64,000 nucleotides of DNA. Origin: an uncultured Clostridia bacterium. Lineage in GTDB: Bacteria; Bacillota; Clostridia; Christensenellales; Aristaeellaceae. The notes under the pieces are model-generated. The model was not told the origin of the DNA, did not search any database, and saw nothing but the letters and a program-made list of their open reading frames with translations. The position numbers and the translations under genes are program-made. Numbering within the stretch: position 1 is the first letter of the stretch; each line of letters starts with the position of its first letter. Shown one piece after another: positions 1 to 64,000 of this stretch. The stretch spans positions 51,926 to 115,925 of the forward strand of contig CAMJUL010000001.1 of the NCBI GenBank assembly GCA_946408995.1, read 5' to 3'.

Positions 1-656
1 CCGGGCTTGATGCTGTCTTTCCAATCCGCGGGAGCGCCCTTCTCCTCATACAGCGTGGGAGGCACTTCCACCACCTGGTACTGGGCCATGTCGCCAGGGG
101 AAGCCACGTAGATATTGTCGTAGCCGACGGAGGGGGTCAGCTGACCGGTCCAGCGGTTTTCCACCATAACGGTCTGCTTGTTGAGGATCTTCTCCTGATA
201 GAAGGCCTTCACGGTCTCGTTGATCTTGACGCCCGCGTTGGTCAGGGCGTCCACCAGGTCCACCGCGTCCTCATTGCCGGCCTTCAGGTCGCCGCTGGCG
301 TAGGGGTACGGAGCATAAGCCGCGAGGCCGAAGAGCACGACCTCGTTTTCCTTGGATAGGGGAAGCACGGAATTGTCGTTCTTCATAACGACGGTGCCCT
401 CTTCGCCCTCCCGGATGGCGATGTCCTTGGCAGCGGCCATCATCGCGTCGATGGTGGCGTAATCCTTCTTGAAGCGTGCCGCGTCCTCGTCGTCAATGGT
501 GACGTAGCTCTGGGTGCCCAGCATCCCATCGATCTGGTTGCGGTAGTTGTCCGTCAGGCCCTGGCCAACGCTGGACAGCACAAACAGACAGGCCATCAGC
601 GCCGCGAGTCCCCGGAACAGGGAAACCGTCTTCTTGGATTTCATTCGTTGCTTCAT
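1..656 (-). CDS. Glycoside hydrolase family 3 (beta-glucosidase-like), N-terminal part; runs off the left edge
   Basis: Minus-strand reading from ATG at 656: MKQRMKSKKTVSLFRGLAALMACLFVLSS... then IREGEEGTVVMKNDNSVLPLSKENEVVLFGLAAYAPY, a GH3-like (EGxVLLKNDxxxLPLS) motif; N-terminal membrane anchor/signal. Confidence 0.8.
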   Translation of the reverse strand, partial: MKQRMKSKKTVSLFRGLAALMACLFVLSSVGQGLTDNYRNQIDGMLGTQSYVTIDDEDAARFKKDYATIDAMMAAAKDIAIREGEEGTVVMKNDNSVLPLSKENEVVLFGLAAYAPYPYASGDLKAGNEDAVDLVDALTNAGVKINETVKAFYQEKILNKQTVMVENRWTGQLTPSVGYDNIYVASPGDMAQYQVVEVPPTLYEEKGAPADWKDSIKP

Positions 657-725
657 CCTTTCTCTGTTTTGTATGAAAACAAATGCGTCCGCCGGAAAAA
701 CCGCCGCCCGCATCGATTTCCCGCG

Positions 726-2192
726 TCAGGCGAGGTCGAAGGATATAAAATCGAAGGTCCCGCCGCTGCCTTCGATGCTGAAATACAGTGCCTCCTTTTC
801 CCCAAGACCCTTGGGCAGCGTCCCGGTGAAGGCCTGCCGCTCCCTGGCAGTGGACACGGGGATGCGGCATACCACGTCCCCGTTTTCCTGCGTGCGTACA
901 GTGACGGCACAGCCATTGCCATAGCCCTGCAGGTGCACGGTCACTTTTTCCGTCTCCCTCAGGTCGAAATATTTGAAGGCCACGGTGCAGCCCGTACAGA
1001 AATTGGAAACATATTGGTCCTCCCCGCCTTCCCGGTCGCCGCCGCGCTGGGTCAGGAAGGGATCCGCCCCCCGGGGATACTTGAGCATGGAGAGGAACCG
1101 GGTGCCGTTACGTCCGTACACATTGCATGCGATATAGCTGGGATAGGTGCCTTTGCCGCTCAGCGGCCCGCCGTTGAGCCCGCAGGAGGTCATTTCCGCC
1201 TGAAGGAAGCGCCCGTTCTCAAACCGGATCTCCTCCGCACAGGCCTGGCGGGAGGACTGCTTGCGGTTGCTGTGCCGGTGATAAAACACATAGTACCTGC
1301 CGTTGATCTCGATCAGGCTGCCATGCGTGTTGCCCGTGCAGTTGCGGGCGTGCTTTACATCCGGAACGCCTGGCAGGCCGATGTCCCCGCAGCTGACAAG
1401 CACCCCACCGTACTCAAAACCGCCGTCCGGCCGGTCGCTGACCGCGTAGCACAGGTTGTGGCTGTTGAGGGAGCTGTAGATGAAATAATACTTTCCGCCG
1501 AATTTGCGCAGAGAGCTGGCCTCCCCGAAGGGCTGTTCTTCGTAGGGAGTGCCCTTGGCCTCCTTCCCGGTCAGTACGCCGATGTATCTGGGCTCGTTTC
1601 CGGAGATTACGGTCAGCATGTCCTTTGGATCCAATTCAAAAAACATCGGTCCCTGCTTTGTGGGGGCCGAGCCATCCAGAAGGATGGGATTCCCGCCAAA
1701 GGCAAAACCGGTATACAGATACAGGCGGCCGTCCTCGTCCATCAAGCAGCCGGGGTCAAACTGAAAGGGTTCCCCTTTTTTGCCGATGGGCGTCCCGTCC
1801 GCGTACTTGACGTACCCGTAAAACGCATATTGGCCCGCGGGTTCATCGCAGACTGCCACGGAGATCATTTTGGTCCCGCCCATAAAATAATACAGGTAAT
1901 ACCGGCCATCGGGGCCCACCACCATGTCCGGCGCAGCAAGCCCGTTGGTCAGGCGGATCTTGGGGGCCGCCGGGTCCTGTTCCCGTTTGAAAATGCAGCC
2001 GTGATACGTCCAGTTGCCCAGATCGTCCACCGGAGCGGACCAGCACACATAATCCCCCAGGCAGAAGTTGAGTCCGTTGAACAGATCATGGGAGCCGTAA
2101 ACATAGACCCTTCCGTCCACGATATGCGGTTCCCCGTCCGGCACGTACTCCCAGCTCGGAAGATAGGGATTGAAGGCCTGCTTGGTTTTCAT
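726..2192 (-). CDS. Glycoside hydrolase family 43 protein
   Basis: ORF NPYLPSWEYVPDGEPHIVDGRVYVYGSHDLF...DYVCWSAPVDDLGNW...APDMVVGPDGRYYLYY, GH43 five-bladed propeller pattern; start taken at MKTKQAF. Confidence 0.85.
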   Translation of the reverse strand: MKTKQAFNPYLPSWEYVPDGEPHIVDGRVYVYGSHDLFNGLNFCLGDYVCWSAPVDDLGNWTYHGCIFKREQDPAAPKIRLTNGLAAPDMVVGPDGRYYLYYFMGGTKMISVAVCDEPAGQYAFYGYVKYADGTPIGKKGEPFQFDPGCLMDEDGRLYLYTGFAFGGNPILLDGSAPTKQGPMFFELDPKDMLTVISGNEPRYIGVLTGKEAKGTPYEEQPFGEASSLRKFGGKYYFIYSSLNSHNLCYAVSDRPDGGFEYGGVLVSCGDIGLPGVPDVKHARNCTGNTHGSLIEINGRYYVFYHRHSNRKQSSRQACAEEIRFENGRFLQAEMTSCGLNGGPLSGKGTYPSYIACNVYGRNGTRFLSMLKYPRGADPFLTQRGGDREGGEDQYVSNFCTGCTVAFKYFDLRETEKVTVHLQGYGNGCAVTVRTQENGDVVCRIPVSTARERQAFTGTLPKGLGEKEALYFSIEGSGGTFDFISFDLA

Positions 2193-2228
2193 GGTTGCCC
2201 TCCTCGGTTGCCGCTTTCTTCGCACTTA

Positions 2229-3773
2229 TTAAAGAAGATACCGGTCTATCAGATACGCCGGAGTGCAGCTCCAGGCGTGGCAGTAGCTGTTGACCAAAGG
2301 GCTGTCATAAGGGGACGCGGAAAGATCCCCGGGCACATAACACTCCCAATAGGTATCCGCCCCGGCTCGTGCCATGCCGCCCCAGTAATCGCGCAGATGT
2401 TTCTCGGCTTGATCTCCAAGACCCGCTTCCCACAGCGCGGAAACATAATAGTGATGCATATAAGGCGTCAGCATTCCGGGCCCCGGTGCAGCTTCCGCCC
2501 GGTCAAAGGCCCTGGCGGCTCCGTCCTTTGGCATGACCCCTGCAAGGGTCATCCAAACCTGGGAATGGATGGAGATCTGTCCATCGGAGAGGAAGCACCC
2601 CTCCTCCGGAGCATAAAAGCGTTCAAGGGACGCCCTGCGCATGGCCCGCGCCTTTAGGCGGTATCTTTTCCCGCGGTCCCTTTCCCCGTACCGGTCGCAA
2701 AGTGCGGCCGCAGCGTCCAGAGCACAGATCAGTACACCCTGGCAGGAGGCCGTTCGGCTGAGGGAATCGCTCCAGTCGATAAAGCACTGCTCCTTCTGCT
2801 CAGGCGTCAGGATGCCTTCTTCGTCCACCGCATTCTCAATGGCCCAGTCCACCTGTTCAAGCGCCGGCGCATACAGATCCAAAAGGGCCTCGCTGTCCCC
2901 CGTCTCCTCCAGGTACTCCAGAAGGGAGATCGGGTACATCAGCGCATAGTCCAGGAGAAACGTATCGTCTGCGCAAGGCGAAGGCCGGGTAAATACGTTG
3001 GCGCTCATCCGTCCGTCCGGGAACCGGGTGCCGGCAAACAGGTACAGACAGCGCTTGACAAGATCAAAGCTGCGGAAGGTACGGTAGGTCGTCAGGGCCT
3101 GCAGCCTCAGATCTCCGAGCCAAAGCCTCTGGTCCCTCTTGGGGCCGTCCTCCAGGACCTCCTGGGTACAAGCTTTCAGGGTCGCGAGACTGATATCATA
3201 AATCCTGCGAAGCTCCTCGTCCGGAAATGCCCGTTCCCTGAGGGCGCTTTCATCCGCGCTGGTCTCGGCGCGGCAAACGGCGTCTGCGATCAAAAGAGCG
3301 TATTTGGGGGAGGTATCCACCACCGTCACGCAGACGTACCGGAAGGCAAACCGCCTCGGCAGGGCGATCTCGCAGGGCAGCACATCGGCGAAAATCTGCT
3401 CCCGCTGGATCCAGCTGGAGGAGAGCCACCCGCCGTAAGCCTCCGGATCTCCCTCCAGTTCCTGAAGGGTCTCTGCGAAAGCCATGCGCAGCATGGCCGG
3501 AGCGTCCGGATGAGCACCGGATGCGTTCAGGCGCAGGCTCAGACGGCCCACAAGGTGCCTGCCATAGTCCAGCAGCACCCTCTCCCCCTTCCCCAGGGGC
3601 GTTCCGGCAAGCTCCTCCATGGACAGATCCCTGTCCCCTTTAAGACACCTGACAGGCTCGTGGAAGGTATGGACAAGGGACGGCCGGAGCGCTTCCGCTT
3701 TGTCAAGCAGCGCGGCGTCCTGTTTGGGCTCAAACCCCGGGATGATCGAAATCAGCTTCATGTACGGCTCCAA
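2229..3773 (-). CDS. Alpha-L-rhamnosidase-like (GH78-type) six-hairpin glycosidase
   Basis: EVLEDGPKRDQRLWLGDLRLQALTTYRTF and (alpha/alpha)6-style C-terminal half typical of GH78-like proteins. Confidence 0.7.
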   Translation of the reverse strand: MEPYMKLISIIPGFEPKQDAALLDKAEALRPSLVHTFHEPVRCLKGDRDLSMEELAGTPLGKGERVLLDYGRHLVGRLSLRLNASGAHPDAPAMLRMAFAETLQELEGDPEAYGGWLSSSWIQREQIFADVLPCEIALPRRFAFRYVCVTVVDTSPKYALLIADAVCRAETSADESALRERAFPDEELRRIYDISLATLKACTQEVLEDGPKRDQRLWLGDLRLQALTTYRTFRSFDLVKRCLYLFAGTRFPDGRMSANVFTRPSPCADDTFLLDYALMYPISLLEYLEETGDSEALLDLYAPALEQVDWAIENAVDEEGILTPEQKEQCFIDWSDSLSRTASCQGVLICALDAAAALCDRYGERDRGKRYRLKARAMRRASLERFYAPEEGCFLSDGQISIHSQVWMTLAGVMPKDGAARAFDRAEAAPGPGMLTPYMHHYYVSALWEAGLGDQAEKHLRDYWGGMARAGADTYWECYVPGDLSASPYDSPLVNSYCHAWSCTPAYLIDRYLL

Positions 3774-3972
3774 ATCCTTTGCAGGTCCGGTATCATGATA
3801 CCGTTTTCATGGCACTCTGTCTATAGCAATTATACCTTTTTGTGACAATTTCGCCATGTTAAATTTTAGCCTGCCTTATTGATTTTTTTTGATTTTCAGT
3901 CTTCCGTCCATGGAAATTAACCGCTGTTTTTTTCCATTCTGAAAAAAGCCGGCGCAAAATCCCGCAGGAGAA

Positions 3973-4002
3973 TTGACAGGAGGCAAGGCTTTCCATTATG
4001 AT
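3973..4002 (+). promoter_or_regulatory. Candidate sigma-A promoter for AraC regulator (TTGACA-N18-TATGAT)
   Basis: TTGACA at 3973-3978 and TATGAT at 3997-4002. Confidence 0.55.
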
Positions 4003-4040
4003 AGAGACGGATTTCCTCTGTGAATAAATGGAAAGGGGGC

Positions 4041-5114
4041 ATGGACGGCTTGAATGATGCGCAGCTGATGGAAAGGCTGCATACGCTCAACGAGAGCGAG
4101 CTCTTTTACCGCCGGTACCGCCTGGCCAAATCCTCTCCGGACCTTTTTGACGCGTACCTGCAGACCCTGGACAGGGAACAGGTCCGTCGCCTGGACCTGA
4201 TTGTGCCCGAGTGGCCGGACACAGTTCCCACCGAATACCAGGAGGACAGCTATTTCCCCCGGTCCCAGACGGAAGGGATCCACGTTTTCAAGCACAACTG
4301 CTTTACCCCTGCGATCGCGCACCGGCACAACTTCTTTGAGATGTTTTTTGTCCTGGAGGGTCGGTGCGTCCACCAGGTCCGGGACAGTCACGCCGTTCTC
4401 AGCCCCGGGGATCTGTGCATGATCCGGCCCAACGTGATCCATTCGCTGGACGTAAGCGACGAAAGCGTGATCATCGACGTCCTCATCCGCAAATCCACCT
4501 TCCGCCACTACTTCTATTCCATCCTGCAGGGGGACAACCTGCTGGCCAATTTTTTTCTGAGCACCCTCTGCAGCAAGCGCGGGATTGATTACCTGCTTTT
4601 CCACGCCGGCGGCGAGGAAAGCATGCACCGCGCCTTTGTGGAGTTGTGCATCGAATGCCTGGAGCAGCATGACTACTATTCGGTGATGGTCAACGCCATC
4701 GTCAGCCGGATCTTTGTGCTGCTGCTTCGGCTGCGCCCGGAGCAGTGCCAGCTGCCAGGGGACCCCATGGAAAAATCCGACACCGTCCTCCAAATCGCAC
4801 GCTATCTGAACGCCAACACGGCCTCCGCCACCCTGGGCAGCCTGGCGGAACAATTCCATTATTCGCCGGAATACGCCTCCCGCCTGATCAAGCAGGCCAC
4901 GGGGCGCACCTTTATCCAGCTTCTGACCACGCTGCGCATGGAAAATGCCGAAAGGATGCTGCGCGACACGTCCCTGCCCATTACCGACATTGCCTCAGCC
5001 GTCGGCTATGAGAGCAGCGAGCACTTTATTCGCACCTTCCGCAAGTACGCGGGCCTGACCCCGAGCGGTTACCGGCACAAAAACCGTCCCGGGGGCATCG
5101 GCCTTGCACTGTAG
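4041..5114 (+). CDS. AraC family transcriptional regulator (cupin + HTH)
   Basis: N-terminal HRHNFFEMFFVLEG cupin motif; C-terminal AraC HTH (ITDIASAVGYESSEHFIRTFRKYAGLTPSGYR). Start at ATG 4041 preferred (AAAGGGGG upstream); the ORF track extends to GTG 4020. Confidence 0.85.
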   Translation: MDGLNDAQLMERLHTLNESELFYRRYRLAKSSPDLFDAYLQTLDREQVRRLDLIVPEWPDTVPTEYQEDSYFPRSQTEGIHVFKHNCFTPAIAHRHNFFEMFFVLEGRCVHQVRDSHAVLSPGDLCMIRPNVIHSLDVSDESVIIDVLIRKSTFRHYFYSILQGDNLLANFFLSTLCSKRGIDYLLFHAGGEESMHRAFVELCIECLEQHDYYSVMVNAIVSRIFVLLLRLRPEQCQLPGDPMEKSDTVLQIARYLNANTASATLGSLAEQFHYSPEYASRLIKQATGRTFIQLLTTLRMENAERMLRDTSLPITDIASAVGYESSEHFIRTFRKYAGLTPSGYRHKNRPGGIGLAL

Positions 5115-5146
5115 AAAAAACACCAAAGAAAGGCAGATGATTCTTC

Positions 5147-6934
5147 TTGAGCCAGACCAAAGCAAGCGTCTTTGACCGTCTCCCGAGCCTCATCAAAAAG
5201 TCCAACGTCACCCTCTTCCCGGAGGGCGCCATGGGCTACCTGGTAGGCCCAACCCTGGCGCTGGTAGCCAACTCCGTCCTGGCCAATTACTTCAACAAAT
5301 ACATGACGGACGTGCTGAACATCAACTCCTGGGCCAGTGAGTTTTTCAAATGGCTGCCCGTCATTTCCGTCCTGTTTGTGGTCCTGGGCAACATCATCGT
5401 CGGCCGCCTGATGGACCGCTCCCAGAGCCGTGCCGGCAAGGCCCGTCCGCTGCTGCTGATTTCTGTGCCAATCAGCTTTCTGGCCCTCCTGATCCTCTTT
5501 GTGATCTCTCCCCTTGCCACCGATACCATCAACCCCCAGGGCCAGAGCCTCGCGCTGGTCTGCATCGCCATCGGATACAATCTGTGGTTCGCCATCGCCT
5601 ATCCCATGTACTATACCCCCCATGCGGCCCTGGTGAACCTATCCACCCGCAACTCCAAGGACCGGACCCTTCTGGCCACCCTTTCCAACGCAACCGCCCT
5701 GGCGGCCATGGGCCTGAGCACCATGATCATGCCCTTCTTCCTGTCGCTTCTGTTCGTATACGACATGAGCGGCAAGGGCACGCCGGTGACCAACGCGGCC
5801 GGCGCCGTGGAGTATTACGTGGACGCCAACGGGTCCGCGCTCTATGACGCCGTGGCTTCCTACAACCACTGGAAGATTTTCGTCATTGTACTGCTGGTGG
5901 TCACCGTCATCGGCGCTCTGGTGGAATTCATGTTCACCCGGGAACGCGTTACCGAGGAAAGCATGGCCCAGGCGGGCTCCTCCGCCCCGGCCACTGCGCT
6001 GCCCGTAAAGCAGCAGCTTAAAATCTGTTTTGCCGACAAATTCTGGATCATCATGATGGTGTTCTTCTTCTGCTACCAGCTTGGCGGTATGATCAAGAAC
6101 GTTTCCCAGCTCTATTTCTGCCAGGCCATGTTCACGGACGCCAGCGGCAATTACACCATCGCCAACGGCGGCAGCATTTCCGGACTGCTGGCCATCATCG
6201 GCGCCATTCCCACCGCGGTGGGTATGGTGGCGGCCCCCATCCTGGCAGGCAAAATCGGCAAGGGCAAAGCCATCTTCTGCGGCGCCGCACTGGCAGTGGT
6301 GGGCGGCCTGCTGGGCATGCTTGCCCCCTCCAACCTGATTCTGGTCTATGTGTCCTTCGTTCTCAAAGCCCTGGGCTCCACCCCCGCCATGTATCTGTCC
6401 ATGGCCCTGCTGGCGGACGTACTGGACCATCAGGAGGCCGTCAACGGCAGCCGGACCGACGGCTTCACCATGACCGTTTATGGCGCCATCATGGCCGGCA
6501 TGACCGGAATCGCCACCGGCATTCTCAACATCGTGCTATCCAACGTTGGATATACGGCCAACAACATCTCCTCCGACGCCATCCGCGGTGCCATGCCCTG
6601 GATCTTCATCGGCGGAGAGACGCTCTGCTACATCGTCATCTTCGTGCTGTTCCTGTTCATGGGCGTCGAGAAATTCGGCAAGTACGACCATGAAGCCATC
6701 GTGGCCGACCAGAAAGCCGCCGCCGCCAAAGAAGGACGGCCCTACGTCTCTCCCGAGGACAAGGTGCGTCTGGAGGAAGGCGAGGAAGCCTACAAGGCCG
6801 CAATGAAGAAGCAGGCAGAGGCCGCCGCCGCGGAGGCCAAGCGTCTGTCCAATCCGGAGGAGGCCCGTAAGGACGAGGCTGTCCGCAAAGAGCTCAATGC
6901 TCTGCGCAGGGCCCACGGACGCAAAGAGATCTGA
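5147..6934 (+). CDS. GPH-family (MelB-like) sugar:cation symporter / MFS transporter
   Basis: 595 aa with many TM helices; glycoside-pentoside-hexuronide symporter style; TTG start. Confidence 0.8.
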   Translation: MSQTKASVFDRLPSLIKKSNVTLFPEGAMGYLVGPTLALVANSVLANYFNKYMTDVLNINSWASEFFKWLPVISVLFVVLGNIIVGRLMDRSQSRAGKARPLLLISVPISFLALLILFVISPLATDTINPQGQSLALVCIAIGYNLWFAIAYPMYYTPHAALVNLSTRNSKDRTLLATLSNATALAAMGLSTMIMPFFLSLLFVYDMSGKGTPVTNAAGAVEYYVDANGSALYDAVASYNHWKIFVIVLLVVTVIGALVEFMFTRERVTEESMAQAGSSAPATALPVKQQLKICFADKFWIIMMVFFFCYQLGGMIKNVSQLYFCQAMFTDASGNYTIANGGSISGLLAIIGAIPTAVGMVAAPILAGKIGKGKAIFCGAALAVVGGLLGMLAPSNLILVYVSFVLKALGSTPAMYLSMALLADVLDHQEAVNGSRTDGFTMTVYGAIMAGMTGIATGILNIVLSNVGYTANNISSDAIRGAMPWIFIGGETLCYIVIFVLFLFMGVEKFGKYDHEAIVADQKAAAAKEGRPYVSPEDKVRLEEGEEAYKAAMKKQAEAAAAEAKRLSNPEEARKDEAVRKELNALRRAHGRKEI

Positions 6935-6954
6935 TGGGCCGCATAAACACCGCC

Positions 6955-6991
6955 GGCCCGGATCCCTTCCCAATGGGGCCCGGGCCATTTT
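6955..6991 (+). terminator. Rho-independent terminator
   Basis: GGCCCG...CGGGCC stem followed by ATTTTT. Confidence 0.6.
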
Positions 6992-7238
6992 TAGCTTGGA
7001 AGCGTGCTCTCTGCTTTTCAGTGTCCGGCGTTCTCCGGCACATTGGAAGGCTGCCTTCCAGGCATTTGCGGTTCCTTTGACAAGCCAACGCTTCAGGCCC
7101 TTCCTTTGGCACTGCCAAGGCGTTGGCCCTGCCGCCAGGTGATATGCCTCGGAACTGAACCCTGTTAGCCCTCCCCTGTATCGGGTGCTTTGGTTTTATA
7201 AACAAGTATGTGTTTCATCGCAAAAGGAGGAATACTTC

Positions 7239-8003
7239 ATGCTGAGAAAAACGACCGCATTTCTGACCGTGCTGCTGCTGTTGCTGACCCTGTCCGCCGC
7301 CCTCGGGGAGACGGCCGGTGATGAAAACAAATTTGAAAGCGACTGGGCTTTGGAGGGGGGCCTGGCCGAGATCCTAAGGGAGGAGGAAGGCTGGCGCGTT
7401 TCCCTTTATCTTGCCAACCGGAAGGACGGCGGCGCCCGCTGGGAGTACAACTGCCTGTATGACAGCGCCAAGAACGCGCTTGTTGCCGTCTCCGCCGAAA
7501 AGCTTGAGTTCACCTTTGACAGCATGCTGACAGAGCAGTACTCCGACACCCCTGCCTATGACAGTTTCCCGGAGGGCAAGGCTGCAGTCTTCACCATCAA
7601 TGGGGACGGAAAACTCCTTTGGGACGACCCCATTGAACAAGCGGGGGAAGGCCTGCTCTTCACCCGCATCGGCCGCTTCAGCGGGGAATGGGAAGGGGAC
7701 AGCGTGCATGTTTCGATCCTTTGGGATCGCTATGATCTGTTTTACAGTGTGCTGCTTTCAAGAAGTGCCGAGGATTCCTATACCGATTTTATCATGAACG
7801 GGGTCTACAACCCCGACAGCGGCCGACTGGAAGCCATGGGCACCGCCACTTCTTTCACACAGGATGAAAACGGGGTTTATCAGCCCGGTGAAGAGGATAC
7901 CGAAACCTATGAGGCGTTCTTCTCCATGCTGGACGGAGGTAAATTGCTGTATGAGGCCGAAAACGGGATCGAACTGACCCAGGTCCTGGACAGCAACGGC
8001 TGA
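7239..8003 (+). CDS. Secreted hypothetical protein
   Basis: Start MLRKTTAFLTVLLLLLTLSAALGE signal peptide, SD AAAGGAGG 8 nt upstream. Confidence 0.7.
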   Translation: MLRKTTAFLTVLLLLLTLSAALGETAGDENKFESDWALEGGLAEILREEEGWRVSLYLANRKDGGARWEYNCLYDSAKNALVAVSAEKLEFTFDSMLTEQYSDTPAYDSFPEGKAAVFTINGDGKLLWDDPIEQAGEGLLFTRIGRFSGEWEGDSVHVSILWDRYDLFYSVLLSRSAEDSYTDFIMNGVYNPDSGRLEAMGTATSFTQDENGVYQPGEEDTETYEAFFSMLDGGKLLYEAENGIELTQVLDSNG

Positions 8004-8073
8004 GAACCGTCCCTCCCCTTTTCTTGACGAAAACGCGTCCTGCCCTGCTGCTTGGATCGTGCGGAAGAAACGC

Positions 8074-8096
8074 GTTGACAAATGACTCCGGACATG
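8074..8096 (+). promoter_or_regulatory. Candidate promoter (TTGACA-N17-TACCAT region) for lar-type operon
   Basis: ttgacaaatgactccggacatgataccat. Confidence 0.5.
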
Positions 8097-8182
8097 ATAC
8101 CATGCGCTTTGTCAGCCCAAGCTGATTTATGATGGCCCGCACAAGCGGCCCACGGCACAGTTCATTCCGGAAAAAAGGTTCC

Positions 8183-8236
8183 CCAAGGCGCCTGAAGGCC
8201 ATTTCATCATGGTCCCCAAGCGCCTTTTTCTGTTTT
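8183..8236 (+). terminator. Terminator-like hairpin inside the leader of the DUF3842-larC operon
   Basis: AAGGCGC ... GCGCCTTTTTCTGTTTT lying between the candidate promoter and the first gene. Confidence 0.45.
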
Positions 8237-8351
8237 CGGGATGGACAATGTGTTTTGCCCTTTTCAAACGGCGTTCTGCCATAAAAACGCTGCGGGCAAA
8301 GAGGCAGCCGCAGCCCAGGAAAACGGGCAGCCAGCGTAAGGAGGAAAGACC

Positions 8352-8765
8352 ATGAATATCCTGATCGTCGACGGCCAGGGCGGCCGTCTTGGAAGGAAAC
8401 TGCTGGAGAGCATCCGGGAGGCCTGTCCCAAAGCACATCTTATGGCCGTCGGCACCAACAGCATCGCCACGCAGAATATGCTTACCAGCAATTGCGCGGA
8501 TCAGCTGGCCACGGGCGAAAATGCCCTGATCGTGGCCTGCCGCACGGCGCAAATCATCGTGGGTCCTTTTGGCATCGCCACGGCGGACGCCCTGCTGGGC
8601 GAAATCTCCCCTGCCATGGCCAATGCCGTTTCCTCCAGTCCAGCCTACCGGGTCCTGATCCCCATGAACCTGTGCAACACGTATATCGCCGGAGTCGTCA
8701 AGGGATCCGCTTCCATTCTGGAAGACGCCGTCCTGCACGTCCGGCACCTTATGGAGGAAAAATGA
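8352..8765 (+). CDS. DUF3842 family protein
   Basis: MNILIVDGQGGRLGRKLLESIRE...GTNSIATQNMLTSNCADQLATGENA, characteristic DUF3842. Confidence 0.85.
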   Translation: MNILIVDGQGGRLGRKLLESIREACPKAHLMAVGTNSIATQNMLTSNCADQLATGENALIVACRTAQIIVGPFGIATADALLGEISPAMANAVSSSPAYRVLIPMNLCNTYIAGVVKGSASILEDAVLHVRHLMEEK

Positions 8766-8766
8766 G

Positions 8767-9333
8767 ATGACGAAAACCGATCCGCATTCCCCGCAGGCCG
8801 CGTCCCTTCAAACCCGGCGCCTGATTTTCGCCGCCCTGTTCCTGGCCATTGCGCTGGTGCTGCCTTTCCTGACCGGCCAGATCCCCCAAATCGGCTCCAT
8901 GCTCAGTCCCATGCACATCCCCGTGTTCCTTTGCGGCTTTATCTGCGGCTGGCCCTGGGGACTGGCCGTCGGCCTGCTCGCCCCGCTGCTGCGTTCCCTT
9001 TTGTTCGGCATGCCTGTACTTGTTCCCGGCGCCGTGGCCATGGCCTTTGAGCTGGCCGTATACGGCGGCCTTAGCGGATTCCTGCGGAAGGTCCTTCCGC
9101 GGAATGTGGCCTCCCTTTACGCTGCCCTGGTCCTTTCCATGATCGCAGGCCGCATCGTTTGGGGGATCGCCAGGGTCTCTCTCGCAGGAATGACCGGCAG
9201 CAGCTTTACCTGGGCCGCGTTCCTGGCAGGGGCCATTACCAATGCCGTCCCCGGCATCCTTCTGCACCTGGTCCTGATCCCGCCCCTGGTGATGGCCATG
9301 GAGCGAGCCGGATTGTCCCTGAACGACCGATAA
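8767..9333 (+). CDS. ECF transporter S component
   Basis: ~188 aa membrane protein, LIFAALFLAIALVLPFLTGQIPQIGSMLSPMHIPVFLCGFICGWPWGLAVGLLAP; overlaps/couples with the DUF3842 gene. Confidence 0.85.
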   Translation: MTKTDPHSPQAASLQTRRLIFAALFLAIALVLPFLTGQIPQIGSMLSPMHIPVFLCGFICGWPWGLAVGLLAPLLRSLLFGMPVLVPGAVAMAFELAVYGGLSGFLRKVLPRNVASLYAALVLSMIAGRIVWGIARVSLAGMTGSSFTWAAFLAGAITNAVPGILLHLVLIPPLVMAMERAGLSLNDR

Positions 9334-9346
9334 TGGGAGGACATCC

Positions 9347-10627
9347 ATGAAGACCCTGTATCTGGAATGCACCATGGGAGCCGCGGGAGATATGCTGATG
9401 GCTGCCCTTTCCGAGCTGCTTCCCGATCCCCAGTCCTTTATCGACCGGATGAACGGACTAGGCCTTCCCGGTGTGCACCTTGATCGGGAAAAAGCCGTCA
9501 AGTGCGGCATCACCGGCACCCACATGCGGGTGACCGTCCATGGAGAGGAAGAGGAATCCGTGGACGAAAGCATAGATGCGCATGATCCTCACCATTCCCA
9601 TGTCCATCCTCATGATGCGCAGGACGATCCCGGGCATGGACGCGGGCACTTCCATGAGGAGGAGCATGGCCACGGGCATGAACATCCCCATCATCACCAT
9701 GCAGGCGTTTCCGACATCGAAGGAATCCTGGATTCCCTGGATATCTCCGATCGGGTAAAGGCCGACGCCAAGGCGGTGTACGCCCTGATCGCCGAGGCGG
9801 AAAGCCAGGTACACGGCCGTCCCGTCAGCGAGATCCACTTCCATGAAGTAGGAACCCTGGACGCCGTTGCCGATGTGGTGGGCGTCTGTATGCTGATGGA
9901 ACTTCTCGGTGCGGAGGAGATCGAAGCCTCCCCGGTGCACGTAGGCAGCGGCCAGGTCCATTGCATGCACGGCATCCTGCCCGTGCCTGCCCCCGCCACC
10001 GCCCTTCTTTTGAAAGGCATTCCCACCTACGGCGGAAAGGTGCCAGGCGAATTGTGCACCCCCACCGGGGCCGCCTTGCTGAGGCACTTCGTATCCCGCT
10101 TTGGCGACCGCCCCGTTATGGCCGTATCCGCCATCGGGTACGGCATGGGGAAAAAGGATTATCCCCAAGCCAACTGTCTGCGGGCTTTTCTGGGCGAAAG
10201 AGACGGCAAAACCGAGCAGATCACCCGGCTTGAATGCAACCTGGATGACATGACCGGAGAGGAGATCTCCTTTGCCATGGACCGGCTGTTCGAAAGTGGC
10301 GCCAGGGAAGTGTATACGCAACCCATCGGCATGAAAAAAAGCCGTCCCGGCGTGCTGCTCAGCGTCATCTGCCTGCCCGATGAGGCGGATTCCATGGCCC
10401 GGGTCATCATGAAGCACACCACCACGCTGGGCATCCGCCGGCAGGATATGGCCCGGTATGTACTGGACCGCCGGATCGAGGCTGTCCAAACCCCCTTGGG
10501 CCAGGTCCGGATCAAAACCGCCTCCGGCCTTGGTACGGAACGCCGGAAGGCGGAATACGATGATGTGTCCCGCATCGCCAGGGAACACGGATTGACCCTG
10601 CGGGACGTGCGCAGGGGGCTGGAATAA
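9347..10627 (+). CDS. larC: Nickel pincer cofactor biosynthesis protein LarC, single uninterrupted ORF with His-rich insert
   Basis: MKTLYLECTMGAAGDMLMAAL start, EIHFHEVGTLDAVADVVG, TRLECNLDDMTGEEI motifs of LarC/DUF111. Confidence 0.92.
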   Translation: MKTLYLECTMGAAGDMLMAALSELLPDPQSFIDRMNGLGLPGVHLDREKAVKCGITGTHMRVTVHGEEEESVDESIDAHDPHHSHVHPHDAQDDPGHGRGHFHEEEHGHGHEHPHHHHAGVSDIEGILDSLDISDRVKADAKAVYALIAEAESQVHGRPVSEIHFHEVGTLDAVADVVGVCMLMELLGAEEIEASPVHVGSGQVHCMHGILPVPAPATALLLKGIPTYGGKVPGELCTPTGAALLRHFVSRFGDRPVMAVSAIGYGMGKKDYPQANCLRAFLGERDGKTEQITRLECNLDDMTGEEISFAMDRLFESGAREVYTQPIGMKKSRPGVLLSVICLPDEADSMARVIMKHTTTLGIRRQDMARYVLDRRIEAVQTPLGQVRIKTASGLGTERRKAEYDDVSRIAREHGLTLRDVRRGLE

Positions 10628-10628
10628 C

Positions 10629-11681
10629 ATGTTCAACGAAGCCTTTGAACAGGAACTTTGCCGCTGCCTCTCCCTTGACACGCTCCTGCATCCCGTCAGG
10701 CTTGGACAGGACGGCGTCAAATTCGTTTTTCAGGCCATGCTGGGCATGGGGCATCTGCTCTCCTCCAGGGAGCAGGTCACAGCCCGAATCGCTTTGGAAA
10801 CCGAAGGCCTGTCCCCCGACATGGACGAGCCCCTGTTTGAACCCCTCAGCCCCGACTGGTGCAGGCTGAACCTGCGCAAGGCGCTCGCGCTTGGCATCCC
10901 GCCGCGAATTCTTGCGGGGATGATGCTGGCCTCCGTCAAAGAGCCCTCCTTTTCCCGGCAGGAGGCCGTGGATGCCTGCCAACGTTTGAAGGCTGCCGGC
11001 CTCCTTCCAGATGACACGGATCCCCGGGGCCTCCTGCAGGAAGGCTTCCTGCCCTCCCATTCGCCCGTTTACCGGGAGCAATACCATCCCGCCTATCGGG
11101 TGGTGGCCTCAGACTGGATGTCCCATATGGCGGCCATTTTGGCGATCCTTGAAAAGGACGGCGGAAGCGCTCCCCTCCTGATCACCCTGGACGGGCCCTG
11201 TGCCTCCGGCAAAACCACTCTGGCCAAAGCCCTTTCCGTGGTTCTTGATTGTCCGGTCATCCATACGGACGATTTTGTCATTCCCCACGCGCTCAAAACC
11301 CCGGAACGCCTCTCCGTTCCCGGCGGCAACTGTGATTCGGAGCGTCTTTTACAGGAGGTGATCCTGCCCTTCAAGCAGGGTCTGCCCGTGGTGTACCGTC
11401 CCTATGACTGTGCCGCCCGCCTTCCGGGACCCCAGACCGTGCTGTCCCCCTCCAGAACATTGATCGTGGAGGGAAGCTACAGCAGCCTGCCCCGGATCCG
11501 GGCCCACGCGGACGTCTGCCTGTTTCTGCAGGCCTCCCGGGACCTGAGGGAAAAACGGCTTCGGGAAAGGGAGTCCCCGGACGCTCTCCAAATGTTTTAC
11601 AGCCGCTGGATCCCCCTTGAAGACGCCTATTTTGAAGCCTTTCATCTCCCTGACGAAAAATGCGTCCTGCTCCGATCCTGA
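10629..11681 (+). CDS. P-loop (uridine kinase-like) protein with uncharacterised N-terminal domain
   Basis: Walker A GPCASGKTTLAKAL; starts 1 nt after larC stop. Confidence 0.75.
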   Translation: MFNEAFEQELCRCLSLDTLLHPVRLGQDGVKFVFQAMLGMGHLLSSREQVTARIALETEGLSPDMDEPLFEPLSPDWCRLNLRKALALGIPPRILAGMMLASVKEPSFSRQEAVDACQRLKAAGLLPDDTDPRGLLQEGFLPSHSPVYREQYHPAYRVVASDWMSHMAAILAILEKDGGSAPLLITLDGPCASGKTTLAKALSVVLDCPVIHTDDFVIPHALKTPERLSVPGGNCDSERLLQEVILPFKQGLPVVYRPYDCAARLPGPQTVLSPSRTLIVEGSYSSLPRIRAHADVCLFLQASRDLREKRLRERESPDALQMFYSRWIPLEDAYFEAFHLPDEKCVLLRS

Positions 11682-11686
11682 AAAAA

Positions 11687-11725
11687 CGCCGCACCGTCTC
11701 AGACAAGACCGTGCGGCGCTGTTTT
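11687..11725. terminator. Bidirectional terminator between convergent genes
   Basis: CGCCGCAC ... GTGCGGCG stem with A-run/T-run flanks. Confidence 0.75.
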
Positions 11726-11726
11726 A

Positions 11727-13142
11727 TTATGCCAGGGTAAAACCGGCAAACTGCAGATGTCCCTCCCCCTCAAAGGTGAAATACAGGGACGAGATCCCCT
11801 CCTGTTTTGCAAGCTCCGCCCCGGTGTCATGCCAGACGTTGGCGTATCCCACCGGAATACAGGCCAGCGTTTCCCCTCTCCAGGCGTTTTTGACCCGCAG
11901 GACGCCGTTGGCATACCCCCTTGTCCGGACAGTCACGCTGCGGGTCCCGGTCAGGTCGAAATACCTGAAGCCCGCCGTGGCAGAATTCCGCATGTTGGCG
12001 ATATATCCGATGCCGTGTCCCCCCGGCTCGATCTCCTGGGTGATTTTGGGAAATCTGTCGTCCATCCATCCGGACCAGGGCACATAGACCACCGGCGTAT
12101 CCGTAAACAAATGACAGGCCAGGTATGCCGGAATCCATCCCATGCCCTTCAGGGGCTTCATGCTGCAGCAGGAGGTCAGTTCCGCTTGCCGGATGGCACC
12201 GTCCTTCAGAAAAGTCAGTTTTTCAAAGCATCCCTGTCTGGAATAATTGGTGCCGTTGGTATGCCGGTGATAGAAGATATACCAATCCTCCCCGATTTTT
12301 TCCATGCTGCCGTGGTTGTTGGCGGTATAATACATGGGCATGGAGGCCGGCTTGTAGCTGTCAATCCCCAGATCACATCCGGAAATGATGACTCCGCCAT
12401 AGGAAAAGGGCCCCAAAGGCGATTTTCCCGTAGCATAGCAAAGCTCGTGAAACTGAATGGATGAATAGATAAAATAGTAGGTGTCTTCCCGCTTGCGGAT
12501 GGAGGGCGCCTCAAAAAAGGCATGCCCCTCATATCCGGTCCCCTCCGCGTACATGACCCCTGGAGCAATGAACCGGGGAGCCTCCTCCACGGTCAGCATA
12601 TCCGACCCAAGAACGGTGCACATGGCCCCATGACGGCTCAAGTCTCCCTGCCCGCAGAATCCGGTATAAAGATACGTCCGGCCCGCCTCACACAGCACAC
12701 CCGGGTCAAACTGGGGCTCATCTCCCTCCCGCTCCCCAAGGCGGGTCCCGTCCGGATAATGCACATACCCAAGAAAGCGGTATTGCCCGGCAGGTTCATC
12801 GCAGACCGCGACGGACACAACGCCCCATTTGCTCAGCACGTAATACAAATAATACCGCCCGTCCGGTCCCACCGCTACGTCCGGCGCGTACAGGTTTCCC
12901 TGCAGATCCCCATTCCCTGGATCCTGGTCCTTGCGGTAGATGACCCCCTCGCAGCGCCAGTTCCCAAGGTCATCCACCGGCGCAGACCAGCTTACATAGT
13001 CCCCGGGGCAGTACACATCGCCGCCGAACCGGTCATGAGACCCGTAGACGTAGACCCTGTCCCCGAATACATACGGTTCTCCGTCCGGCACGTATTCCCA
13101 ATTGGGCAGATAGGGATTGACGGCCTGCGGCTTTTCACGCAT
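11727..13142 (-). CDS. Glycoside hydrolase family 43 protein (paralogue of 726-2192)
   Basis: NPYLPNWEYVPDGEPYVFGDRVYVYGSHDRFGG...DYVSWSAPVDDLGNW; start MREKPQAV. Confidence 0.85.
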   Translation of the reverse strand: MREKPQAVNPYLPNWEYVPDGEPYVFGDRVYVYGSHDRFGGDVYCPGDYVSWSAPVDDLGNWRCEGVIYRKDQDPGNGDLQGNLYAPDVAVGPDGRYYLYYVLSKWGVVSVAVCDEPAGQYRFLGYVHYPDGTRLGEREGDEPQFDPGVLCEAGRTYLYTGFCGQGDLSRHGAMCTVLGSDMLTVEEAPRFIAPGVMYAEGTGYEGHAFFEAPSIRKREDTYYFIYSSIQFHELCYATGKSPLGPFSYGGVIISGCDLGIDSYKPASMPMYYTANNHGSMEKIGEDWYIFYHRHTNGTNYSRQGCFEKLTFLKDGAIRQAELTSCCSMKPLKGMGWIPAYLACHLFTDTPVVYVPWSGWMDDRFPKITQEIEPGGHGIGYIANMRNSATAGFRYFDLTGTRSVTVRTRGYANGVLRVKNAWRGETLACIPVGYANVWHDTGAELAKQEGISSLYFTFEGEGHLQFAGFTLA

Positions 13143-13908
13143 GTTCTTCTCCTCCTTTGTTCCGGCGTCCCTGTCCCCCTTCAGGCGGGACGCAGTGTTC
13201 AAAAATAAGGGCGTCCCAGTTTCCCGCGTCCGCCGCCGCCGATTTGGACGTCCATCCGATCAGCGCTGTTCCCTTTTGACGCATGCGCTCCACCGTTCTG
13301 GGCACAGGTCCGATGCGATAGGCGATAAAATCCGGCTTTGTCAGGAAAGAAAGGCGGCATTTCGCAAGCAATCGGGCAGGGAGACGCGGCAGAGGATAGT
13401 TTTCCTCAGGCTGAGCAAGCTGTCCCCGAACGATCTTCGGTGCATTCCTTCTGAACCAGTAAACGATGCGCGGATCGAAGGATTCCACACAGTACATTCC
13501 GGACCAGTCACGCAGGATGGACAGGGTCTTTTGACACAGCTCCCGATTGCGCGGACCGGTTTTCAATTCCACGATCAGTGGGCCAGACCCTTTGGAAAGG
13601 ATTTCCAGTGCCTCCGTAAACAGGGGCACCTTTTCCTGCGTGTTCAGAAGACGTTTTTTCCTGATTTCCGAAAGCGGGTATTCCCACACCTTGCCCTCCA
13701 CGCCGCACATCCGCTGCAGGGAATCGTCATGGAACACCACGACCTGCCCGTCCAAAGTCAGCTGTACATCCAGTTCAACCCCATACCCCTGCTCCACCGC
13801 CTTGCGGAACGCGGCCAGGGAGTTTTCCGGGATGCTACCTTCCCGGTCATGCAGGCCTCTGTGGGCGTAAAAGACATTGCAAAAATCGGCTTTTGTAAAA
13901 GTCCTCAA
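13135..13908 (-). CDS. Glycerophosphodiester phosphodiesterase family protein
   Basis: YAHRGLHDREGSIPENSLAAFRKAVEQGYGVELDVQLTLDGQVVVFHDDSLQRMCG. Confidence 0.9.
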   Translation of the reverse strand: MRTFTKADFCNVFYAHRGLHDREGSIPENSLAAFRKAVEQGYGVELDVQLTLDGQVVVFHDDSLQRMCGVEGKVWEYPLSEIRKKRLLNTQEKVPLFTEALEILSKGSGPLIVELKTGPRNRELCQKTLSILRDWSGMYCVESFDPRIVYWFRRNAPKIVRGQLAQPEENYPLPRLPARLLAKCRLSFLTKPDFIAYRIGPVPRTVERMRQKGTALIGWTSKSAAADAGNWDALIFEHCVPPEGGQGRRNKGGEEHA

Positions 13909-14265
13909 CGTTCGTTCACCTCCGGACGAAGCAGACTGGGAAGAACCGGTACGGTTGCGTATCTCCCTGCCCGATCAGACATCCCGTCCTCGTATCGTTC
14001 TTTCTTTTTCACCATCATACGCCAGACCCGGCGCCATTTCAATCCCCATTTTACGCCATAAAGCAGCGGTTGAACCCTTTCCGTTCAAAAAGCCGGGCCG
14101 TTCAGGCAGGCTCCGCAACACAGTATTCGTCTCCATGAAACAATTCTCCCTGCAACAGAAAATTCAAAGTTAGGTTCTTGCCGTTCGAAAGAACAGCTTC
14201 CGGGTTTCCAGTTTGTCATTTGCCAGACAAATCCCGTTTTGTCAAGCCGCAAAGCCCGCGGGCAT

Positions 14266-15393
14266 TCAGTACCCGGTATAGTCAAAATCGAGTACATCCC
14301 TTTCCCCCTCCTCCGTAAACTTCCAGCACCGCAAGAGATTCTCCCGCGGGGAAAAGTCCTCAAGCCGCCGTTCCCACAAAACCGCAAACCGGTCATCATC
14401 GGCTGTGTAATCGGGGTGCGGGTGATCCTGCGAATAATTGCTGACAAAGATGAAGCCCTCCGGATCGTACCCGGTTGCCTCCCGCCGCCCATCCGTCATC
14501 ATGAAATAGGCCAGCGACCTCCCCGTATCCAACGCGAAGGTCGGGTCCACATGGTAATTGACCCCGTTGATCCTCACACAGCTCCACTCATGGGCGCCGC
14601 CCATCACGTTGGCCGCGTCCACCCCCGCCTGCATCAGCAGATACGAATACGCCCGGGCGATCTCAAAGCAGATGCCCATGCCTGTCCTGAACAGGCGATA
14701 GGGGGTGGTGTAGTCCGCGTAGGTTTCATATATCTTCCGCTCGGTTTCATAATCGTACTGATAGGTGCGCGAGAAGTAATCGTACAGGGCCAGCGCCTTT
14801 TCAAAATCCGAATCCGCACCCTCCAGCGCCTCGTTCAGGATGTCTTCCACCTGCCGCGCGAATTCCCCGATCCGCCGGGCGGCTTCCTTACGCGGCACCA
14901 GATAGGTAAAGCTTGCTACGCCGTCAATGACGGAATGCTCCCGGTCATTCGCATAGTCGATCAGCTCCGTCAGCACCGGAAAGCACCGGATGGGGAACTG
15001 CCCCATCACCCAGTCGTATGTGTGCTGGTCCGGGCAGGCAAAGGTATCTTCCCCCGCCATGACCGCGTCCACAAGGTGAAACCAGGCTTCGCACATGGTT
15101 TCGCCGAACACCTCTTCCATATAGGCGGAGCAGACCTTCGGCTGGAAATCATAGCCGCCCTGCCGCGCGGATGTATCCCCTGTTTTCCGTGCTGCCGTTT
15201 CCGTGTCCGTTGTTTCCGGCACCGCTGATTTCTGCCCCGGGGCATCCGGCAAATCAGGTGCTTCCGTTCCTTCCGTTTCAGTGATCCCAGCGCTGCCCGT
15301 CCCCTCCGGCACACAGGCTTCTCCCAGGGCACTGCCCTGAAGCATCACAAATGCCGTGAACACGGCGATCCATCTGATCAGGTATTTCCTCAT
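14266..15393 (-). CDS. Secreted transglutaminase-like domain protein
   Basis: Signal peptide; GICFEIARAYSYLLMQAGVDAANVMGGAHEWSCVRINGVNYHVDPTF Cys-His-Asp triad context. Confidence 0.85.
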   Translation of the reverse strand: MRKYLIRWIAVFTAFVMLQGSALGEACVPEGTGSAGITETEGTEAPDLPDAPGQKSAVPETTDTETAARKTGDTSARQGGYDFQPKVCSAYMEEVFGETMCEAWFHLVDAVMAGEDTFACPDQHTYDWVMGQFPIRCFPVLTELIDYANDREHSVIDGVASFTYLVPRKEAARRIGEFARQVEDILNEALEGADSDFEKALALYDYFSRTYQYDYETERKIYETYADYTTPYRLFRTGMGICFEIARAYSYLLMQAGVDAANVMGGAHEWSCVRINGVNYHVDPTFALDTGRSLAYFMMTDGRREATGYDPEGFIFVSNYSQDHPHPDYTADDDRFAVLWERRLEDFSPRENLLRCWKFTEEGERDVLDFDYTGY

Positions 15394-15448
15394 TACTCTG
15401 TATACGTCTCCTTGTTTTTGAATACATGGCGATGATCAATTGTTCCTT

Positions 15449-15913
15449 TTACAGCCGCTTGCGCAGCCAGATCTTTTCCTCTGTCCGGCCTTCTTCTGTA
15501 AATCCATGGCGCAGGAACAGCCTGACGGCCGGATTGTCAGCGGCAATGTCATCACACAGAACAGCAACGCCGTTTTCCTTCGCAGCCGCACACAGCAGAT
15601 CCAGCGCTTCCCCGCCATATCCTTTTCCTCTGCGGGGCGCATAGATGATGACGTTCGCGATCTCGTGCCCGGTTCCATCATCATGGTGATACGCAATTTC
15701 GCCGACGAATTGTCCGTCTTCGTCTTTCAGGTATCTGTAATATCTTTTGCCCTCGTGGTTGATCACCCAATGATCATACCAGCCAGCCCATTTTTCTTTG
15801 GGCCATTGGATGGTACCGCCCCATGCATGATTATAGGACATGGTGTCCTCATCGGCCAGCATCATCTGCCGGAAATACAGCTCTTCAAACTTTGGTTCGT
15901 AAAGCGTCAGCAT
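15449..15913 (-). CDS. GNAT family N-acetyltransferase
   Basis: GEIAYHHDDGTGHEIANVIIYAPRRGKGYGGEALDLLCAAAKENGV. Confidence 0.85.
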   Translation of the reverse strand: MLTLYEPKFEELYFRQMMLADEDTMSYNHAWGGTIQWPKEKWAGWYDHWVINHEGKRYYRYLKDEDGQFVGEIAYHHDDGTGHEIANVIIYAPRRGKGYGGEALDLLCAAAKENGVAVLCDDIAADNPAVRLFLRHGFTEEGRTEEKIWLRKRL

Positions 15914-16004
15914 ATGCCTTTCTCCCGCAGCTCCCGATGGAATGCTATCCGGACAAACCGGATTTCACCATATGCAAATTCAATTTCATCCAATGCCGAC
16001 GGGC

Positions 16005-16295
16005 TCATCTTCTGTCAGCATAAAGAATGTACTTCCGCAGTTCATTACTCTGGTTATACCCCTGCTGTCTTTCGGGTGTGTGCGTTTCGACATAATCGGG
16101 TGGGCAGAATGAACGCTGTGATTCTTCCCATGCCGCTGAATGGATCACCGCGGCCTGATGCAGGTTCGTTTTGTCCACAGCTGCGATCCTGTTATCCTCC
16201 GCAAATACCGGTTTCTGTTCATCGCTTTCGAACCGGAAAAGACATTTAATCCTTTCCGGTTTTGGAACAGGAAAAATCACATACAGCGCCTGCAA
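16005..16295 (-). pseudogene. Truncated GNAT acetyltransferase N-terminal fragment
   Basis: EDNRIAAVDKTNLHQAAVIHSAAWEESQRSFCPPDYVETHTPERQQGY then stop; rest of the GNAT fold absent. Confidence 0.5.
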
Positions 16296-16722
16296 GCGGA
16301 ATACTGTTCTCTTTCATGGCTTCATCGATTGCCTTGTGAATCTCTTCCTGATCATACAGATGATACAGCGGTCCCAATACGAGCGTGATATCAAAGGTTT
16401 GATCGGCAAACCCGCTCAAATCCGTGGCATCTCCCTGAATCTCCTGCAGCTTCTCAATCCCTGTGCTGTTCTTTTGCAGGATGGAGAAATTGCTTTCTAC
16501 CAGTTCGATGGCCATCATCCGGAAGCCTTCCTGGGCTAACGCGATGGAATACCTGCCCGTTCCGGCACCGACCTCAAGCGCACGGCAGCCAGGGCCCACG
16601 TAACGATGGATATAGCGCATGGTCACCGCGTATCCCAGCTGCCCATGCCTGCTTCTTTCCAGCCTGGTGCCCTCATCAGCCTGATCATAAAACCCACGGA
16701 TGATCTCCATTCTTGTGCCCAT
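16246..16722 (-). pseudogene. Class I SAM-dependent methyltransferase, C-terminally truncated/frameshifted
   Basis: ALEVGAGTGRYSIALAQEG ... DITLVLGPLYHLYDQEEIHKAIDEAMKEN then loss of the family C-terminus; start MGTRMEII with SD AGGAG. Confidence 0.55.
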
Positions 16723-17097
16723 CGTTTGTTCTCCTAAACAGTAATCCCGGCCATCTGACAGTGGGGGCATTATCAATATTCCCCTTCCATCAAATCCCGG
16801 ATTCCGGTTGACCGGATTTGCTGCAAATACGGTACCATAAAACAGGCGACTCTGAAAGTGATTATTCGTTCTGCAGGCTGATAATCCTGCATAGACAGAA
16901 TCGGCCCCACTGTATCATTTCCCCGGTTGCGTAAAAAAGTGAATGCAAAAAAGAACCGCTGGTATAGTCTTCCAGCGGCAGCTTTGTTTACAGCGTATTG
17001 ATGCCTTTCTCCCATGGGTATTTCTTCAGCCCGGATGCTGCTCCTTCAGGTATTCCCTGTGCATCCGTCCCCTTCCTCAAATGGGACGCTGATCAGC

Positions 17098-17181
17098 TTA
17101 CTCAATCATCAGGTTCAGATAGTACATACCGTCCTTGCTCAAGGTACAGGTGCCGCCACGTTCTTCAAACAGAAATTTCAT
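17098..17181 (-). pseudogene. Possible TnpV-like N-terminal fragment
   Basis: MKFLFEERGGTCTLSKDGMYYLNLMIE*, resembles N-terminus of TnpV-type proteins; only 27 aa. Confidence 0.3.
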
Positions 17182-17206
17182 TGTGTTTTTCTCCCGTAAT
17201 TCAGGA

Positions 17207-18775
17207 TTATCCAATCCGGCACGCAGATGCTTGTTCTGAATTTCCGGCCAATACGGTTTTATGGAAAACGCCCGGTCCGGTTTCAGGATTTTTTTCCGTC
17301 ATGCGGAAGGATAGGAATTCCGCATCTCTCTCCTTCGCCGTATCGCACTGCGCAAATATGCCGATCAGCGTACCGGTAAAGGCCCTGCCGGCGTCCGCCA
17401 GGGAAAGGGATGGTACCGTGGCCGCTTCCCGGAAGGCCTGCCCCTCAAAAGCGAAGGACAGGCGGTATGCCTTCCCGGACGCCTCGATTTTCATCCGGAC
17501 CTTCCCTTCTTCCGCCTTCAGACGGACCGGCGTGAATTGCCCGCCCTGCCGGCGCACCTCGATGAACTTCCTTCCCGCCTCTCTCCGAAGACAGAACACA
17601 TAATGCCCGCTGTCGGAAAGATAGATCGCAAGGCCCGCTTCGCTTCCGTCCGCCTGGGGTTCAAAACGGAATTCCACTTCCGTTTCGCAACTCAGATCCG
17701 CCTGCCGCAGGCAAAGGAAGGTGGGACGCCCCAGCGGGTCCGACAGCTTTTCCCTGGAAGGGATCAGATGCAGGCGATCCCCCCAAAAAAGATACCGTTC
17801 CCGAACCGGCTCCCGAACGTTCAGCCATTGGGGCTGCCGGCAGGAAAGATCCGCCTGCCAGTCGGACCCGACAGCCTGCGGGGCCCAAAGGGGGCCTTCA
17901 CACCGGAGATGGCCCCGGCCGTCCCCCATGGCCGGCCAATCGTCCAGCCACCGGACAGGCGTCAGGAAGGTTTCCCGCCCCAGATGGGAATACCAGCCTT
18001 TGTCCGGACGGGTCGCAAGGTATACGGCCCACCACTGGCCTCTTTCGTCTTCCACCAAGTCCCCGTGCCCGGTGCAGGCGACCTCGCCGTCACGGATGTG
18101 CCGGTTGGTCAGCAGCGGGCTTTCGCAATCTTCGTAAGGGCCAAACAGGCTGCGGCTCCTTGCCGCGGTGATCATGTGGTTTTCCTTGGTGCCTCCCTCA
18201 GCGGCCAGCAAATAATACCATCCGTCTTTGTGATACAGATGCGGCGCCTCCAGATACTGGGGCCTGAGGCTGCTCATGCCGTGCCAGATAACCCGGACAG
18301 GGCTCAAAAGCGAGCCCGTATCCACGTCGATCTCTGCCATGGAAATGGCCTCCCGATCGTCCTCGTCCCGCTGGTTGGTACAGTAATAGGCCTTTCCGCC
18401 TTCAAACAGCAGGGATGGATCGATCCCGTCCATCTCCACCCTGACCGGATCGGACCAGCCGTCCGTTGGATCTTCGGATCGGACGATCACGTTCCCCAGG
18501 CCGCAAAATGTCGCCGTCACATAGAACCGTCCCTCATGATGCCTGATGGTAGGCGCCCATACGCCCTGGCCGGCGGCAGCCTGTCCGTAAGGCAGCTGCT
18601 CCGGCCTTTCGATGCAGTTCCCGATCTGAAGCCAGTTCACAAGATCGGTGCTGTGGTAGACGGGAATCCCCGGAAAATACTCAAAGGAGCTGGTGACCAG
18701 ATAATAATCCTTTCCCACACGGCAAATGCTTGGATCCGGATTGAACCCCCGAAGAATCGGATTTTCATATATCAC
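17207..18775 (-). CDS. Glycoside hydrolase family 43 beta-xylosidase-like
   Basis: IYENPILRGFNPDPSICRVGKDYYLVTSSFEYFPGIPVYHSTDLVNW; GTG start with SD GGAGG. Confidence 0.9.
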   Translation of the reverse strand: MIYENPILRGFNPDPSICRVGKDYYLVTSSFEYFPGIPVYHSTDLVNWLQIGNCIERPEQLPYGQAAAGQGVWAPTIRHHEGRFYVTATFCGLGNVIVRSEDPTDGWSDPVRVEMDGIDPSLLFEGGKAYYCTNQRDEDDREAISMAEIDVDTGSLLSPVRVIWHGMSSLRPQYLEAPHLYHKDGWYYLLAAEGGTKENHMITAARSRSLFGPYEDCESPLLTNRHIRDGEVACTGHGDLVEDERGQWWAVYLATRPDKGWYSHLGRETFLTPVRWLDDWPAMGDGRGHLRCEGPLWAPQAVGSDWQADLSCRQPQWLNVREPVRERYLFWGDRLHLIPSREKLSDPLGRPTFLCLRQADLSCETEVEFRFEPQADGSEAGLAIYLSDSGHYVFCLRREAGRKFIEVRRQGGQFTPVRLKAEEGKVRMKIEASGKAYRLSFAFEGQAFREAATVPSLSLADAGRAFTGTLIGIFAQCDTAKERDAEFLSFRMTEKNPETGPGVFHKTVLAGNSEQASACRIG

Positions 18776-18813
18776 GCAAGGATCGCCTCCCTGGATCTGT
18801 CGTCGTTCAGTTC

Positions 18814-20847
18814 CTATTCCCTGTCCGACAGGGCGTATTCCATGGGGATCTCGCCCCTGAGCCGCTTGCACAGTTCGTCATCCGTCAGCTGCACCGTGCG
18901 ATGGGTCTGCAATACCACCCGGTTTTCCTCCGGTGGGACAAGATACCGTTTCTCCCAATCATACAACATCCCGCCGTCTCCCCGGATCCGCAGCCAGCCC
19001 CGCATGGCTGTCAGCACCTGGCAGGTCAGCCCCACCCCTACAAAGCAGTCGTTGTCATACAAATGGGCAAACCGGCCGGAAACGCTTTGCATCGCGTCCA
19101 AGGCCTCCCGGAAAGCGCTCAGGGCCCGGTCGGTCCAAAGATACGCCTGCAGAGTGCGTTCCTTCAGGGCATGCGCACAGGCTTGGCAAAAGGCCGACAG
19201 TCCTTTGCAGCCGGTCTCATGAAGGATGCCGGCAAGCAAAAGGGTATCCTTTATCCGCAGGGCCGCGTCTTCCGGAAGGCCCTCCATCGTCCTGCGGCAT
19301 CCTTCCACATAGTCCTTCCATGCAGGCCGGCCCGATTCGGCGACCCGCCAAAGGTCCCTCAACTGACCTGGAAAAGAGGCCTCCCCAGACACCCAGTTCA
19401 GTTCCGGGAGCGCCTTGTCTGTTTCGCCACGCATCAGGGCCCGCGCCAGCGCCCGAAGGGGAAAATGATAAAACTGGTCTCCCGCACGGTCGTCCCCGTT
19501 TGGACCGTAAAACGGAGCGGTCTTTCCATAATCCAAAAGGAGCCCGGCTGCCCGTTCCGTCCCATAATAGGAGAGGGCGAAGTACCGGGCCGCCTGGGCG
19601 GCGTCGCACCGTCCGTCGGTCCACACTCGTCTGAGGACCTCCAGCAGGAACAAATGGGGCTTGACGGACCCCACGTTGATGTTCCACAGGGTCCCCCCGT
19701 TCCGCGAAAGGACCTTTTCCAGTTCCGCGACAACATTTTCCGCCGGGATCTGGAGCGGCGTGATGTGGTTGGCCGCCTGCAGATCATAAAAACTGACGTG
19801 AAAATAGATGCCGTTCCGCCCGTCTTCGTCCTCGCCGGGCATGGCATCCGTGCGGGGATTGTGGTTCCCCTGCCGGCGTGACACCATTTTGCCGTAGCCG
19901 TTGTCCCCCCAGATCTTGATGACTTCCCGGGGAATGCGCAGGTCCCCCTGCCGGTACAGGCTCATCATTTCCCCGTACAGATTGGTGGAAAAGCAGGCAT
20001 TGGGATCCTTTTCACGCACCATGTCCATCTGCCTTGCGATGACTCTGGAAATCAGTTCCCCCCGTTTCCGGTCGGTATCGAATCCCTGGTCGTCGTTCCA
20101 GAAGGCCTTATCCCCCTGCCCACGGAAGCCGACAGCCCAGACCACCCGTTTTCCGGCGTACAGGTCGACAGCCTCCTTCCAGAGGCCCTCGAATAATTCG
20201 GGGTACAGGGTATAGGAGGGCTGCAGGTCCGGATAGACCCGTCCGAACATCCTCGCCCCCAATACCTCGGTATGATGCTGGGTGATCCAAAGGCCCATGT
20301 CCAGGGCCATTTGGTTCAGGGCGCGGCCGTCATATTCCCGGTCCGTTCCGGGAATGACCATGTTCCCGCCGCAGCGCAGAAGGGCCTCAAACAGCCGTTT
20401 CCACACCCTGGCCCTTTGGGCCTCCTCCTGATGCCAAAGGGTGAAGAGCACCTCGTCGTTCGCAAACCATCCCCGGAACCTTACAGCGTACCTGGGGGAT
20501 TTCCAGGTCATGCAGGGGACCTGAACGGATTGACGCGCCTTGGGCAGGATACCCATCCACCAGTCCAGGGGCCTTATCCCCAGAGCGCGCTCACTGACGG
20601 ACAAAAGCGCGTACATCGCCCCCAAGTCGTCCCCGCAGGTCAGCGTGATCTCCTGGGGCATGACGTCCGCCCTGAAGGACTCCTTCTCAAGGGAAGGGTC
20701 CATCACGACCCGGATCACGTTTTTTTCGCCTTGGCCGGTCAGGATCTCCCGCATGTCCCTTTTCAGGATTTCAACGCCGCTGCGCACAGCAGGCACGTTT
20801 TCGTCCGCCAAAATAGAGGTGGAAAGGGAAAGCAGAAATGGGTCCAT
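18814..20847 (-). CDS. Glycosyl hydrolase family 115 (alpha-glucuronidase-like)
   Basis: RGWFANDE, LFEALLRCGGNMVIPGT, IKIWGDNGYGKMVSRRQGNHNPRTDAMPGEDEDGRNGIYFHVSFYD. Confidence 0.8.
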   Translation of the reverse strand: MDPFLLSLSTSILADENVPAVRSGVEILKRDMREILTGQGEKNVIRVVMDPSLEKESFRADVMPQEITLTCGDDLGAMYALLSVSERALGIRPLDWWMGILPKARQSVQVPCMTWKSPRYAVRFRGWFANDEVLFTLWHQEEAQRARVWKRLFEALLRCGGNMVIPGTDREYDGRALNQMALDMGLWITQHHTEVLGARMFGRVYPDLQPSYTLYPELFEGLWKEAVDLYAGKRVVWAVGFRGQGDKAFWNDDQGFDTDRKRGELISRVIARQMDMVREKDPNACFSTNLYGEMMSLYRQGDLRIPREVIKIWGDNGYGKMVSRRQGNHNPRTDAMPGEDEDGRNGIYFHVSFYDLQAANHITPLQIPAENVVAELEKVLSRNGGTLWNINVGSVKPHLFLLEVLRRVWTDGRCDAAQAARYFALSYYGTERAAGLLLDYGKTAPFYGPNGDDRAGDQFYHFPLRALARALMRGETDKALPELNWVSGEASFPGQLRDLWRVAESGRPAWKDYVEGCRRTMEGLPEDAALRIKDTLLLAGILHETGCKGLSAFCQACAHALKERTLQAYLWTDRALSAFREALDAMQSVSGRFAHLYDNDCFVGVGLTCQVLTAMRGWLRIRGDGGMLYDWEKRYLVPPEENRVVLQTHRTVQLTDDELCKRLRGEIPMEYALSDRE

Positions 20848-20867
20848 CTGTCTTGCGCCTCCTTTGT

Positions 20868-23087
20868 TCAGGGCTCTTCCGCCGGGGACCCGAGGGCCCG
20901 GTACTGCTGGGGGGTATTCCCTGTAAAACTTTTAAATCGCCGGTTGAAGGCGGAAATGTCGTAATACCCGCATTCAGTGGCGATGTCCTTGACGGGCATT
21001 TCCGTGTTCCTCAAAAGATGCTGCGCCCGGTTCATCCTGCACTGCGTAATGCATTCCACGGGCGTTTCCTGGTAAACGCGTTTGAACTCAACCGACAGCT
21101 TGGAATCGCTCATGCCCACTTCCCCGGCGATCCCGGACACGGTAAGCCCGGGTTCGGAAAACCGGTGCAGGATGATCTCGCGCGCCTGCCGGACCGGTCC
21201 GGACTCCTCCTGGGGAGGCTGAGCCGTCTGCAGGGAGGCGATCTTGCCGCAAACCTGCCGAAGGATCGCATCCAGCTCATCCACGGACAGACAGCGGCTC
21301 AGGCGGAACAGATCGTTCAGTTCCCTGGCGCTGACGCCACTCTGCTGGGCTTCCGCGCTGACGGTCGTTATGATCTCGCTGTACATGCACCGAAAGCCGA
21401 ACAGCGAGGACCTGGTATCCCGCATGGCTCTGGAAACCTCCGAAAGGGCTGCGTCCATACGTTTTTCGTCCCCCTTTCGCAGAGCCTGCCGCAGGTGGTC
21501 CACCGCCTGCCGGTTGTAATTGGCCTCGAAGGCTGTGTTCTCCCCCAAATCCCCGAAAAAGATCGGCGCGGAATTGCCTTTTACGAAACGCATCTCAAAA
21601 GCGTTTTCGGCCTCCAGATAGGCCCGCTGTCCTTCTGTCCAGGAGGAATGAAAGGCGCTGATCCCCATGATGATGGAGGCGCTGCATGCCTTCAGCCCCG
21701 CGAACTTGGCCGCAAGGAACTCCCTCAGGCGCTCCTCCCCGTTGGCAAAGGCAATGAGGATCAGGCGATTTTCCGACGAGACCGGATTCAGGGACGCGCC
21801 GCTGACCTCACTGTCAAACAGCCTGTCGATCTTCTCCGCCGTCAGTTCATAGGAGGACTCCGCCGCTTTGGCAATGAGGACGACCGCGAAAAAGCGGGTA
21901 TCCACGTTCACGTTGGCCTCCTCCGCCATCTGCAGGAAGGCGTCCTCATCCCGGAAACCGCCCAGCAAAAACCGCCGCACGAATTCGCCCCGCTGCACGT
22001 CCGCCATGGTTTCGAGCCGAGTGCTCATGGAAGCGTTCTCGTCGATCAAGCGCTGGATGCCGTCCCGGATCTCCCGCAATTCATTGCCGGTAGGCTCGTG
22101 ATCCGCCAGCATGGAATGTACCAGCTTGATGCCCCGCATCCTGGACTGGACGAAGCGGGTGATCAGCAATACCGCTACCGCCGCAACGAAGGCAGACACC
22201 AGCACCAGCGCCTTAACCGATCCGCTGAGGGCCACGGCAAATTCCTCATCCGACACCAAAGCGGCACAGCCCAAACGGCTGCCGCCGTCTTCCCTTAAAA
22301 CATGATATTGTTTGCCGCTGTAACGGAGTTCCTTCCGGCCGTCAGCAGAAGCCTGCAGCAGCGTTTCTCCGGGGATCCCGGATCGATCCTGCGCCGTAAT
22401 GATCTGACCGTTATGCAGAAATATCACATCCGCGTCCCTGAGCCCCAGGTTCGCGCTCCACTTGGAAAACTGATCCCGTTCAACCAGGTACATGACGGTA
22501 CCCACTCTGGCGCCTCCGGGATAACTGAGGGGCACAAGGATCGTGATCACGCGGTGGATGCCCAAATCGCTGCGTACGGAATAGCCCTGCACCGCCTTTT
22601 CCGGCCAGATCGTCAGAAAGGTCGTTTTATCCAGGGCTTTTTCCATTTGTTCCGGAGAAATGCCCTCCAGACACAGCGCTTGTTCCACAAAACGATCCAT
22701 GCGAAAAAAGCTGGTGGAAGAATACACATAATCGTCCCCGGTAAAATGAATAAAGATTTCGTCGAAGCTGTCGTTCACCGCCCGATACGAAGCCAGTTTT
22801 CCGGAAAAGCGGGAGGCTTTTACAGGATCCTCGGCATATTTAACGGGGGTTATCTCGTTGTTCGTCATTTGTCCGGCAATGGAAACCAGGGTGGACACCA
22901 GCTGCTCCTGAGCGTCCTGTACCAGATGCAGATCCGCCTGATAGCGGTTCAAAAGGATCTGGGAGTGAAAATTCGAAAAGGAACGGTATGCAAAAAAGAC
23001 CATCACCATCATCACCAGCAGCAGGATCGCCACGTAAGACGTAAAGTAACGAAGCTGCAATTTGCTGATCCGCCTTTTTTTCGCCAT
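20868..23087 (-). CDS. Membrane-bound AraC-family transcriptional regulator with extracellular sensor domain
   Basis: N-terminal TM (YFTSYVAILLLVMMVMVFFAYRSF), second TM, C-terminal AraC HTH (VKDIATECGYYDISAFNRRFKSFTGNTPQQYR). Confidence 0.85.
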   Translation of the reverse strand: MAKKRRISKLQLRYFTSYVAILLLVMMVMVFFAYRSFSNFHSQILLNRYQADLHLVQDAQEQLVSTLVSIAGQMTNNEITPVKYAEDPVKASRFSGKLASYRAVNDSFDEIFIHFTGDDYVYSSTSFFRMDRFVEQALCLEGISPEQMEKALDKTTFLTIWPEKAVQGYSVRSDLGIHRVITILVPLSYPGGARVGTVMYLVERDQFSKWSANLGLRDADVIFLHNGQIITAQDRSGIPGETLLQASADGRKELRYSGKQYHVLREDGGSRLGCAALVSDEEFAVALSGSVKALVLVSAFVAAVAVLLITRFVQSRMRGIKLVHSMLADHEPTGNELREIRDGIQRLIDENASMSTRLETMADVQRGEFVRRFLLGGFRDEDAFLQMAEEANVNVDTRFFAVVLIAKAAESSYELTAEKIDRLFDSEVSGASLNPVSSENRLILIAFANGEERLREFLAAKFAGLKACSASIIMGISAFHSSWTEGQRAYLEAENAFEMRFVKGNSAPIFFGDLGENTAFEANYNRQAVDHLRQALRKGDEKRMDAALSEVSRAMRDTRSSLFGFRCMYSEIITTVSAEAQQSGVSARELNDLFRLSRCLSVDELDAILRQVCGKIASLQTAQPPQEESGPVRQAREIILHRFSEPGLTVSGIAGEVGMSDSKLSVEFKRVYQETPVECITQCRMNRAQHLLRNTEMPVKDIATECGYYDISAFNRRFKSFTGNTPQQYRALGSPAEEP

Positions 23088-23136
23088 TCCTTTCTCCTCC
23101 CTGCTCTTACCGCCTGGCCCAATGCTGGCCTTGATT

Positions 23137-23970
23137 TTACAAGGGTTCCTCGTTTCCCGTCCGCATCCGCGCGCATTTCCCTGAGGAATGATGCAGCGAA
23201 GGATCTTCCGCCACATAAGCGGCTGCATTTATCCCGGCTTCCCTTCCAACCTCGTTATAGGCCGCCTGATAATAATGAAACGCATCCTTCATCAATCCCC
23301 GCTCCCGCATGGTGGAAAACAGCCTGGACACCATGATGACACGGCCGTCCCTTCGGGCAATCTCCTCCTGCCAGGTCATCATGGGCTCATACCGGCAAAA
23401 GCTCCCCTCCACATTGCAATGCCCGATCCTCACCATGAAAAGCCGTTCCACACCGGCTTTGACCATGGCGCCGAGCATCCGGTCAAAGCCCTGCATATAA
23501 GCTTCCTTTTCGGTTCCAGCGTCTCCGTCGGATTCGCCCTGGCACCAGAGGACGAAGGTGTGCAGGACCAAATGCTTGGTTTTGACCAGGTATTCCCTTG
23601 CGTCCCTCAGCCGATCCAGTGCATCGGTGAGATACGGCATGCCGGGCTGCCATTCGGCCATGACGCTGCCTCCCTTGGACGCGGAAACGGCCACCACCGG
23701 CACTTTTGTTCCCGCGTAATACGCGTTCACAAAAGAGGACACCATGGATCCGGTCTTCAGGGTCTCATGGATGCCGTTTATCGCATTTTCGTGAATGCCA
23801 AACGGTTCTGTGATCGGGAACAGCTGACCGGGAGCGGAAACGGCCCGGTATTCCCACCCTGCCCCTGGCTGGACATGGGGGGCCGATTCGGGGAACCGCT
23901 CGCAGGAAACACCCCTTCCCGCCATGTTGGATTGTCCCGCGAACAGGAACAAATCGACTGCCCTCATCAT
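23137..23970 (-). CDS. SGNH/sialate O-acetylesterase-like carbohydrate esterase
   Basis: VDLFLFAGQSNMAGRG, VVAVSASKGGSVMAEWQPG, LWCQGESD motifs. Confidence 0.85.
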   Translation of the reverse strand: MMRAVDLFLFAGQSNMAGRGVSCERFPESAPHVQPGAGWEYRAVSAPGQLFPITEPFGIHENAINGIHETLKTGSMVSSFVNAYYAGTKVPVVAVSASKGGSVMAEWQPGMPYLTDALDRLRDAREYLVKTKHLVLHTFVLWCQGESDGDAGTEKEAYMQGFDRMLGAMVKAGVERLFMVRIGHCNVEGSFCRYEPMMTWQEEIARRDGRVIMVSRLFSTMRERGLMKDAFHYYQAAYNEVGREAGINAAAYVAEDPSLHHSSGKCARMRTGNEEPL

Positions 23971-24012
23971 ATCCCCCTCCAAACATGCCCTCATCATATC
24001 CCCCTCCAAACA
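23959..24012. repeat. Two perfect 27-bp tandem repeats carrying a Shine-Dalgarno and start codons
   Basis: tgccctcatcatatccccctccaaaca x2 (23959-23985, 23986-24012). Confidence 0.97.
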
Positions 24013-24104
24013 TGCAGGGATGCACCCTGCCCGTGTAAAGGGGCAGGGTGCGAATGCACTGTGTTTATTCTACAATAACAGGGAAGGCCTGTCCACCGGG
24101 AGAT

Positions 24105-25637
24105 TCACTGATTGGCCTCCACGTACCGGTCGTACGCGGTCTGGTACAGAGCGATGTACTCGTCCAGGCGGATGTTCTTCAGGGTGTTCTCATAGGTGGT
24201 CCAGCTCTCGTCGGTCACGCCCTTGACGATGAAGTTGGCCAGAGATTCTTTGGCATACTTGTCGATTTCCGCATGGAGCAGGGCACGCTGGGTCGATTCT
24301 TCCACGTTGAAGGTGATCAGTTTCGACAGGATGTTCCAGCTGTTTTTCTCAATGACGCCCGCCGCGTCGTACTCATTGCAGTAGGTGGTCTTTTCGATGC
24401 GGTGAGAGGGCATGTTCACCTTGCTGAAGTACTCGGGACCGGAGCAGTACATCATCGCTGACTGGCCGGGCACCGTGCGGGTACCGTCGCTCATGGGATA
24501 GATGACCACTTTTCCATTCTCGTCATAACCCCAGAATTCGTCTTTGGCGCCGTTGTAGCCCGAGATCATGTTGTCCCAGGCAAACTGGGTATCCAGCCAT
24601 TTGGCGGCCGCTTCCACATCCTTGCAGGTCGCGGTGATCGCAGCTCCGAAGGAGGGAATCTCAAACTACCGCTGCAGTTTGGCCTGATAGCCTTCCGCGG
24701 AGAAGGGGATCACGGCGATGTACTGCTGCCAGATGGCGTCGTCAGTGCCCATGGCAGACATGCGCCAGCGCCAGGTGCAGCCGACGTTGCCGGCGTTGAT
24801 CTTCGCTTCCGAGGCGTTGGAATCCTGGGAAATCGCCTCCACGTCGATCAGGCCTTCGTTATACCAGCGGCTCACAGTCTCCAGCGCGGGACGAAGCCCT
24901 TCCGCCGTCAGGGGAGAATATACCTTGCCTTCGTCGTCCAGGGCCACATGGATCTCATTGTTGGCAACGCCCCAGAAGTTCAGAAGGTGGGCAATGCCGT
25001 CCACCAGGTTGCGCAGGGTGCCGCCCATGGGGATCTCGTTGGAGGGATCGCCGTTGCCGTCGGCATCCTGATCCCGGAACGCGATGAGGACCTTCTCAAA
25101 TTCTTCAACCGTGGTGGGAACACTCAGGCCCAGGTTGTCCAGCCAGACTTTATTGAGGAACAGGTGGCTGTCGGTGTTGATGTTCTGAGGGATCAGCCAG
25201 CCGATCTGATAGGTCTTGCCGTCGGAGGATTTCAGGCTTTGAGCCGTCTGGGGGTCAAAGTCCAGGTACGCCTTGTAGTTGGGCATGTACTGGTCGATGA
25301 TGTCGTCCAGCGGGAGCAGGATCTCCTGATCCACACCGTACATTTCCAGGTCCAGGCCGCCGCGCACAATCACATCGGGATACACGCCGCTGGCCAGCAT
25401 CAGGTTCACCTTCGTGCTCCAGTCGGAGCCTTTGATCTGGTTGAAGGTGGCATGTACGCCGCTCGTGGCGGTGATACCGTTCTCAGGGTCGTTGAAGTAG
25501 GGCATGTTGGAAAAGTCCAGGTCATCGATGTCGCGATACCAGATCATCACGCTGATTTCCTTGGTTTCAGCCAAAGAAGCGGGGATGCAGCCTAAGAGCA
25601 GGATCGCGGCCAGCAGCAGAGCAAGGGTCTTTTTCAT
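24105..25637 (-). pseudogene. Extracellular solute-binding protein (LplA-type) interrupted by one in-frame TAG
   Basis: ORFs 24666-25676 and 24105-24617 are in the same frame; reading through gives ...AEGYQAKLQR*FEIPSFGAAITATCKDVEAAAKWLDTQF... Confidence 0.85.
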
Positions 25638-25704
25638 GGGGTAGCCTCCTTTATCATATTGGATCGGGATACGCATCCCGTAGGGAACAGAATGATCCGC
25701 TGGG

Positions 25705-26634
25705 TCAGCCCTTCACAGAGCCGATCATGACGCCTTTGACAAAGAACTTCTGCATGCACAGGTACAGCACCACAGCGGGAACGGTAGACACGACGATGAT
25801 GCAGTATTTGGCGATTTGGGCCCGGTTCAAAAGTTCCGCGTCCTGGGCGGCCGTGTCGCTGACCATGCTCATAAGCAGTTCACGGCTGGATTCCAGGGAC
25901 GCCAGGATCTCCTTCAGGATGGTCTGCAGCGGAAGCAGCGAGCGGGTCTGCAGGTAGATCAGGCCGGTCCAGTAATCGTTCCACTTGGCCACCCCGTAAT
26001 ACACGCTCAGCACGGCGATGATGGTGCCGCTCAGCGGGATCACAATGCGGATAAAATACTGGATCTGGGTAGCGCCATCCAGATTGGCCGCTTCATAGAG
26101 CGCCTCGGGGATGGTGGAGGTGATATACGTCCTTGCCACCATCACGTTCCAGACCGACACACAGCCCATCAGGATGCACACCCAGGAGTTGTTGTAGAGT
26201 CCTACGTCCCGGATGGTCAGGAAGGTGGGGATCAGGCCGCCGTTGAAAAACATCGTAAAGGCGAACAGGAATGAGAGCAGTTTTTTGCCCGGAAATTTCC
26301 TGGACAGGGTGAAGGCGGCCCCCATGGTCACAGCCAGGCTGATCATGGTTCCCGTCACCGTGTACACCACGGAGTTGAAAAAGGAATGGATCAGCTCCCG
26401 ATTCTGGAACACCGCGTTGTAGCCAAGCAGCGTCATGCCCCTTGGGTACAGCGTCACTTGCCCCGAAGTGACCAGAGCGGGATCCGAAAAGGAGCAGATG
26501 ACCACAAGGTAGATCGGGTACAGGGTCACAAGCAGCACCAGCACCACCATGACCCCCACAAAGAGATCGAAGGAACGGTCCGCCCGGATCGCCTTCTGCC
26601 GGATGGGTTTTGTTTCTTTTGACAAGGCCGTCAT
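25705..26634 (-). CDS. Carbohydrate ABC transporter permease (LplC/YtcP-type)
   Basis: 309 aa, PEALYEAANLDGATQIQYFIRIVIPLSGTIIAVLSVYYGV EAA-loop signature. Confidence 0.9.
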   Translation of the reverse strand: MTALSKETKPIRQKAIRADRSFDLFVGVMVVLVLLVTLYPIYLVVICSFSDPALVTSGQVTLYPRGMTLLGYNAVFQNRELIHSFFNSVVYTVTGTMISLAVTMGAAFTLSRKFPGKKLLSFLFAFTMFFNGGLIPTFLTIRDVGLYNNSWVCILMGCVSVWNVMVARTYITSTIPEALYEAANLDGATQIQYFIRIVIPLSGTIIAVLSVYYGVAKWNDYWTGLIYLQTRSLLPLQTILKEILASLESSRELLMSMVSDTAAQDAELLNRAQIAKYCIIVVSTVPAVVLYLCMQKFFVKGVMIGSVKG

Positions 26635-26650
26635 TCCATACCCTCCCTTC

Positions 26651-27607
26651 TCAGAACAGCGTCTCGCCGTTCATCCTGGCGGAAATCTTGTTTGTGGACA
26701 AAACCAGGATAAAATTGACCACGTTTACGAACAGGCCGATGGCCGCCGTGTAAGAGAACTGCCCCGATCCAAGGCCCATGGTGTACACATAGGTACCTAT
26801 GATATCCGAGGTGGCCATGTTTCCGCCGGTCTGCAGAAGCAGGGTCTTCTGCGTGGCGGAGGACAGGAGCGAGCCGCTGTTGAGGATCAGCATCATCGTG
26901 GCGGTGGGCACGATATGCGGCAGGTCGATGTAGCGCACCTTCTGCCATTTGTTCGCCCCGTCGATGGTGGCCGCCTCATAGAGTTCCGGATCCACCCCCG
27001 CCAGGGCTGCGATGTAGAGAATGGAATCCCAGCCCGCGTTCTGCCAGATCCCTGAAATGATGTATACCGGACGGAACCAGGAAGCCTCGTTCATAAAGTA
27101 GATGGATTTCCCGCCCAGGGCCGAGATCAGGTGATTCACAATGCCGTTGGTAGGCGAAAGCAGAATGTAGAGGATGCCGGCCAGCACCACCGTTGAGATG
27201 AAGTGCGGAACGTAGATGGCCGTCTGGGTGAATTTCTTCAGCCGCTGGGACCGGATGTTGTTTACGATCAGGGCCAGCGCGATCGGCATCGGAAAGGAGA
27301 AGAGCAGGCTGAGCACGTTCAGAAGCAGGGTGTTTCCGATGAGCCGGCCGAAGTAATATGCGTTGAAAAAGGTGTAAAAATGCTTGAAACCGTTCATGCC
27401 GGTCCAGGGACTGCCCACGATCCCTCGCACCGCCTTGTAATCCTTGAAGGCGATCTGGATACCGTACATCGGCAGATAATTGAAGATGATCAGGTAGACC
27501 AGCGCGGGAAGAATCAGCACATAAAGCCACCGATTCTGGAGGATGCTTTGACCGAGCTTTTTCCATCGCGAGCGCACAGGTCTTTGTTTGTTGAGCGTCT
27601 TTAGCAC
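26651..27607 (-). CDS. Sugar ABC transporter permease (LplB-type)
   Basis: YVLILPALVYLIIFNYLPMYGIQIAFKDYKAVRGIVGSPWTG; DPELYEAATIDGANKWQKVRYIDLPHI; GTG start preferred. Confidence 0.88.
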   Translation of the reverse strand: MLKTLNKQRPVRSRWKKLGQSILQNRWLYVLILPALVYLIIFNYLPMYGIQIAFKDYKAVRGIVGSPWTGMNGFKHFYTFFNAYYFGRLIGNTLLLNVLSLLFSFPMPIALALIVNNIRSQRLKKFTQTAIYVPHFISTVVLAGILYILLSPTNGIVNHLISALGGKSIYFMNEASWFRPVYIISGIWQNAGWDSILYIAALAGVDPELYEAATIDGANKWQKVRYIDLPHIVPTATMMLILNSGSLLSSATQKTLLLQTGGNMATSDIIGTYVYTMGLGSGQFSYTAAIGLFVNVVNFILVLSTNKISARMNGETLF

Positions 27608-27693
27608 CTTCGATCCCTCTTTTCGGTTTTTTCGGTTGGCCGTTTTTTGTCCGTCAGCGACATTTTGACACATCCCGTCCCGCCATGCAATCG

Positions 27694-27773
27694 GCAGAAA
27701 TTTCTGCAATCCACCCAAATAGCGCAAAGGCTTGCAAATCAGGCTTTCGCGGAGGCTTTGCAGAAATTTCGGC
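27694..27773. promoter_or_regulatory. Two operator-like palindromes GCAGAAATTTCTGC / GCAGAAATTTCGGC upstream of the ABC operon
   Basis: Perfect 14-bp palindrome at 27694-27707, near-copy at 27760-27773. Confidence 0.4.
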
Positions 27774-27973
27774 ATAGCCGTTTTGCTCGTTTTCAGCCCA
27801 TTTCCGCCATATTTTGCCGCCGGTGCATGGGTTCGCCAGGATCGCCCCCGCCTTCTTCACGCCTCCACCCCCGCAGCCGCATCTCAAGCTTAAAGGCCCC
27901 CCGCCCGATCAAGGGCAGAGGGCCTGCTTTGCTCGTCTGAGGCGCAGCCGCACTCGTATACCGTTTTCTTTTC

Positions 27974-28798
27974 TCAGTCTTCTCCCCGCAGGATACGGCA
28001 GATCTCCCGAACGTTCTGAAGGGTATAGGTGGGTTTGACGCTTCCGTTTTCAATGTCCGTCAGGGTCGCCTCCCCCGACAGCACACAGATGGAAGCAGAG
28101 CCCGCGTTGTTGCCTGCCGCGATGTCCGTATACAGCCGGTCCCCCACCACCACGGTCTCTTCCGCCGTACAGCCGTATTTCTCCCGCACGGCCAGGACCA
28201 TGGTGGGTTCGGGCTTCCCGATAAAAAGGGGCCATTTTCCGGTGGCATTTTTCAGCATGGTGCAGATGGATCCGCAGTCCGGCACAAACCCGAAGGAAAC
28301 CGGATACACCCAATCCGGATTGGTCGCGATATACGCCGGGTTTTGCGTGCTCAGGATCTCGCAGGTGTTGCGCAGCTTCTGGGAGGTCATTTCCATGTCG
28401 AACCCCACCAGCACCACGTCCACCTTTTCCACCGCCTCGGTCACGTCAATCCCGGCAGCCTTCAGCTCCGCAACCAGGCTCCGGGTGCCCTGACAATAAA
28501 CCTTGGCCCCGGGGAAGTTCTTTTTCAGCCACAGCAGCGTGGCCTGGACGGAGGTAAAAAAATCTTCCTTCCCGGCCGGAATGCCCAGCCGGTTCACTTT
28601 TGTCACATAATCGACCACCGATTTGGAGGAATTGTTTGTGATGAACACATATCTCCCGCCCCGATCCCTGATCGCTTCAAGAAAATCCAGCGTCCCCTCA
28701 AACAGGGTCTCCTCGTTGTAGATCGTTCCGTCCATGTCCAGCAGCCACAGTCTTTTTTCCCTCAGGGCAGCCGTATCCCTGCCATAGTGATCCTTCAT
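27974..28798 (-). CDS. HAD-IIA family (NagD-like) phosphatase
   Basis: WLLDMDGTIYNEETLFEGTLDFLEAIRDRGGRYVFITNNSSKS; VVVGDRLYTDIAAGNNAG. Confidence 0.92.
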   Translation of the reverse strand: MKDHYGRDTAALREKRLWLLDMDGTIYNEETLFEGTLDFLEAIRDRGGRYVFITNNSSKSVVDYVTKVNRLGIPAGKEDFFTSVQATLLWLKKNFPGAKVYCQGTRSLVAELKAAGIDVTEAVEKVDVVLVGFDMEMTSQKLRNTCEILSTQNPAYIATNPDWVYPVSFGFVPDCGSICTMLKNATGKWPLFIGKPEPTMVLAVREKYGCTAEETVVVGDRLYTDIAAGNNAGSASICVLSGEATLTDIENGSVKPTYTLQNVREICRILRGED

Positions 28799-28947
28799 GC
28801 GTCTCCACTCCGTTTAAACGTTGCTTTTGTCTTTCCCGCTCCGCAGGTTCCCGCCCCGGCGTTGACACAGGGGCCGCCGGAACACACCCCGGATTATACC
28901 GGATATTCCCTTGCGAGGCAAGACGGAGGTTTTTTTCCCGGAAAGCA

Positions 28948-28977
28948 TTGAAAGAAAAGGGGCAAACATGGTATAGT
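28948..28977 (+). promoter_or_regulatory. Candidate metG promoter (TTGAAA-N18-TATAGT)
   Basis: attgaaagaaaaggggcaaacatggtatagtatt. Confidence 0.55.
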
Positions 28978-29045
28978 ATTTAGGTTCATCGACTGCGTTC
29001 CGCCCCGACAAAAGGACGCGGACGTTCGGAAGGGGGAGCATTCCA

Positions 29046-30983
29046 TTGAAACCATATTATATCACCACGGCCATCGCCTATACCTCCGCCAAGCCGCACA
29101 TCGGAAACACCTATGAGATCGTCCTCGCGGACGCCATTGCCCGTCGGAAACGGGCCGAAGGCTATGATGTCTATTTCCAGACAGGCACGGACGAGCACGG
29201 GCAGAAGATCCAGGCCAAGGCGGAAGCGGCGGGGATCTCTCCCCAGGAATACGTTGACCGGGTCTCAGGAGAGATCAAACGGATCTGGGACCTGATGGAT
29301 ACGTCCTACGACCGGTTTGTCCGCACCACGGACACGGAGCATGTCAAATGCGTACAGAAGATCTTCAAGCGCATGTATGACAAGGGCGACATCTACAAGG
29401 GCAAGTACGTGGGCAAATACTGCACCCCCTGCGAGTCCTTCTGGACCCCCAGCCAACTGGTAAACGGCAAATGCCCTGACTGCGGACGCGATGTCCAGGA
29501 CGCGGAAGAAGAGGCGTATTTCTTCCGGATGAGCAAGTACGCGGACCGGCTGATGGCCCATATCGAGTCCCATCCGGAATTCATTCAGCCCGAGAGCCGC
29601 AAGAACGAGATGATCAACAACTTCCTCAAACCGGGGCTGCAGGACTTGTGCGTGTCCCGCACCTCTTTTACCTGGGGCATCCCGGTCGATTTTGATCCCG
29701 GCCATGTGGTCTATGTCTGGCTGGACGCGCTGACGAACTATATCACCTTCTGCGGCTATGACCCGGAGGGCCATTCCAGCGAGCATTACCGCAAATTCTG
29801 GCCCGCGGACCTGCACCTGATCGGCAAGGATATCATCCGTTTCCACACCATTTACTGGCCCATCTTCCTCATGTCCCTGGAAGAGGAACTGCCCAAGCAG
29901 GTGTTCGGACATCCCTGGCTGCTGGTTTCCAACGGGGATTCCGCAGGGGAAAAGATGTCCAAATCCCTTGGCAACGTCATCTACGCGGACGACCTTGTGC
30001 GCTTCTTCGGCGTAGACGCCGTGCGCTATTTCGTCCTGCATGAGATGCCCTTTGCCAACGACGGCGCCCTGAGCTACGCGCTGATGATCGAACGGATCAA
30101 CGCCGATCTGGCAAACATCCTGGGGAACCTGGTCAACCGGACCATCGCCATGAGCCATAAATATTTCGGCGGCCGCGTCATGGCCCCGGACACGCAGGAG
30201 CCCGTAGACGAGGAGCTTCGCTCTGTTGCCCTGGCGATGCCGGGCAGGGTGGAAGAGGCCATGCGGGGCTTGCATGTGGCCGACGCCATCGACGAGATCT
30301 TTGTGCTGCTGCGCCGTGCCAACAAATATATCGACGAAACCACTCCCTGGATCCTTGCAAAGGATCCGGCCAAGGCATCCCGCCTCGGCACGGTGCTGTA
30401 TAATCTGCTGGAGGCCATCCGGTTTGCCGCGGTCGCCCTGGAGCCCTTCCTTCCCGGCACCAGCACGAAAATTCACCGGCAGCTGAACGTGCCGTTCGGC
30501 GGTCTTGATTCCCTGAAAGCCTTTGACGGCATGCAGGCCGGCGCCTGTGTCGGGGAAGCCAGCATCCTGTTTGAACGCATGGATCCCGCCGTTAAACTGA
30601 AGGAGATCCAGGATTCCCTCGTGTCCGAGGAAAAAGCCCCTGAAGTCACCTTCAAGCCGGACATCCCCTTTGAAACCTTTGAGCAGGTGGACATGACGGT
30701 AGTGAAGGTCCTCGCCTGCGAGAACGTGCCCAAGTCCAAAAAGCTGCTCAAATTCCAGCTGGACGACGGCAGCGGCAAACCCAGGCAGATCCTTTCCGGA
30801 ATTGCGGCCTGGTATAAGCCGGAGGACCTGGCAGGCAAGACCCTGGTGGCCTGTACCAACCTGGCCCCCCGGAAAATGATGGGCTTTGAATCCTGCGGCA
30901 TGCTGCTGAGCGCCGAAAAGGACGGCAAACTGAACCTGGTGATGCTCGACGACGCCATTCCCGCCGGGGCCAAGCTCTGCTGA
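29046..30983 (+). CDS. metG: Methionine--tRNA ligase
   Basis: YYITTAIAYTSAKPHIGNTYEIVLADAIARRKR; KMSKSLGNVI; C-terminal tRNA-binding (EMAP/Trbp111-like) domain; TTG start. Confidence 0.97.
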   Translation: MKPYYITTAIAYTSAKPHIGNTYEIVLADAIARRKRAEGYDVYFQTGTDEHGQKIQAKAEAAGISPQEYVDRVSGEIKRIWDLMDTSYDRFVRTTDTEHVKCVQKIFKRMYDKGDIYKGKYVGKYCTPCESFWTPSQLVNGKCPDCGRDVQDAEEEAYFFRMSKYADRLMAHIESHPEFIQPESRKNEMINNFLKPGLQDLCVSRTSFTWGIPVDFDPGHVVYVWLDALTNYITFCGYDPEGHSSEHYRKFWPADLHLIGKDIIRFHTIYWPIFLMSLEEELPKQVFGHPWLLVSNGDSAGEKMSKSLGNVIYADDLVRFFGVDAVRYFVLHEMPFANDGALSYALMIERINADLANILGNLVNRTIAMSHKYFGGRVMAPDTQEPVDEELRSVALAMPGRVEEAMRGLHVADAIDEIFVLLRRANKYIDETTPWILAKDPAKASRLGTVLYNLLEAIRFAAVALEPFLPGTSTKIHRQLNVPFGGLDSLKAFDGMQAGACVGEASILFERMDPAVKLKEIQDSLVSEEKAPEVTFKPDIPFETFEQVDMTVVKVLACENVPKSKKLLKFQLDDGSGKPRQILSGIAAWYKPEDLAGKTLVACTNLAPRKMMGFESCGMLLSAEKDGKLNLVMLDDAIPAGAKLC

Positions 30984-31004
30984 CCCTGCGCCCGGCCGAT
31001 AAAA

Positions 31005-31082
31005 ACGCCCCGTCCTCCCCTGCTGCGGGAGGGCGGGGCGTTATCATTGAAAAAGGACGCCGGTCTCGCCGGCGTCCGTTTT
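31005..31082 (+). terminator. Tandem terminator hairpins after metG
   Basis: ACGCCCC...GGGGCGT (31005-31041) and GGACGCCGG...CCGGCGTCC + GTTTT (31055-31082). Confidence 0.75.
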
Positions 31083-31101
31083 CAATCTTGATTCAAAAAA
31101 G

Positions 31102-32589
31102 TTACAGGCAGGCCTGATAGGCGGCCAGCGCGCCCTCGGCGCGGATCTTCTTGAGGCCGCACTTCACGGCGTCCTCAAGGCCCGGCACCGTGGTCAGATC
31201 CATGTCCCACATCTTGGTGTTGGTCATCACCTGATGCACCAGGGTATCCGCGTCGTCGTTCCGGTGCTCATAATAGAATTCCAGCACCCAGCGGTCATCG
31301 CTGCAAACGTATTCGTTGCCCTTCGGGCGGCGGCACACCAGGCCCCTATCGTCCAAGGCCTGAATATCGTTGGAATAGAAGGCAATATAGGCGGCCAGGC
31401 TCATGGACAGGCAGGTGGGCAGCTTGCCGTTGGCCTCCACATATTCCAGTAGACTGGGCATGTTCCGGGCCTTCCATTTGCTGGTGGAGTTCAGGCTGAT
31501 GGACATCAGCTCGTGATTGACAAACGGATTGTTGAACCGGTCCTCCACCGCCGCAGCGAAGTTTTTGCAGTCTTCCTGATCCAGGGGCAGGATGGGCACC
31601 ACCTCGTCGTACAGCATTTTGTTCATGAAGCCGCGGACGGTGTCGTTGTGCATGCAGTCCCGCACGATGTCAAACCCCGCCAGGTACGCCCCCAGGACAA
31701 ACCCGGTATGGGCGCCGTTCAGGATGCGGACCTTGCGCTTTTTATAGGGAGTCACGTCCGGCACCACGTGTACGTTGACGCCGGCCTTTTTGAAGGGAAG
31801 CCTGTCCTCCAGGCCTTCGGGGCCTTCGATGACCCAAACGCCGAACACCTCGCCCACGTCCAGCAGCGGGTCCTCATACCCATTAGCGGCGTTGAGGGCC
31901 TCCACCTCTTTGGGATCCCGGATGCGTCCGGGTACGATGCGGTCCACCAGCGTGGAGCAGAAAATGTTCTCCTGATTGACCCAGGCGCGGAAGGCATCCT
32001 CCAGCTTCCAGTCGTCGATGTACTGGTTGACGCACTTGAGAAGTTCCTTGCCGTTGTTATCGATCAGCTCGCAGCTGAGCATGACGATGCCCTTCTTGCC
32101 GGCCTTCCACCGCTCATAGAGCAGACGGGTCAGCTTGGCGGGGAAGGAAACTGGGGGCACCTGGTCAAAGGCGGATTCGGCATCATGGACGATGCCCGCT
32201 TCCGTCGTATTGGATACGATGATGTCCAGGTCGTCGGATTTGGCGAACTCCAGGACGGCGTTCCAGTCCTGATAGGGGTTGATGCAGCGGCTGACGCTGG
32301 AGATGACCCGTTTCTGGTCCACCTTGACGCCCTTTTCACTGCCGCGCAGATAAAGGGTATACAGTCCTTCCTGCTTGTTGATCAGATCCGTCAGACCGGC
32401 GGCGATGGGCTGCACCAGGACCACCTTGCCGTTGTACCCGGCCTTTTCGTTGGCAATGTCAAAGAAATAATCGACAAATGCCCTCAAAAAGTTGCCCTCA
32501 CCAAACTGCAGCACCCTTTCCGGGGCTTTGGGAAGGATAAATCCCTCGTAGCCTGAAGCCTTCAGCACGTCATAATTGAGTAGAGCCAT
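31102..32589 (-). CDS. uxaB: Tagaturonate reductase (altronate oxidoreductase)
   Basis: VLQFGEGNFLRAFVDYFFDIANEKAGYNGKVVLVQPI; RILNGAHTGFVLGAYLAG. Confidence 0.9.
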   Translation of the reverse strand: MALLNYDVLKASGYEGFILPKAPERVLQFGEGNFLRAFVDYFFDIANEKAGYNGKVVLVQPIAAGLTDLINKQEGLYTLYLRGSEKGVKVDQKRVISSVSRCINPYQDWNAVLEFAKSDDLDIIVSNTTEAGIVHDAESAFDQVPPVSFPAKLTRLLYERWKAGKKGIVMLSCELIDNNGKELLKCVNQYIDDWKLEDAFRAWVNQENIFCSTLVDRIVPGRIRDPKEVEALNAANGYEDPLLDVGEVFGVWVIEGPEGLEDRLPFKKAGVNVHVVPDVTPYKKRKVRILNGAHTGFVLGAYLAGFDIVRDCMHNDTVRGFMNKMLYDEVVPILPLDQEDCKNFAAAVEDRFNNPFVNHELMSISLNSTSKWKARNMPSLLEYVEANGKLPTCLSMSLAAYIAFYSNDIQALDDRGLVCRRPKGNEYVCSDDRWVLEFYYEHRNDDADTLVHQVMTNTKMWDMDLTTVPGLEDAVKCGLKKIRAEGALAAYQACL

Positions 32590-32733
32590 AGCGTTTCCCT
32601 CCATTTTTTCGGGATGGCATCCATGCCCTGCCTGGGATCGGAGGCGATGGGCTTTCCAGGGGCTGTAGATTCATCCGCGTTTTGTTATCCGTGGTCATTA
32701 TATCACAGGCCGGCGCGGCGTTCAACAGCGTCC

Positions 32734-33177
32734 TCAAAGGTTTTTCCCGGAGGTATTCTCCCTTCGGGCCCGCGCTTCTTCCCCTTCGACGCGGTATCCC
32801 GCGTCCTTCAGGGCGTTCAGGGCACGGAGGAAATGATCCTCCTTTACCAGCACGTAATCCGTTTCGAAGGTCGATACGGCAAACAGGGGGACGCCATTCC
32901 CCGAAAGAACGCCGGAGATCCCGGAAAGGATCCCCACCAGCCCAAAGTCCAGACATCCCCGCACCCGGAAGGCCCGCCATCCATCCTCCCGGGCCAGGGT
33001 GCTTTCCGGCACGCAGTCCGTCGGGCAGACCAGGGATTTTTCCAGGTCCGTATGGCCGGTAAACACCCAGGGCAAATCCGCAAGCCCCTCCGGATACGTT
33101 TCCACTTTGCAAACGGAAAAAGCCATCGGCAGCGTCTCCAGCACAGCCGCGGCCCCATGGTCCGCTTTCACAGGCAT
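32734..33177 (-). CDS. ACT domain-containing protein
   Basis: FTGHTDLEKSLVCPTDCVPES...FGLVGILSGISGVLSGNGVPLFAVSTFETDYVLVKEDHFLRALNALKDAGY. Confidence 0.8.
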   Translation of the reverse strand: MPVKADHGAAAVLETLPMAFSVCKVETYPEGLADLPWVFTGHTDLEKSLVCPTDCVPESTLAREDGWRAFRVRGCLDFGLVGILSGISGVLSGNGVPLFAVSTFETDYVLVKEDHFLRALNALKDAGYRVEGEEARARRENTSGKNL

Positions 33178-33229
33178 CTTCCTCCTCCAGCGCGCCCCTC
33201 CGAGGGCGGCGCGTGATGGTCTCCCCGGT

Positions 33230-33961
33230 TCAGGAGCGTTTTCCGAACAGGCAGACTGCCGCAGGACGCCCGTCGGCATGGACGGCGGTCAGATAAACGG
33301 CTTTTTCTTCCTCCCGGCTCATTACGGAAAGCCTTTCCCCCTCCCGGCACTGTGAAAGGAAGCAGATCTCCATCCGGTTCGCATTGAACCTTTTCCAGAA
33401 GGCCTTGTCATAGGCGTCCTGGAAAAGATCGATGTACTTCAGGTTCGTCATATGATCGCTTTTGTCCAGGTCGGAATAGCGCACCGAACGGACATACCTT
33501 TCCGTCATCCCCTCCGCCGTCTTTTCCAAAGGGGTAAAATCCGGAATGCTGTTGGGGATCACCTCCGGAATGTCCGAAGGAAACCCGATGTCGCTCAGCC
33601 GCCGGGGCCGCTGGCGTTCCAGGCTGAACACGCAGTTTTCGATTTTGCCCATGGCTGCGACCGCACCGTGCTGGCAAAGCAGCATATCCACATTGACCAG
33701 CACCGGCTGACGGTACGGTTCCATCCATGCCTGCAGGGCCATGGGTTCCGTATAATCCACCTTACGCACCAGCGAAACGAGACACCGGGTGTATACCCAC
33801 GCACAGCCGTATTGCTCCGGCAGCTCATCATTGCCCTTGTGGATGCTGTGCATAAACCAGGTATGGATATCCTGGAAAGAATGCATGGCCCCCTTCAGGC
33901 CGATCAGGCCGTCCGGATCCGCATCCCGGTACTGGGGCATCAGAATCTGTTCAAATGGCAT
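33230..33961 (-). CDS. Acyl-ACP thioesterase family protein
   Basis: Start MPFEQILMPQYRDADPDGL; double hot-dog-like; VRSVRYSDLDKSDHMTNLKYIDLFQDA. The 451-aa ORF extends upstream into antisense of the next gene and was trimmed. Confidence 0.75.
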   Translation of the reverse strand: MPFEQILMPQYRDADPDGLIGLKGAMHSFQDIHTWFMHSIHKGNDELPEQYGCAWVYTRCLVSLVRKVDYTEPMALQAWMEPYRQPVLVNVDMLLCQHGAVAAMGKIENCVFSLERQRPRRLSDIGFPSDIPEVIPNSIPDFTPLEKTAEGMTERYVRSVRYSDLDKSDHMTNLKYIDLFQDAYDKAFWKRFNANRMEICFLSQCREGERLSVMSREEEKAVYLTAVHADGRPAAVCLFGKRS

Positions 33962-34081
33962 GTTTTGTCTCCTTCTCCACGGAAAAGCGCCTTTCCGGAT
34001 AAAGGCTCTTGCTCCGATTACCAAGGTATGGTAACATGAAAAAGTCAAAAAGGCAATGAAGCCTTTCAGGAGGGAAAAAAA

Positions 34082-34654
34082 ATGAAAAAGAATCTTGGCG
34101 TTGTTCAGGCTGTTTACCCGATGCCCGTTCTGATGGTGGCCGCTTACGATGAGGCGGGAAAGGTCAACGTGATGAACGCAGCCTGGGGCATGATCTGCGC
34201 CATGGACAAGATCGCGCTGTTCATCGACGAGGATCACCGGACAACGCAGAACATCCTCAAGACCAAGGCATTCACTGTCGCCCTGGCGGATCAGGCCCAT
34301 ATGGAAGCCGCCGATTTCTTCGGCATCGCCTCGGGCAACAAAATGACCGACAAGTTCGAACGTACCGGCTATCACGCGGAAAAGAGTGTTCACGTCAACG
34401 CTCCCATCATCGAGGAATTCCCCCTGGTGATGGAATGCCAGCTGGCGGAGGTGGTCCATACCGAGAACATGTATGCCATCGTCGGGAAGATCGTCAACGT
34501 TGCCGCCGAGGAAGGCGTCCTTGACGAAAAGGACAAGGTGGACCCCGCCAAACTCAATGCCCTGATCTTCGATCAGTTCAGGCACGGATACTATGTCTCC
34601 GGCGAGCAGGTCGGCAAGGCGTGGAACGCCGGCGCCGGCCTGATGAAACAGTAA
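34082..34654 (+). CDS. Flavin reductase family protein
   Basis: YPMPVLMVAAYDEAGKVNVMNAAWGMICAMDKIALFIDEDHRTTQNIL. Confidence 0.9.
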   Translation: MKKNLGVVQAVYPMPVLMVAAYDEAGKVNVMNAAWGMICAMDKIALFIDEDHRTTQNILKTKAFTVALADQAHMEAADFFGIASGNKMTDKFERTGYHAEKSVHVNAPIIEEFPLVMECQLAEVVHTENMYAIVGKIVNVAAEEGVLDEKDKVDPAKLNALIFDQFRHGYYVSGEQVGKAWNAGAGLMKQ

Positions 34655-34815
34655 GGCTGCCGCTCAGGGCTTTCAGGATCCTCTTGTGCGAATGCAGGGT
34701 CCGTTATCAGCCCCTTTTGCCGGCCCCGACCCTCAAAGGCCATTCCAAGCGCGTATAACAGCACATATGAAGCGGCCCGGAAGCGAAAAAAAAATCAAAA
34801 AGGAGGGTATGACCC

Positions 34816-35328
34816 ATGGAATTCAGGCAAGTCGTAAGGAATCGTTATTCCTGCAAAAAATTCAGCGCGCGTCCTGTGGAGCAGGATAAGCTGGCCGCCA
34901 TCCTGGAGGCGGGCCGCCTGGCCCCCACGGCCAAGAACCTGCAGGAGCAGCGCGTGTATGTCGTTCAGTCCGCGTCGGCCCTTGCCAAAATAGACGCGGT
35001 CACCCCCTGCCGCTACGGCGCGTCCACAGTGCTGGTAGTGGCCTTTGACAGGAACAATGTTTTTACCTATCCCGGCGGCAAACGCGACTCCGGTGTGGAA
35101 GATGCGACCATCGTGGCCACTCACATGCTTTTGGCGGCGGCCAACGAGGGCGTGGACAGCTGCTGGATCAATTTCCTGGATCCGGAAAAGCTTGCCCAGG
35201 CCCTGGAGCTGCCTGAAAACGAGGAAGTGCTGATGGTCCTGGACCTTGGCTATGCCGCGGAGGGCGCCGGGCCACTGCCCAACCACGCCAGCCGCAAGCC
35301 CCTGGAGGAGACGGTCACCCGACTGTAA
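34816..35328 (+). CDS. Nitroreductase family protein
   Basis: MEFRQVVRNRYSCKKFSARPVEQDKLAAILEAGRLAPTAKNLQEQ. Confidence 0.93.
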   Translation: MEFRQVVRNRYSCKKFSARPVEQDKLAAILEAGRLAPTAKNLQEQRVYVVQSASALAKIDAVTPCRYGASTVLVVAFDRNNVFTYPGGKRDSGVEDATIVATHMLLAAANEGVDSCWINFLDPEKLAQALELPENEEVLMVLDLGYAAEGAGPLPNHASRKPLEETVTRL

Positions 35329-35418
35329 AAAGCGCTCGGGTTTCTTGCTTCAGGACACGGAATACGCCGCACCGCCTGCGCTGTCCCACATCGACCGATC
35401 CAGGCAAGGAGGGCACCC

Positions 35419-36099
35419 ATGAAGCGCTGTTTCCTGATTCTTCTCTCCTTTGTATTGCTTTTTCTCACCGGAGCAACGCGCGCCTTCGCGGAAAAGTCCC
35501 CGGAAGGCCCGGTCCTGACCAGCCTTTGGTTTTTCCTCGGCGGTTCCATGATGCCCCGATCCTGGGAGGTCCGGTTCGATGTGGATCCCCCCGTGATCCT
35601 GGAAAACGACGGAGAAGCCCGGCCATTCGGCGCGGAGGCCGCCGCGGCCCTCAAACAGGCGGTGCTGGATTTCCGGGTATCCGCCTGGGACGGGTTCCTT
35701 GGCAGCGACCCAAACGTCCTGGACGGGGAGGCCTTTTCCCTGGAATTGACCTATGCCGACGGCACAACGATCCACGCCTCCGGAGAAAATGCTTTCCCTG
35801 AAGGTTATCATGCCTTCAGAAACGGGTTCTATGCGATCCTTCAGCAGGAAAAGCGGGAGTTCCTTGCCGGCGTTTACCGCTGGCGGGACAAACCCACCGG
35901 TGCCGGGGCCACCCTCACCTTGGAACCGGACGGTTCCTTCCTTCTTTCCGCGGAACCATCAGGCGCATTTTCCTGCACCGGGGGCTGGACCTCAGCTTTT
36001 GATATGGTGGACCTGTGGGGGGAGGACACGGCTGGGAACGCGTTTTGGATCTCCTTCGCCCTTGATGGGAAGGCCCTTTTGTACCTGGGTAATGCGTGA
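35419..36099 (+). CDS. Secreted hypothetical protein
   Basis: 226 aa, signal peptide MKRCFLILLSFVLLFLTGATRAFA. Confidence 0.7.
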   Translation: MKRCFLILLSFVLLFLTGATRAFAEKSPEGPVLTSLWFFLGGSMMPRSWEVRFDVDPPVILENDGEARPFGAEAAAALKQAVLDFRVSAWDGFLGSDPNVLDGEAFSLELTYADGTTIHASGENAFPEGYHAFRNGFYAILQQEKREFLAGVYRWRDKPTGAGATLTLEPDGSFLLSAEPSGAFSCTGGWTSAFDMVDLWGEDTAGNAFWISFALDGKALLYLGNA

Positions 36100-36125
36100 T
36101 AGGGAACCGTTTTCGTGGTTCCGGG

Positions 36126-36158
36126 GAAAACCGCGCACTGTGAGGTGACGCGGTTTTC
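36126..36158. terminator. Bidirectional terminator hairpin at the left junction of the mobile element
   Basis: GAAAACCGCG ... CGCGGTTTTC. Confidence 0.6.
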
Positions 36159-36180
36159 CTTTTCCCAGCCACGTCCGATT

Positions 36181-38189
<2,009 letters not shown>

Positions 38190-38757
38190 AAAATCACTTC
38201 CTTATATGTTGGTATAAAATAAAATTTCCCTATCGTACTCTTTTCAGTCCTATTTGCTGCCCGCCCCCGGACTGATCGGGAACATCCCAGCCTGCGATTG
38301 GTTCACATCATAACCTCTCGGCTCCCCGCGTTCCGCCGGGCTGCCCTCATTGTCTGCGACGGCCCACGCTTTCGCGCTTCAACGCTCGGACTGTGACTGG
38401 ACAGAAGTATCATTATGGTCATACAAATATCATGGCAAGCGAGTGGCACCACACCACCCGTTTTGTTCGCTGTGGATCGCTCACTGAGTTCTTTCAGGTC
38501 ATGGCGGCAGTTTACGGGTCGCTCCATCTGTATGGAATGTAACTGGAATGCTGCGTATGAAATTGTAATTGAACATTTTTGAATTATCATAAATGATAAT
38601 TTTTCTGTTCGATGCCATTATAGCGCTGGATTCTGCTCTTGTCAAGCTGAAAATTATCAAAACAGATAATTTTTCTGTTGAAAAATTCTGCTCATGTCTG
38701 TATACTATGAACGGGGCTGTTGTTTCAGGGAAAACTGACAGAAAGAATGGGAAGAAT

Positions 38758-39636
38758 ATGAAGGTTGGAGACAAAATCAAAAGAATCCGCCAGTTCCGGG
38801 GCATGACGCAGGCGGAATTGGGGAGAAAGCTGGATATGGGAGATACGTCCCAGGCTCGGATCGGCCAATATGAAATTGGGTTCAGAACGCCGTCGAAAGA
38901 ACTGCTGGACAAGATGGCGAAGGCGTTGGATGTGTCCCCCAACGCGCTGTATGATACGACTGGCAGCAACACGACCGAATTGATGGAACTGTTCTTCTGG
39001 CTGGAAGAAGAAAACCCTGGCCTTATGCACGTTTTCCAGATGAAACGGATTCCCGGCGAAAGAGTGGATACCACCGAGGATATCAATGTATATTACCACG
39101 ATAACGCCTATTGGCCCGCCCATGCACCCCATGGATTCTGGCTGAGATACGGTTCCTTCCTGGATGATTGCATGACGGAATGGGCTTTCCGGCAGCATGA
39201 ACTGCGGATTGGTCTGATCACAAAGGAAGAATACTTTGAGTGGAAGATCAATTGGCCTGAAACAAGCGACGACTGTGGAAAGAGAATCCCTTATAAGGAC
39301 TGGCGGAAGCAGCCGGAAGAAGAACGTCAGAAGAAGGAACTGGATACCCTTCGCAGTTTGCTTCCCAAACGGGACAATGATCTCGACGCCCTGCCCAATC
39401 TTCAGCGCCTTTCCGACGAACAGCTTGCGCCGCTGGTGCCTGATTTGCTGGAATGGCTCCGTGATCCGCAAAACCGAATGGCGCGTTATGTCGGCGATCT
39501 GTTGGGGGAACGGCGGGAAATGATGATCCCCATCGTGGAAAAGATCATGGCAGGGGAAGATGAAGAACTAAAATTTGGTATTCGGATGGAATTGATTCCT
39601 CGGATGGAAAAATGGGTGTGGAAAATCCGATACTGA
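38758..39636 (+). CDS. XRE-family HTH regulator with C-terminal extension
   Basis: MKVGDKIKRIRQFRGMTQAELGRKLDMGDTSQARIGQYEIGFRTPSKELLDKMAKALDVSPNALY. Confidence 0.85.
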   Translation: MKVGDKIKRIRQFRGMTQAELGRKLDMGDTSQARIGQYEIGFRTPSKELLDKMAKALDVSPNALYDTTGSNTTELMELFFWLEEENPGLMHVFQMKRIPGERVDTTEDINVYYHDNAYWPAHAPHGFWLRYGSFLDDCMTEWAFRQHELRIGLITKEEYFEWKINWPETSDDCGKRIPYKDWRKQPEEERQKKELDTLRSLLPKRDNDLDALPNLQRLSDEQLAPLVPDLLEWLRDPQNRMARYVGDLLGERREMMIPIVEKIMAGEDEELKFGIRMELIPRMEKWVWKIRY

Positions 39637-39661
39637 ACGCGCCTCCAATACGAAGAAGATT

Positions 39662-39721
39662 GTTATGGATAGTCAATACGGATGGGTGAAAGCCGCGGAT
39701 CGACTACCATGGAAAGCTTGA
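39662..39721 (+). pseudogene. Possible IS-transposase N-terminal remnant
   Basis: IVMDSQYGWVKAADRLPWKA*, resembles N-termini of IS5/IS1182-type transposases. Confidence 0.25.
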
Positions 39722-39810
39722 GAAATGCAAGATCAGCACTCCATAAATAACATAAAACACAAACTTTGACAAAATTGCCCATGAGCAGGAAGAAAACGGG
39801 GACACGCTGT

Positions 39811-40930
39811 TTAATGTGTCATTAGAACCCGTTTCGTCAGAGAAACCATGCGCGGCAGGCACGCATCAAAGAACATCCGATAGCTTTGGCAGAAGCGGTT
39901 GTTGCTCGGAAGCCCCTCACAGAAAGGCTCCCTGTCTCGGCGACAGCCGCCCATGCAAAGGTTTAAATAAGGGCAGCGTCCACATGCTTCAGGAAGACGC
40001 AGCGATACCTGACGAAAAGCCTTTGATGCGGAATTTTTTTCCATCCGCGCAAGAGACATCGTATTGATATTGCCCATTTCCCATTCATCCAGCACGTAAA
40101 AATCACAGGGATACACGCTGCCATCTGCTTCGGCCAGGAAGTACAGCCCGCACTGTCCGCACATGCCGCATTCTTCGGGCGCAAACCCCGCGAGGATGGA
40201 CAGATAATTATCAAGCCGTCTTTCACTGACCGGGCTGCCTTCTTTGAACGCTCTTTCATAAGCATCAAAGATATCGATCAGAAACTGGCCATCATCGGCA
40301 ATACGCTTCTGGGGAAAGCGAGTATGGGTTATGGCTGCCATCCAGTCCGTCTATGCAGGGGATAAACTGCAAATATTGATGTTCCCGCAGCGCATTCCAG
40401 GTTTCCTGGCTCCGGCGCGCCGTTTCCGCTGTGACAACGCAAAGAATGTTATAAGGGATCCCAAAGTGACGGAGCTTTTCAATGGTACGCATTACGCGGC
40501 GGTATGTGCCGCATCCCCCGGCGTCTTTTCGGAGCGCATCATGCATGTCCTCTGGGCCGTCCAAAGAAACGCCTAAAAGGAAATGGTGTTCAGCAAACAA
40601 AGCCAGCATTTCGTCACTGACAGCATAGCCATTGGTTTGCAGCGCATAAGAAACCGGGAGATGACGGCTGTTGCACCGATGGACTTCGCGAAGAAAACTC
40701 TGGAAATATTCGATTCCCGCCAGCGTGGGCTCGCCGCCCTGAAAGGAGAATGAGACACTGCTGTCAGCGTAAATAAACGCACGCCGGACCAATGCACGCA
40801 TTGTGTCCGGCGTCATGACGCCATAATTTGGAATACGCCTATGGGCGGCTACATCCGCATAAAAACAATTCTGGCAGCGCATATTGCAGGCCGATGAAAC
40901 CGGTTTGATCATCATGCTGAGAACTGGCAC
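39811..40930 (-). pseudogene. Anaerobic sulfatase maturase (anSME, radical SAM), split by a frameshift near 40300
   Basis: MIKPVSSACNMRCQNCFYADVAAHRR...FSFQGGEPTLAGIEYF (40292-40930) plus CGMCGQCGLYFLAEADGSVYPCDFYVLDEWEMGNI ... CGRCPYLNLCMGGCRRDRE (39811-40341) in a different frame. Confidence 0.88.
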
Positions 40931-40984
40931 ACAAAGCCCTCCTGTTTATTCCGCTGTTTTTTCTGCTTTCAGCAGGGGCATATA
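40908..40984. repeat. Left copy of imperfect ~76-bp direct repeat bracketing the carbohydrate module
   Basis: atcatcatgctga...aaagccct...ctttcagca..ggcatata shared with 57894-57968. Confidence 0.75.
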
Positions 40985-42892
40985 GACGCCGCCCTGCACG
41001 CTGCGGGCGATGAACGCCACGAAACGGCCCGTTTTGGTGTCGTACCAGTCGGAGAAGGGCACCCGGGTGGGTGTTTCCCGCAAATAGCGGGCCAGCGGCG
41101 CGATCAGGGCCTGGAAAACGTCCGGGCTCTGTGCCATGGAAGCGGACCATACCAGCCAGTCCGACTTCGTATAATCCGCCCGGGAATCCAGGGGCAGGCC
41201 GTAGGCGTTCATGCGGCCCAGGTAGCTGCGGGTTTCACGGTCATAGAATTCCTTCGGCAGCAGATTCAGGTTCAAAACCTGATCCCATACCAGATTGTAT
41301 TTCATGCTCCAGCCGATCCCATCAAAGGTGAGGGCTGTAGCGTCCGGCGTTTTCGCCCGGTCAAGCCAGCTTTGCGCCATATCTTTCGCTCGCTTTTCCC
41401 AGCGGTCCGCCTCCTTGTGCTTTTCCATCCTGCACAGCAGCCGGGCGTAGCAGGCAACGCCCACAATGGCTTTGGCGGAGAGGTTCACGTTCCGGGCCAG
41501 ATGTCCGGCGAAGTCGTCCGTGCAAAGCTGTTCGCCGGGGTCTTCACCGTAGGCATCCAGATAGCGCACCCATTTTTCCAGCAAGGCGGCATACTGCCGG
41601 ATCAGCTTATCTTCCGCGCCGAAGGCCAGGGCGGCTTCCAGCATAATGAGCATATTGCCGCATTCCTCTACTGGCATCTGATAACGGGCGTCGTATACGT
41701 CCGTCCCGGCGGGATACAGGTAATAGGGCAGTGGCGTTGTGCCATTTGGCCTATGCTGCCTGGCGGAGTACACCTGGCCGGTGGCATACGGATACCGGCC
41801 CACGTCGTGCGGCGCGAAATCCTCCTGCCATACGGGGAGAGAGGCAAAGCGCAGAACGGGGCGGCACAGGGCGTTGACCAGCTCTGGACAGAATTTGAGG
41901 AACAGGGGAATAGAAGGATAGCTCACGTCCACCGTGCCGATGCAGCCGTTGGAATCGTTTTCTTTTGACAGGAAAGCCATTTCCCCTTCCGGCGTGGCGA
42001 TCAGCTTATGGGCGGCGTAGGTATGCCGCCAGGCTGCCGCGGCAAGGAGAGCGTAATCCTCTCCGCCGATTTCGCGGGCTTCGGAAAGCACCTTTTCATC
42101 CAAAGCGGCGCAGGCGCTTTGGAAGTGATCGTGCCGACCGGCAAATTCCGCCAGGGCCTGGGGCATGGTTTTTCCATCCCGGAAGCCCCAGGCTTTGCAG
42201 CAGGAACCGAAATAGTTGATGGAAGCAATGTCGTCGTAGCCCAGCATCAGGAAACCCTTTGCAGGCGCGTTCCCGACTTTGGCTTCTGCGGCAAACCGCA
42301 GGCCGCCGTTTTCCAAGGTCACTTTCCCCGCCGAAGCCATGTACAGATAGCCCCAGTCCATGGTGATGTGGTCGCCGGAATGGCCCAGCACCCGCTGCTG
42401 CGTCTGGCCGATGAACGCCATGTGAAGCGCATCCCAGGAAAACTGATCCCCCTGCATCGGCGGCTGAACGACGCCGTCATAGCAGAGGGCGGCGGAAGCG
42501 AAGAAGCGCAGGGAAACCGCGTGTTCTTTTCCATCGACAGAAACGAGGGAATAATCCATAAATGTGATGGGCGTGGAAAGGGCGTCCAGATCGTCCGGCA
42601 GGGCGGGTGACCAGAAGGATACTGTCAGCTCCACCCCAGCAGCCGCCATAACGCTGACCGTTTGGGTGGGCGTCACTCGCAGGGCTTTGGTTTCCATAGC
42701 CGGGCGGGAGCTTTGCCCTAAAAAGACATATTCCTTCCCATCGATTGCGATGTGTCCGTCCAGGTGTTTGGGCGCGCCCGACCAGTGAACGGGACAGGCG
42801 GAAGTCAGCGTGTCTCCCGGCATCCAGATGGAAAAATAGGGGTCGTTGGCGATCAGCGGCAGCGCGGGAAGACGGTCCAATTTTGCGTTCAT
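40946..42892 (-). CDS. DUF4965/DUF5127 glutaminase A-like protein
   Basis: PALPLIANDPYFSIWMPGDTLTSACPVHWSGAPKHLDGHIAIDGKEYVFLG; YMPVEECGNMLIMLEAAL. Confidence 0.85.
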   Translation of the reverse strand: MNAKLDRLPALPLIANDPYFSIWMPGDTLTSACPVHWSGAPKHLDGHIAIDGKEYVFLGQSSRPAMETKALRVTPTQTVSVMAAAGVELTVSFWSPALPDDLDALSTPITFMDYSLVSVDGKEHAVSLRFFASAALCYDGVVQPPMQGDQFSWDALHMAFIGQTQQRVLGHSGDHITMDWGYLYMASAGKVTLENGGLRFAAEAKVGNAPAKGFLMLGYDDIASINYFGSCCKAWGFRDGKTMPQALAEFAGRHDHFQSACAALDEKVLSEAREIGGEDYALLAAAAWRHTYAAHKLIATPEGEMAFLSKENDSNGCIGTVDVSYPSIPLFLKFCPELVNALCRPVLRFASLPVWQEDFAPHDVGRYPYATGQVYSARQHRPNGTTPLPYYLYPAGTDVYDARYQMPVEECGNMLIMLEAALAFGAEDKLIRQYAALLEKWVRYLDAYGEDPGEQLCTDDFAGHLARNVNLSAKAIVGVACYARLLCRMEKHKEADRWEKRAKDMAQSWLDRAKTPDATALTFDGIGWSMKYNLVWDQVLNLNLLPKEFYDRETRSYLGRMNAYGLPLDSRADYTKSDWLVWSASMAQSPDVFQALIAPLARYLRETPTRVPFSDWYDTKTGRFVAFIARSVQGGVYMPLLKAEKTAE

Positions 42893-42924
42893 GTGTACCC
42901 TCCTGTGATTGACAATTTTTTATT

Positions 42925-43776
42925 TTATCCCTTTAATCCCTGTGTGCTGATCCCTTCCACCAGCTGCTTCTGGAAAAAGAAGAAAATGATCAGAATGGGC
43001 ACCAGGGAAAGCACGGACATGGCGAATGTGGCCCCGTAATCGGCCTGGGACGAATCGTTGAACATTTTCAGCGCGTAAGCCACCGTGTACATATGGGGCT
43101 TGTTCAGATACAGCAGCGCGCCCATGAAATCTTCCCAGCTGCCCATAAAGGTGAGCACGCTGACGGTGACGAGGGAAGGAACGATCAGGGGCAGAATGAT
43201 GCGCACGAAAGAAGAATACTTGCCGCAGCCGTCAATGGAAGCCGCCTCGTCCAATTCAAACGGAATGGTGCGGATGAACTGCATGATGAGGAAAATGTTG
43301 AAGCCGCTGCCGAAAAAGGCCGGAACCGTCATGGGCAGAAAGGTGCCCACCCAGCCCATTTCATTGAACAGCACGAACCGGGGAATCATCATCACCTGGC
43401 CGGGCAGCATCATAGTCACGATCATGGCGGTAAACCAGAATTGACGGCCCCTGAACCTGATCCGCGCGAAGCCGTAAGCCACCACGGCGGAGGAAAGCAT
43501 CATGCCCAGGGCGGAAATGACCGCCACCAGCAGGGAATTGCTGAAGAACCGGCCGAAGGTGTAGCCGCCAAATCCCCGCCATCCCGTGGTATAGTGTTCA
43601 AAGCTGGGCGAATCCGTCAGGAGTGTAGAAGCCTTGGTGAATATTTCGCCGTTGGGCTTTACGGATGACGCCGCCATCCACAAAAGCGGATAAATCATGA
43701 GCAGGCTGAACAGCAGCATCAGCCCGTGATAAACCGTCAGGCTGATCCGCCTTTGTACTTTCAAATTCGTTACCAT
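42925..43776 (-). CDS. Carbohydrate ABC transporter permease (MalG-type)
   Basis: IPFELDEAASIDGCGKYSSFVRIILPLIVPSLVTVSVLTFMGSW. Confidence 0.92.
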   Translation of the reverse strand: MVTNLKVQRRISLTVYHGLMLLFSLLMIYPLLWMAASSVKPNGEIFTKASTLLTDSPSFEHYTTGWRGFGGYTFGRFFSNSLLVAVISALGMMLSSAVVAYGFARIRFRGRQFWFTAMIVTMMLPGQVMMIPRFVLFNEMGWVGTFLPMTVPAFFGSGFNIFLIMQFIRTIPFELDEAASIDGCGKYSSFVRIILPLIVPSLVTVSVLTFMGSWEDFMGALLYLNKPHMYTVAYALKMFNDSSQADYGATFAMSVLSLVPILIIFFFFQKQLVEGISTQGLKG

Positions 43777-43782
43777 GATCTG

Positions 43783-44706
43783 TCACCTGCCTTCCGATTC
43801 GTAGTACACCCAGGCGCTGGAGGAACGGAAAATCAGCGCCGTAAACGCCGCGATGACCAGCAGCATGAACCAGGCCATGGCGCTTCCGTAGCCCATTTCA
43901 TAGTGATTGAAAGCGCGGTTATACAGATGTACGCCGTAATAAAGCGTGGTATTGAGCGGCTTGCCGCCGGTGATCAGGTAACTGGAATTGAAGGCCTGGA
44001 AGGAGCCGATCACCTGATTGATGAGGTTAAAAAACAGAATGGGCGTGATCATGGGCAGGGTGATGCTGAAAAAGCGCCTGACGGGTCCAGCACCGTCCAC
44101 GATCGCCGCTTCGTGGAAGCTGGCCGGAATATTTTTGATCGCAGCCAGAAAAATCAGCATGGAACTGCCAAACTGCCATACGCCTAAGGAAATCAGCACG
44201 CCCAGAGCAGTTTTCGGGTCACCCAGCCAGCGCTGGTTGGAGGGAAGCCCCAGCATGCCCAGCGCCTGGTTGATGACGCCGTTAAAGGCGAAAAGCTGCT
44301 TCCACAGCAGCGCAATGGCCACCGAGCTTCCCATCAGGGAAGGGATGTAGAAAGCGGCGCGGTAATACGAGGTGAGCTTCGTCCCCCTGGACAGCACCAG
44401 CGCCACCAGCAGGGACACTGTCAGCTTCACCGGCACCTGGATCAGGGCGAATTTGAACGTGACCCAGAAAGAAGTCCAAAACAGTTTGTCCTCATAGAAC
44501 ATTTTGCGGAAATTGTCCAGCCCCACCCATTTGGCGGGAGAAAGCACATTGTACTCCGTGAACGCCAGGTACAGGGAGGTAAAGAACGGGATCACCGTGA
44601 ATACGAGCAGCCCGACGATAAACGGCAGAATAAATACATAGCCCGCCACATTGGGCCTGTTCATTCTTTCCCTGAGCGTCAGGCTCCGCGGCGCGTTTTT
44701 TACCAT
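43783..44706 (-). CDS. Sugar ABC transporter permease (MalF-type)
   Basis: YVFILPFIVGLLVFTVIPFFTSLYLAFTEYNVL; IPASFHEAAIVDGAGPVRRFFSITLPMITP. Confidence 0.92.
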   Translation of the reverse strand: MVKNAPRSLTLRERMNRPNVAGYVFILPFIVGLLVFTVIPFFTSLYLAFTEYNVLSPAKWVGLDNFRKMFYEDKLFWTSFWVTFKFALIQVPVKLTVSLLVALVLSRGTKLTSYYRAAFYIPSLMGSSVAIALLWKQLFAFNGVINQALGMLGLPSNQRWLGDPKTALGVLISLGVWQFGSSMLIFLAAIKNIPASFHEAAIVDGAGPVRRFFSITLPMITPILFFNLINQVIGSFQAFNSSYLITGGKPLNTTLYYGVHLYNRAFNHYEMGYGSAMAWFMLLVIAAFTALIFRSSSAWVYYESEGR

Positions 44707-44783
44707 GAAGAACGCCTCCTTCGGTTCTCTGAAAAAGCGCGCCAGAGGGGATGCCCCTGGCGCGTCGAAAGCACAATTTGTCT

Positions 44784-46064
44784 TTATTGGGCTGCCTGAG
44801 CCGCGGCAAGGATGGCATTGGCTTCTTCGATAAACTGCTGTGCGGTCCCAAGCAGATCGTCGATCATTTCATAGCGCACCTGTTCAGAATACTGACCCAG
44901 CAGCTCGGCCACCTGGGAGTGCACGGTGGGATCGGGATTCATGAGGGGAGAAGCGTTTCCGGGCTGGCTGGCGTATTCGATGAACGCGGCTACCTGCTGG
45001 CCCACTTCGTCCAGATTGCCGGAAACATGGGCGCGCATTTCGCTGGAAATCGGAATGGCGCGTTCCACGCCGATGATGTCAAAGCAATCAGGATCGTTGG
45101 TGAAGAAGTTCAGGAACTTGATGGCGGCGTCCTTCTTTTCGCTCTGCTGCGCCACGCACCAGAACATGGAGGGCTTCAGATAAGTGGCGGAAGCGGTGGC
45201 GTCGTCCAGGTTGGGAATCTGCACCATGGAAATATCCAGGCCGGTGGCGTCGCGGTAAGCGGCCAGCTCGTTGGAATTCTGGAAGCGGGACCAGGAATCG
45301 TTCACCATGGAATCAAAGGCGGTGGCGGCGGTTTCTTCGCCGGGGATCATGCCCCAGCCCTCATGCTGGGCGTCCAGGGCGTCCTGCCACATATCCACGA
45401 TATACTGGGGATCGTCAAAGCCCAGGGCGGAAGCGTCGTCATTGTACAGGTTCAGGCCGTAGTTGCGCAGGCGGAAGCGGAGGATATCGGCGGAGCAGTC
45501 GGTGATAAAGGTGCTGCGCAGGCCGGTGGCTTCCGCGACCTTCTTGGAGATTTCCTTGTATTCGGTCAGGGTGGGCGTCATGGGGATCTCAATGCCTAAA
45601 TCGTTCAGCACATCCCGGCGGTACATCATCACGGGCGCGTTGGTGCCGGTGGAAATGGCGTAGGTAACGCCCTTTACCTGGCCGGTTTTGATGATGTTTT
45701 CGGAAACGTTGCTCACGTCCAGCGCGCCGCTGGCCATGTATTCATCCAGGGGAGCAAGCACATTGTTGGTGGCATACTGAGCCAGATAGGCGTAGTCCAT
45801 CTGGAAGATGTCCGGGGTCTGTCCGCCGGCGACCTGCGCGGCCAGCTTGGTCCAATATCCGCCCCAGTCGGAATAGTCCATGACAAGATCGATTTCCGGG
45901 TATTTTTCTTCAAACTTTTCGATCATGGCCACCGTCAGGTCATGGCGGGTCTGGGAACCCCACCACAGGATGGTCAGCTGGGTCTTTTCTTCAGCGGATA
46001 CCGTGGGCATCGCCAACGCGCAGATCAGCAGCGCGGCGAGCAGCAGAGTCAGGAAACGCTTCAT
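44784..46064 (-). CDS. Extracellular sugar-binding protein
   Basis: Signal peptide; TQLTILWWGSQTRHDLTVAMIEKFEEKYPEIDL. Confidence 0.9.
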   Translation of the reverse strand: MKRFLTLLLAALLICALAMPTVSAEEKTQLTILWWGSQTRHDLTVAMIEKFEEKYPEIDLVMDYSDWGGYWTKLAAQVAGGQTPDIFQMDYAYLAQYATNNVLAPLDEYMASGALDVSNVSENIIKTGQVKGVTYAISTGTNAPVMMYRRDVLNDLGIEIPMTPTLTEYKEISKKVAEATGLRSTFITDCSADILRFRLRNYGLNLYNDDASALGFDDPQYIVDMWQDALDAQHEGWGMIPGEETAATAFDSMVNDSWSRFQNSNELAAYRDATGLDISMVQIPNLDDATASATYLKPSMFWCVAQQSEKKDAAIKFLNFFTNDPDCFDIIGVERAIPISSEMRAHVSGNLDEVGQQVAAFIEYASQPGNASPLMNPDPTVHSQVAELLGQYSEQVRYEMIDDLLGTAQQFIEEANAILAAAQAAQ

Positions 46065-46150
46065 AGGGAAGGGCACCTCCTTATGTATTTTGTGCCCCCA
46101 TTATAAACAGGCGCGGGCAAAAAGAAAATTCAATAATTCGATGCGAATGG

Positions 46151-47185
46151 TCACTTTTCCGACATACCGTCCATTCTTGCCCGGTATTCTTTCGTGGTCA
46201 CCCCCGTGTATTTTCGGAACATCTGGCTGAAGTAATGGGGATTTTCGCCCATGCCCACCCGTTCGGCGATTTCATAGCTTCGCATATCCCGGCAGGCCGC
46301 CATCATTTCTTTGGCGTGTTCCATGCGGATTTTCAGCAGATAAGCTGAAAACTTCTGTCCCATGCAGCGGGTGAATTCCCGGCCGATATAATCCGCGTTC
46401 CGAAAGAGCACCCGGTCCGCGATGTATTGCAGGGAAAGCGTTTCGTTCATGTAATGCCCGTTCACGTAATCCAGCATTTTCTGAACGAAATCCCGAACGC
46501 CTCCATTTTCTCCCCGAAGCTGCATAAGGCGTTTGGCCATGATGGGGATCGGGTTTTCCGGGGCGTGCAGCACATCCTGAATGACGGAAAACGCCCATTC
46601 CGCGTGGGACGCCCCCGCGCTGTCGGTCAGGACGCCCAAAAACGCGTCCCGCAGCACGCTGATGTCCTGCACCGTTTTTTCGATTTCAAAGAGCTGTTTT
46701 TCGATAGCGGCTCCATCCTGGCCGCTTTCGGCCCATTCGTTCATGAGCCCCATCAGCCTGCCCACCTGTTCCTCTCTTTCGCCGCTCAGCTGCAGCGCCC
46801 GCTCCCTTCGCCGGGTCACTTCTAAGCCGGCATGTTTGAGCGCCAGCTCCATTTCTTCTTTGGAACAGGGTTTCAGCAAATATTCCTTCACGCCGTATTT
46901 CATGGCTTGCCGGGCGTATTCAAATTCGCTGAAGCCGGAAAGCACCAGCACCTCCAGCATAGGATTCAAAAGAAGCGCTTTCTCGATGAGCTCCAGGCCG
47001 TTCATGCCCGGCATGCGCACGTCCGTCAGCAGGATATCCGGCATATCGTCCATCATGCTGTCCAGCGCGGAAAAAGCATCCGGGCAGCTGGCGGTGAGCA
47101 CAATGTCCGCCGTCTGCCAGTCCACCATGGCGCTGATGCCGTCCCGGATGATGCTCTCATCATCCACAAGCAAAAGCTTATACAT
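46151..47185 (-). CDS. YesN-type response regulator (REC + AraC HTH)
   Basis: MYKLLLVDDESIIRDGISAMVDW; PDILLTDVRMPGMNGLELIEKA; AraC C-terminus. Confidence 0.92.
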   Translation of the reverse strand: MYKLLLVDDESIIRDGISAMVDWQTADIVLTASCPDAFSALDSMMDDMPDILLTDVRMPGMNGLELIEKALLLNPMLEVLVLSGFSEFEYARQAMKYGVKEYLLKPCSKEEMELALKHAGLEVTRRRERALQLSGEREEQVGRLMGLMNEWAESGQDGAAIEKQLFEIEKTVQDISVLRDAFLGVLTDSAGASHAEWAFSVIQDVLHAPENPIPIMAKRLMQLRGENGGVRDFVQKMLDYVNGHYMNETLSLQYIADRVLFRNADYIGREFTRCMGQKFSAYLLKIRMEHAKEMMAACRDMRSYEIAERVGMGENPHYFSQMFRKYTGVTTKEYRARMDGMSEK

Positions 47186-48944
47186 GTCCGCTTTCCCCTT
47201 TCGCCCCGTCCAAGGTTTTGGGCAGGCGGGCCGTAACGCGGGTTTTCCCCGGTTCGCTGCTGACCTGGAGGCCGTACTTTTCACCGAAGGTGTGCTTGAT
47301 GCGCTGGTCGATATTCCGCATCCCAATGCCCATCCCCTCGGCCTTCACTTCTCCCCGTTCCAGCTTGTTCAGAATGTCCTCGTCCATGCCGGGACCGTTA
47401 TCCTCGATGGTCAGCAGGATCTCGCCGCCCTCCTGACGGCCTTCGATCAAAATACGGCAAATATCCGTCATTTCTTCCACTGCGTGGTGCACCGCGTTTT
47501 CCACCAGCGGCTGAATGGTCATGGCGGGCACCAGACAGACTTTGATTTCCTCCTCCACGTCAAAGCGCACCTGCATCCGTTCCATATAGCGGATTTCCTG
47601 GATGCGGATGTACGCTTTCGCGGTTTCCAGGTCCTGTTCCACCGTCACGATATCCCGTTTATCGTTCATGGAGGAACGCAGCATCTTTCCCAGCGATTCC
47701 GTCATCACGGCGATCCGGCCGTTTCCTTCCTGCTGCGCCAGACAATAAATGGATTCCAGCACGTTATTCAGAAAATGGGGCCGCACCTGCGCCCGAAGCT
47801 GCTGCATCTGTTTTTCCTGCAAAAGCTGTTGCTGTTCAAAATTCCGTTTCATCATCAGGTGGTAATCCCGCGCCATCCGGTCAAAATGGCGATGCAGCCG
47901 GCCCATTTCATCCCCTCTGTCCCGGTAGGGGGAAGTGCCCAAATCCTCCACGTGGCCGTTTACAGCAAAGGCGTCGAATTTATCCACCAGCCGCCGCAGG
48001 TGTTTGAGTAAGGAATCCGCAAGCAGCATACTCAGCAGCAGCGCCACCGCCACGATGATCCCGTCGATCACCCACGTGCGCAAAGCTACCCGGTCGATGG
48101 TGGCGCTGATGCCGCTGTAATCGATCAGTGTCACATACCGCCATCCGTTGGATGCCGTATACCGGACGCAAAGCAGGTCTTCTCCGGGCTGGCGTATGCG
48201 TTCGTAGCCGTCCTCGCCGGGCGTGATCTGCCGGACCCGCTCGTTCCCGGCATATAGGCAAATACCGTCTTCGCTGTAAACGGCGCAGGTCAGGGGCGTG
48301 CCCAGGGCGTTCAGCGCATGCAGCCGGTTTTCAATGATCGTTTTCAGGTCCAGCTCAATTTGCAGGGTGGCCAGGGTATCCAGGGTCAAACCCTCCATTT
48401 CCCGGATTTCCCGCAGCAGGAACAGGTGGGTCATTTCACCGTCGCGGCTTTCCAGACGCCAAACGGCGCGGCCCTCATGGTTTGCCGCGTCCTGGATGCG
48501 CTCGGGCAGCATATCGGAATCCGGCACATAGGCGTTGCGGAAAAACCGGCTGAAGGTGGTGCCCGCCGGGGTCTTCAATTGCAGGCTGAAGCCGCTGGAA
48601 AACCACAGGGAAAAATTCGCCATGCGGTCGGCAACCTCATTTTTTGCTTCCACCCATGCCGTGGTGTTGATGGGCAGGCGTTTGAGCAGGCCCAGGTTTT
48701 TTTGCAGCACGTTATCGGATAGAATGCGCATGGAAATTTCCTGCACGTCGTCCAGCTCGCTTTGTATCTGCCCGGCGAACAGCGTGATCACCTGCGTGCT
48801 GCTTTGATAGAGCTGCCGGTCATAGGCTTTATAGGGCATACGAAAAGTGGCCAGTACCCCGGAAAGCACCAGAAGCATGGCCAGCGTCAGGATGAAAAGA
48901 AATTTCGTCCTTACTTTGATATTTCTCCAGATATGCTGAATCAT
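47178..48944 (-). CDS. YesM-type sensor histidine kinase
   Basis: LRAQVRPHFLNNVLESIYCLA; MTIQPLVENAVHHAVE; IEDNGPGMDE. Confidence 0.92.
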   Translation of the reverse strand: MIQHIWRNIKVRTKFLFILTLAMLLVLSGVLATFRMPYKAYDRQLYQSSTQVITLFAGQIQSELDDVQEISMRILSDNVLQKNLGLLKRLPINTTAWVEAKNEVADRMANFSLWFSSGFSLQLKTPAGTTFSRFFRNAYVPDSDMLPERIQDAANHEGRAVWRLESRDGEMTHLFLLREIREMEGLTLDTLATLQIELDLKTIIENRLHALNALGTPLTCAVYSEDGICLYAGNERVRQITPGEDGYERIRQPGEDLLCVRYTASNGWRYVTLIDYSGISATIDRVALRTWVIDGIIVAVALLLSMLLADSLLKHLRRLVDKFDAFAVNGHVEDLGTSPYRDRGDEMGRLHRHFDRMARDYHLMMKRNFEQQQLLQEKQMQQLRAQVRPHFLNNVLESIYCLAQQEGNGRIAVMTESLGKMLRSSMNDKRDIVTVEQDLETAKAYIRIQEIRYMERMQVRFDVEEEIKVCLVPAMTIQPLVENAVHHAVEEMTDICRILIEGRQEGGEILLTIEDNGPGMDEDILNKLERGEVKAEGMGIGMRNIDQRIKHTFGEKYGLQVSSEPGKTRVTARLPKTLDGAKGESGHV

Positions 48945-48978
48945 AGCGCCTTATTTCTTTTTTGTGTTGGGGACGGGT

Positions 48979-50097
48979 TTACTTCAGATACAGCGCTTCC
49001 GTCAGCGCCAGAGCCGTGAGAGACTGGCCGTAGGCCATAGGCCGGATCAAAATATCTTTATAGTGCTGGGCGTCCATGCCCATGCCCGTACCGGCGGACA
49101 CATTGCGAACCAAACCGTCGTCGTCCACGTAATCGAGCAGCGCCTCTACTGCTTTCTCGGCTGAGGGCAGATAGGTTTCATCCAGATAACCAAAGCGAAT
49201 GCCTGCCAATATGCCTGCCGCAACAGCGCCTGACCCGGAGGTCTCCAGATAAGAGCTTGGATCGGTCAGGATGGTATGCCATAAGCCGCAGGGATCCTGC
49301 GCCTTGATGAGCGCGTCCACCTGGTTTTTCCAGGCGTTGAGAATAAAGCGTTTGTCCGCGCCGCTGATATGGCCCTCCATGGCTTTCAGGAACATGACCG
49401 CCCCATAGGTGAACCAGGAATTACCCCGGTTCCAGAAGATACCGCCGAAATTGCTGTGCTCTTGGAAGGTCCAGCCATGATAGAGGAAACCGGTGCGGTT
49501 GTCTGCCAAATACTTAATGTGGAGCAGGTATTGGTAAACCGCTTCGTCGATCCATTCCTGATTATCGCGGCGCACGCCCATCTTGCCAAGGAACAGCACG
49601 GCCATGAACAGGGTGTCGGCCCAAAGCTGTTCCGGGTTCCGCCACACATCGTTCCGATCCGTGCCATGGCTGGTCACGTGTTCAAAGCCGCCCATCTGGG
49701 TCTTCGGCAGGGCATGAACCAAATAATCCGCCCGTTCCTCGCACAGCGCTTCCCATTCCGGCAGATCGTAGCGCTCCGTCAGGTCGAACAGGGTAAGGAA
49801 GGGAGCCGTGGTGTTGATATTGACGGAAGGCAGGCCGATGGACAGGTTGTCTTTCACCCATTGGAGCAGGAATGCGTCGTAGTCCCGGTTCCCTCTGGAC
49901 GCCTGCAATTGCAGCAGGCCGTACAGGCCCACGCCTTGGGGCCAGTCCCATTCTTTGATGCCAAAATCCCTGGCGAACATGCCCTTTTTCCGGTCTTCCT
50001 TGGAGGCGTTTTTGGCAGCCTCCGCATCAGCGGCGTCCAGATGCATGAGCTTATGGATGACCAGATCCAGTTTCTCGTTCAGCAACTTCTTGTCCAT
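48979..50097 (-). CDS. GH105/GH88 unsaturated uronyl (rhamnogalacturonyl) hydrolase
   Basis: WGQGVGLYGL-like WDWPQGVGLYGLLQL; THGTDRNDVWRNPEQLWADTLFMAVLFLGKMG; NRGNSWFTYGAV. Confidence 0.88.
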   Translation of the reverse strand: MDKKLLNEKLDLVIHKLMHLDAADAEAAKNASKEDRKKGMFARDFGIKEWDWPQGVGLYGLLQLQASRGNRDYDAFLLQWVKDNLSIGLPSVNINTTAPFLTLFDLTERYDLPEWEALCEERADYLVHALPKTQMGGFEHVTSHGTDRNDVWRNPEQLWADTLFMAVLFLGKMGVRRDNQEWIDEAVYQYLLHIKYLADNRTGFLYHGWTFQEHSNFGGIFWNRGNSWFTYGAVMFLKAMEGHISGADKRFILNAWKNQVDALIKAQDPCGLWHTILTDPSSYLETSGSGAVAAGILAGIRFGYLDETYLPSAEKAVEALLDYVDDDGLVRNVSAGTGMGMDAQHYKDILIRPMAYGQSLTALALTEALYLK

Positions 50098-50186
50098 GGT
50101 TCATTCCTCACAATCACGATGAAGGATGCTATCGTTTTTTATTTTCTTTGATTCGTAAACCATAGTATTTCATTCTTCATGATCTG

Positions 50187-51197
50187 TCAATACACGATTT
50201 TTGTATCTCTCTTCGAGTCTTCTTCCAGGCACAGAGCAATCAGATCGTCGATCTTCGCCTCGGCCAGGGCGATCACTGTATCCGCCGCTCCGTAATAAAT
50301 CCGCAGCCTGCCGTCCGGCATGGGGATAGCTGCGGTGGGGAAAATCACGTTGGTACGGAAGCCCTCTTTCGTTTCATAATCCGCTTCCGGGGCCAGCAGC
50401 GGCACCCGGCTATGCCCGATCATTTTCCAGGGCGCATCTTTATCCAGCAGGATCGCGGCGGCGCAGTACCGCTTGGTCCACTTGTCCTCCCAGCCGTTTT
50501 TGCCGCGTTCCGGATCGATGTCCACCGTATGGGTCACGGCCAGCCAGCCTTTTTCCGTGTATACGGGCGGCGCGCCGGGGCCGATTTTATCGTTGGCGAA
50601 AGGAAAATCTTCCACCCCTGCCACCAAATGGGAATTGCCCCAGTGGATCAGGTCTGGGCTTTCGCTCCACCAGATATCGAAGCGATCCCTGCCCCGGCTG
50701 TAGACGGGCATGGGACGTTCCAAACGTATGTACATCCCCTGGTATTTTTGGGGAAACAGCACCATATTCCGGTTATCCGGCACCGTCATGGAAATCACGT
50801 CGAAATGGTGCAAATCGTCCGTATGGGCGATGCCACCCCGCAGGCCGTGCCCAGTGTCCACGGCGAAGGTCATGTAGACTTCGCCGTCGATCACCGTAAG
50901 CCTCGGATCGTAGGCCCGCTTGATTTCCTCGTCTTTCAAGGAAAAAACGGGCTGCGGCTCCACTTGCCAATGGATGCCGTCCGGGCTCAAGGCAAGGCCG
51001 ATGTTGGTGCCCGAAAAGGAGGCCCTTCCCAAATAACCGTAATCGTTGCGAAAAACCATGGCGTATCCGCCCTGCCAGGGGATCACGCCCGCGTTGAATA
51101 CCAGGTCGCTGGCATACGGTACCTGCTTGCCAGTCAATACGGGGTTCTGAGGATACCGGGAAATACAGGAATGTGAAAAGAGCTGTTCTGTTGGCAT
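50187..51197 (-). CDS. GH130 family glycoside phosphorylase/hydrolase
   Basis: NPVLTGKQVPYASDLVFNAGVIPWQGGYAMVFRN; AYDPRLTVIDGEVYMTFA; YYGAADTVIALAEA. Confidence 0.9.
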   Translation of the reverse strand: MPTEQLFSHSCISRYPQNPVLTGKQVPYASDLVFNAGVIPWQGGYAMVFRNDYGYLGRASFSGTNIGLALSPDGIHWQVEPQPVFSLKDEEIKRAYDPRLTVIDGEVYMTFAVDTGHGLRGGIAHTDDLHHFDVISMTVPDNRNMVLFPQKYQGMYIRLERPMPVYSRGRDRFDIWWSESPDLIHWGNSHLVAGVEDFPFANDKIGPGAPPVYTEKGWLAVTHTVDIDPERGKNGWEDKWTKRYCAAAILLDKDAPWKMIGHSRVPLLAPEADYETKEGFRTNVIFPTAAIPMPDGRLRIYYGAADTVIALAEAKIDDLIALCLEEDSKRDTKIVY

Positions 51198-51217
51198 GAG
51201 GTCCAGCCTTCCTTCCT

Positions 51218-51808
51218 TTACTCCATTGCGTCGCGGATGGCCCGCGCCGCGTGACGCGCTAATACCGTATAGCCTGTTTCAGTAAAATGCACCCAGTCCG
51301 CTCGATCCGAGGAGGGGATCAGACGCGAGGCTTCATCCAGTCGGTCGAGGCCCACGCCCTCGTCCGCCATGACGCGGCAGGCGATGCGGTTGTATTCGTC
51401 GATTTCCGCCTGGGTGCGCATGGGCACGCCCCGCTGGAATTTCGTCATGGATGCATCGATGCCGGTGGTCAGGGCAAACAGGATTTTTGCGTTGGGAAAC
51501 ACCGTCCGAATTCGTTGGATGATCCGGCGCAGGGTGGCTTCGTACACGTCCGGCGGCACCAGAGGCAGGGGATCGCCTTCAAAATGGCACACGTCCCATA
51601 GGCCGTTGTTCCAATGTACCAGGTCGATTTCCTCCGGGCGCGCGTCTATCATCTGCTCCGCCCAGGTATGCAGAAAGCACAGGGTATTCAATGAAAAACG
51701 GCAGTTTTCCTCCGGAAAATGCACGCCGGCGAAACCGGCCAGCAATTCCCGCACCAATTCGCCGTAGCCCAACCGGATGGAGTCGCCCAACAGGTAAACA
51801 TGTTTCAT
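51218..51808 (-). CDS. SGNH/GDSL hydrolase
   Basis: VYLLGDSIRLGYGELV; LVHWNNGLWDVCHFEGD; DWVHFTETGY. Confidence 0.88.
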   Translation of the reverse strand: MKHVYLLGDSIRLGYGELVRELLAGFAGVHFPEENCRFSLNTLCFLHTWAEQMIDARPEEIDLVHWNNGLWDVCHFEGDPLPLVPPDVYEATLRRIIQRIRTVFPNAKILFALTTGIDASMTKFQRGVPMRTQAEIDEYNRIACRVMADEGVGLDRLDEASRLIPSSDRADWVHFTETGYTVLARHAARAIRDAME

Positions 51809-51874
51809 AAGTTCCCCGAAAGGGAGGATCATCCCGAAAACGCGCGCGATGATCCTCCCTTTTTCCTTTATTTG

Positions 51875-53377
51875 TTACTTATTGATGCCGGAAGCGCGGA
51901 TCACGTTCATCATGGGCTCGCAGGCGGGCACATACACGTTCTGCAGGTAGGAGGCCATTTCCTCCTCGGTAATCTGGCCGCAGATGTACTGGGTGATCTT
52001 TTCGTTCCGTTCGCTGTACACGCCGTCGTTGGTCAGCTTGGTGGATTCGTCGTTATAGCCGGGAATGGTGCCTTCGCCTAAGTAGGAGATGCGGTATTCC
52101 AGGGAGCTGACGAAATCGTTGGCCGCCATCCAGTTGGCTAATTCAACTTCATTGGTGGAAGTGCCGCCCGCGATGATCATATCCTTGTTGGACAGCTGAT
52201 AATTGATGGTGGCGTAGGAGGCGCACCACTGGTCCGCCAGGGCGGTCTGTTCGGGGGTCAGGGTGATCACGCGGGTTTCTGGATCGAGGGATGTATAGGT
52301 CAGGCCTTCGATGCCCTTGAACAGCAGGGTCACGCACTCGTCAGTATAGCCGTCGTCCAGCACGCGCAGGGTCTCTTCGATGTGCTCGCTGTCCGCGTTG
52401 ATGGCATAGCCGCCCCAGACCTGGGGAGCGTAATACACGCCTACCTTGTCCGCGCCTTCCGGCAGCAGGGAAGGACCGGCCACCACGGTGCCTTCCGGGT
52501 TCACAGCCACAAAGGTGGCGTTGGCGGCCCACTGGGTCACGTGGTTGATGATGATGTCGGTATACAGCGCGCCGATCTTGCCCGCGAAGAACTTATCCTG
52601 ATCCTCGTAGGACTGGGTCAGATACCATTCGGGATCCAGCGCGCCGTTCAGGTACATGTCCCGCAGCCAGGTGAGGTACGTCATATAGCCCTCCTGGCCT
52701 TCCATCACGGTGTATTCGCCGTTTTCATCCGGCACGTCGCTGGGGCGGAGGCCGAAAGCGTGGATCAGGTTGCGGTCGTTGAAATTGCGGATGGAGAAGC
52801 CGTAGGTGTCGTCAATGCCGTTGTCGTCGGGGTCCTGTTTGGCGAAGGCCAGCATGACGTCCGCGAATTCCTGGGCGGTCTTGGGCACTTCCAGACCTAA
52901 CTTTTCCAGCCAGTCGCCGCGATAGGTGATGCAGTCCAGGGGCTTGGTCTGCACCCGGGGCAGGCTGTACAGCCGTCCGTCCACCAGGCAGCCCGCCAGT
53001 TCGTCCTGGGTGAGCACCTTGCAGGCGTTGGGCATGATTTCGGGGGTGAGATAATCAGTCAGGTCCAGCAGCAGACCGTCCCGGGCCCACTGCTGATAGG
53101 TATTGTTCAGGTTCTGAACGTAAATCAGGTCGGGCAGATCGTCGCTGGCCATGACCACGTTCAGCCGGTCGGAATAATTGCTGATGGGCGGCGCTTCCAC
53201 TTCGATGATCACGCCGGTGCGGTCGCCCCAGGCGGCGATCACGGGGTTGTCCTCCACGATGTACGCGGCGGGCAGACGCTGGATCATGGTGATGGTCACC
53301 TTGTCCTCAGCCAGAGCCGCCCCCATGCAGGAGAGGGCAAACAGCAAGGCCAACACGATACTCAGAGTCTTTTTCAT
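51875..53377 (-). CDS. Extracellular solute-binding protein (LplA-type)
   Basis: Signal peptide MKKTLSIVLALLFALSCMGAALA; large SBP fold upstream of LplB/LplC permeases. Confidence 0.9.
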   Translation of the reverse strand: MKKTLSIVLALLFALSCMGAALAEDKVTITMIQRLPAAYIVEDNPVIAAWGDRTGVIIEVEAPPISNYSDRLNVVMASDDLPDLIYVQNLNNTYQQWARDGLLLDLTDYLTPEIMPNACKVLTQDELAGCLVDGRLYSLPRVQTKPLDCITYRGDWLEKLGLEVPKTAQEFADVMLAFAKQDPDDNGIDDTYGFSIRNFNDRNLIHAFGLRPSDVPDENGEYTVMEGQEGYMTYLTWLRDMYLNGALDPEWYLTQSYEDQDKFFAGKIGALYTDIIINHVTQWAANATFVAVNPEGTVVAGPSLLPEGADKVGVYYAPQVWGGYAINADSEHIEETLRVLDDGYTDECVTLLFKGIEGLTYTSLDPETRVITLTPEQTALADQWCASYATINYQLSNKDMIIAGGTSTNEVELANWMAANDFVSSLEYRISYLGEGTIPGYNDESTKLTNDGVYSERNEKITQYICGQITEEEMASYLQNVYVPACEPMMNVIRASGINK

Positions 53378-53431
53378 GGGGATACCTTCCTTTTGCTTTT
53401 TTATTTCCACGCCATCCGGCGCTGGATTCCG

Positions 53432-54385
53432 TTAAGAATAGAAAGAGGGCTGACCAAGTTTTTGTGCGATCAGGTTGGAGGAAAACACCAGTACGGCCCC
53501 CACCACGTTTTTGAACAGGCCCACGGCGGTGGAATAGGAATACCGGCCTCCGGCGATGCCCACTTGGTACACGTAGGTCTCGAACACTTCCGCCACGGAC
53601 TGGTTCAGGTTGTTTTTGAACAGGAAAATCTGCTCAAAGCCGTTGTTCATCAGGCCGCCGATGGCTAAGATCAGCATGATCACGATGGTGCCGGAAATGC
53701 CGGGCAGGGTGATATACAGCGTCTGCTGGAAGCGGTTGGCCCCGTCCACCTTGGCTGCCTCATAGTATTCGGGATTGATGGCGGTGAGGGCGGAGAGGTA
53801 AATGATGGTGCCCCAGCCCGCCTCCTTCCAGATATGGGAGCCGATGATCACCGTGCGAAACCAATCCACGGAGCCGAGAAAATTGATTTTCTGCCCGCCC
53901 GAGGCGGCGATCAAATCGTTCACAAGGCCGTCCGTCATGCTCAGCATGTTCACCACGATGCCACCCAGCACCACCCAGGACAGGAAATGGGGCAGGTACA
54001 TGAGCGTTTGCGCCATCCGCTTATACACCTTGGAGCGGATTTCGTTGATCAGCAGCGCCAGGATGATGGGCACCGGGAAGGAAAAAATCAGCCGGGTGAT
54101 GCTCAAAAACAGGGAATTGCGCAGCACGCGGTAAAAGATCTGGCTGCCGAACAGCTCCTGGAAATTGGCGAAATTGTTGAAGGGACTGCCGAAGATGCCC
54201 TTCTTGAAGCTGAAATTCTGAAAGGCCATCATGATGCCGTACATGGGCACATAATGGAACAGGATCAGGTACACCAGTCCCGGTATGCACATCAGGTACA
54301 GCCAGCGCTTTTTCCAAATATACCTTTTCAGGCTGTTCCTTTTTGTCAAGGGTGTCGGCACCCGTTGATTGATGGTTTTTTCCAT
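53432..54385 (-). CDS. Sugar ABC transporter permease (LplB-type)
   Basis: WLYLMCIPGLVYLILFHYVPMYGIMMAFQNFSFKKGIFGSPF; NPEYYEAAKVDGANRFQQTLYITLPGI. Confidence 0.92.
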   Translation of the reverse strand: MEKTINQRVPTPLTKRNSLKRYIWKKRWLYLMCIPGLVYLILFHYVPMYGIMMAFQNFSFKKGIFGSPFNNFANFQELFGSQIFYRVLRNSLFLSITRLIFSFPVPIILALLINEIRSKVYKRMAQTLMYLPHFLSWVVLGGIVVNMLSMTDGLVNDLIAASGGQKINFLGSVDWFRTVIIGSHIWKEAGWGTIIYLSALTAINPEYYEAAKVDGANRFQQTLYITLPGISGTIVIMLILAIGGLMNNGFEQIFLFKNNLNQSVAEVFETYVYQVGIAGGRYSYSTAVGLFKNVVGAVLVFSSNLIAQKLGQPSFYS

Positions 54386-54398
54386 TGATTTTCCCTCC

Positions 54399-55283
54399 TC
54401 ATTCCTTCACGCCGCCCAGAGCCAGGCCGGTCATGAAATACTTTTGCAGGAAAGGATAAATACACATAATGGGCACCGTAGCCACCACGATGGAGGCCAT
54501 TTTCAGCAGGAAAGGCGTGGACACCCGCTCGTCCATGGCCGTCATTTCGTTGACGGCGGATTCAAACAGCAGTTCCCGCAATACCAGTTGCAGGGGCCAG
54601 TTGGCCCGCTTGGTCATATACATGATGGCGTTAAAGTAGCTGTTCCAGTATCCCACGGCGGTGAACAGCCCCAAGGTAGCCAGGATGGGTGCGCTCAAGG
54701 GCAGTACGATGCGCACCAGCACCACCAGGTCGTTGGCACCGTCGATCAGCGCCGCTTCTTCCAGGGAACCGGGCAGGCCCTGAATGTAGTTCTTCATCAG
54801 GATCAGGTTATAGCAGCTCACCAGTCCGGGCAGGATCAGGGACCAGCGGTTGTTCAGCAGCCCCAAGGTGCGGATCAGGAAGTAATTGGGGATCATGCCG
54901 CCGGAAAAGAACATGGTGATGATCCACAGGGTCATGTACACGTTCCGGCCCTTCAAATCCTTTTTGCTTAAGGGATAGCCCGTCAGCACCAGCACGATCA
55001 GGGACAGGATGGAGCCGAAAAACGTGATGTACAGCGTGTTTCCGTAGCCCGTCCAGATATACCGGTAATTGGTCACCATCCGGTAAGCGTCCAAGGTCAG
55101 GCGGGAGGGAAAGAAATCGAAATGGTTTTTCAGGTACAGATCATAGGGCGTGAAGGAATAGATGATAACCAGTAAGATCGGAATAAAGCACAGCAGCGCG
55201 AATACCCCCACGATCAGATGGGAAAAACCGCTGATCACGTATTCATCCGCCGTTTTCCGCACCGCGCTTCTCTTTCCCGGCAT
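54399..55283 (-). CDS. Carbohydrate ABC transporter permease (LplC/YtcP-type)
   Basis: LPGSLEEAALIDGANDLVVLVRIVLPLSAPILATLGLFTAVGYWNSYF. Confidence 0.92.
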   Translation of the reverse strand: MPGKRSAVRKTADEYVISGFSHLIVGVFALLCFIPILLVIIYSFTPYDLYLKNHFDFFPSRLTLDAYRMVTNYRYIWTGYGNTLYITFFGSILSLIVLVLTGYPLSKKDLKGRNVYMTLWIITMFFSGGMIPNYFLIRTLGLLNNRWSLILPGLVSCYNLILMKNYIQGLPGSLEEAALIDGANDLVVLVRIVLPLSAPILATLGLFTAVGYWNSYFNAIMYMTKRANWPLQLVLRELLFESAVNEMTAMDERVSTPFLLKMASIVVATVPIMCIYPFLQKYFMTGLALGGVKE

Positions 55284-55374
55284 CCTGATCTCCGTCCTTT
55301 CATTTCAGATTTGCCATCTTGATTCGTAAAGTAATTTGTCAAGTTAATTTTTGCTTTCGTCAAGTTACGCGCCT

Positions 55375-55403
55375 ATCATATCCCAGATTTTTCCCCTTGT
55401 CAA
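55375..55403 (-). promoter_or_regulatory. Minus-strand promoter for the ABC/PUL operon, -35 within CTTGNCAAG palindrome
   Basis: Minus strand TTGACA-N17-TATGAT; palindrome CCCCTTGTCAAGGGG at 55393-55407. Confidence 0.6.
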
Positions 55404-55467
55404 GGGGTAAAATTGTTTTTTAGGGAAAAAATTTTTCCGTTTTTTCTGTTTATTCGTAAAACAGTTG

Positions 55468-55497
55468 CTTGACAAGTTGCTTTACAGTTGATATAAT
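55468..55497 (+). promoter_or_regulatory. Plus-strand promoter of lacI-type gene, -35 within CTTGACAAG palindrome
   Basis: TTGACA (55469-55474)-N17-TATAAT (55492-55497). Confidence 0.7.
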
Positions 55498-55530
55498 GCT
55501 TTACGGACCTTGACAGAAGGGGGAAATACT

Positions 55531-56535
55531 ATGAGAAACAGAACCGTCAGCATGGATGATATCGCCAAAGCCTTAGGCGTAAGCAAAAACGCCGTCTCTT
55601 TGGCCCTGCGGGGCAAGGACGGCGTGAGCGAGGACCTGCGCCAGAAAATCGCCGCCAAAGCGAGGGAAATGGGCTACGGCCAGGAAAAACAATCATCCTC
55701 CCAATATATCCTCGCCCTCATTCCTCAGCGCAACACCCACCTGTTGGACGGCATGTTTTATCAGCAGGTTTGCTTCCATATGGAATCCTACGCCCGCTCC
55801 AAGGGGTATCTGCTCACCATATGCAGCGTATCGGAGGCGGAAGAAAAAGCCTGCCTGCCCCATCCCATGCTCAAGCAGATGCCCTTCCAGGGCGTGGCCA
55901 CCATTGGCAACCTTGCCAAGGAATACTGCATGCTGTACCGGAATTGCGGCATCAAATATTTAATGGTAGATCAGTATTACGACGATATCCCCGTGGACAG
56001 CATTACCACCGCCAATACCTCCGCCACCTATATGCTCACCCAGCACCTGATCGAGAAGGGCCATAAAAAAATCCAGTATATCGGCCCCCGCAAGCGCACC
56101 TCCAGCCTGTTTGACCGCTGGCGGGGCTACCAGCAGGCCATGGACGACCACGGCTTCCCCGTCCTGACCAATTCCTATGTGGAAGCGGACAGCCGGGACA
56201 ACGGGGACGATTATTCCCTGCTGAAAAGCGCCCTGGACGCTATGGACGAACTGCCCACCGCCTTCGTTTGCGGCCATGACGTGACCGCCAAGCAGGTGAT
56301 CGATATTTTGGGCGCGCAGGGGCTCACGTGTCCCCGGGATTTCTCCGTGGTGGGCTTTGACGACATTCCGATCCCGGAGGTGGCCCCCCTGAACCTGACC
56401 ACCTACCGCACCCCCAAAGCCGCCATCGCCCAGGCGTCCATTGACTGCCTCATTCAAAACGATTCCCGCTCGCCTCAGAAGTTGGAACTGTACGGCGAAC
56501 TGATCTGCCGGGGCAGCGTGCGGGATGTCCGCTGA
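55531..56535 (+). CDS. LacI family transcriptional regulator
   Basis: VSMDDIAKALGVSKNAVSLALRGKDGVSEDLRQKIAAKAREMGYG; FVCGHDVTAKQVIDILGAQGLTCPRDFSVVGFDDI. Confidence 0.95.
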   Translation: MRNRTVSMDDIAKALGVSKNAVSLALRGKDGVSEDLRQKIAAKAREMGYGQEKQSSSQYILALIPQRNTHLLDGMFYQQVCFHMESYARSKGYLLTICSVSEAEEKACLPHPMLKQMPFQGVATIGNLAKEYCMLYRNCGIKYLMVDQYYDDIPVDSITTANTSATYMLTQHLIEKGHKKIQYIGPRKRTSSLFDRWRGYQQAMDDHGFPVLTNSYVEADSRDNGDDYSLLKSALDAMDELPTAFVCGHDVTAKQVIDILGAQGLTCPRDFSVVGFDDIPIPEVAPLNLTTYRTPKAAIAQASIDCLIQNDSRSPQKLELYGELICRGSVRDVR

Positions 56536-56560
56536 ACGATCAAAAAAAGGAGAAAAAGCC

Positions 56561-57877
56561 ATGGATATTTTCTATGATGTGATCGTAGCCGGAGGCGGCC
56601 CGGCCGGTGTCTCAGCCGCCATGGCAGCCGCCCGAAGCGGGGCCAAAACGCTGCTGATCGAAGCCAACGGTTCCTTGGGCGGAACGGTCACCAACGGTTC
56701 TCTGCCCGCCTTCTGCCCCTTTGGCAATACGGACGAACCGCTCATTCAAGGGATCGGTTTGGAGATACTGGAAGCCCTGCGGGCAGAAACAAAGCTGCCC
56801 TCCTATTATGAGGACAGCCCGGAAAAGCCGCTTTATAATTGGTTCCCGGTGGACGGGGAAGCGCTGAAACGCATCTTAGATGACAAGGTGCTGTCCAGCG
56901 GGTGCGAATTGCTGCTGCACGCCCATTTTGTGGGCTGTGAAACGGAAGACGGCGTCATTCGCAGCGTCACGGTGCATACGCCCGGCGGCCTGGAAACCTT
57001 CGCCGCAAAGACGTTCATCGACTGCACCGGGGACGGCGTTCTTTCCGCCGAAGCGGGATGCGAAATCCAGTTGGGAAATGAGGAAGGCTTGGTTCAGTCC
57101 GGCACCCTGTGCTTCAAAATCGCACCCTTCGATACCGAACGTTTTATCCGCTACGCCGAAGAAACCGGGGAGGGCGGGAATCTGCTGCACGCCTGCGCCC
57201 GAGCAATTGCCGACGGCGCTTTTCCGGAAGGAGAAACCAAAGTGGCGGGCATTTCCTTTCCCTATCCGGGCGTGGCCGTGCTGAACTTCGGCCATATCTA
57301 CGGTATTGATCCCCTGAACGCGGCGTCCCTGACCCGCGCCGAAGTGGAAGGAAGAAAAATGCTGCCGGAGCTTTTGCGCTTCCTGCGGAATTACGTGCCT
57401 GGCGCGGAAAACGCCGTAATCGTTTCCAGCGGGCCTAACCTGGGCATCCGGGAATCCCGCCGGGTCATGGGCGATTATGTGCTGACGAAGGAAGATTATT
57501 TCCGCCGGGCTGATTTTAACGACGCCATCGCCTATTATTGCTATCCCATCGATATTCACGCCCTGCGGCCCGGTAAACAGACACAGGAATGGAACGAGCT
57601 CTACTATAACCGGCGCTATCAGCCCGGCGAGGCCTACGGCGTCCCCTACCGCTGCCTCACGCCCAAAGGCATAAAAAACCTGCTCACAGCCGGAAAGATC
57701 ATCAGCTGCGATCAGATCATGTTAGGTTCCGTCCGCGTGGTTCCCTGCTGCTTCGCCACCGGCCAGGCCGCCGGTACCGCCGCCGCCATGGCCGCCCGGT
57801 CAGATATTTCCGTCCGGTCCGTTGACCCAACAGTCCTGCGGGATTCCCTGAAGCGGAAAGGCTGCTTCTTAAGATAA
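56561..57877 (+). CDS. FAD-dependent oxidoreductase
   Basis: DVIVAGGGPAGVSAAMAAARSGAKTLLIEANGSLGGTVTNG; KNLLTAGKIISCDQIMLGSVRVVPCCFATGQAAGTAAAMA. Confidence 0.92.
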   Translation: MDIFYDVIVAGGGPAGVSAAMAAARSGAKTLLIEANGSLGGTVTNGSLPAFCPFGNTDEPLIQGIGLEILEALRAETKLPSYYEDSPEKPLYNWFPVDGEALKRILDDKVLSSGCELLLHAHFVGCETEDGVIRSVTVHTPGGLETFAAKTFIDCTGDGVLSAEAGCEIQLGNEEGLVQSGTLCFKIAPFDTERFIRYAEETGEGGNLLHACARAIADGAFPEGETKVAGISFPYPGVAVLNFGHIYGIDPLNAASLTRAEVEGRKMLPELLRFLRNYVPGAENAVIVSSGPNLGIRESRRVMGDYVLTKEDYFRRADFNDAIAYYCYPIDIHALRPGKQTQEWNELYYNRRYQPGEAYGVPYRCLTPKGIKNLLTAGKIISCDQIMLGSVRVVPCCFATGQAAGTAAAMAARSDISVRSVDPTVLRDSLKRKGCFLR

Positions 57878-57893
57878 AGGGACGTGACGGGCA

Positions 57894-57968
57894 ATCATCA
57901 TGCTGAAAGTTGGAACAGAAAGCCCTTTCTGTTTTTTTGCATTTTTCAGCTTTCAGCAAAGGCATATA
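57894..57968. repeat. Right copy of imperfect direct repeat; decayed remnant of the DUF4965 C-terminus / anSME N-terminus junction
   Basis: Minus strand still encodes YMPLLKAEK and, in another frame, VPTFSMMI (cf. YMPLLKAEK and VPVLSMMI at 40908-40984). Confidence 0.7.
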
Positions 57969-57985
57969 TCCTTTTACTTCAGGAA

Positions 57986-59125
57986 TTATTCTTCCTGTTC
58001 TGGCCCGATCAGCATTACCTCTCCCAGTTCTCCCTGCTCAAGCGAAATATGCAGGTTCATGATCTCCGTTTCTTCAAAGGAGAACAGGCAGCACTCTCCC
58101 GGCTTTTCGGGGGTAAAATCAAAGGGAAGGCTTAGATTTCCCAGTTCTACAATTCCGGCGATCCTCGTTCCCAGCGCCGGATAGAGAAGCAGCATATCCG
58201 CATGGACAGCAACGGCCCAGGAAAAGGAAACGGTTTTACCCTGCCACACATAGGCGGCGGAGGAAGCGGCCTGGCAGATATCGCCGTCCCGAAGCAGCCC
58301 TCCGGGATCGCCTTCGCATGCTGCCTCCCCTATCCAGTTTACGCACTGGATATCTGCCAGCGGCCTTAACTGCGGCGCTCGCGTGGGGCCGTTGATATAG
58401 GCGGTGCCGTCGTCATGGAATCCGGCCCGGTCAATGTTCAGCCGCCGGTTGCCGGAAGGCCTGTCGGGAAAGGTAGCGCCTTTTATCAGTTGGGCGCGTT
58501 CCTCCTTTGACGGTGTTCTCAACAGGATTGCTTTAACATTGGGATTATTCAGATAGTACCATGCAGGAACATCGTTTAGCTTGTTCACCAGAAGAATAAC
58601 CAGATTTTTCAGAATGCCTTTCTCCGTCCGAACTTCCTGGGCTTCCAAAGATGCCTGCATCAAAATGGTAAACCCTTCAATTTCTTGTTGCTGCATATTG
58701 ACAGGATCATTGATATATCTGGAAGCAAAGTCCATAATCACTACGGTTGCAGCATCCTTCTGGGTTAGCGCTATCTCTACCATTGTTGCGGCAGAATTGT
58801 TATTCTTTCCCCGAAATTCCGCAGCGATTCTGCCGTTCCCTGTAACGTTGGCTTTCACGAGATCAGCAAAGCGATTGGCATATCCCGCTTCATATTTATT
58901 GTAGAAACCACGTATTCCGTCAAACATGATGATGTTCTCATACCCAATATCCTTGAAATAATAGTGAAGGTATTCAGGTAATCTAACAATGGCCCCTTGA
59001 GAAAGACTGCCCTCAAGCGGATAAAGATAGCTATCCAGTATATTTCCTTCGAGGATCAGGCAAGGCTTAATCTTCCTGAATATCTCCATTTCCTGATGCC
59101 ATTTCGAGAGACTTACTTCGCTCAT
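57986..59125 (-). CDS. Uncharacterised, possibly chimeric protein: AAA-ATPase-like N-terminal half + unrelated C-terminal domain
   Basis: PCLILEGNILDSYLYP...YLHYYFKDIGYENIIMFDGIRGFYN...LRTPSKEERAQLIKGATFPD then a beta-rich ~150 aa tail without AAA features. Confidence 0.55.
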   Translation of the reverse strand: MSEVSLSKWHQEMEIFRKIKPCLILEGNILDSYLYPLEGSLSQGAIVRLPEYLHYYFKDIGYENIIMFDGIRGFYNKYEAGYANRFADLVKANVTGNGRIAAEFRGKNNNSAATMVEIALTQKDAATVVIMDFASRYINDPVNMQQQEIEGFTILMQASLEAQEVRTEKGILKNLVILLVNKLNDVPAWYYLNNPNVKAILLRTPSKEERAQLIKGATFPDRPSGNRRLNIDRAGFHDDGTAYINGPTRAPQLRPLADIQCVNWIGEAACEGDPGGLLRDGDICQAASSAAYVWQGKTVSFSWAVAVHADMLLLYPALGTRIAGIVELGNLSLPFDFTPEKPGECCLFSFEETEIMNLHISLEQGELGEVMLIGPEQEE

Positions 59126-59251
59126 GCTTAACCTCCAACCCTTTTGATCGGCTTATTTGTTCTAATACGTTCTCATATCCCGGTTGGTGGATCCCAACAG
59201 AGATGATTCCTTCACCTGTTGAGAAATTTTGAATTCTACTGTTGGCCGTTT

Positions 59252-59416
59252 TCAGATAGCTGTGTAGCGATCTCGATAATCTGTGTTCAGTATCAGAATT
59301 CTTTGGTTGTCCGATCCTCGCAGCAGTAAACCATGATTCTTCGCCTCAATGTACTTCCGGTACAATTCGATGCTGATTCCAAAGGCTTCGGTCGATAATC
59401 TGATGTCTTGGAACAT
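59252..59416 (-). CDS. Possible small ORF downstream of mobA
   Basis: MFQDIRLSTEAFGISIELYRKYIEAKNHGLLLRGSDNQRILILNTDYRDRYTAI (54 aa), protein-like composition, no clear SD. Confidence 0.3.
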   Translation of the reverse strand: MFQDIRLSTEAFGISIELYRKYIEAKNHGLLLRGSDNQRILILNTDYRDRYTAI

Positions 59417-59422
59417 TGAAAT

Positions 59423-61105
59423 TCAGCGGGTGCTCAGGACTGATGGCTGAACGCTGTATGTTGATTGCTCACGCTCAATCTGTTGTTCGATTTGCATTTT
59501 CCTTTTTTCTTCTTCCAATAACCGTGCTGCCTCCCTTAAACTTTCTTTATATTTTTCAAAGCTGATCTTATCGTGAATTTCAGATCGAATATCCTCCCGT
59601 GCCTGCTGCTCCAATTCCGGGCGGATAACTTTTCGTATTTTGAGCAGGGAAGCTTGATCGTAATTCCTGGACTTAACGGCCAACTCAGTAAATCTCTGCT
59701 TTCCTTTTCTGATTTTGGAATCCAGTGCAGCGTTGATTGCTGTGATATGGTCATTTGAAGCTTCTTTTTCCGCAATCATGCGCTGAATCTCCTGAATGTC
59801 TTTTGCTTTTTCCCCACCCGCTTTTTGAAGGACAGCGTTCTCTTGCTCCTGTAAACTAATGATTTCGTAATCCAGACGGTCAATTTCATCAGAAAGCGTA
59901 TGTCGCTTCAAAAAACTCATGATCGGCAGAGCGTCCTTCTCTCTTTGAAGCCTATTTCTCGTTTTGATCTTTTCTTTGATCCTTCGCCGAATCAAGGTGT
60001 ATTCATCGCAAAGCCGCTTTGCCCAGGTAATATAGGCTTCGTTCTGCTCCAGCTTTGCTTGGTTATGCAGCTTCCCGTAAATGAAAACGATCACGTTTTT
60101 CCGAATCGTTTCCATCTCGCGGGCAATGCCTTCTATGGTCGGCTTTGCCGCCTGCATGAGTTTTTCCACCCATTCTTTCAGCTTGCGCAGGAGAGCGTTA
60201 TCCTTCCTGATTTGCCGGTTCAATTCGCACCTTTCAGATATGCCGCCTTCTTTCTCCAAAATTCGAGCGGCCGTTCCCTCATGGATAGTGGGCTGCTCGT
60301 CGATACCCCGTGCCGCGTTGCTGCGGTGGTCGATCCGTTCATCATGATCGGCGTTTTCCAAATGCCGATTGACCACGTCTGCCCACGCCGCCCGCCATTT
60401 CTCCAGTTGTTCCTCGCTGTTCCACCGTTCCGTGATGGGATTCTGCCGCCCGAATTTGGTACTCTTGGGATTCTTGCTGGCTCGGGCATAACCTTGGGCT
60501 TCAGCAGCAGACGGAGCCATGTATACCTTTTTCTTGCCGAAGAGATAAGGATACTGCTTCTCCCAGCCGTTTGCCTGTGCCACTTTGTATTCCGTACTGG
60601 TGAAGCCCTTTTCTTCCCCATTGCGGATACAAAGATATTCCTTTTCCGTCTTATTCTGCCAAGTCCCATCCTGGTTCAAAGGCCGAACGGTCAGCAGGAC
60701 GTGGGCGTGGGGATTTGTCCCGTCTGTATCATGGACGGCAACCTGCGCGCACATCCCATCCGAAACAAAATGCTCCTGAATAAACTCGGTCATGATGGCA
60801 ATCCATTCTTTCTTACTCAACTCAATCGGCAGGGCCAGAATCATTTCCCGCGCCAAACGGCTGTCCTTGGATTTCTCGGCGGCTTCCACCGCATTCCACA
60901 GCTTTTCCTTGTCCTGCCATTCCGCCGGTGCCATAGGAGGAAGGAATACCTGATCCCACACCAAGCCCTGTTTCTTCGTGTAATCGTGCTGAATCCCGTC
61001 GTAGTCATTATAAATGGCCGTACAACCGATATAAGCGGCAGCGGCACAGGCAGACCGGCCTTCTCCCCGCGTGATGATCTTGACTTCGTTATGGTAGATC
61101 GCCAT
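59423..61105 (-). CDS. MobA/MobL family relaxase
   Basis: MAIYHNEVKIITRGEGRSACAAAAYIGCTAIYNDYDGIQHDYTKKQGL; DTDGTNPHAHVLLTVRPL (HxH motif). Confidence 0.95.
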   Translation of the reverse strand: MAIYHNEVKIITRGEGRSACAAAAYIGCTAIYNDYDGIQHDYTKKQGLVWDQVFLPPMAPAEWQDKEKLWNAVEAAEKSKDSRLAREMILALPIELSKKEWIAIMTEFIQEHFVSDGMCAQVAVHDTDGTNPHAHVLLTVRPLNQDGTWQNKTEKEYLCIRNGEEKGFTSTEYKVAQANGWEKQYPYLFGKKKVYMAPSAAEAQGYARASKNPKSTKFGRQNPITERWNSEEQLEKWRAAWADVVNRHLENADHDERIDHRSNAARGIDEQPTIHEGTAARILEKEGGISERCELNRQIRKDNALLRKLKEWVEKLMQAAKPTIEGIAREMETIRKNVIVFIYGKLHNQAKLEQNEAYITWAKRLCDEYTLIRRRIKEKIKTRNRLQREKDALPIMSFLKRHTLSDEIDRLDYEIISLQEQENAVLQKAGGEKAKDIQEIQRMIAEKEASNDHITAINAALDSKIRKGKQRFTELAVKSRNYDQASLLKIRKVIRPELEQQAREDIRSEIHDKISFEKYKESLREAARLLEEEKRKMQIEQQIEREQSTYSVQPSVLSTR

Positions 61106-61384
61106 TTCGTTCCTCCCTCCTTTCTGGCTCCTCAGAGCCTTTTTCTGGTTTTCTTTCGCAAAAGAGAACGATGCCCGCAGGCATCCAGCCCCCGGCAAAG
61201 CTGCCAGTGGCAGGTTTGCCCAAGCAGTTGCAGGCATGAGCATCATGCCGGAATCTGCCGAAGGCAGAGGTCAACTGCACAGCCGATGCTCGTTCTGTCT
61301 CTGGCCAGAACGACATTGGCTGAAAGGCGTCCGCAGACGCCGCATCCCCCTCGGAGAGCGCACGGCCCGACCAACGGGAGGGAT

Positions 61385-61421
61385 ACCACCGCCCGAAGGG
61401 TGGTGAGTAAGTGCGCCCTTC
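61385..61421 (+). other. oriT with MobQ-type nic site TAAGTGCG/CCCT preceded by inverted repeat
   Basis: ACCACC GCCCGAAG GGTGGT hairpin then gag TAAGTGCGCCCTT; matches the RSF1010-family nic consensus; next to relaxase gene. Confidence 0.85.
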
Positions 61422-61470
61422 GGGAGATAAGAAACGGAGCGCCTCAGGTTACCCCGAAACGCCCCGTTCG

Positions 61471-61668
61471 TTAGTTCAGCTTACGTTCTAATTCGCGCTC
61501 CAACTCCGTCAAGTCCATTCCCACGGCAGTCGGAAACACCTTCTCCAGGATCGCTCCTTCCTGGATCAGCCGCCTCGTCCGGGCTTTCCGTTCCTTCACC
61601 CGATCACGAGCCTGGGCTTCTTCCAGCCGGTGTTGCGCTTGGAGCAATTTCTTCTCGTTTTCTGTCAT
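61471..61668 (-). CDS. DUF3847 family protein
   Basis: MTENEKKLLQAQHRLEEAQARDRVKERKARTRRLIQEGAILEKVFP. Confidence 0.8.
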   Translation of the reverse strand: MTENEKKLLQAQHRLEEAQARDRVKERKARTRRLIQEGAILEKVFPTAVGMDLTELERELERKLN

Positions 61669-61844
61669 AATCGTCAACTCCCTCTGTTGAAATGCTTGGT
61701 TTCTCTCCATATCGCAAGTCCTTTTCTGCTGATTTGCGATAAAACGGCAGAAAAAAAGCGACAATGTTTGTTCGGATGAAAAGTAACAGCGCCGCTTTCA
61801 AGAATCCTGCCAATTTGAGTTTGAAATATGCAGGATTGGCAGGA

Positions 61845-62279
61845 TCAGAAATTGTCGGCGAATGATAAAGCGTCATCCAGGGAGGCTTCCTGCTTGTTGT
61901 TTTCGCTGGATGCTTCCTCGCTCTCCGGGGTAAAAGATTGCGGATTCACTGCAATCTGTTCGTTTCCGGCCGCTGATTGAAGCAGACCAATGAGCGTATT
62001 CAGAATCACCATCGGCATGGCCTCCTTCGCGCCTTTCTCCACCGTGTCTAATACCGATTGCAGAAAAGCATCTTCCTTCTCTCGGGTTTCCAGGTAGGGG
62101 TCAGCTTCTGCCCGTTCTGCTCTCCCAAAATAATCGTTGACCGCTATCACCACCGCCCGGCTGTATGATTTATACTTCTTCCGATCCATACGCTGTAAAT
62201 GCTCCCAGGCTTCCCGATCATCCGGATTTGCCAGGTTCAGCCGGATATTGGTATTGATCGTTTCTCGTTCCTTCACCAT
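61845..62279 (-). CDS. ParR-like plasmid segregation adaptor (putative)
   Basis: NIRLNLANPDDREAWEHLQRMDRKKYKSYSRAVVIAVNDYF, immediately downstream of and coupled to a ParM-like gene. Confidence 0.55.
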   Translation of the reverse strand: MVKERETINTNIRLNLANPDDREAWEHLQRMDRKKYKSYSRAVVIAVNDYFGRAERAEADPYLETREKEDAFLQSVLDTVEKGAKEAMPMVILNTLIGLLQSAAGNEQIAVNPQSFTPESEEASSENNKQEASLDDALSFADNF

Positions 62280-63226
62280 ACGGCAATCCCTGCCTTCGCC
62301 AGTTTCCGCTTCGCCATCATCTCGTATCCTTTGGCGGCGGCACATACGTCGTCATTGATGATGACCCGTTTCGGATCGTATTCCGCAAAGCTCCGAATCA
62401 GGCAGGCACCGCCGCCTACCACAAACAACCGCATCAATTCCGGGTTGTACTCGTGTTCCCGCATCTTACGAAAAATGCCCTGCACATATGCTGCCGCCGT
62501 CTGTCGGATGGAAGCCAGAAACCTTTCGCTGATTTCCGCTGTTCCAAAGCGGAATACCCGCTCAATCACTGATTCGTCTGCTGCCACGCCGAATTGCTTC
62601 ATCAGGTTTTCTTTCACCGCCAGCATACATTGATTGACGCCATACTTTTCCGTATAGCATTTCTGCTCCTGGGGCATCCGGTCATTAATGTACATCACAT
62701 TCATGGTGCCGTTGCCTATATCCGCCAGCATGTTCACCCCGGAAAACTCTCCCAGCTTGTTTGCCACCGCCGCAAAGCCTTGAGGAAATACATCCGCGCC
62801 TACGAATTGGACGTGATAATCCCTTCCATTGAAAGAAAAGTCAGCCGCTTCATTTTTCAGTAGATACTTCCGAAAGCTCTCCCGCTGTTCCCGTACCCAG
62901 GTCAGGGGCAAGCCTGCGGCAATATGCACTTTTGCTGAGTACAACTTCCGAATATTCATTTCCCGCGCGATAGCTGCAAGAGTCAGGATATAGTAGTCCT
63001 CGTCCTGAATCTTGTCTGCGATAAACTCCTTGTGGCCCTCTCCGATCTTGAAGTACCGCCCCTGATAAACCAATAGATTGTTCTTGAAAGTCGGTTCGGA
63101 ATCATAGACCACCACGCCCGTCTTGAAACAAGTATTGACCGTTTTCATGTTCCCAAAGCCATGGTCAATTGCAGTGACCAGTACCTTTTCCTCTGTTCCA
63201 TAGTTGTTGTTCATTGTTTCTTTCAT
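62273..63226 (-). CDS. ParM/StbA-family actin-like protein
   Basis: DHGFGNMKTVNTCF; ADIGNGTMNVMYINDRMPQEQKCYTEKYGVNQCM; VVGGGACLI. Confidence 0.88.
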   Translation of the reverse strand: MKETMNNNYGTEEKVLVTAIDHGFGNMKTVNTCFKTGVVVYDSEPTFKNNLLVYQGRYFKIGEGHKEFIADKIQDEDYYILTLAAIAREMNIRKLYSAKVHIAAGLPLTWVREQRESFRKYLLKNEAADFSFNGRDYHVQFVGADVFPQGFAAVANKLGEFSGVNMLADIGNGTMNVMYINDRMPQEQKCYTEKYGVNQCMLAVKENLMKQFGVAADESVIERVFRFGTAEISERFLASIRQTAAAYVQGIFRKMREHEYNPELMRLFVVGGGACLIRSFAEYDPKRVIINDDVCAAAKGYEMMAKRKLAKAGIAVW

Positions 63227-63282
63227 ATGCTTTCCTTTCCGCCGTATAGATCGGCTTTCAAATTGATGTTTGGGTATAGAAA

Positions 63283-63316
63283 AAGCCGTCAGGCTTGAAA
63301 TCTTTCCTGACGGCTT
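63283..63316 (-). terminator. Rho-independent terminator
   Basis: AAGCCGTCAGG ... CCTGACGGCTT perfect 11-bp stem, T-run on minus strand. Confidence 0.8.
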
Positions 63317-63343
63317 GCCGAGGTTATGTATTTGTGCTATCCT

Positions 63344-63694
63344 TTATGTGAAGATGATCTCCCGGAAGATCACTTCTTCCGCTTGGGCTTTGCAAGCGTT
63401 CATGATGCCGACCCACCTCAGCTGATCGGCAGCTTTGAGCGCTTCTGTGGCTCCAGCAGCTTTCGCTAATGCGGGAACAATTGCTTCCAGCCTACTTTGG
63501 GCGGCGTCCTCCGTTTCGATCAAGTGTTCAAACAAGGTCCCGTTCTGAACCATGAGACCAAACAGAACCGGACGATGCTCCCGCAGATACTCCCTCCGCA
63601 TCCGGCCATACTTGCCGATAGAACGGGTGGTATCGAATCCAACTACGACATTGGGGATCAGGTAACCGTTCTCTTCGTGATAGGTGATATCCAT
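63344..63694 (-). CDS. TnpV-like transposon-encoded protein
   Basis: MDITYHEENGYLIPNVVVG...SIGKYGRMRREYLREHRPVLFGLMVQNGTLFEHLIETEDAAQSR. Confidence 0.75.
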   Translation of the reverse strand: MDITYHEENGYLIPNVVVGFDTTRSIGKYGRMRREYLREHRPVLFGLMVQNGTLFEHLIETEDAAQSRLEAIVPALAKAAGATEALKAADQLRWVGIMNACKAQAEEVIFREIIFT

Positions 63695-63949
63695 TCTGTA
63701 CCTCCTTGTTACTCTCCGATGCTTGATTTTACTCGATTTCTTTGCCATGAGCACTGCGGTCTGTCGGCTGTAAATCAAGCGGTTCAGAATGGTTCCTTAT
63801 CACCTCTTACTCCTGGCTGCCGGTTCGGATTCCTTCCCGGCCGGGAACATTCCTGAAGGCGGGCGTTTTGAACGCGAGGATGGGAACCGGGGCGGTTAGC
63901 CGGTCCGGCACATGCCCTTTCTATGGATCCCTGTTACCGCTTACGCTTA

Positions 63950-64000
63950 ATCGGGTAGGAGGGGGTGGCTAACCCCCGTCCTCCCACACCACCGCTCATG
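63950..64000 (-). mobile_element. 3' end of a group II intron (domain V/VI), remainder beyond the window
   Basis: Minus strand CATGAGCGGTGGTGTGGGAGGACGGGGGTTAGCCACCCCCTCCTACCCGAT, the usual ltrA-downstream DV/DVI sequence ending in CCCGAT. Confidence 0.75.

Follow-up and report, generated by a model that had tools for sequence, protein, structure and literature searches.

Rearrangements that leave direct repeats around a block of genes are familiar from several systems. In one, genes are duplicated in tandem or as a segment, and a copy then decays into a pseudogene. Campbell-type single-crossover integration leaves the incoming block between direct repeats of the site at which recombination took place, and both transposon target-site duplications and the attL/attR sites of an integrase place direct repeats at the two edges of a block. 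At a smaller scale, template switching is described in the extracts considered of two reports (PMC8794818, PMC7202029) as perfecting imperfect palindromes into hairpins.

Here we describe two repeats of 76 bases in a Clostridia genome of rumen type. They flank a 17-kb block of genes for sugar use, and the right one is an ordinary duplication-and-decay scar. The analysis concerns one stretch of 64,000 nucleotides (the window), the end of which is also the end of its contig, in a metagenome bin of 129 contigs with 2% contamination. The features between the two repeats and at the left junction are as follows.

39811..40930, minus strand: anSME, a radical SAM anaerobic sulfatase maturase, which starts with GTG and is frameshifted once near codon 212
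40908..40984, minus strand: left repeat copy, comprising the last DUF4965 codons, the ribosome-binding site and anSME codons 1-8
40946..42892, minus strand: DUF4965 / GtaA six-hairpin gene, intact, 648 aa (PF16335, E=4.6e-115)
42925..48944, minus strand: kinase, regulator, binding protein and two permeases upstream of DUF4965, in the order seen in locus L054 and in Gemmiger-type loci
48940..57878: GH88, GH130, GDSL, binding protein and two permeases (minus strand), LacI and FAD oxidoreductase (plus strand), 87-93% identical in nucleotides to stretches of the genus g30
57894..57968, minus strand: right repeat copy, a decayed DUF4965 tail and anSME start with GTT at the start codon

The repeat pair and the left junction

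A sequence-only reading had proposed that the two intervals align nearly end to end with about three quarters of their bases identical, and that shuffled controls should tell this from background. Both expectations were borne out. Local alignment of 40908-40984 with 57894-57968 gave 79% identity over 78 columns, with 12 substitutions and 3 gaps totalling 4 bases, and the similarity starts and stops abruptly at both edges. The alignment score was 71; the best of 5000 shuffles reached 29, as did the best match in the remainder of the window. Within its own 3.5-Mb assembly, the sole other significant BLAST match of the left copy is the right copy (E=2.8e-10), and these scores rule out chance similarity. 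When 100 genomes (its own and relatives) were searched, the right copy had no substantial match except the left one, other matches covering at most about half of the 76 bases at E 3e-4 or worse, and no copy of the scar was found in the viral contigs searched. A mobile repeat family is likewise ruled out, as the genome holds two copies and the relatives none.

The same genome carries a second DUF4965 gene (G000:C7:2833-4764, locus L105), the protein of which is 81% identical and which lies in a different transporter operon. The right copy scored at most 27 against the DUF4965 ends of this C7 paralogue and 14 other loci, and at most 26 against 29 other anSME starts, compared with 71 for the left copy; such far lower scores rule out the paralogue or another DUF4965 locus as its source. 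The window's other long direct repeats, 937-2181 and 11929-13128, are two diverged GH43 paralogues with 71-78% identity.

The left copy is indeed the junction between DUF4965 and anSME, as had been read from the sequence; the description of this junction as live is uncertain on the anSME side, because that gene is frameshifted near codon 212 in the assembly. It was recovered as two tblastn pieces in different frames, both matched in register by NCBIfam NF010321, and the frameshift reflects either a pseudogene or an assembly error. Most of the 29 other anSME genes share the start pattern M-P-P-x-x-x-(M/L)-(I/V)-K-P, and the GTG at 40930 is therefore likely to be the true start. An anSME start following DUF4965 was seen in none of the other loci inspected.

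The kinase-DUF4965 half of the window is 72-82% identical to L051 and L054, and its permeases are 90-92% identical to those of L054. No GH43 gene lies between permease and DUF4965 in the 42925..48944 region; one is present at that position in L054 and absent from Gemmiger-type loci.

The remnant on the right side

The right copy was proposed to be a decayed version of the same junction, and this agrees with what was found: its anSME piece has no start codon (GTT), and gaps interrupt both the DUF4965 tail and the spacer. The remnant is larger than the repeat alone, however, which is all that had been recognised. Homologous context extends about 500 bp further to the right, into a GH43 fragment, and beyond it the flank has been rearranged again.

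57986..58474, minus strand: GH43 glycosidase, last 162 codons, an open frame with no frameshift, 57% identical to residues 298-458 of the L054 GH43
58475..59125, minus strand: AAA ATPase, first ~217 codons, fused in frame to the GH43 end, 48% identical to genes elsewhere
59475..63815, minus strand: mobile-element DNA (MobQ relaxase, ParM-like), 88-91% identical to g30 genomes

In L054, from a Clostridia genome of roe deer rumen, a GH43 gene (PF04616, E=1e-47) separates the second permease from DUF4965, the operon being similar to 40946-48944 in other respects; this intact permease-GH43-DUF4965 order matches the scar side, and in L051 a GH43 tail likewise directly precedes DUF4965. Read on the minus strand, the right side of the window runs through the GH43 end, its stop, TTCCTGAAGTAAAAGGAT, ATATGCCTTTGCTG (the DUF4965 tail) and the anSME start, and by this reading is the end of an operon minus its DUF4965 body. 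Since the GH43 end and spacer occur in the remnant as they do in the relative, it represents the 3' end of a second operon copy. The usual marks of a pseudogene remnant are all present: genome-wide similarity to a gene elsewhere (E=2.8e-10), broken and truncated frames (the GTT start, three gaps and the absent DUF4965 body), and neighbours in the order of the parent operon, with GH43 end and spacer before the DUF4965 tail as in L054.

The ends of the deletion fall at ATAT. The L051 spacer (GGATATCTATG) and the DUF4965 tail share this motif, an indication that the DUF4965 body was lost by a microhomology deletion. At L051 162-1334, the start of a kinase is fused in frame to the GH43 tail directly upstream of DUF4965, and at L106 14655-15242 a truncated binding protein occupies the same position. 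Given these two loci, deletions adjoining DUF4965 seem to be frequent.

The minus-strand open reading frame at 57986-59125 is a chimera of the first part of an AAA ATPase and a GH43 C-terminus, and should therefore not be annotated as one ordinary gene. Homologues of the ATPase in other genomes of the family are open frames of ~630-700 codons. The C-terminal part missing from the window's copy was looked for next to the module and not found; the AAA gene has therefore not simply been split by the module.

Origin of the module and proposed order of events

The genes from GH88 to FAD have homologues in G321, G323 and G225, which belong to g30, another genus of the same family. This homology does not continue past the stop codon of FAD, which lies 16 bp short of the scar; the sequence-only reading had rightly placed the scar beside this stop. 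In G323, the FAD gene adjoins a putative dnaA-like gene, recognised from its sequence. In G225, similarity reaches the first kinase codons and then stops, suggesting that GH88 and the kinase operon were once neighbours and that G225 lost the latter. As the GH88...FAD genes of g30 genomes lie on short contigs only, the unity of this block with the kinase operon rests on the one junction in G225. Among the DUF4965 matches in the family sample there are no g30 genomes.

The MobQ/ParM-like region at 59475-63815 is present in several g30 genomes and is a recently exchanged mobilizable element. With 48940-57878 also g30-like, the scar has DNA of foreign type to its left and to its right. Immediately to the left of the module, 36181-37908 (minus strand) encodes a large serine recombinase with Resolvase, Recombinase, zinc ribbon and DUF4368 domains. 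The 36-41 kb interval has almost no match in congeners, and the recombinase region may thus mark the left part of a mobile island, of which the MobQ/ParM region may be the right part. An Rfam pemK RNA motif (RF02913, 40.7 bits) lies at 38308-38416 (minus strand) near an XRE-family regulator gene. The final 52 bases of the contig, 63949-64000, recur at 98-100% identity in many genomes from several genera, usually at the ends of contigs, and presumably belong to a group II intron, a multicopy repeat that broke the assembly.

The identity of the right half to g30 (87-93%), the in-frame chimera at 58474 and the 2% contamination of the bin would fit an assembly chimera, in which a g30-like genome contributed the right part of the contig and the scar region was joined wrongly. 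We hold this to be improbable: a misjoin would not create a 79% match to the genome's own left copy alone, and dS to g30, 0.23-0.45, is too high for contamination by the species sampled.

The explanation we prefer, with modest confidence, is a tandem duplication of the stretch from the FAD stop to anSME codon 8, followed by the near-complete loss of one copy. It predicts direct repeats flanking the module, a join at 57878-57894 and no spare 3' end of anSME. The point at which g30 homology ceases, the FAD stop some 16 bp away from the scar, is where such a join would be expected. The identity and uniqueness of the repeats speak for it, as do the GH43 end, ribosome-binding-site spacer, DUF4965 tail and anSME start lying in L054 operon order. 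Only a single anSME, and no spare 3' part, occurs in the window.

We infer that the ancestral minus-strand operon would have been kinase-regulator-binding protein-permease-permease-GH43-DUF4965-anSME, with the GH88...FAD block beside the kinase. A duplication bounded by the FAD stop and anSME codon 8 would have brought that codon of one copy into direct contact with the FAD end of its neighbour. Thereafter, the outer copy would have lost its DUF4965 body between the ribosome-binding site and the tail, probably at the ATAT microhomology, and everything upstream of GH43 codon ~297 would have been replaced by the AAA ATPase gene fragment and mobile-element DNA, while the inner copy would have lost GH43. 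The scar would now sit between convergent genes, where it may terminate FAD transcription.

Against tandem duplication stand the loss of GH43 that it requires in the inner copy, the failure to find an intact tandem pair or an intermediate in any relative searched, the dependence on G225 for the unity of the 17 kb, and the presence of an undecayed GH43 part beside a decayed repeat. In these relatives no module-free site was found either, and congener matches to the left flank are single genes on separate contigs. Moreover, single-crossover (Campbell-type) integration predicts an identical final structure. In that case, circular DNA with the module and a DUF4965-anSME end would have entered a resident GH43-DUF4965-anSME locus, the resident DUF4965 body being deleted later. 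This would explain why GH43 is found in the outer copy only, and why permeases directly precede DUF4965, as in Gemmiger-type operons, in the inner copy only; foreign-type DNA on both flanks of the scar would fit as well. It requires, however, that the incoming DNA had an anSME start following DUF4965, which none of the other inspected loci shows, and the kinase-DUF4965 genes were not seen among the g30 genomes sampled. We rank it second, as a tentative possibility.

The sequence-only reading had the module inserted or duplicated at an ancestral DUF4965-anSME junction. One of the two was evidently involved, but plain insertion into the anSME of a resident DUF4965-anSME locus, with the right copy as the 5' side of the cut gene, is disfavoured and very improbable. 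Such an insertion would account for the way in which the right copy breaks off at anSME codon 8, immediately beside the FAD end; the remainder of the cut anSME should then lie beyond the left end, where the only anSME has a complete start, and it is this lack of a spare 3' part that weighs against insertion. Under each of the three mechanisms, the DUF4965 deletion and the AAA/GH43 fusion would later have reduced the outer copy.

Returning to tandem duplication, its relative age can be judged only roughly, because one copy is under coding constraint. The copies differ at 12 of about 74 ungapped columns. For the window's DUF4965, dS is 0.60 to the sister species, 0.90 to the C7 paralogue and 1.05 to L051. 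As the copies have diverged less than DUF4965 has from the sister species, the duplication is probably younger than that split and comparable in order of magnitude to the module's separation from its g30 relatives (dS 0.23 for GH88 to 0.45 for FAD). In the GH43 fragment the frame is preserved over 486 bp, whereas the 76-bp repeat has three gaps, a rate at which about 19 indels would be expected in the fragment. The losses thus occurred at different times, and the GH43 gene probably went on functioning for a time once decay of the DUF4965/anSME end had set in.

The hairpin behind FAD and comparison with described systems

Of the 108 bp that separate the convergent FAD gene and chimeric open reading frame, most belong to the right copy, which contains a predicted hairpin.

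57914..57938, plus strand: 8-bp stem with 4-base loop, then a T run, inside the right copy (-6 kcal/mol, z -2.2)

On the FAD strand, the right copy is predicted to form a nested hairpin of -26.5 kcal/mol with its flanks (z -2.2), which includes this 8-bp stem and T run, and the left copy is without such a hairpin (z +0.9). A consensus terminator scan did not list 57914..57938. When the derived bases or their positions were randomised, an equal or better fold arose in 5 to 13 of 1000 trials, in a test set up after the hairpin had been noticed. The fold, picked as it was after inspection, hints at selection or template switching, and the scar may terminate FAD transcription through this terminator-like hairpin. 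That the decayed junction was exapted as a terminator for FAD, which lost its own 3' flank at the join, and that one or two template switches rather than gradual selection made the hairpin, is unlikely. No description of terminators derived from operon scars was found in the literature with the terms used. If the scar does work as a terminator, it would exemplify, on a small scale, how the debris of a gene can acquire a regulatory function. The locus also provides an example of how a redundant operon copy erodes, and sequence evidence for several of the steps by which a sugar-use cluster was built from a resident operon and a block of other-genus type.

Compared with the template-switching cases in those extracts, the presumed substitutions of the right copy similarly perfect two nested stems that the left copy lacks; the chance level here is 0.005-0.013, and the hairpin was chosen after inspection. 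Direct repeats at the edges and a large serine recombinase at 36181-37908 recall attL/attR sites or a target-site duplication. The repeat, however, is a gene junction in coding register, 76 bp long and with 21% divergence, the recombinase lies outside the repeats, and the homologous context on the right continues into GH43. The attL/attR assignment was rejected, as the pair is a decayed coding junction rather than a short shared core with a recombinase inside the element. Campbell-type integration shares the direct repeats flanking a block, but no circular donor is known and the repeats here have diverged by 21%. Tandem duplication with decay differs in that no intact tandem pair was found here and the outer copy is fused to an unrelated AAA gene; it shares with this locus one gene junction present twice, in direct orientation, flanking the duplicated unit, with one copy mostly deleted and broken in frame.
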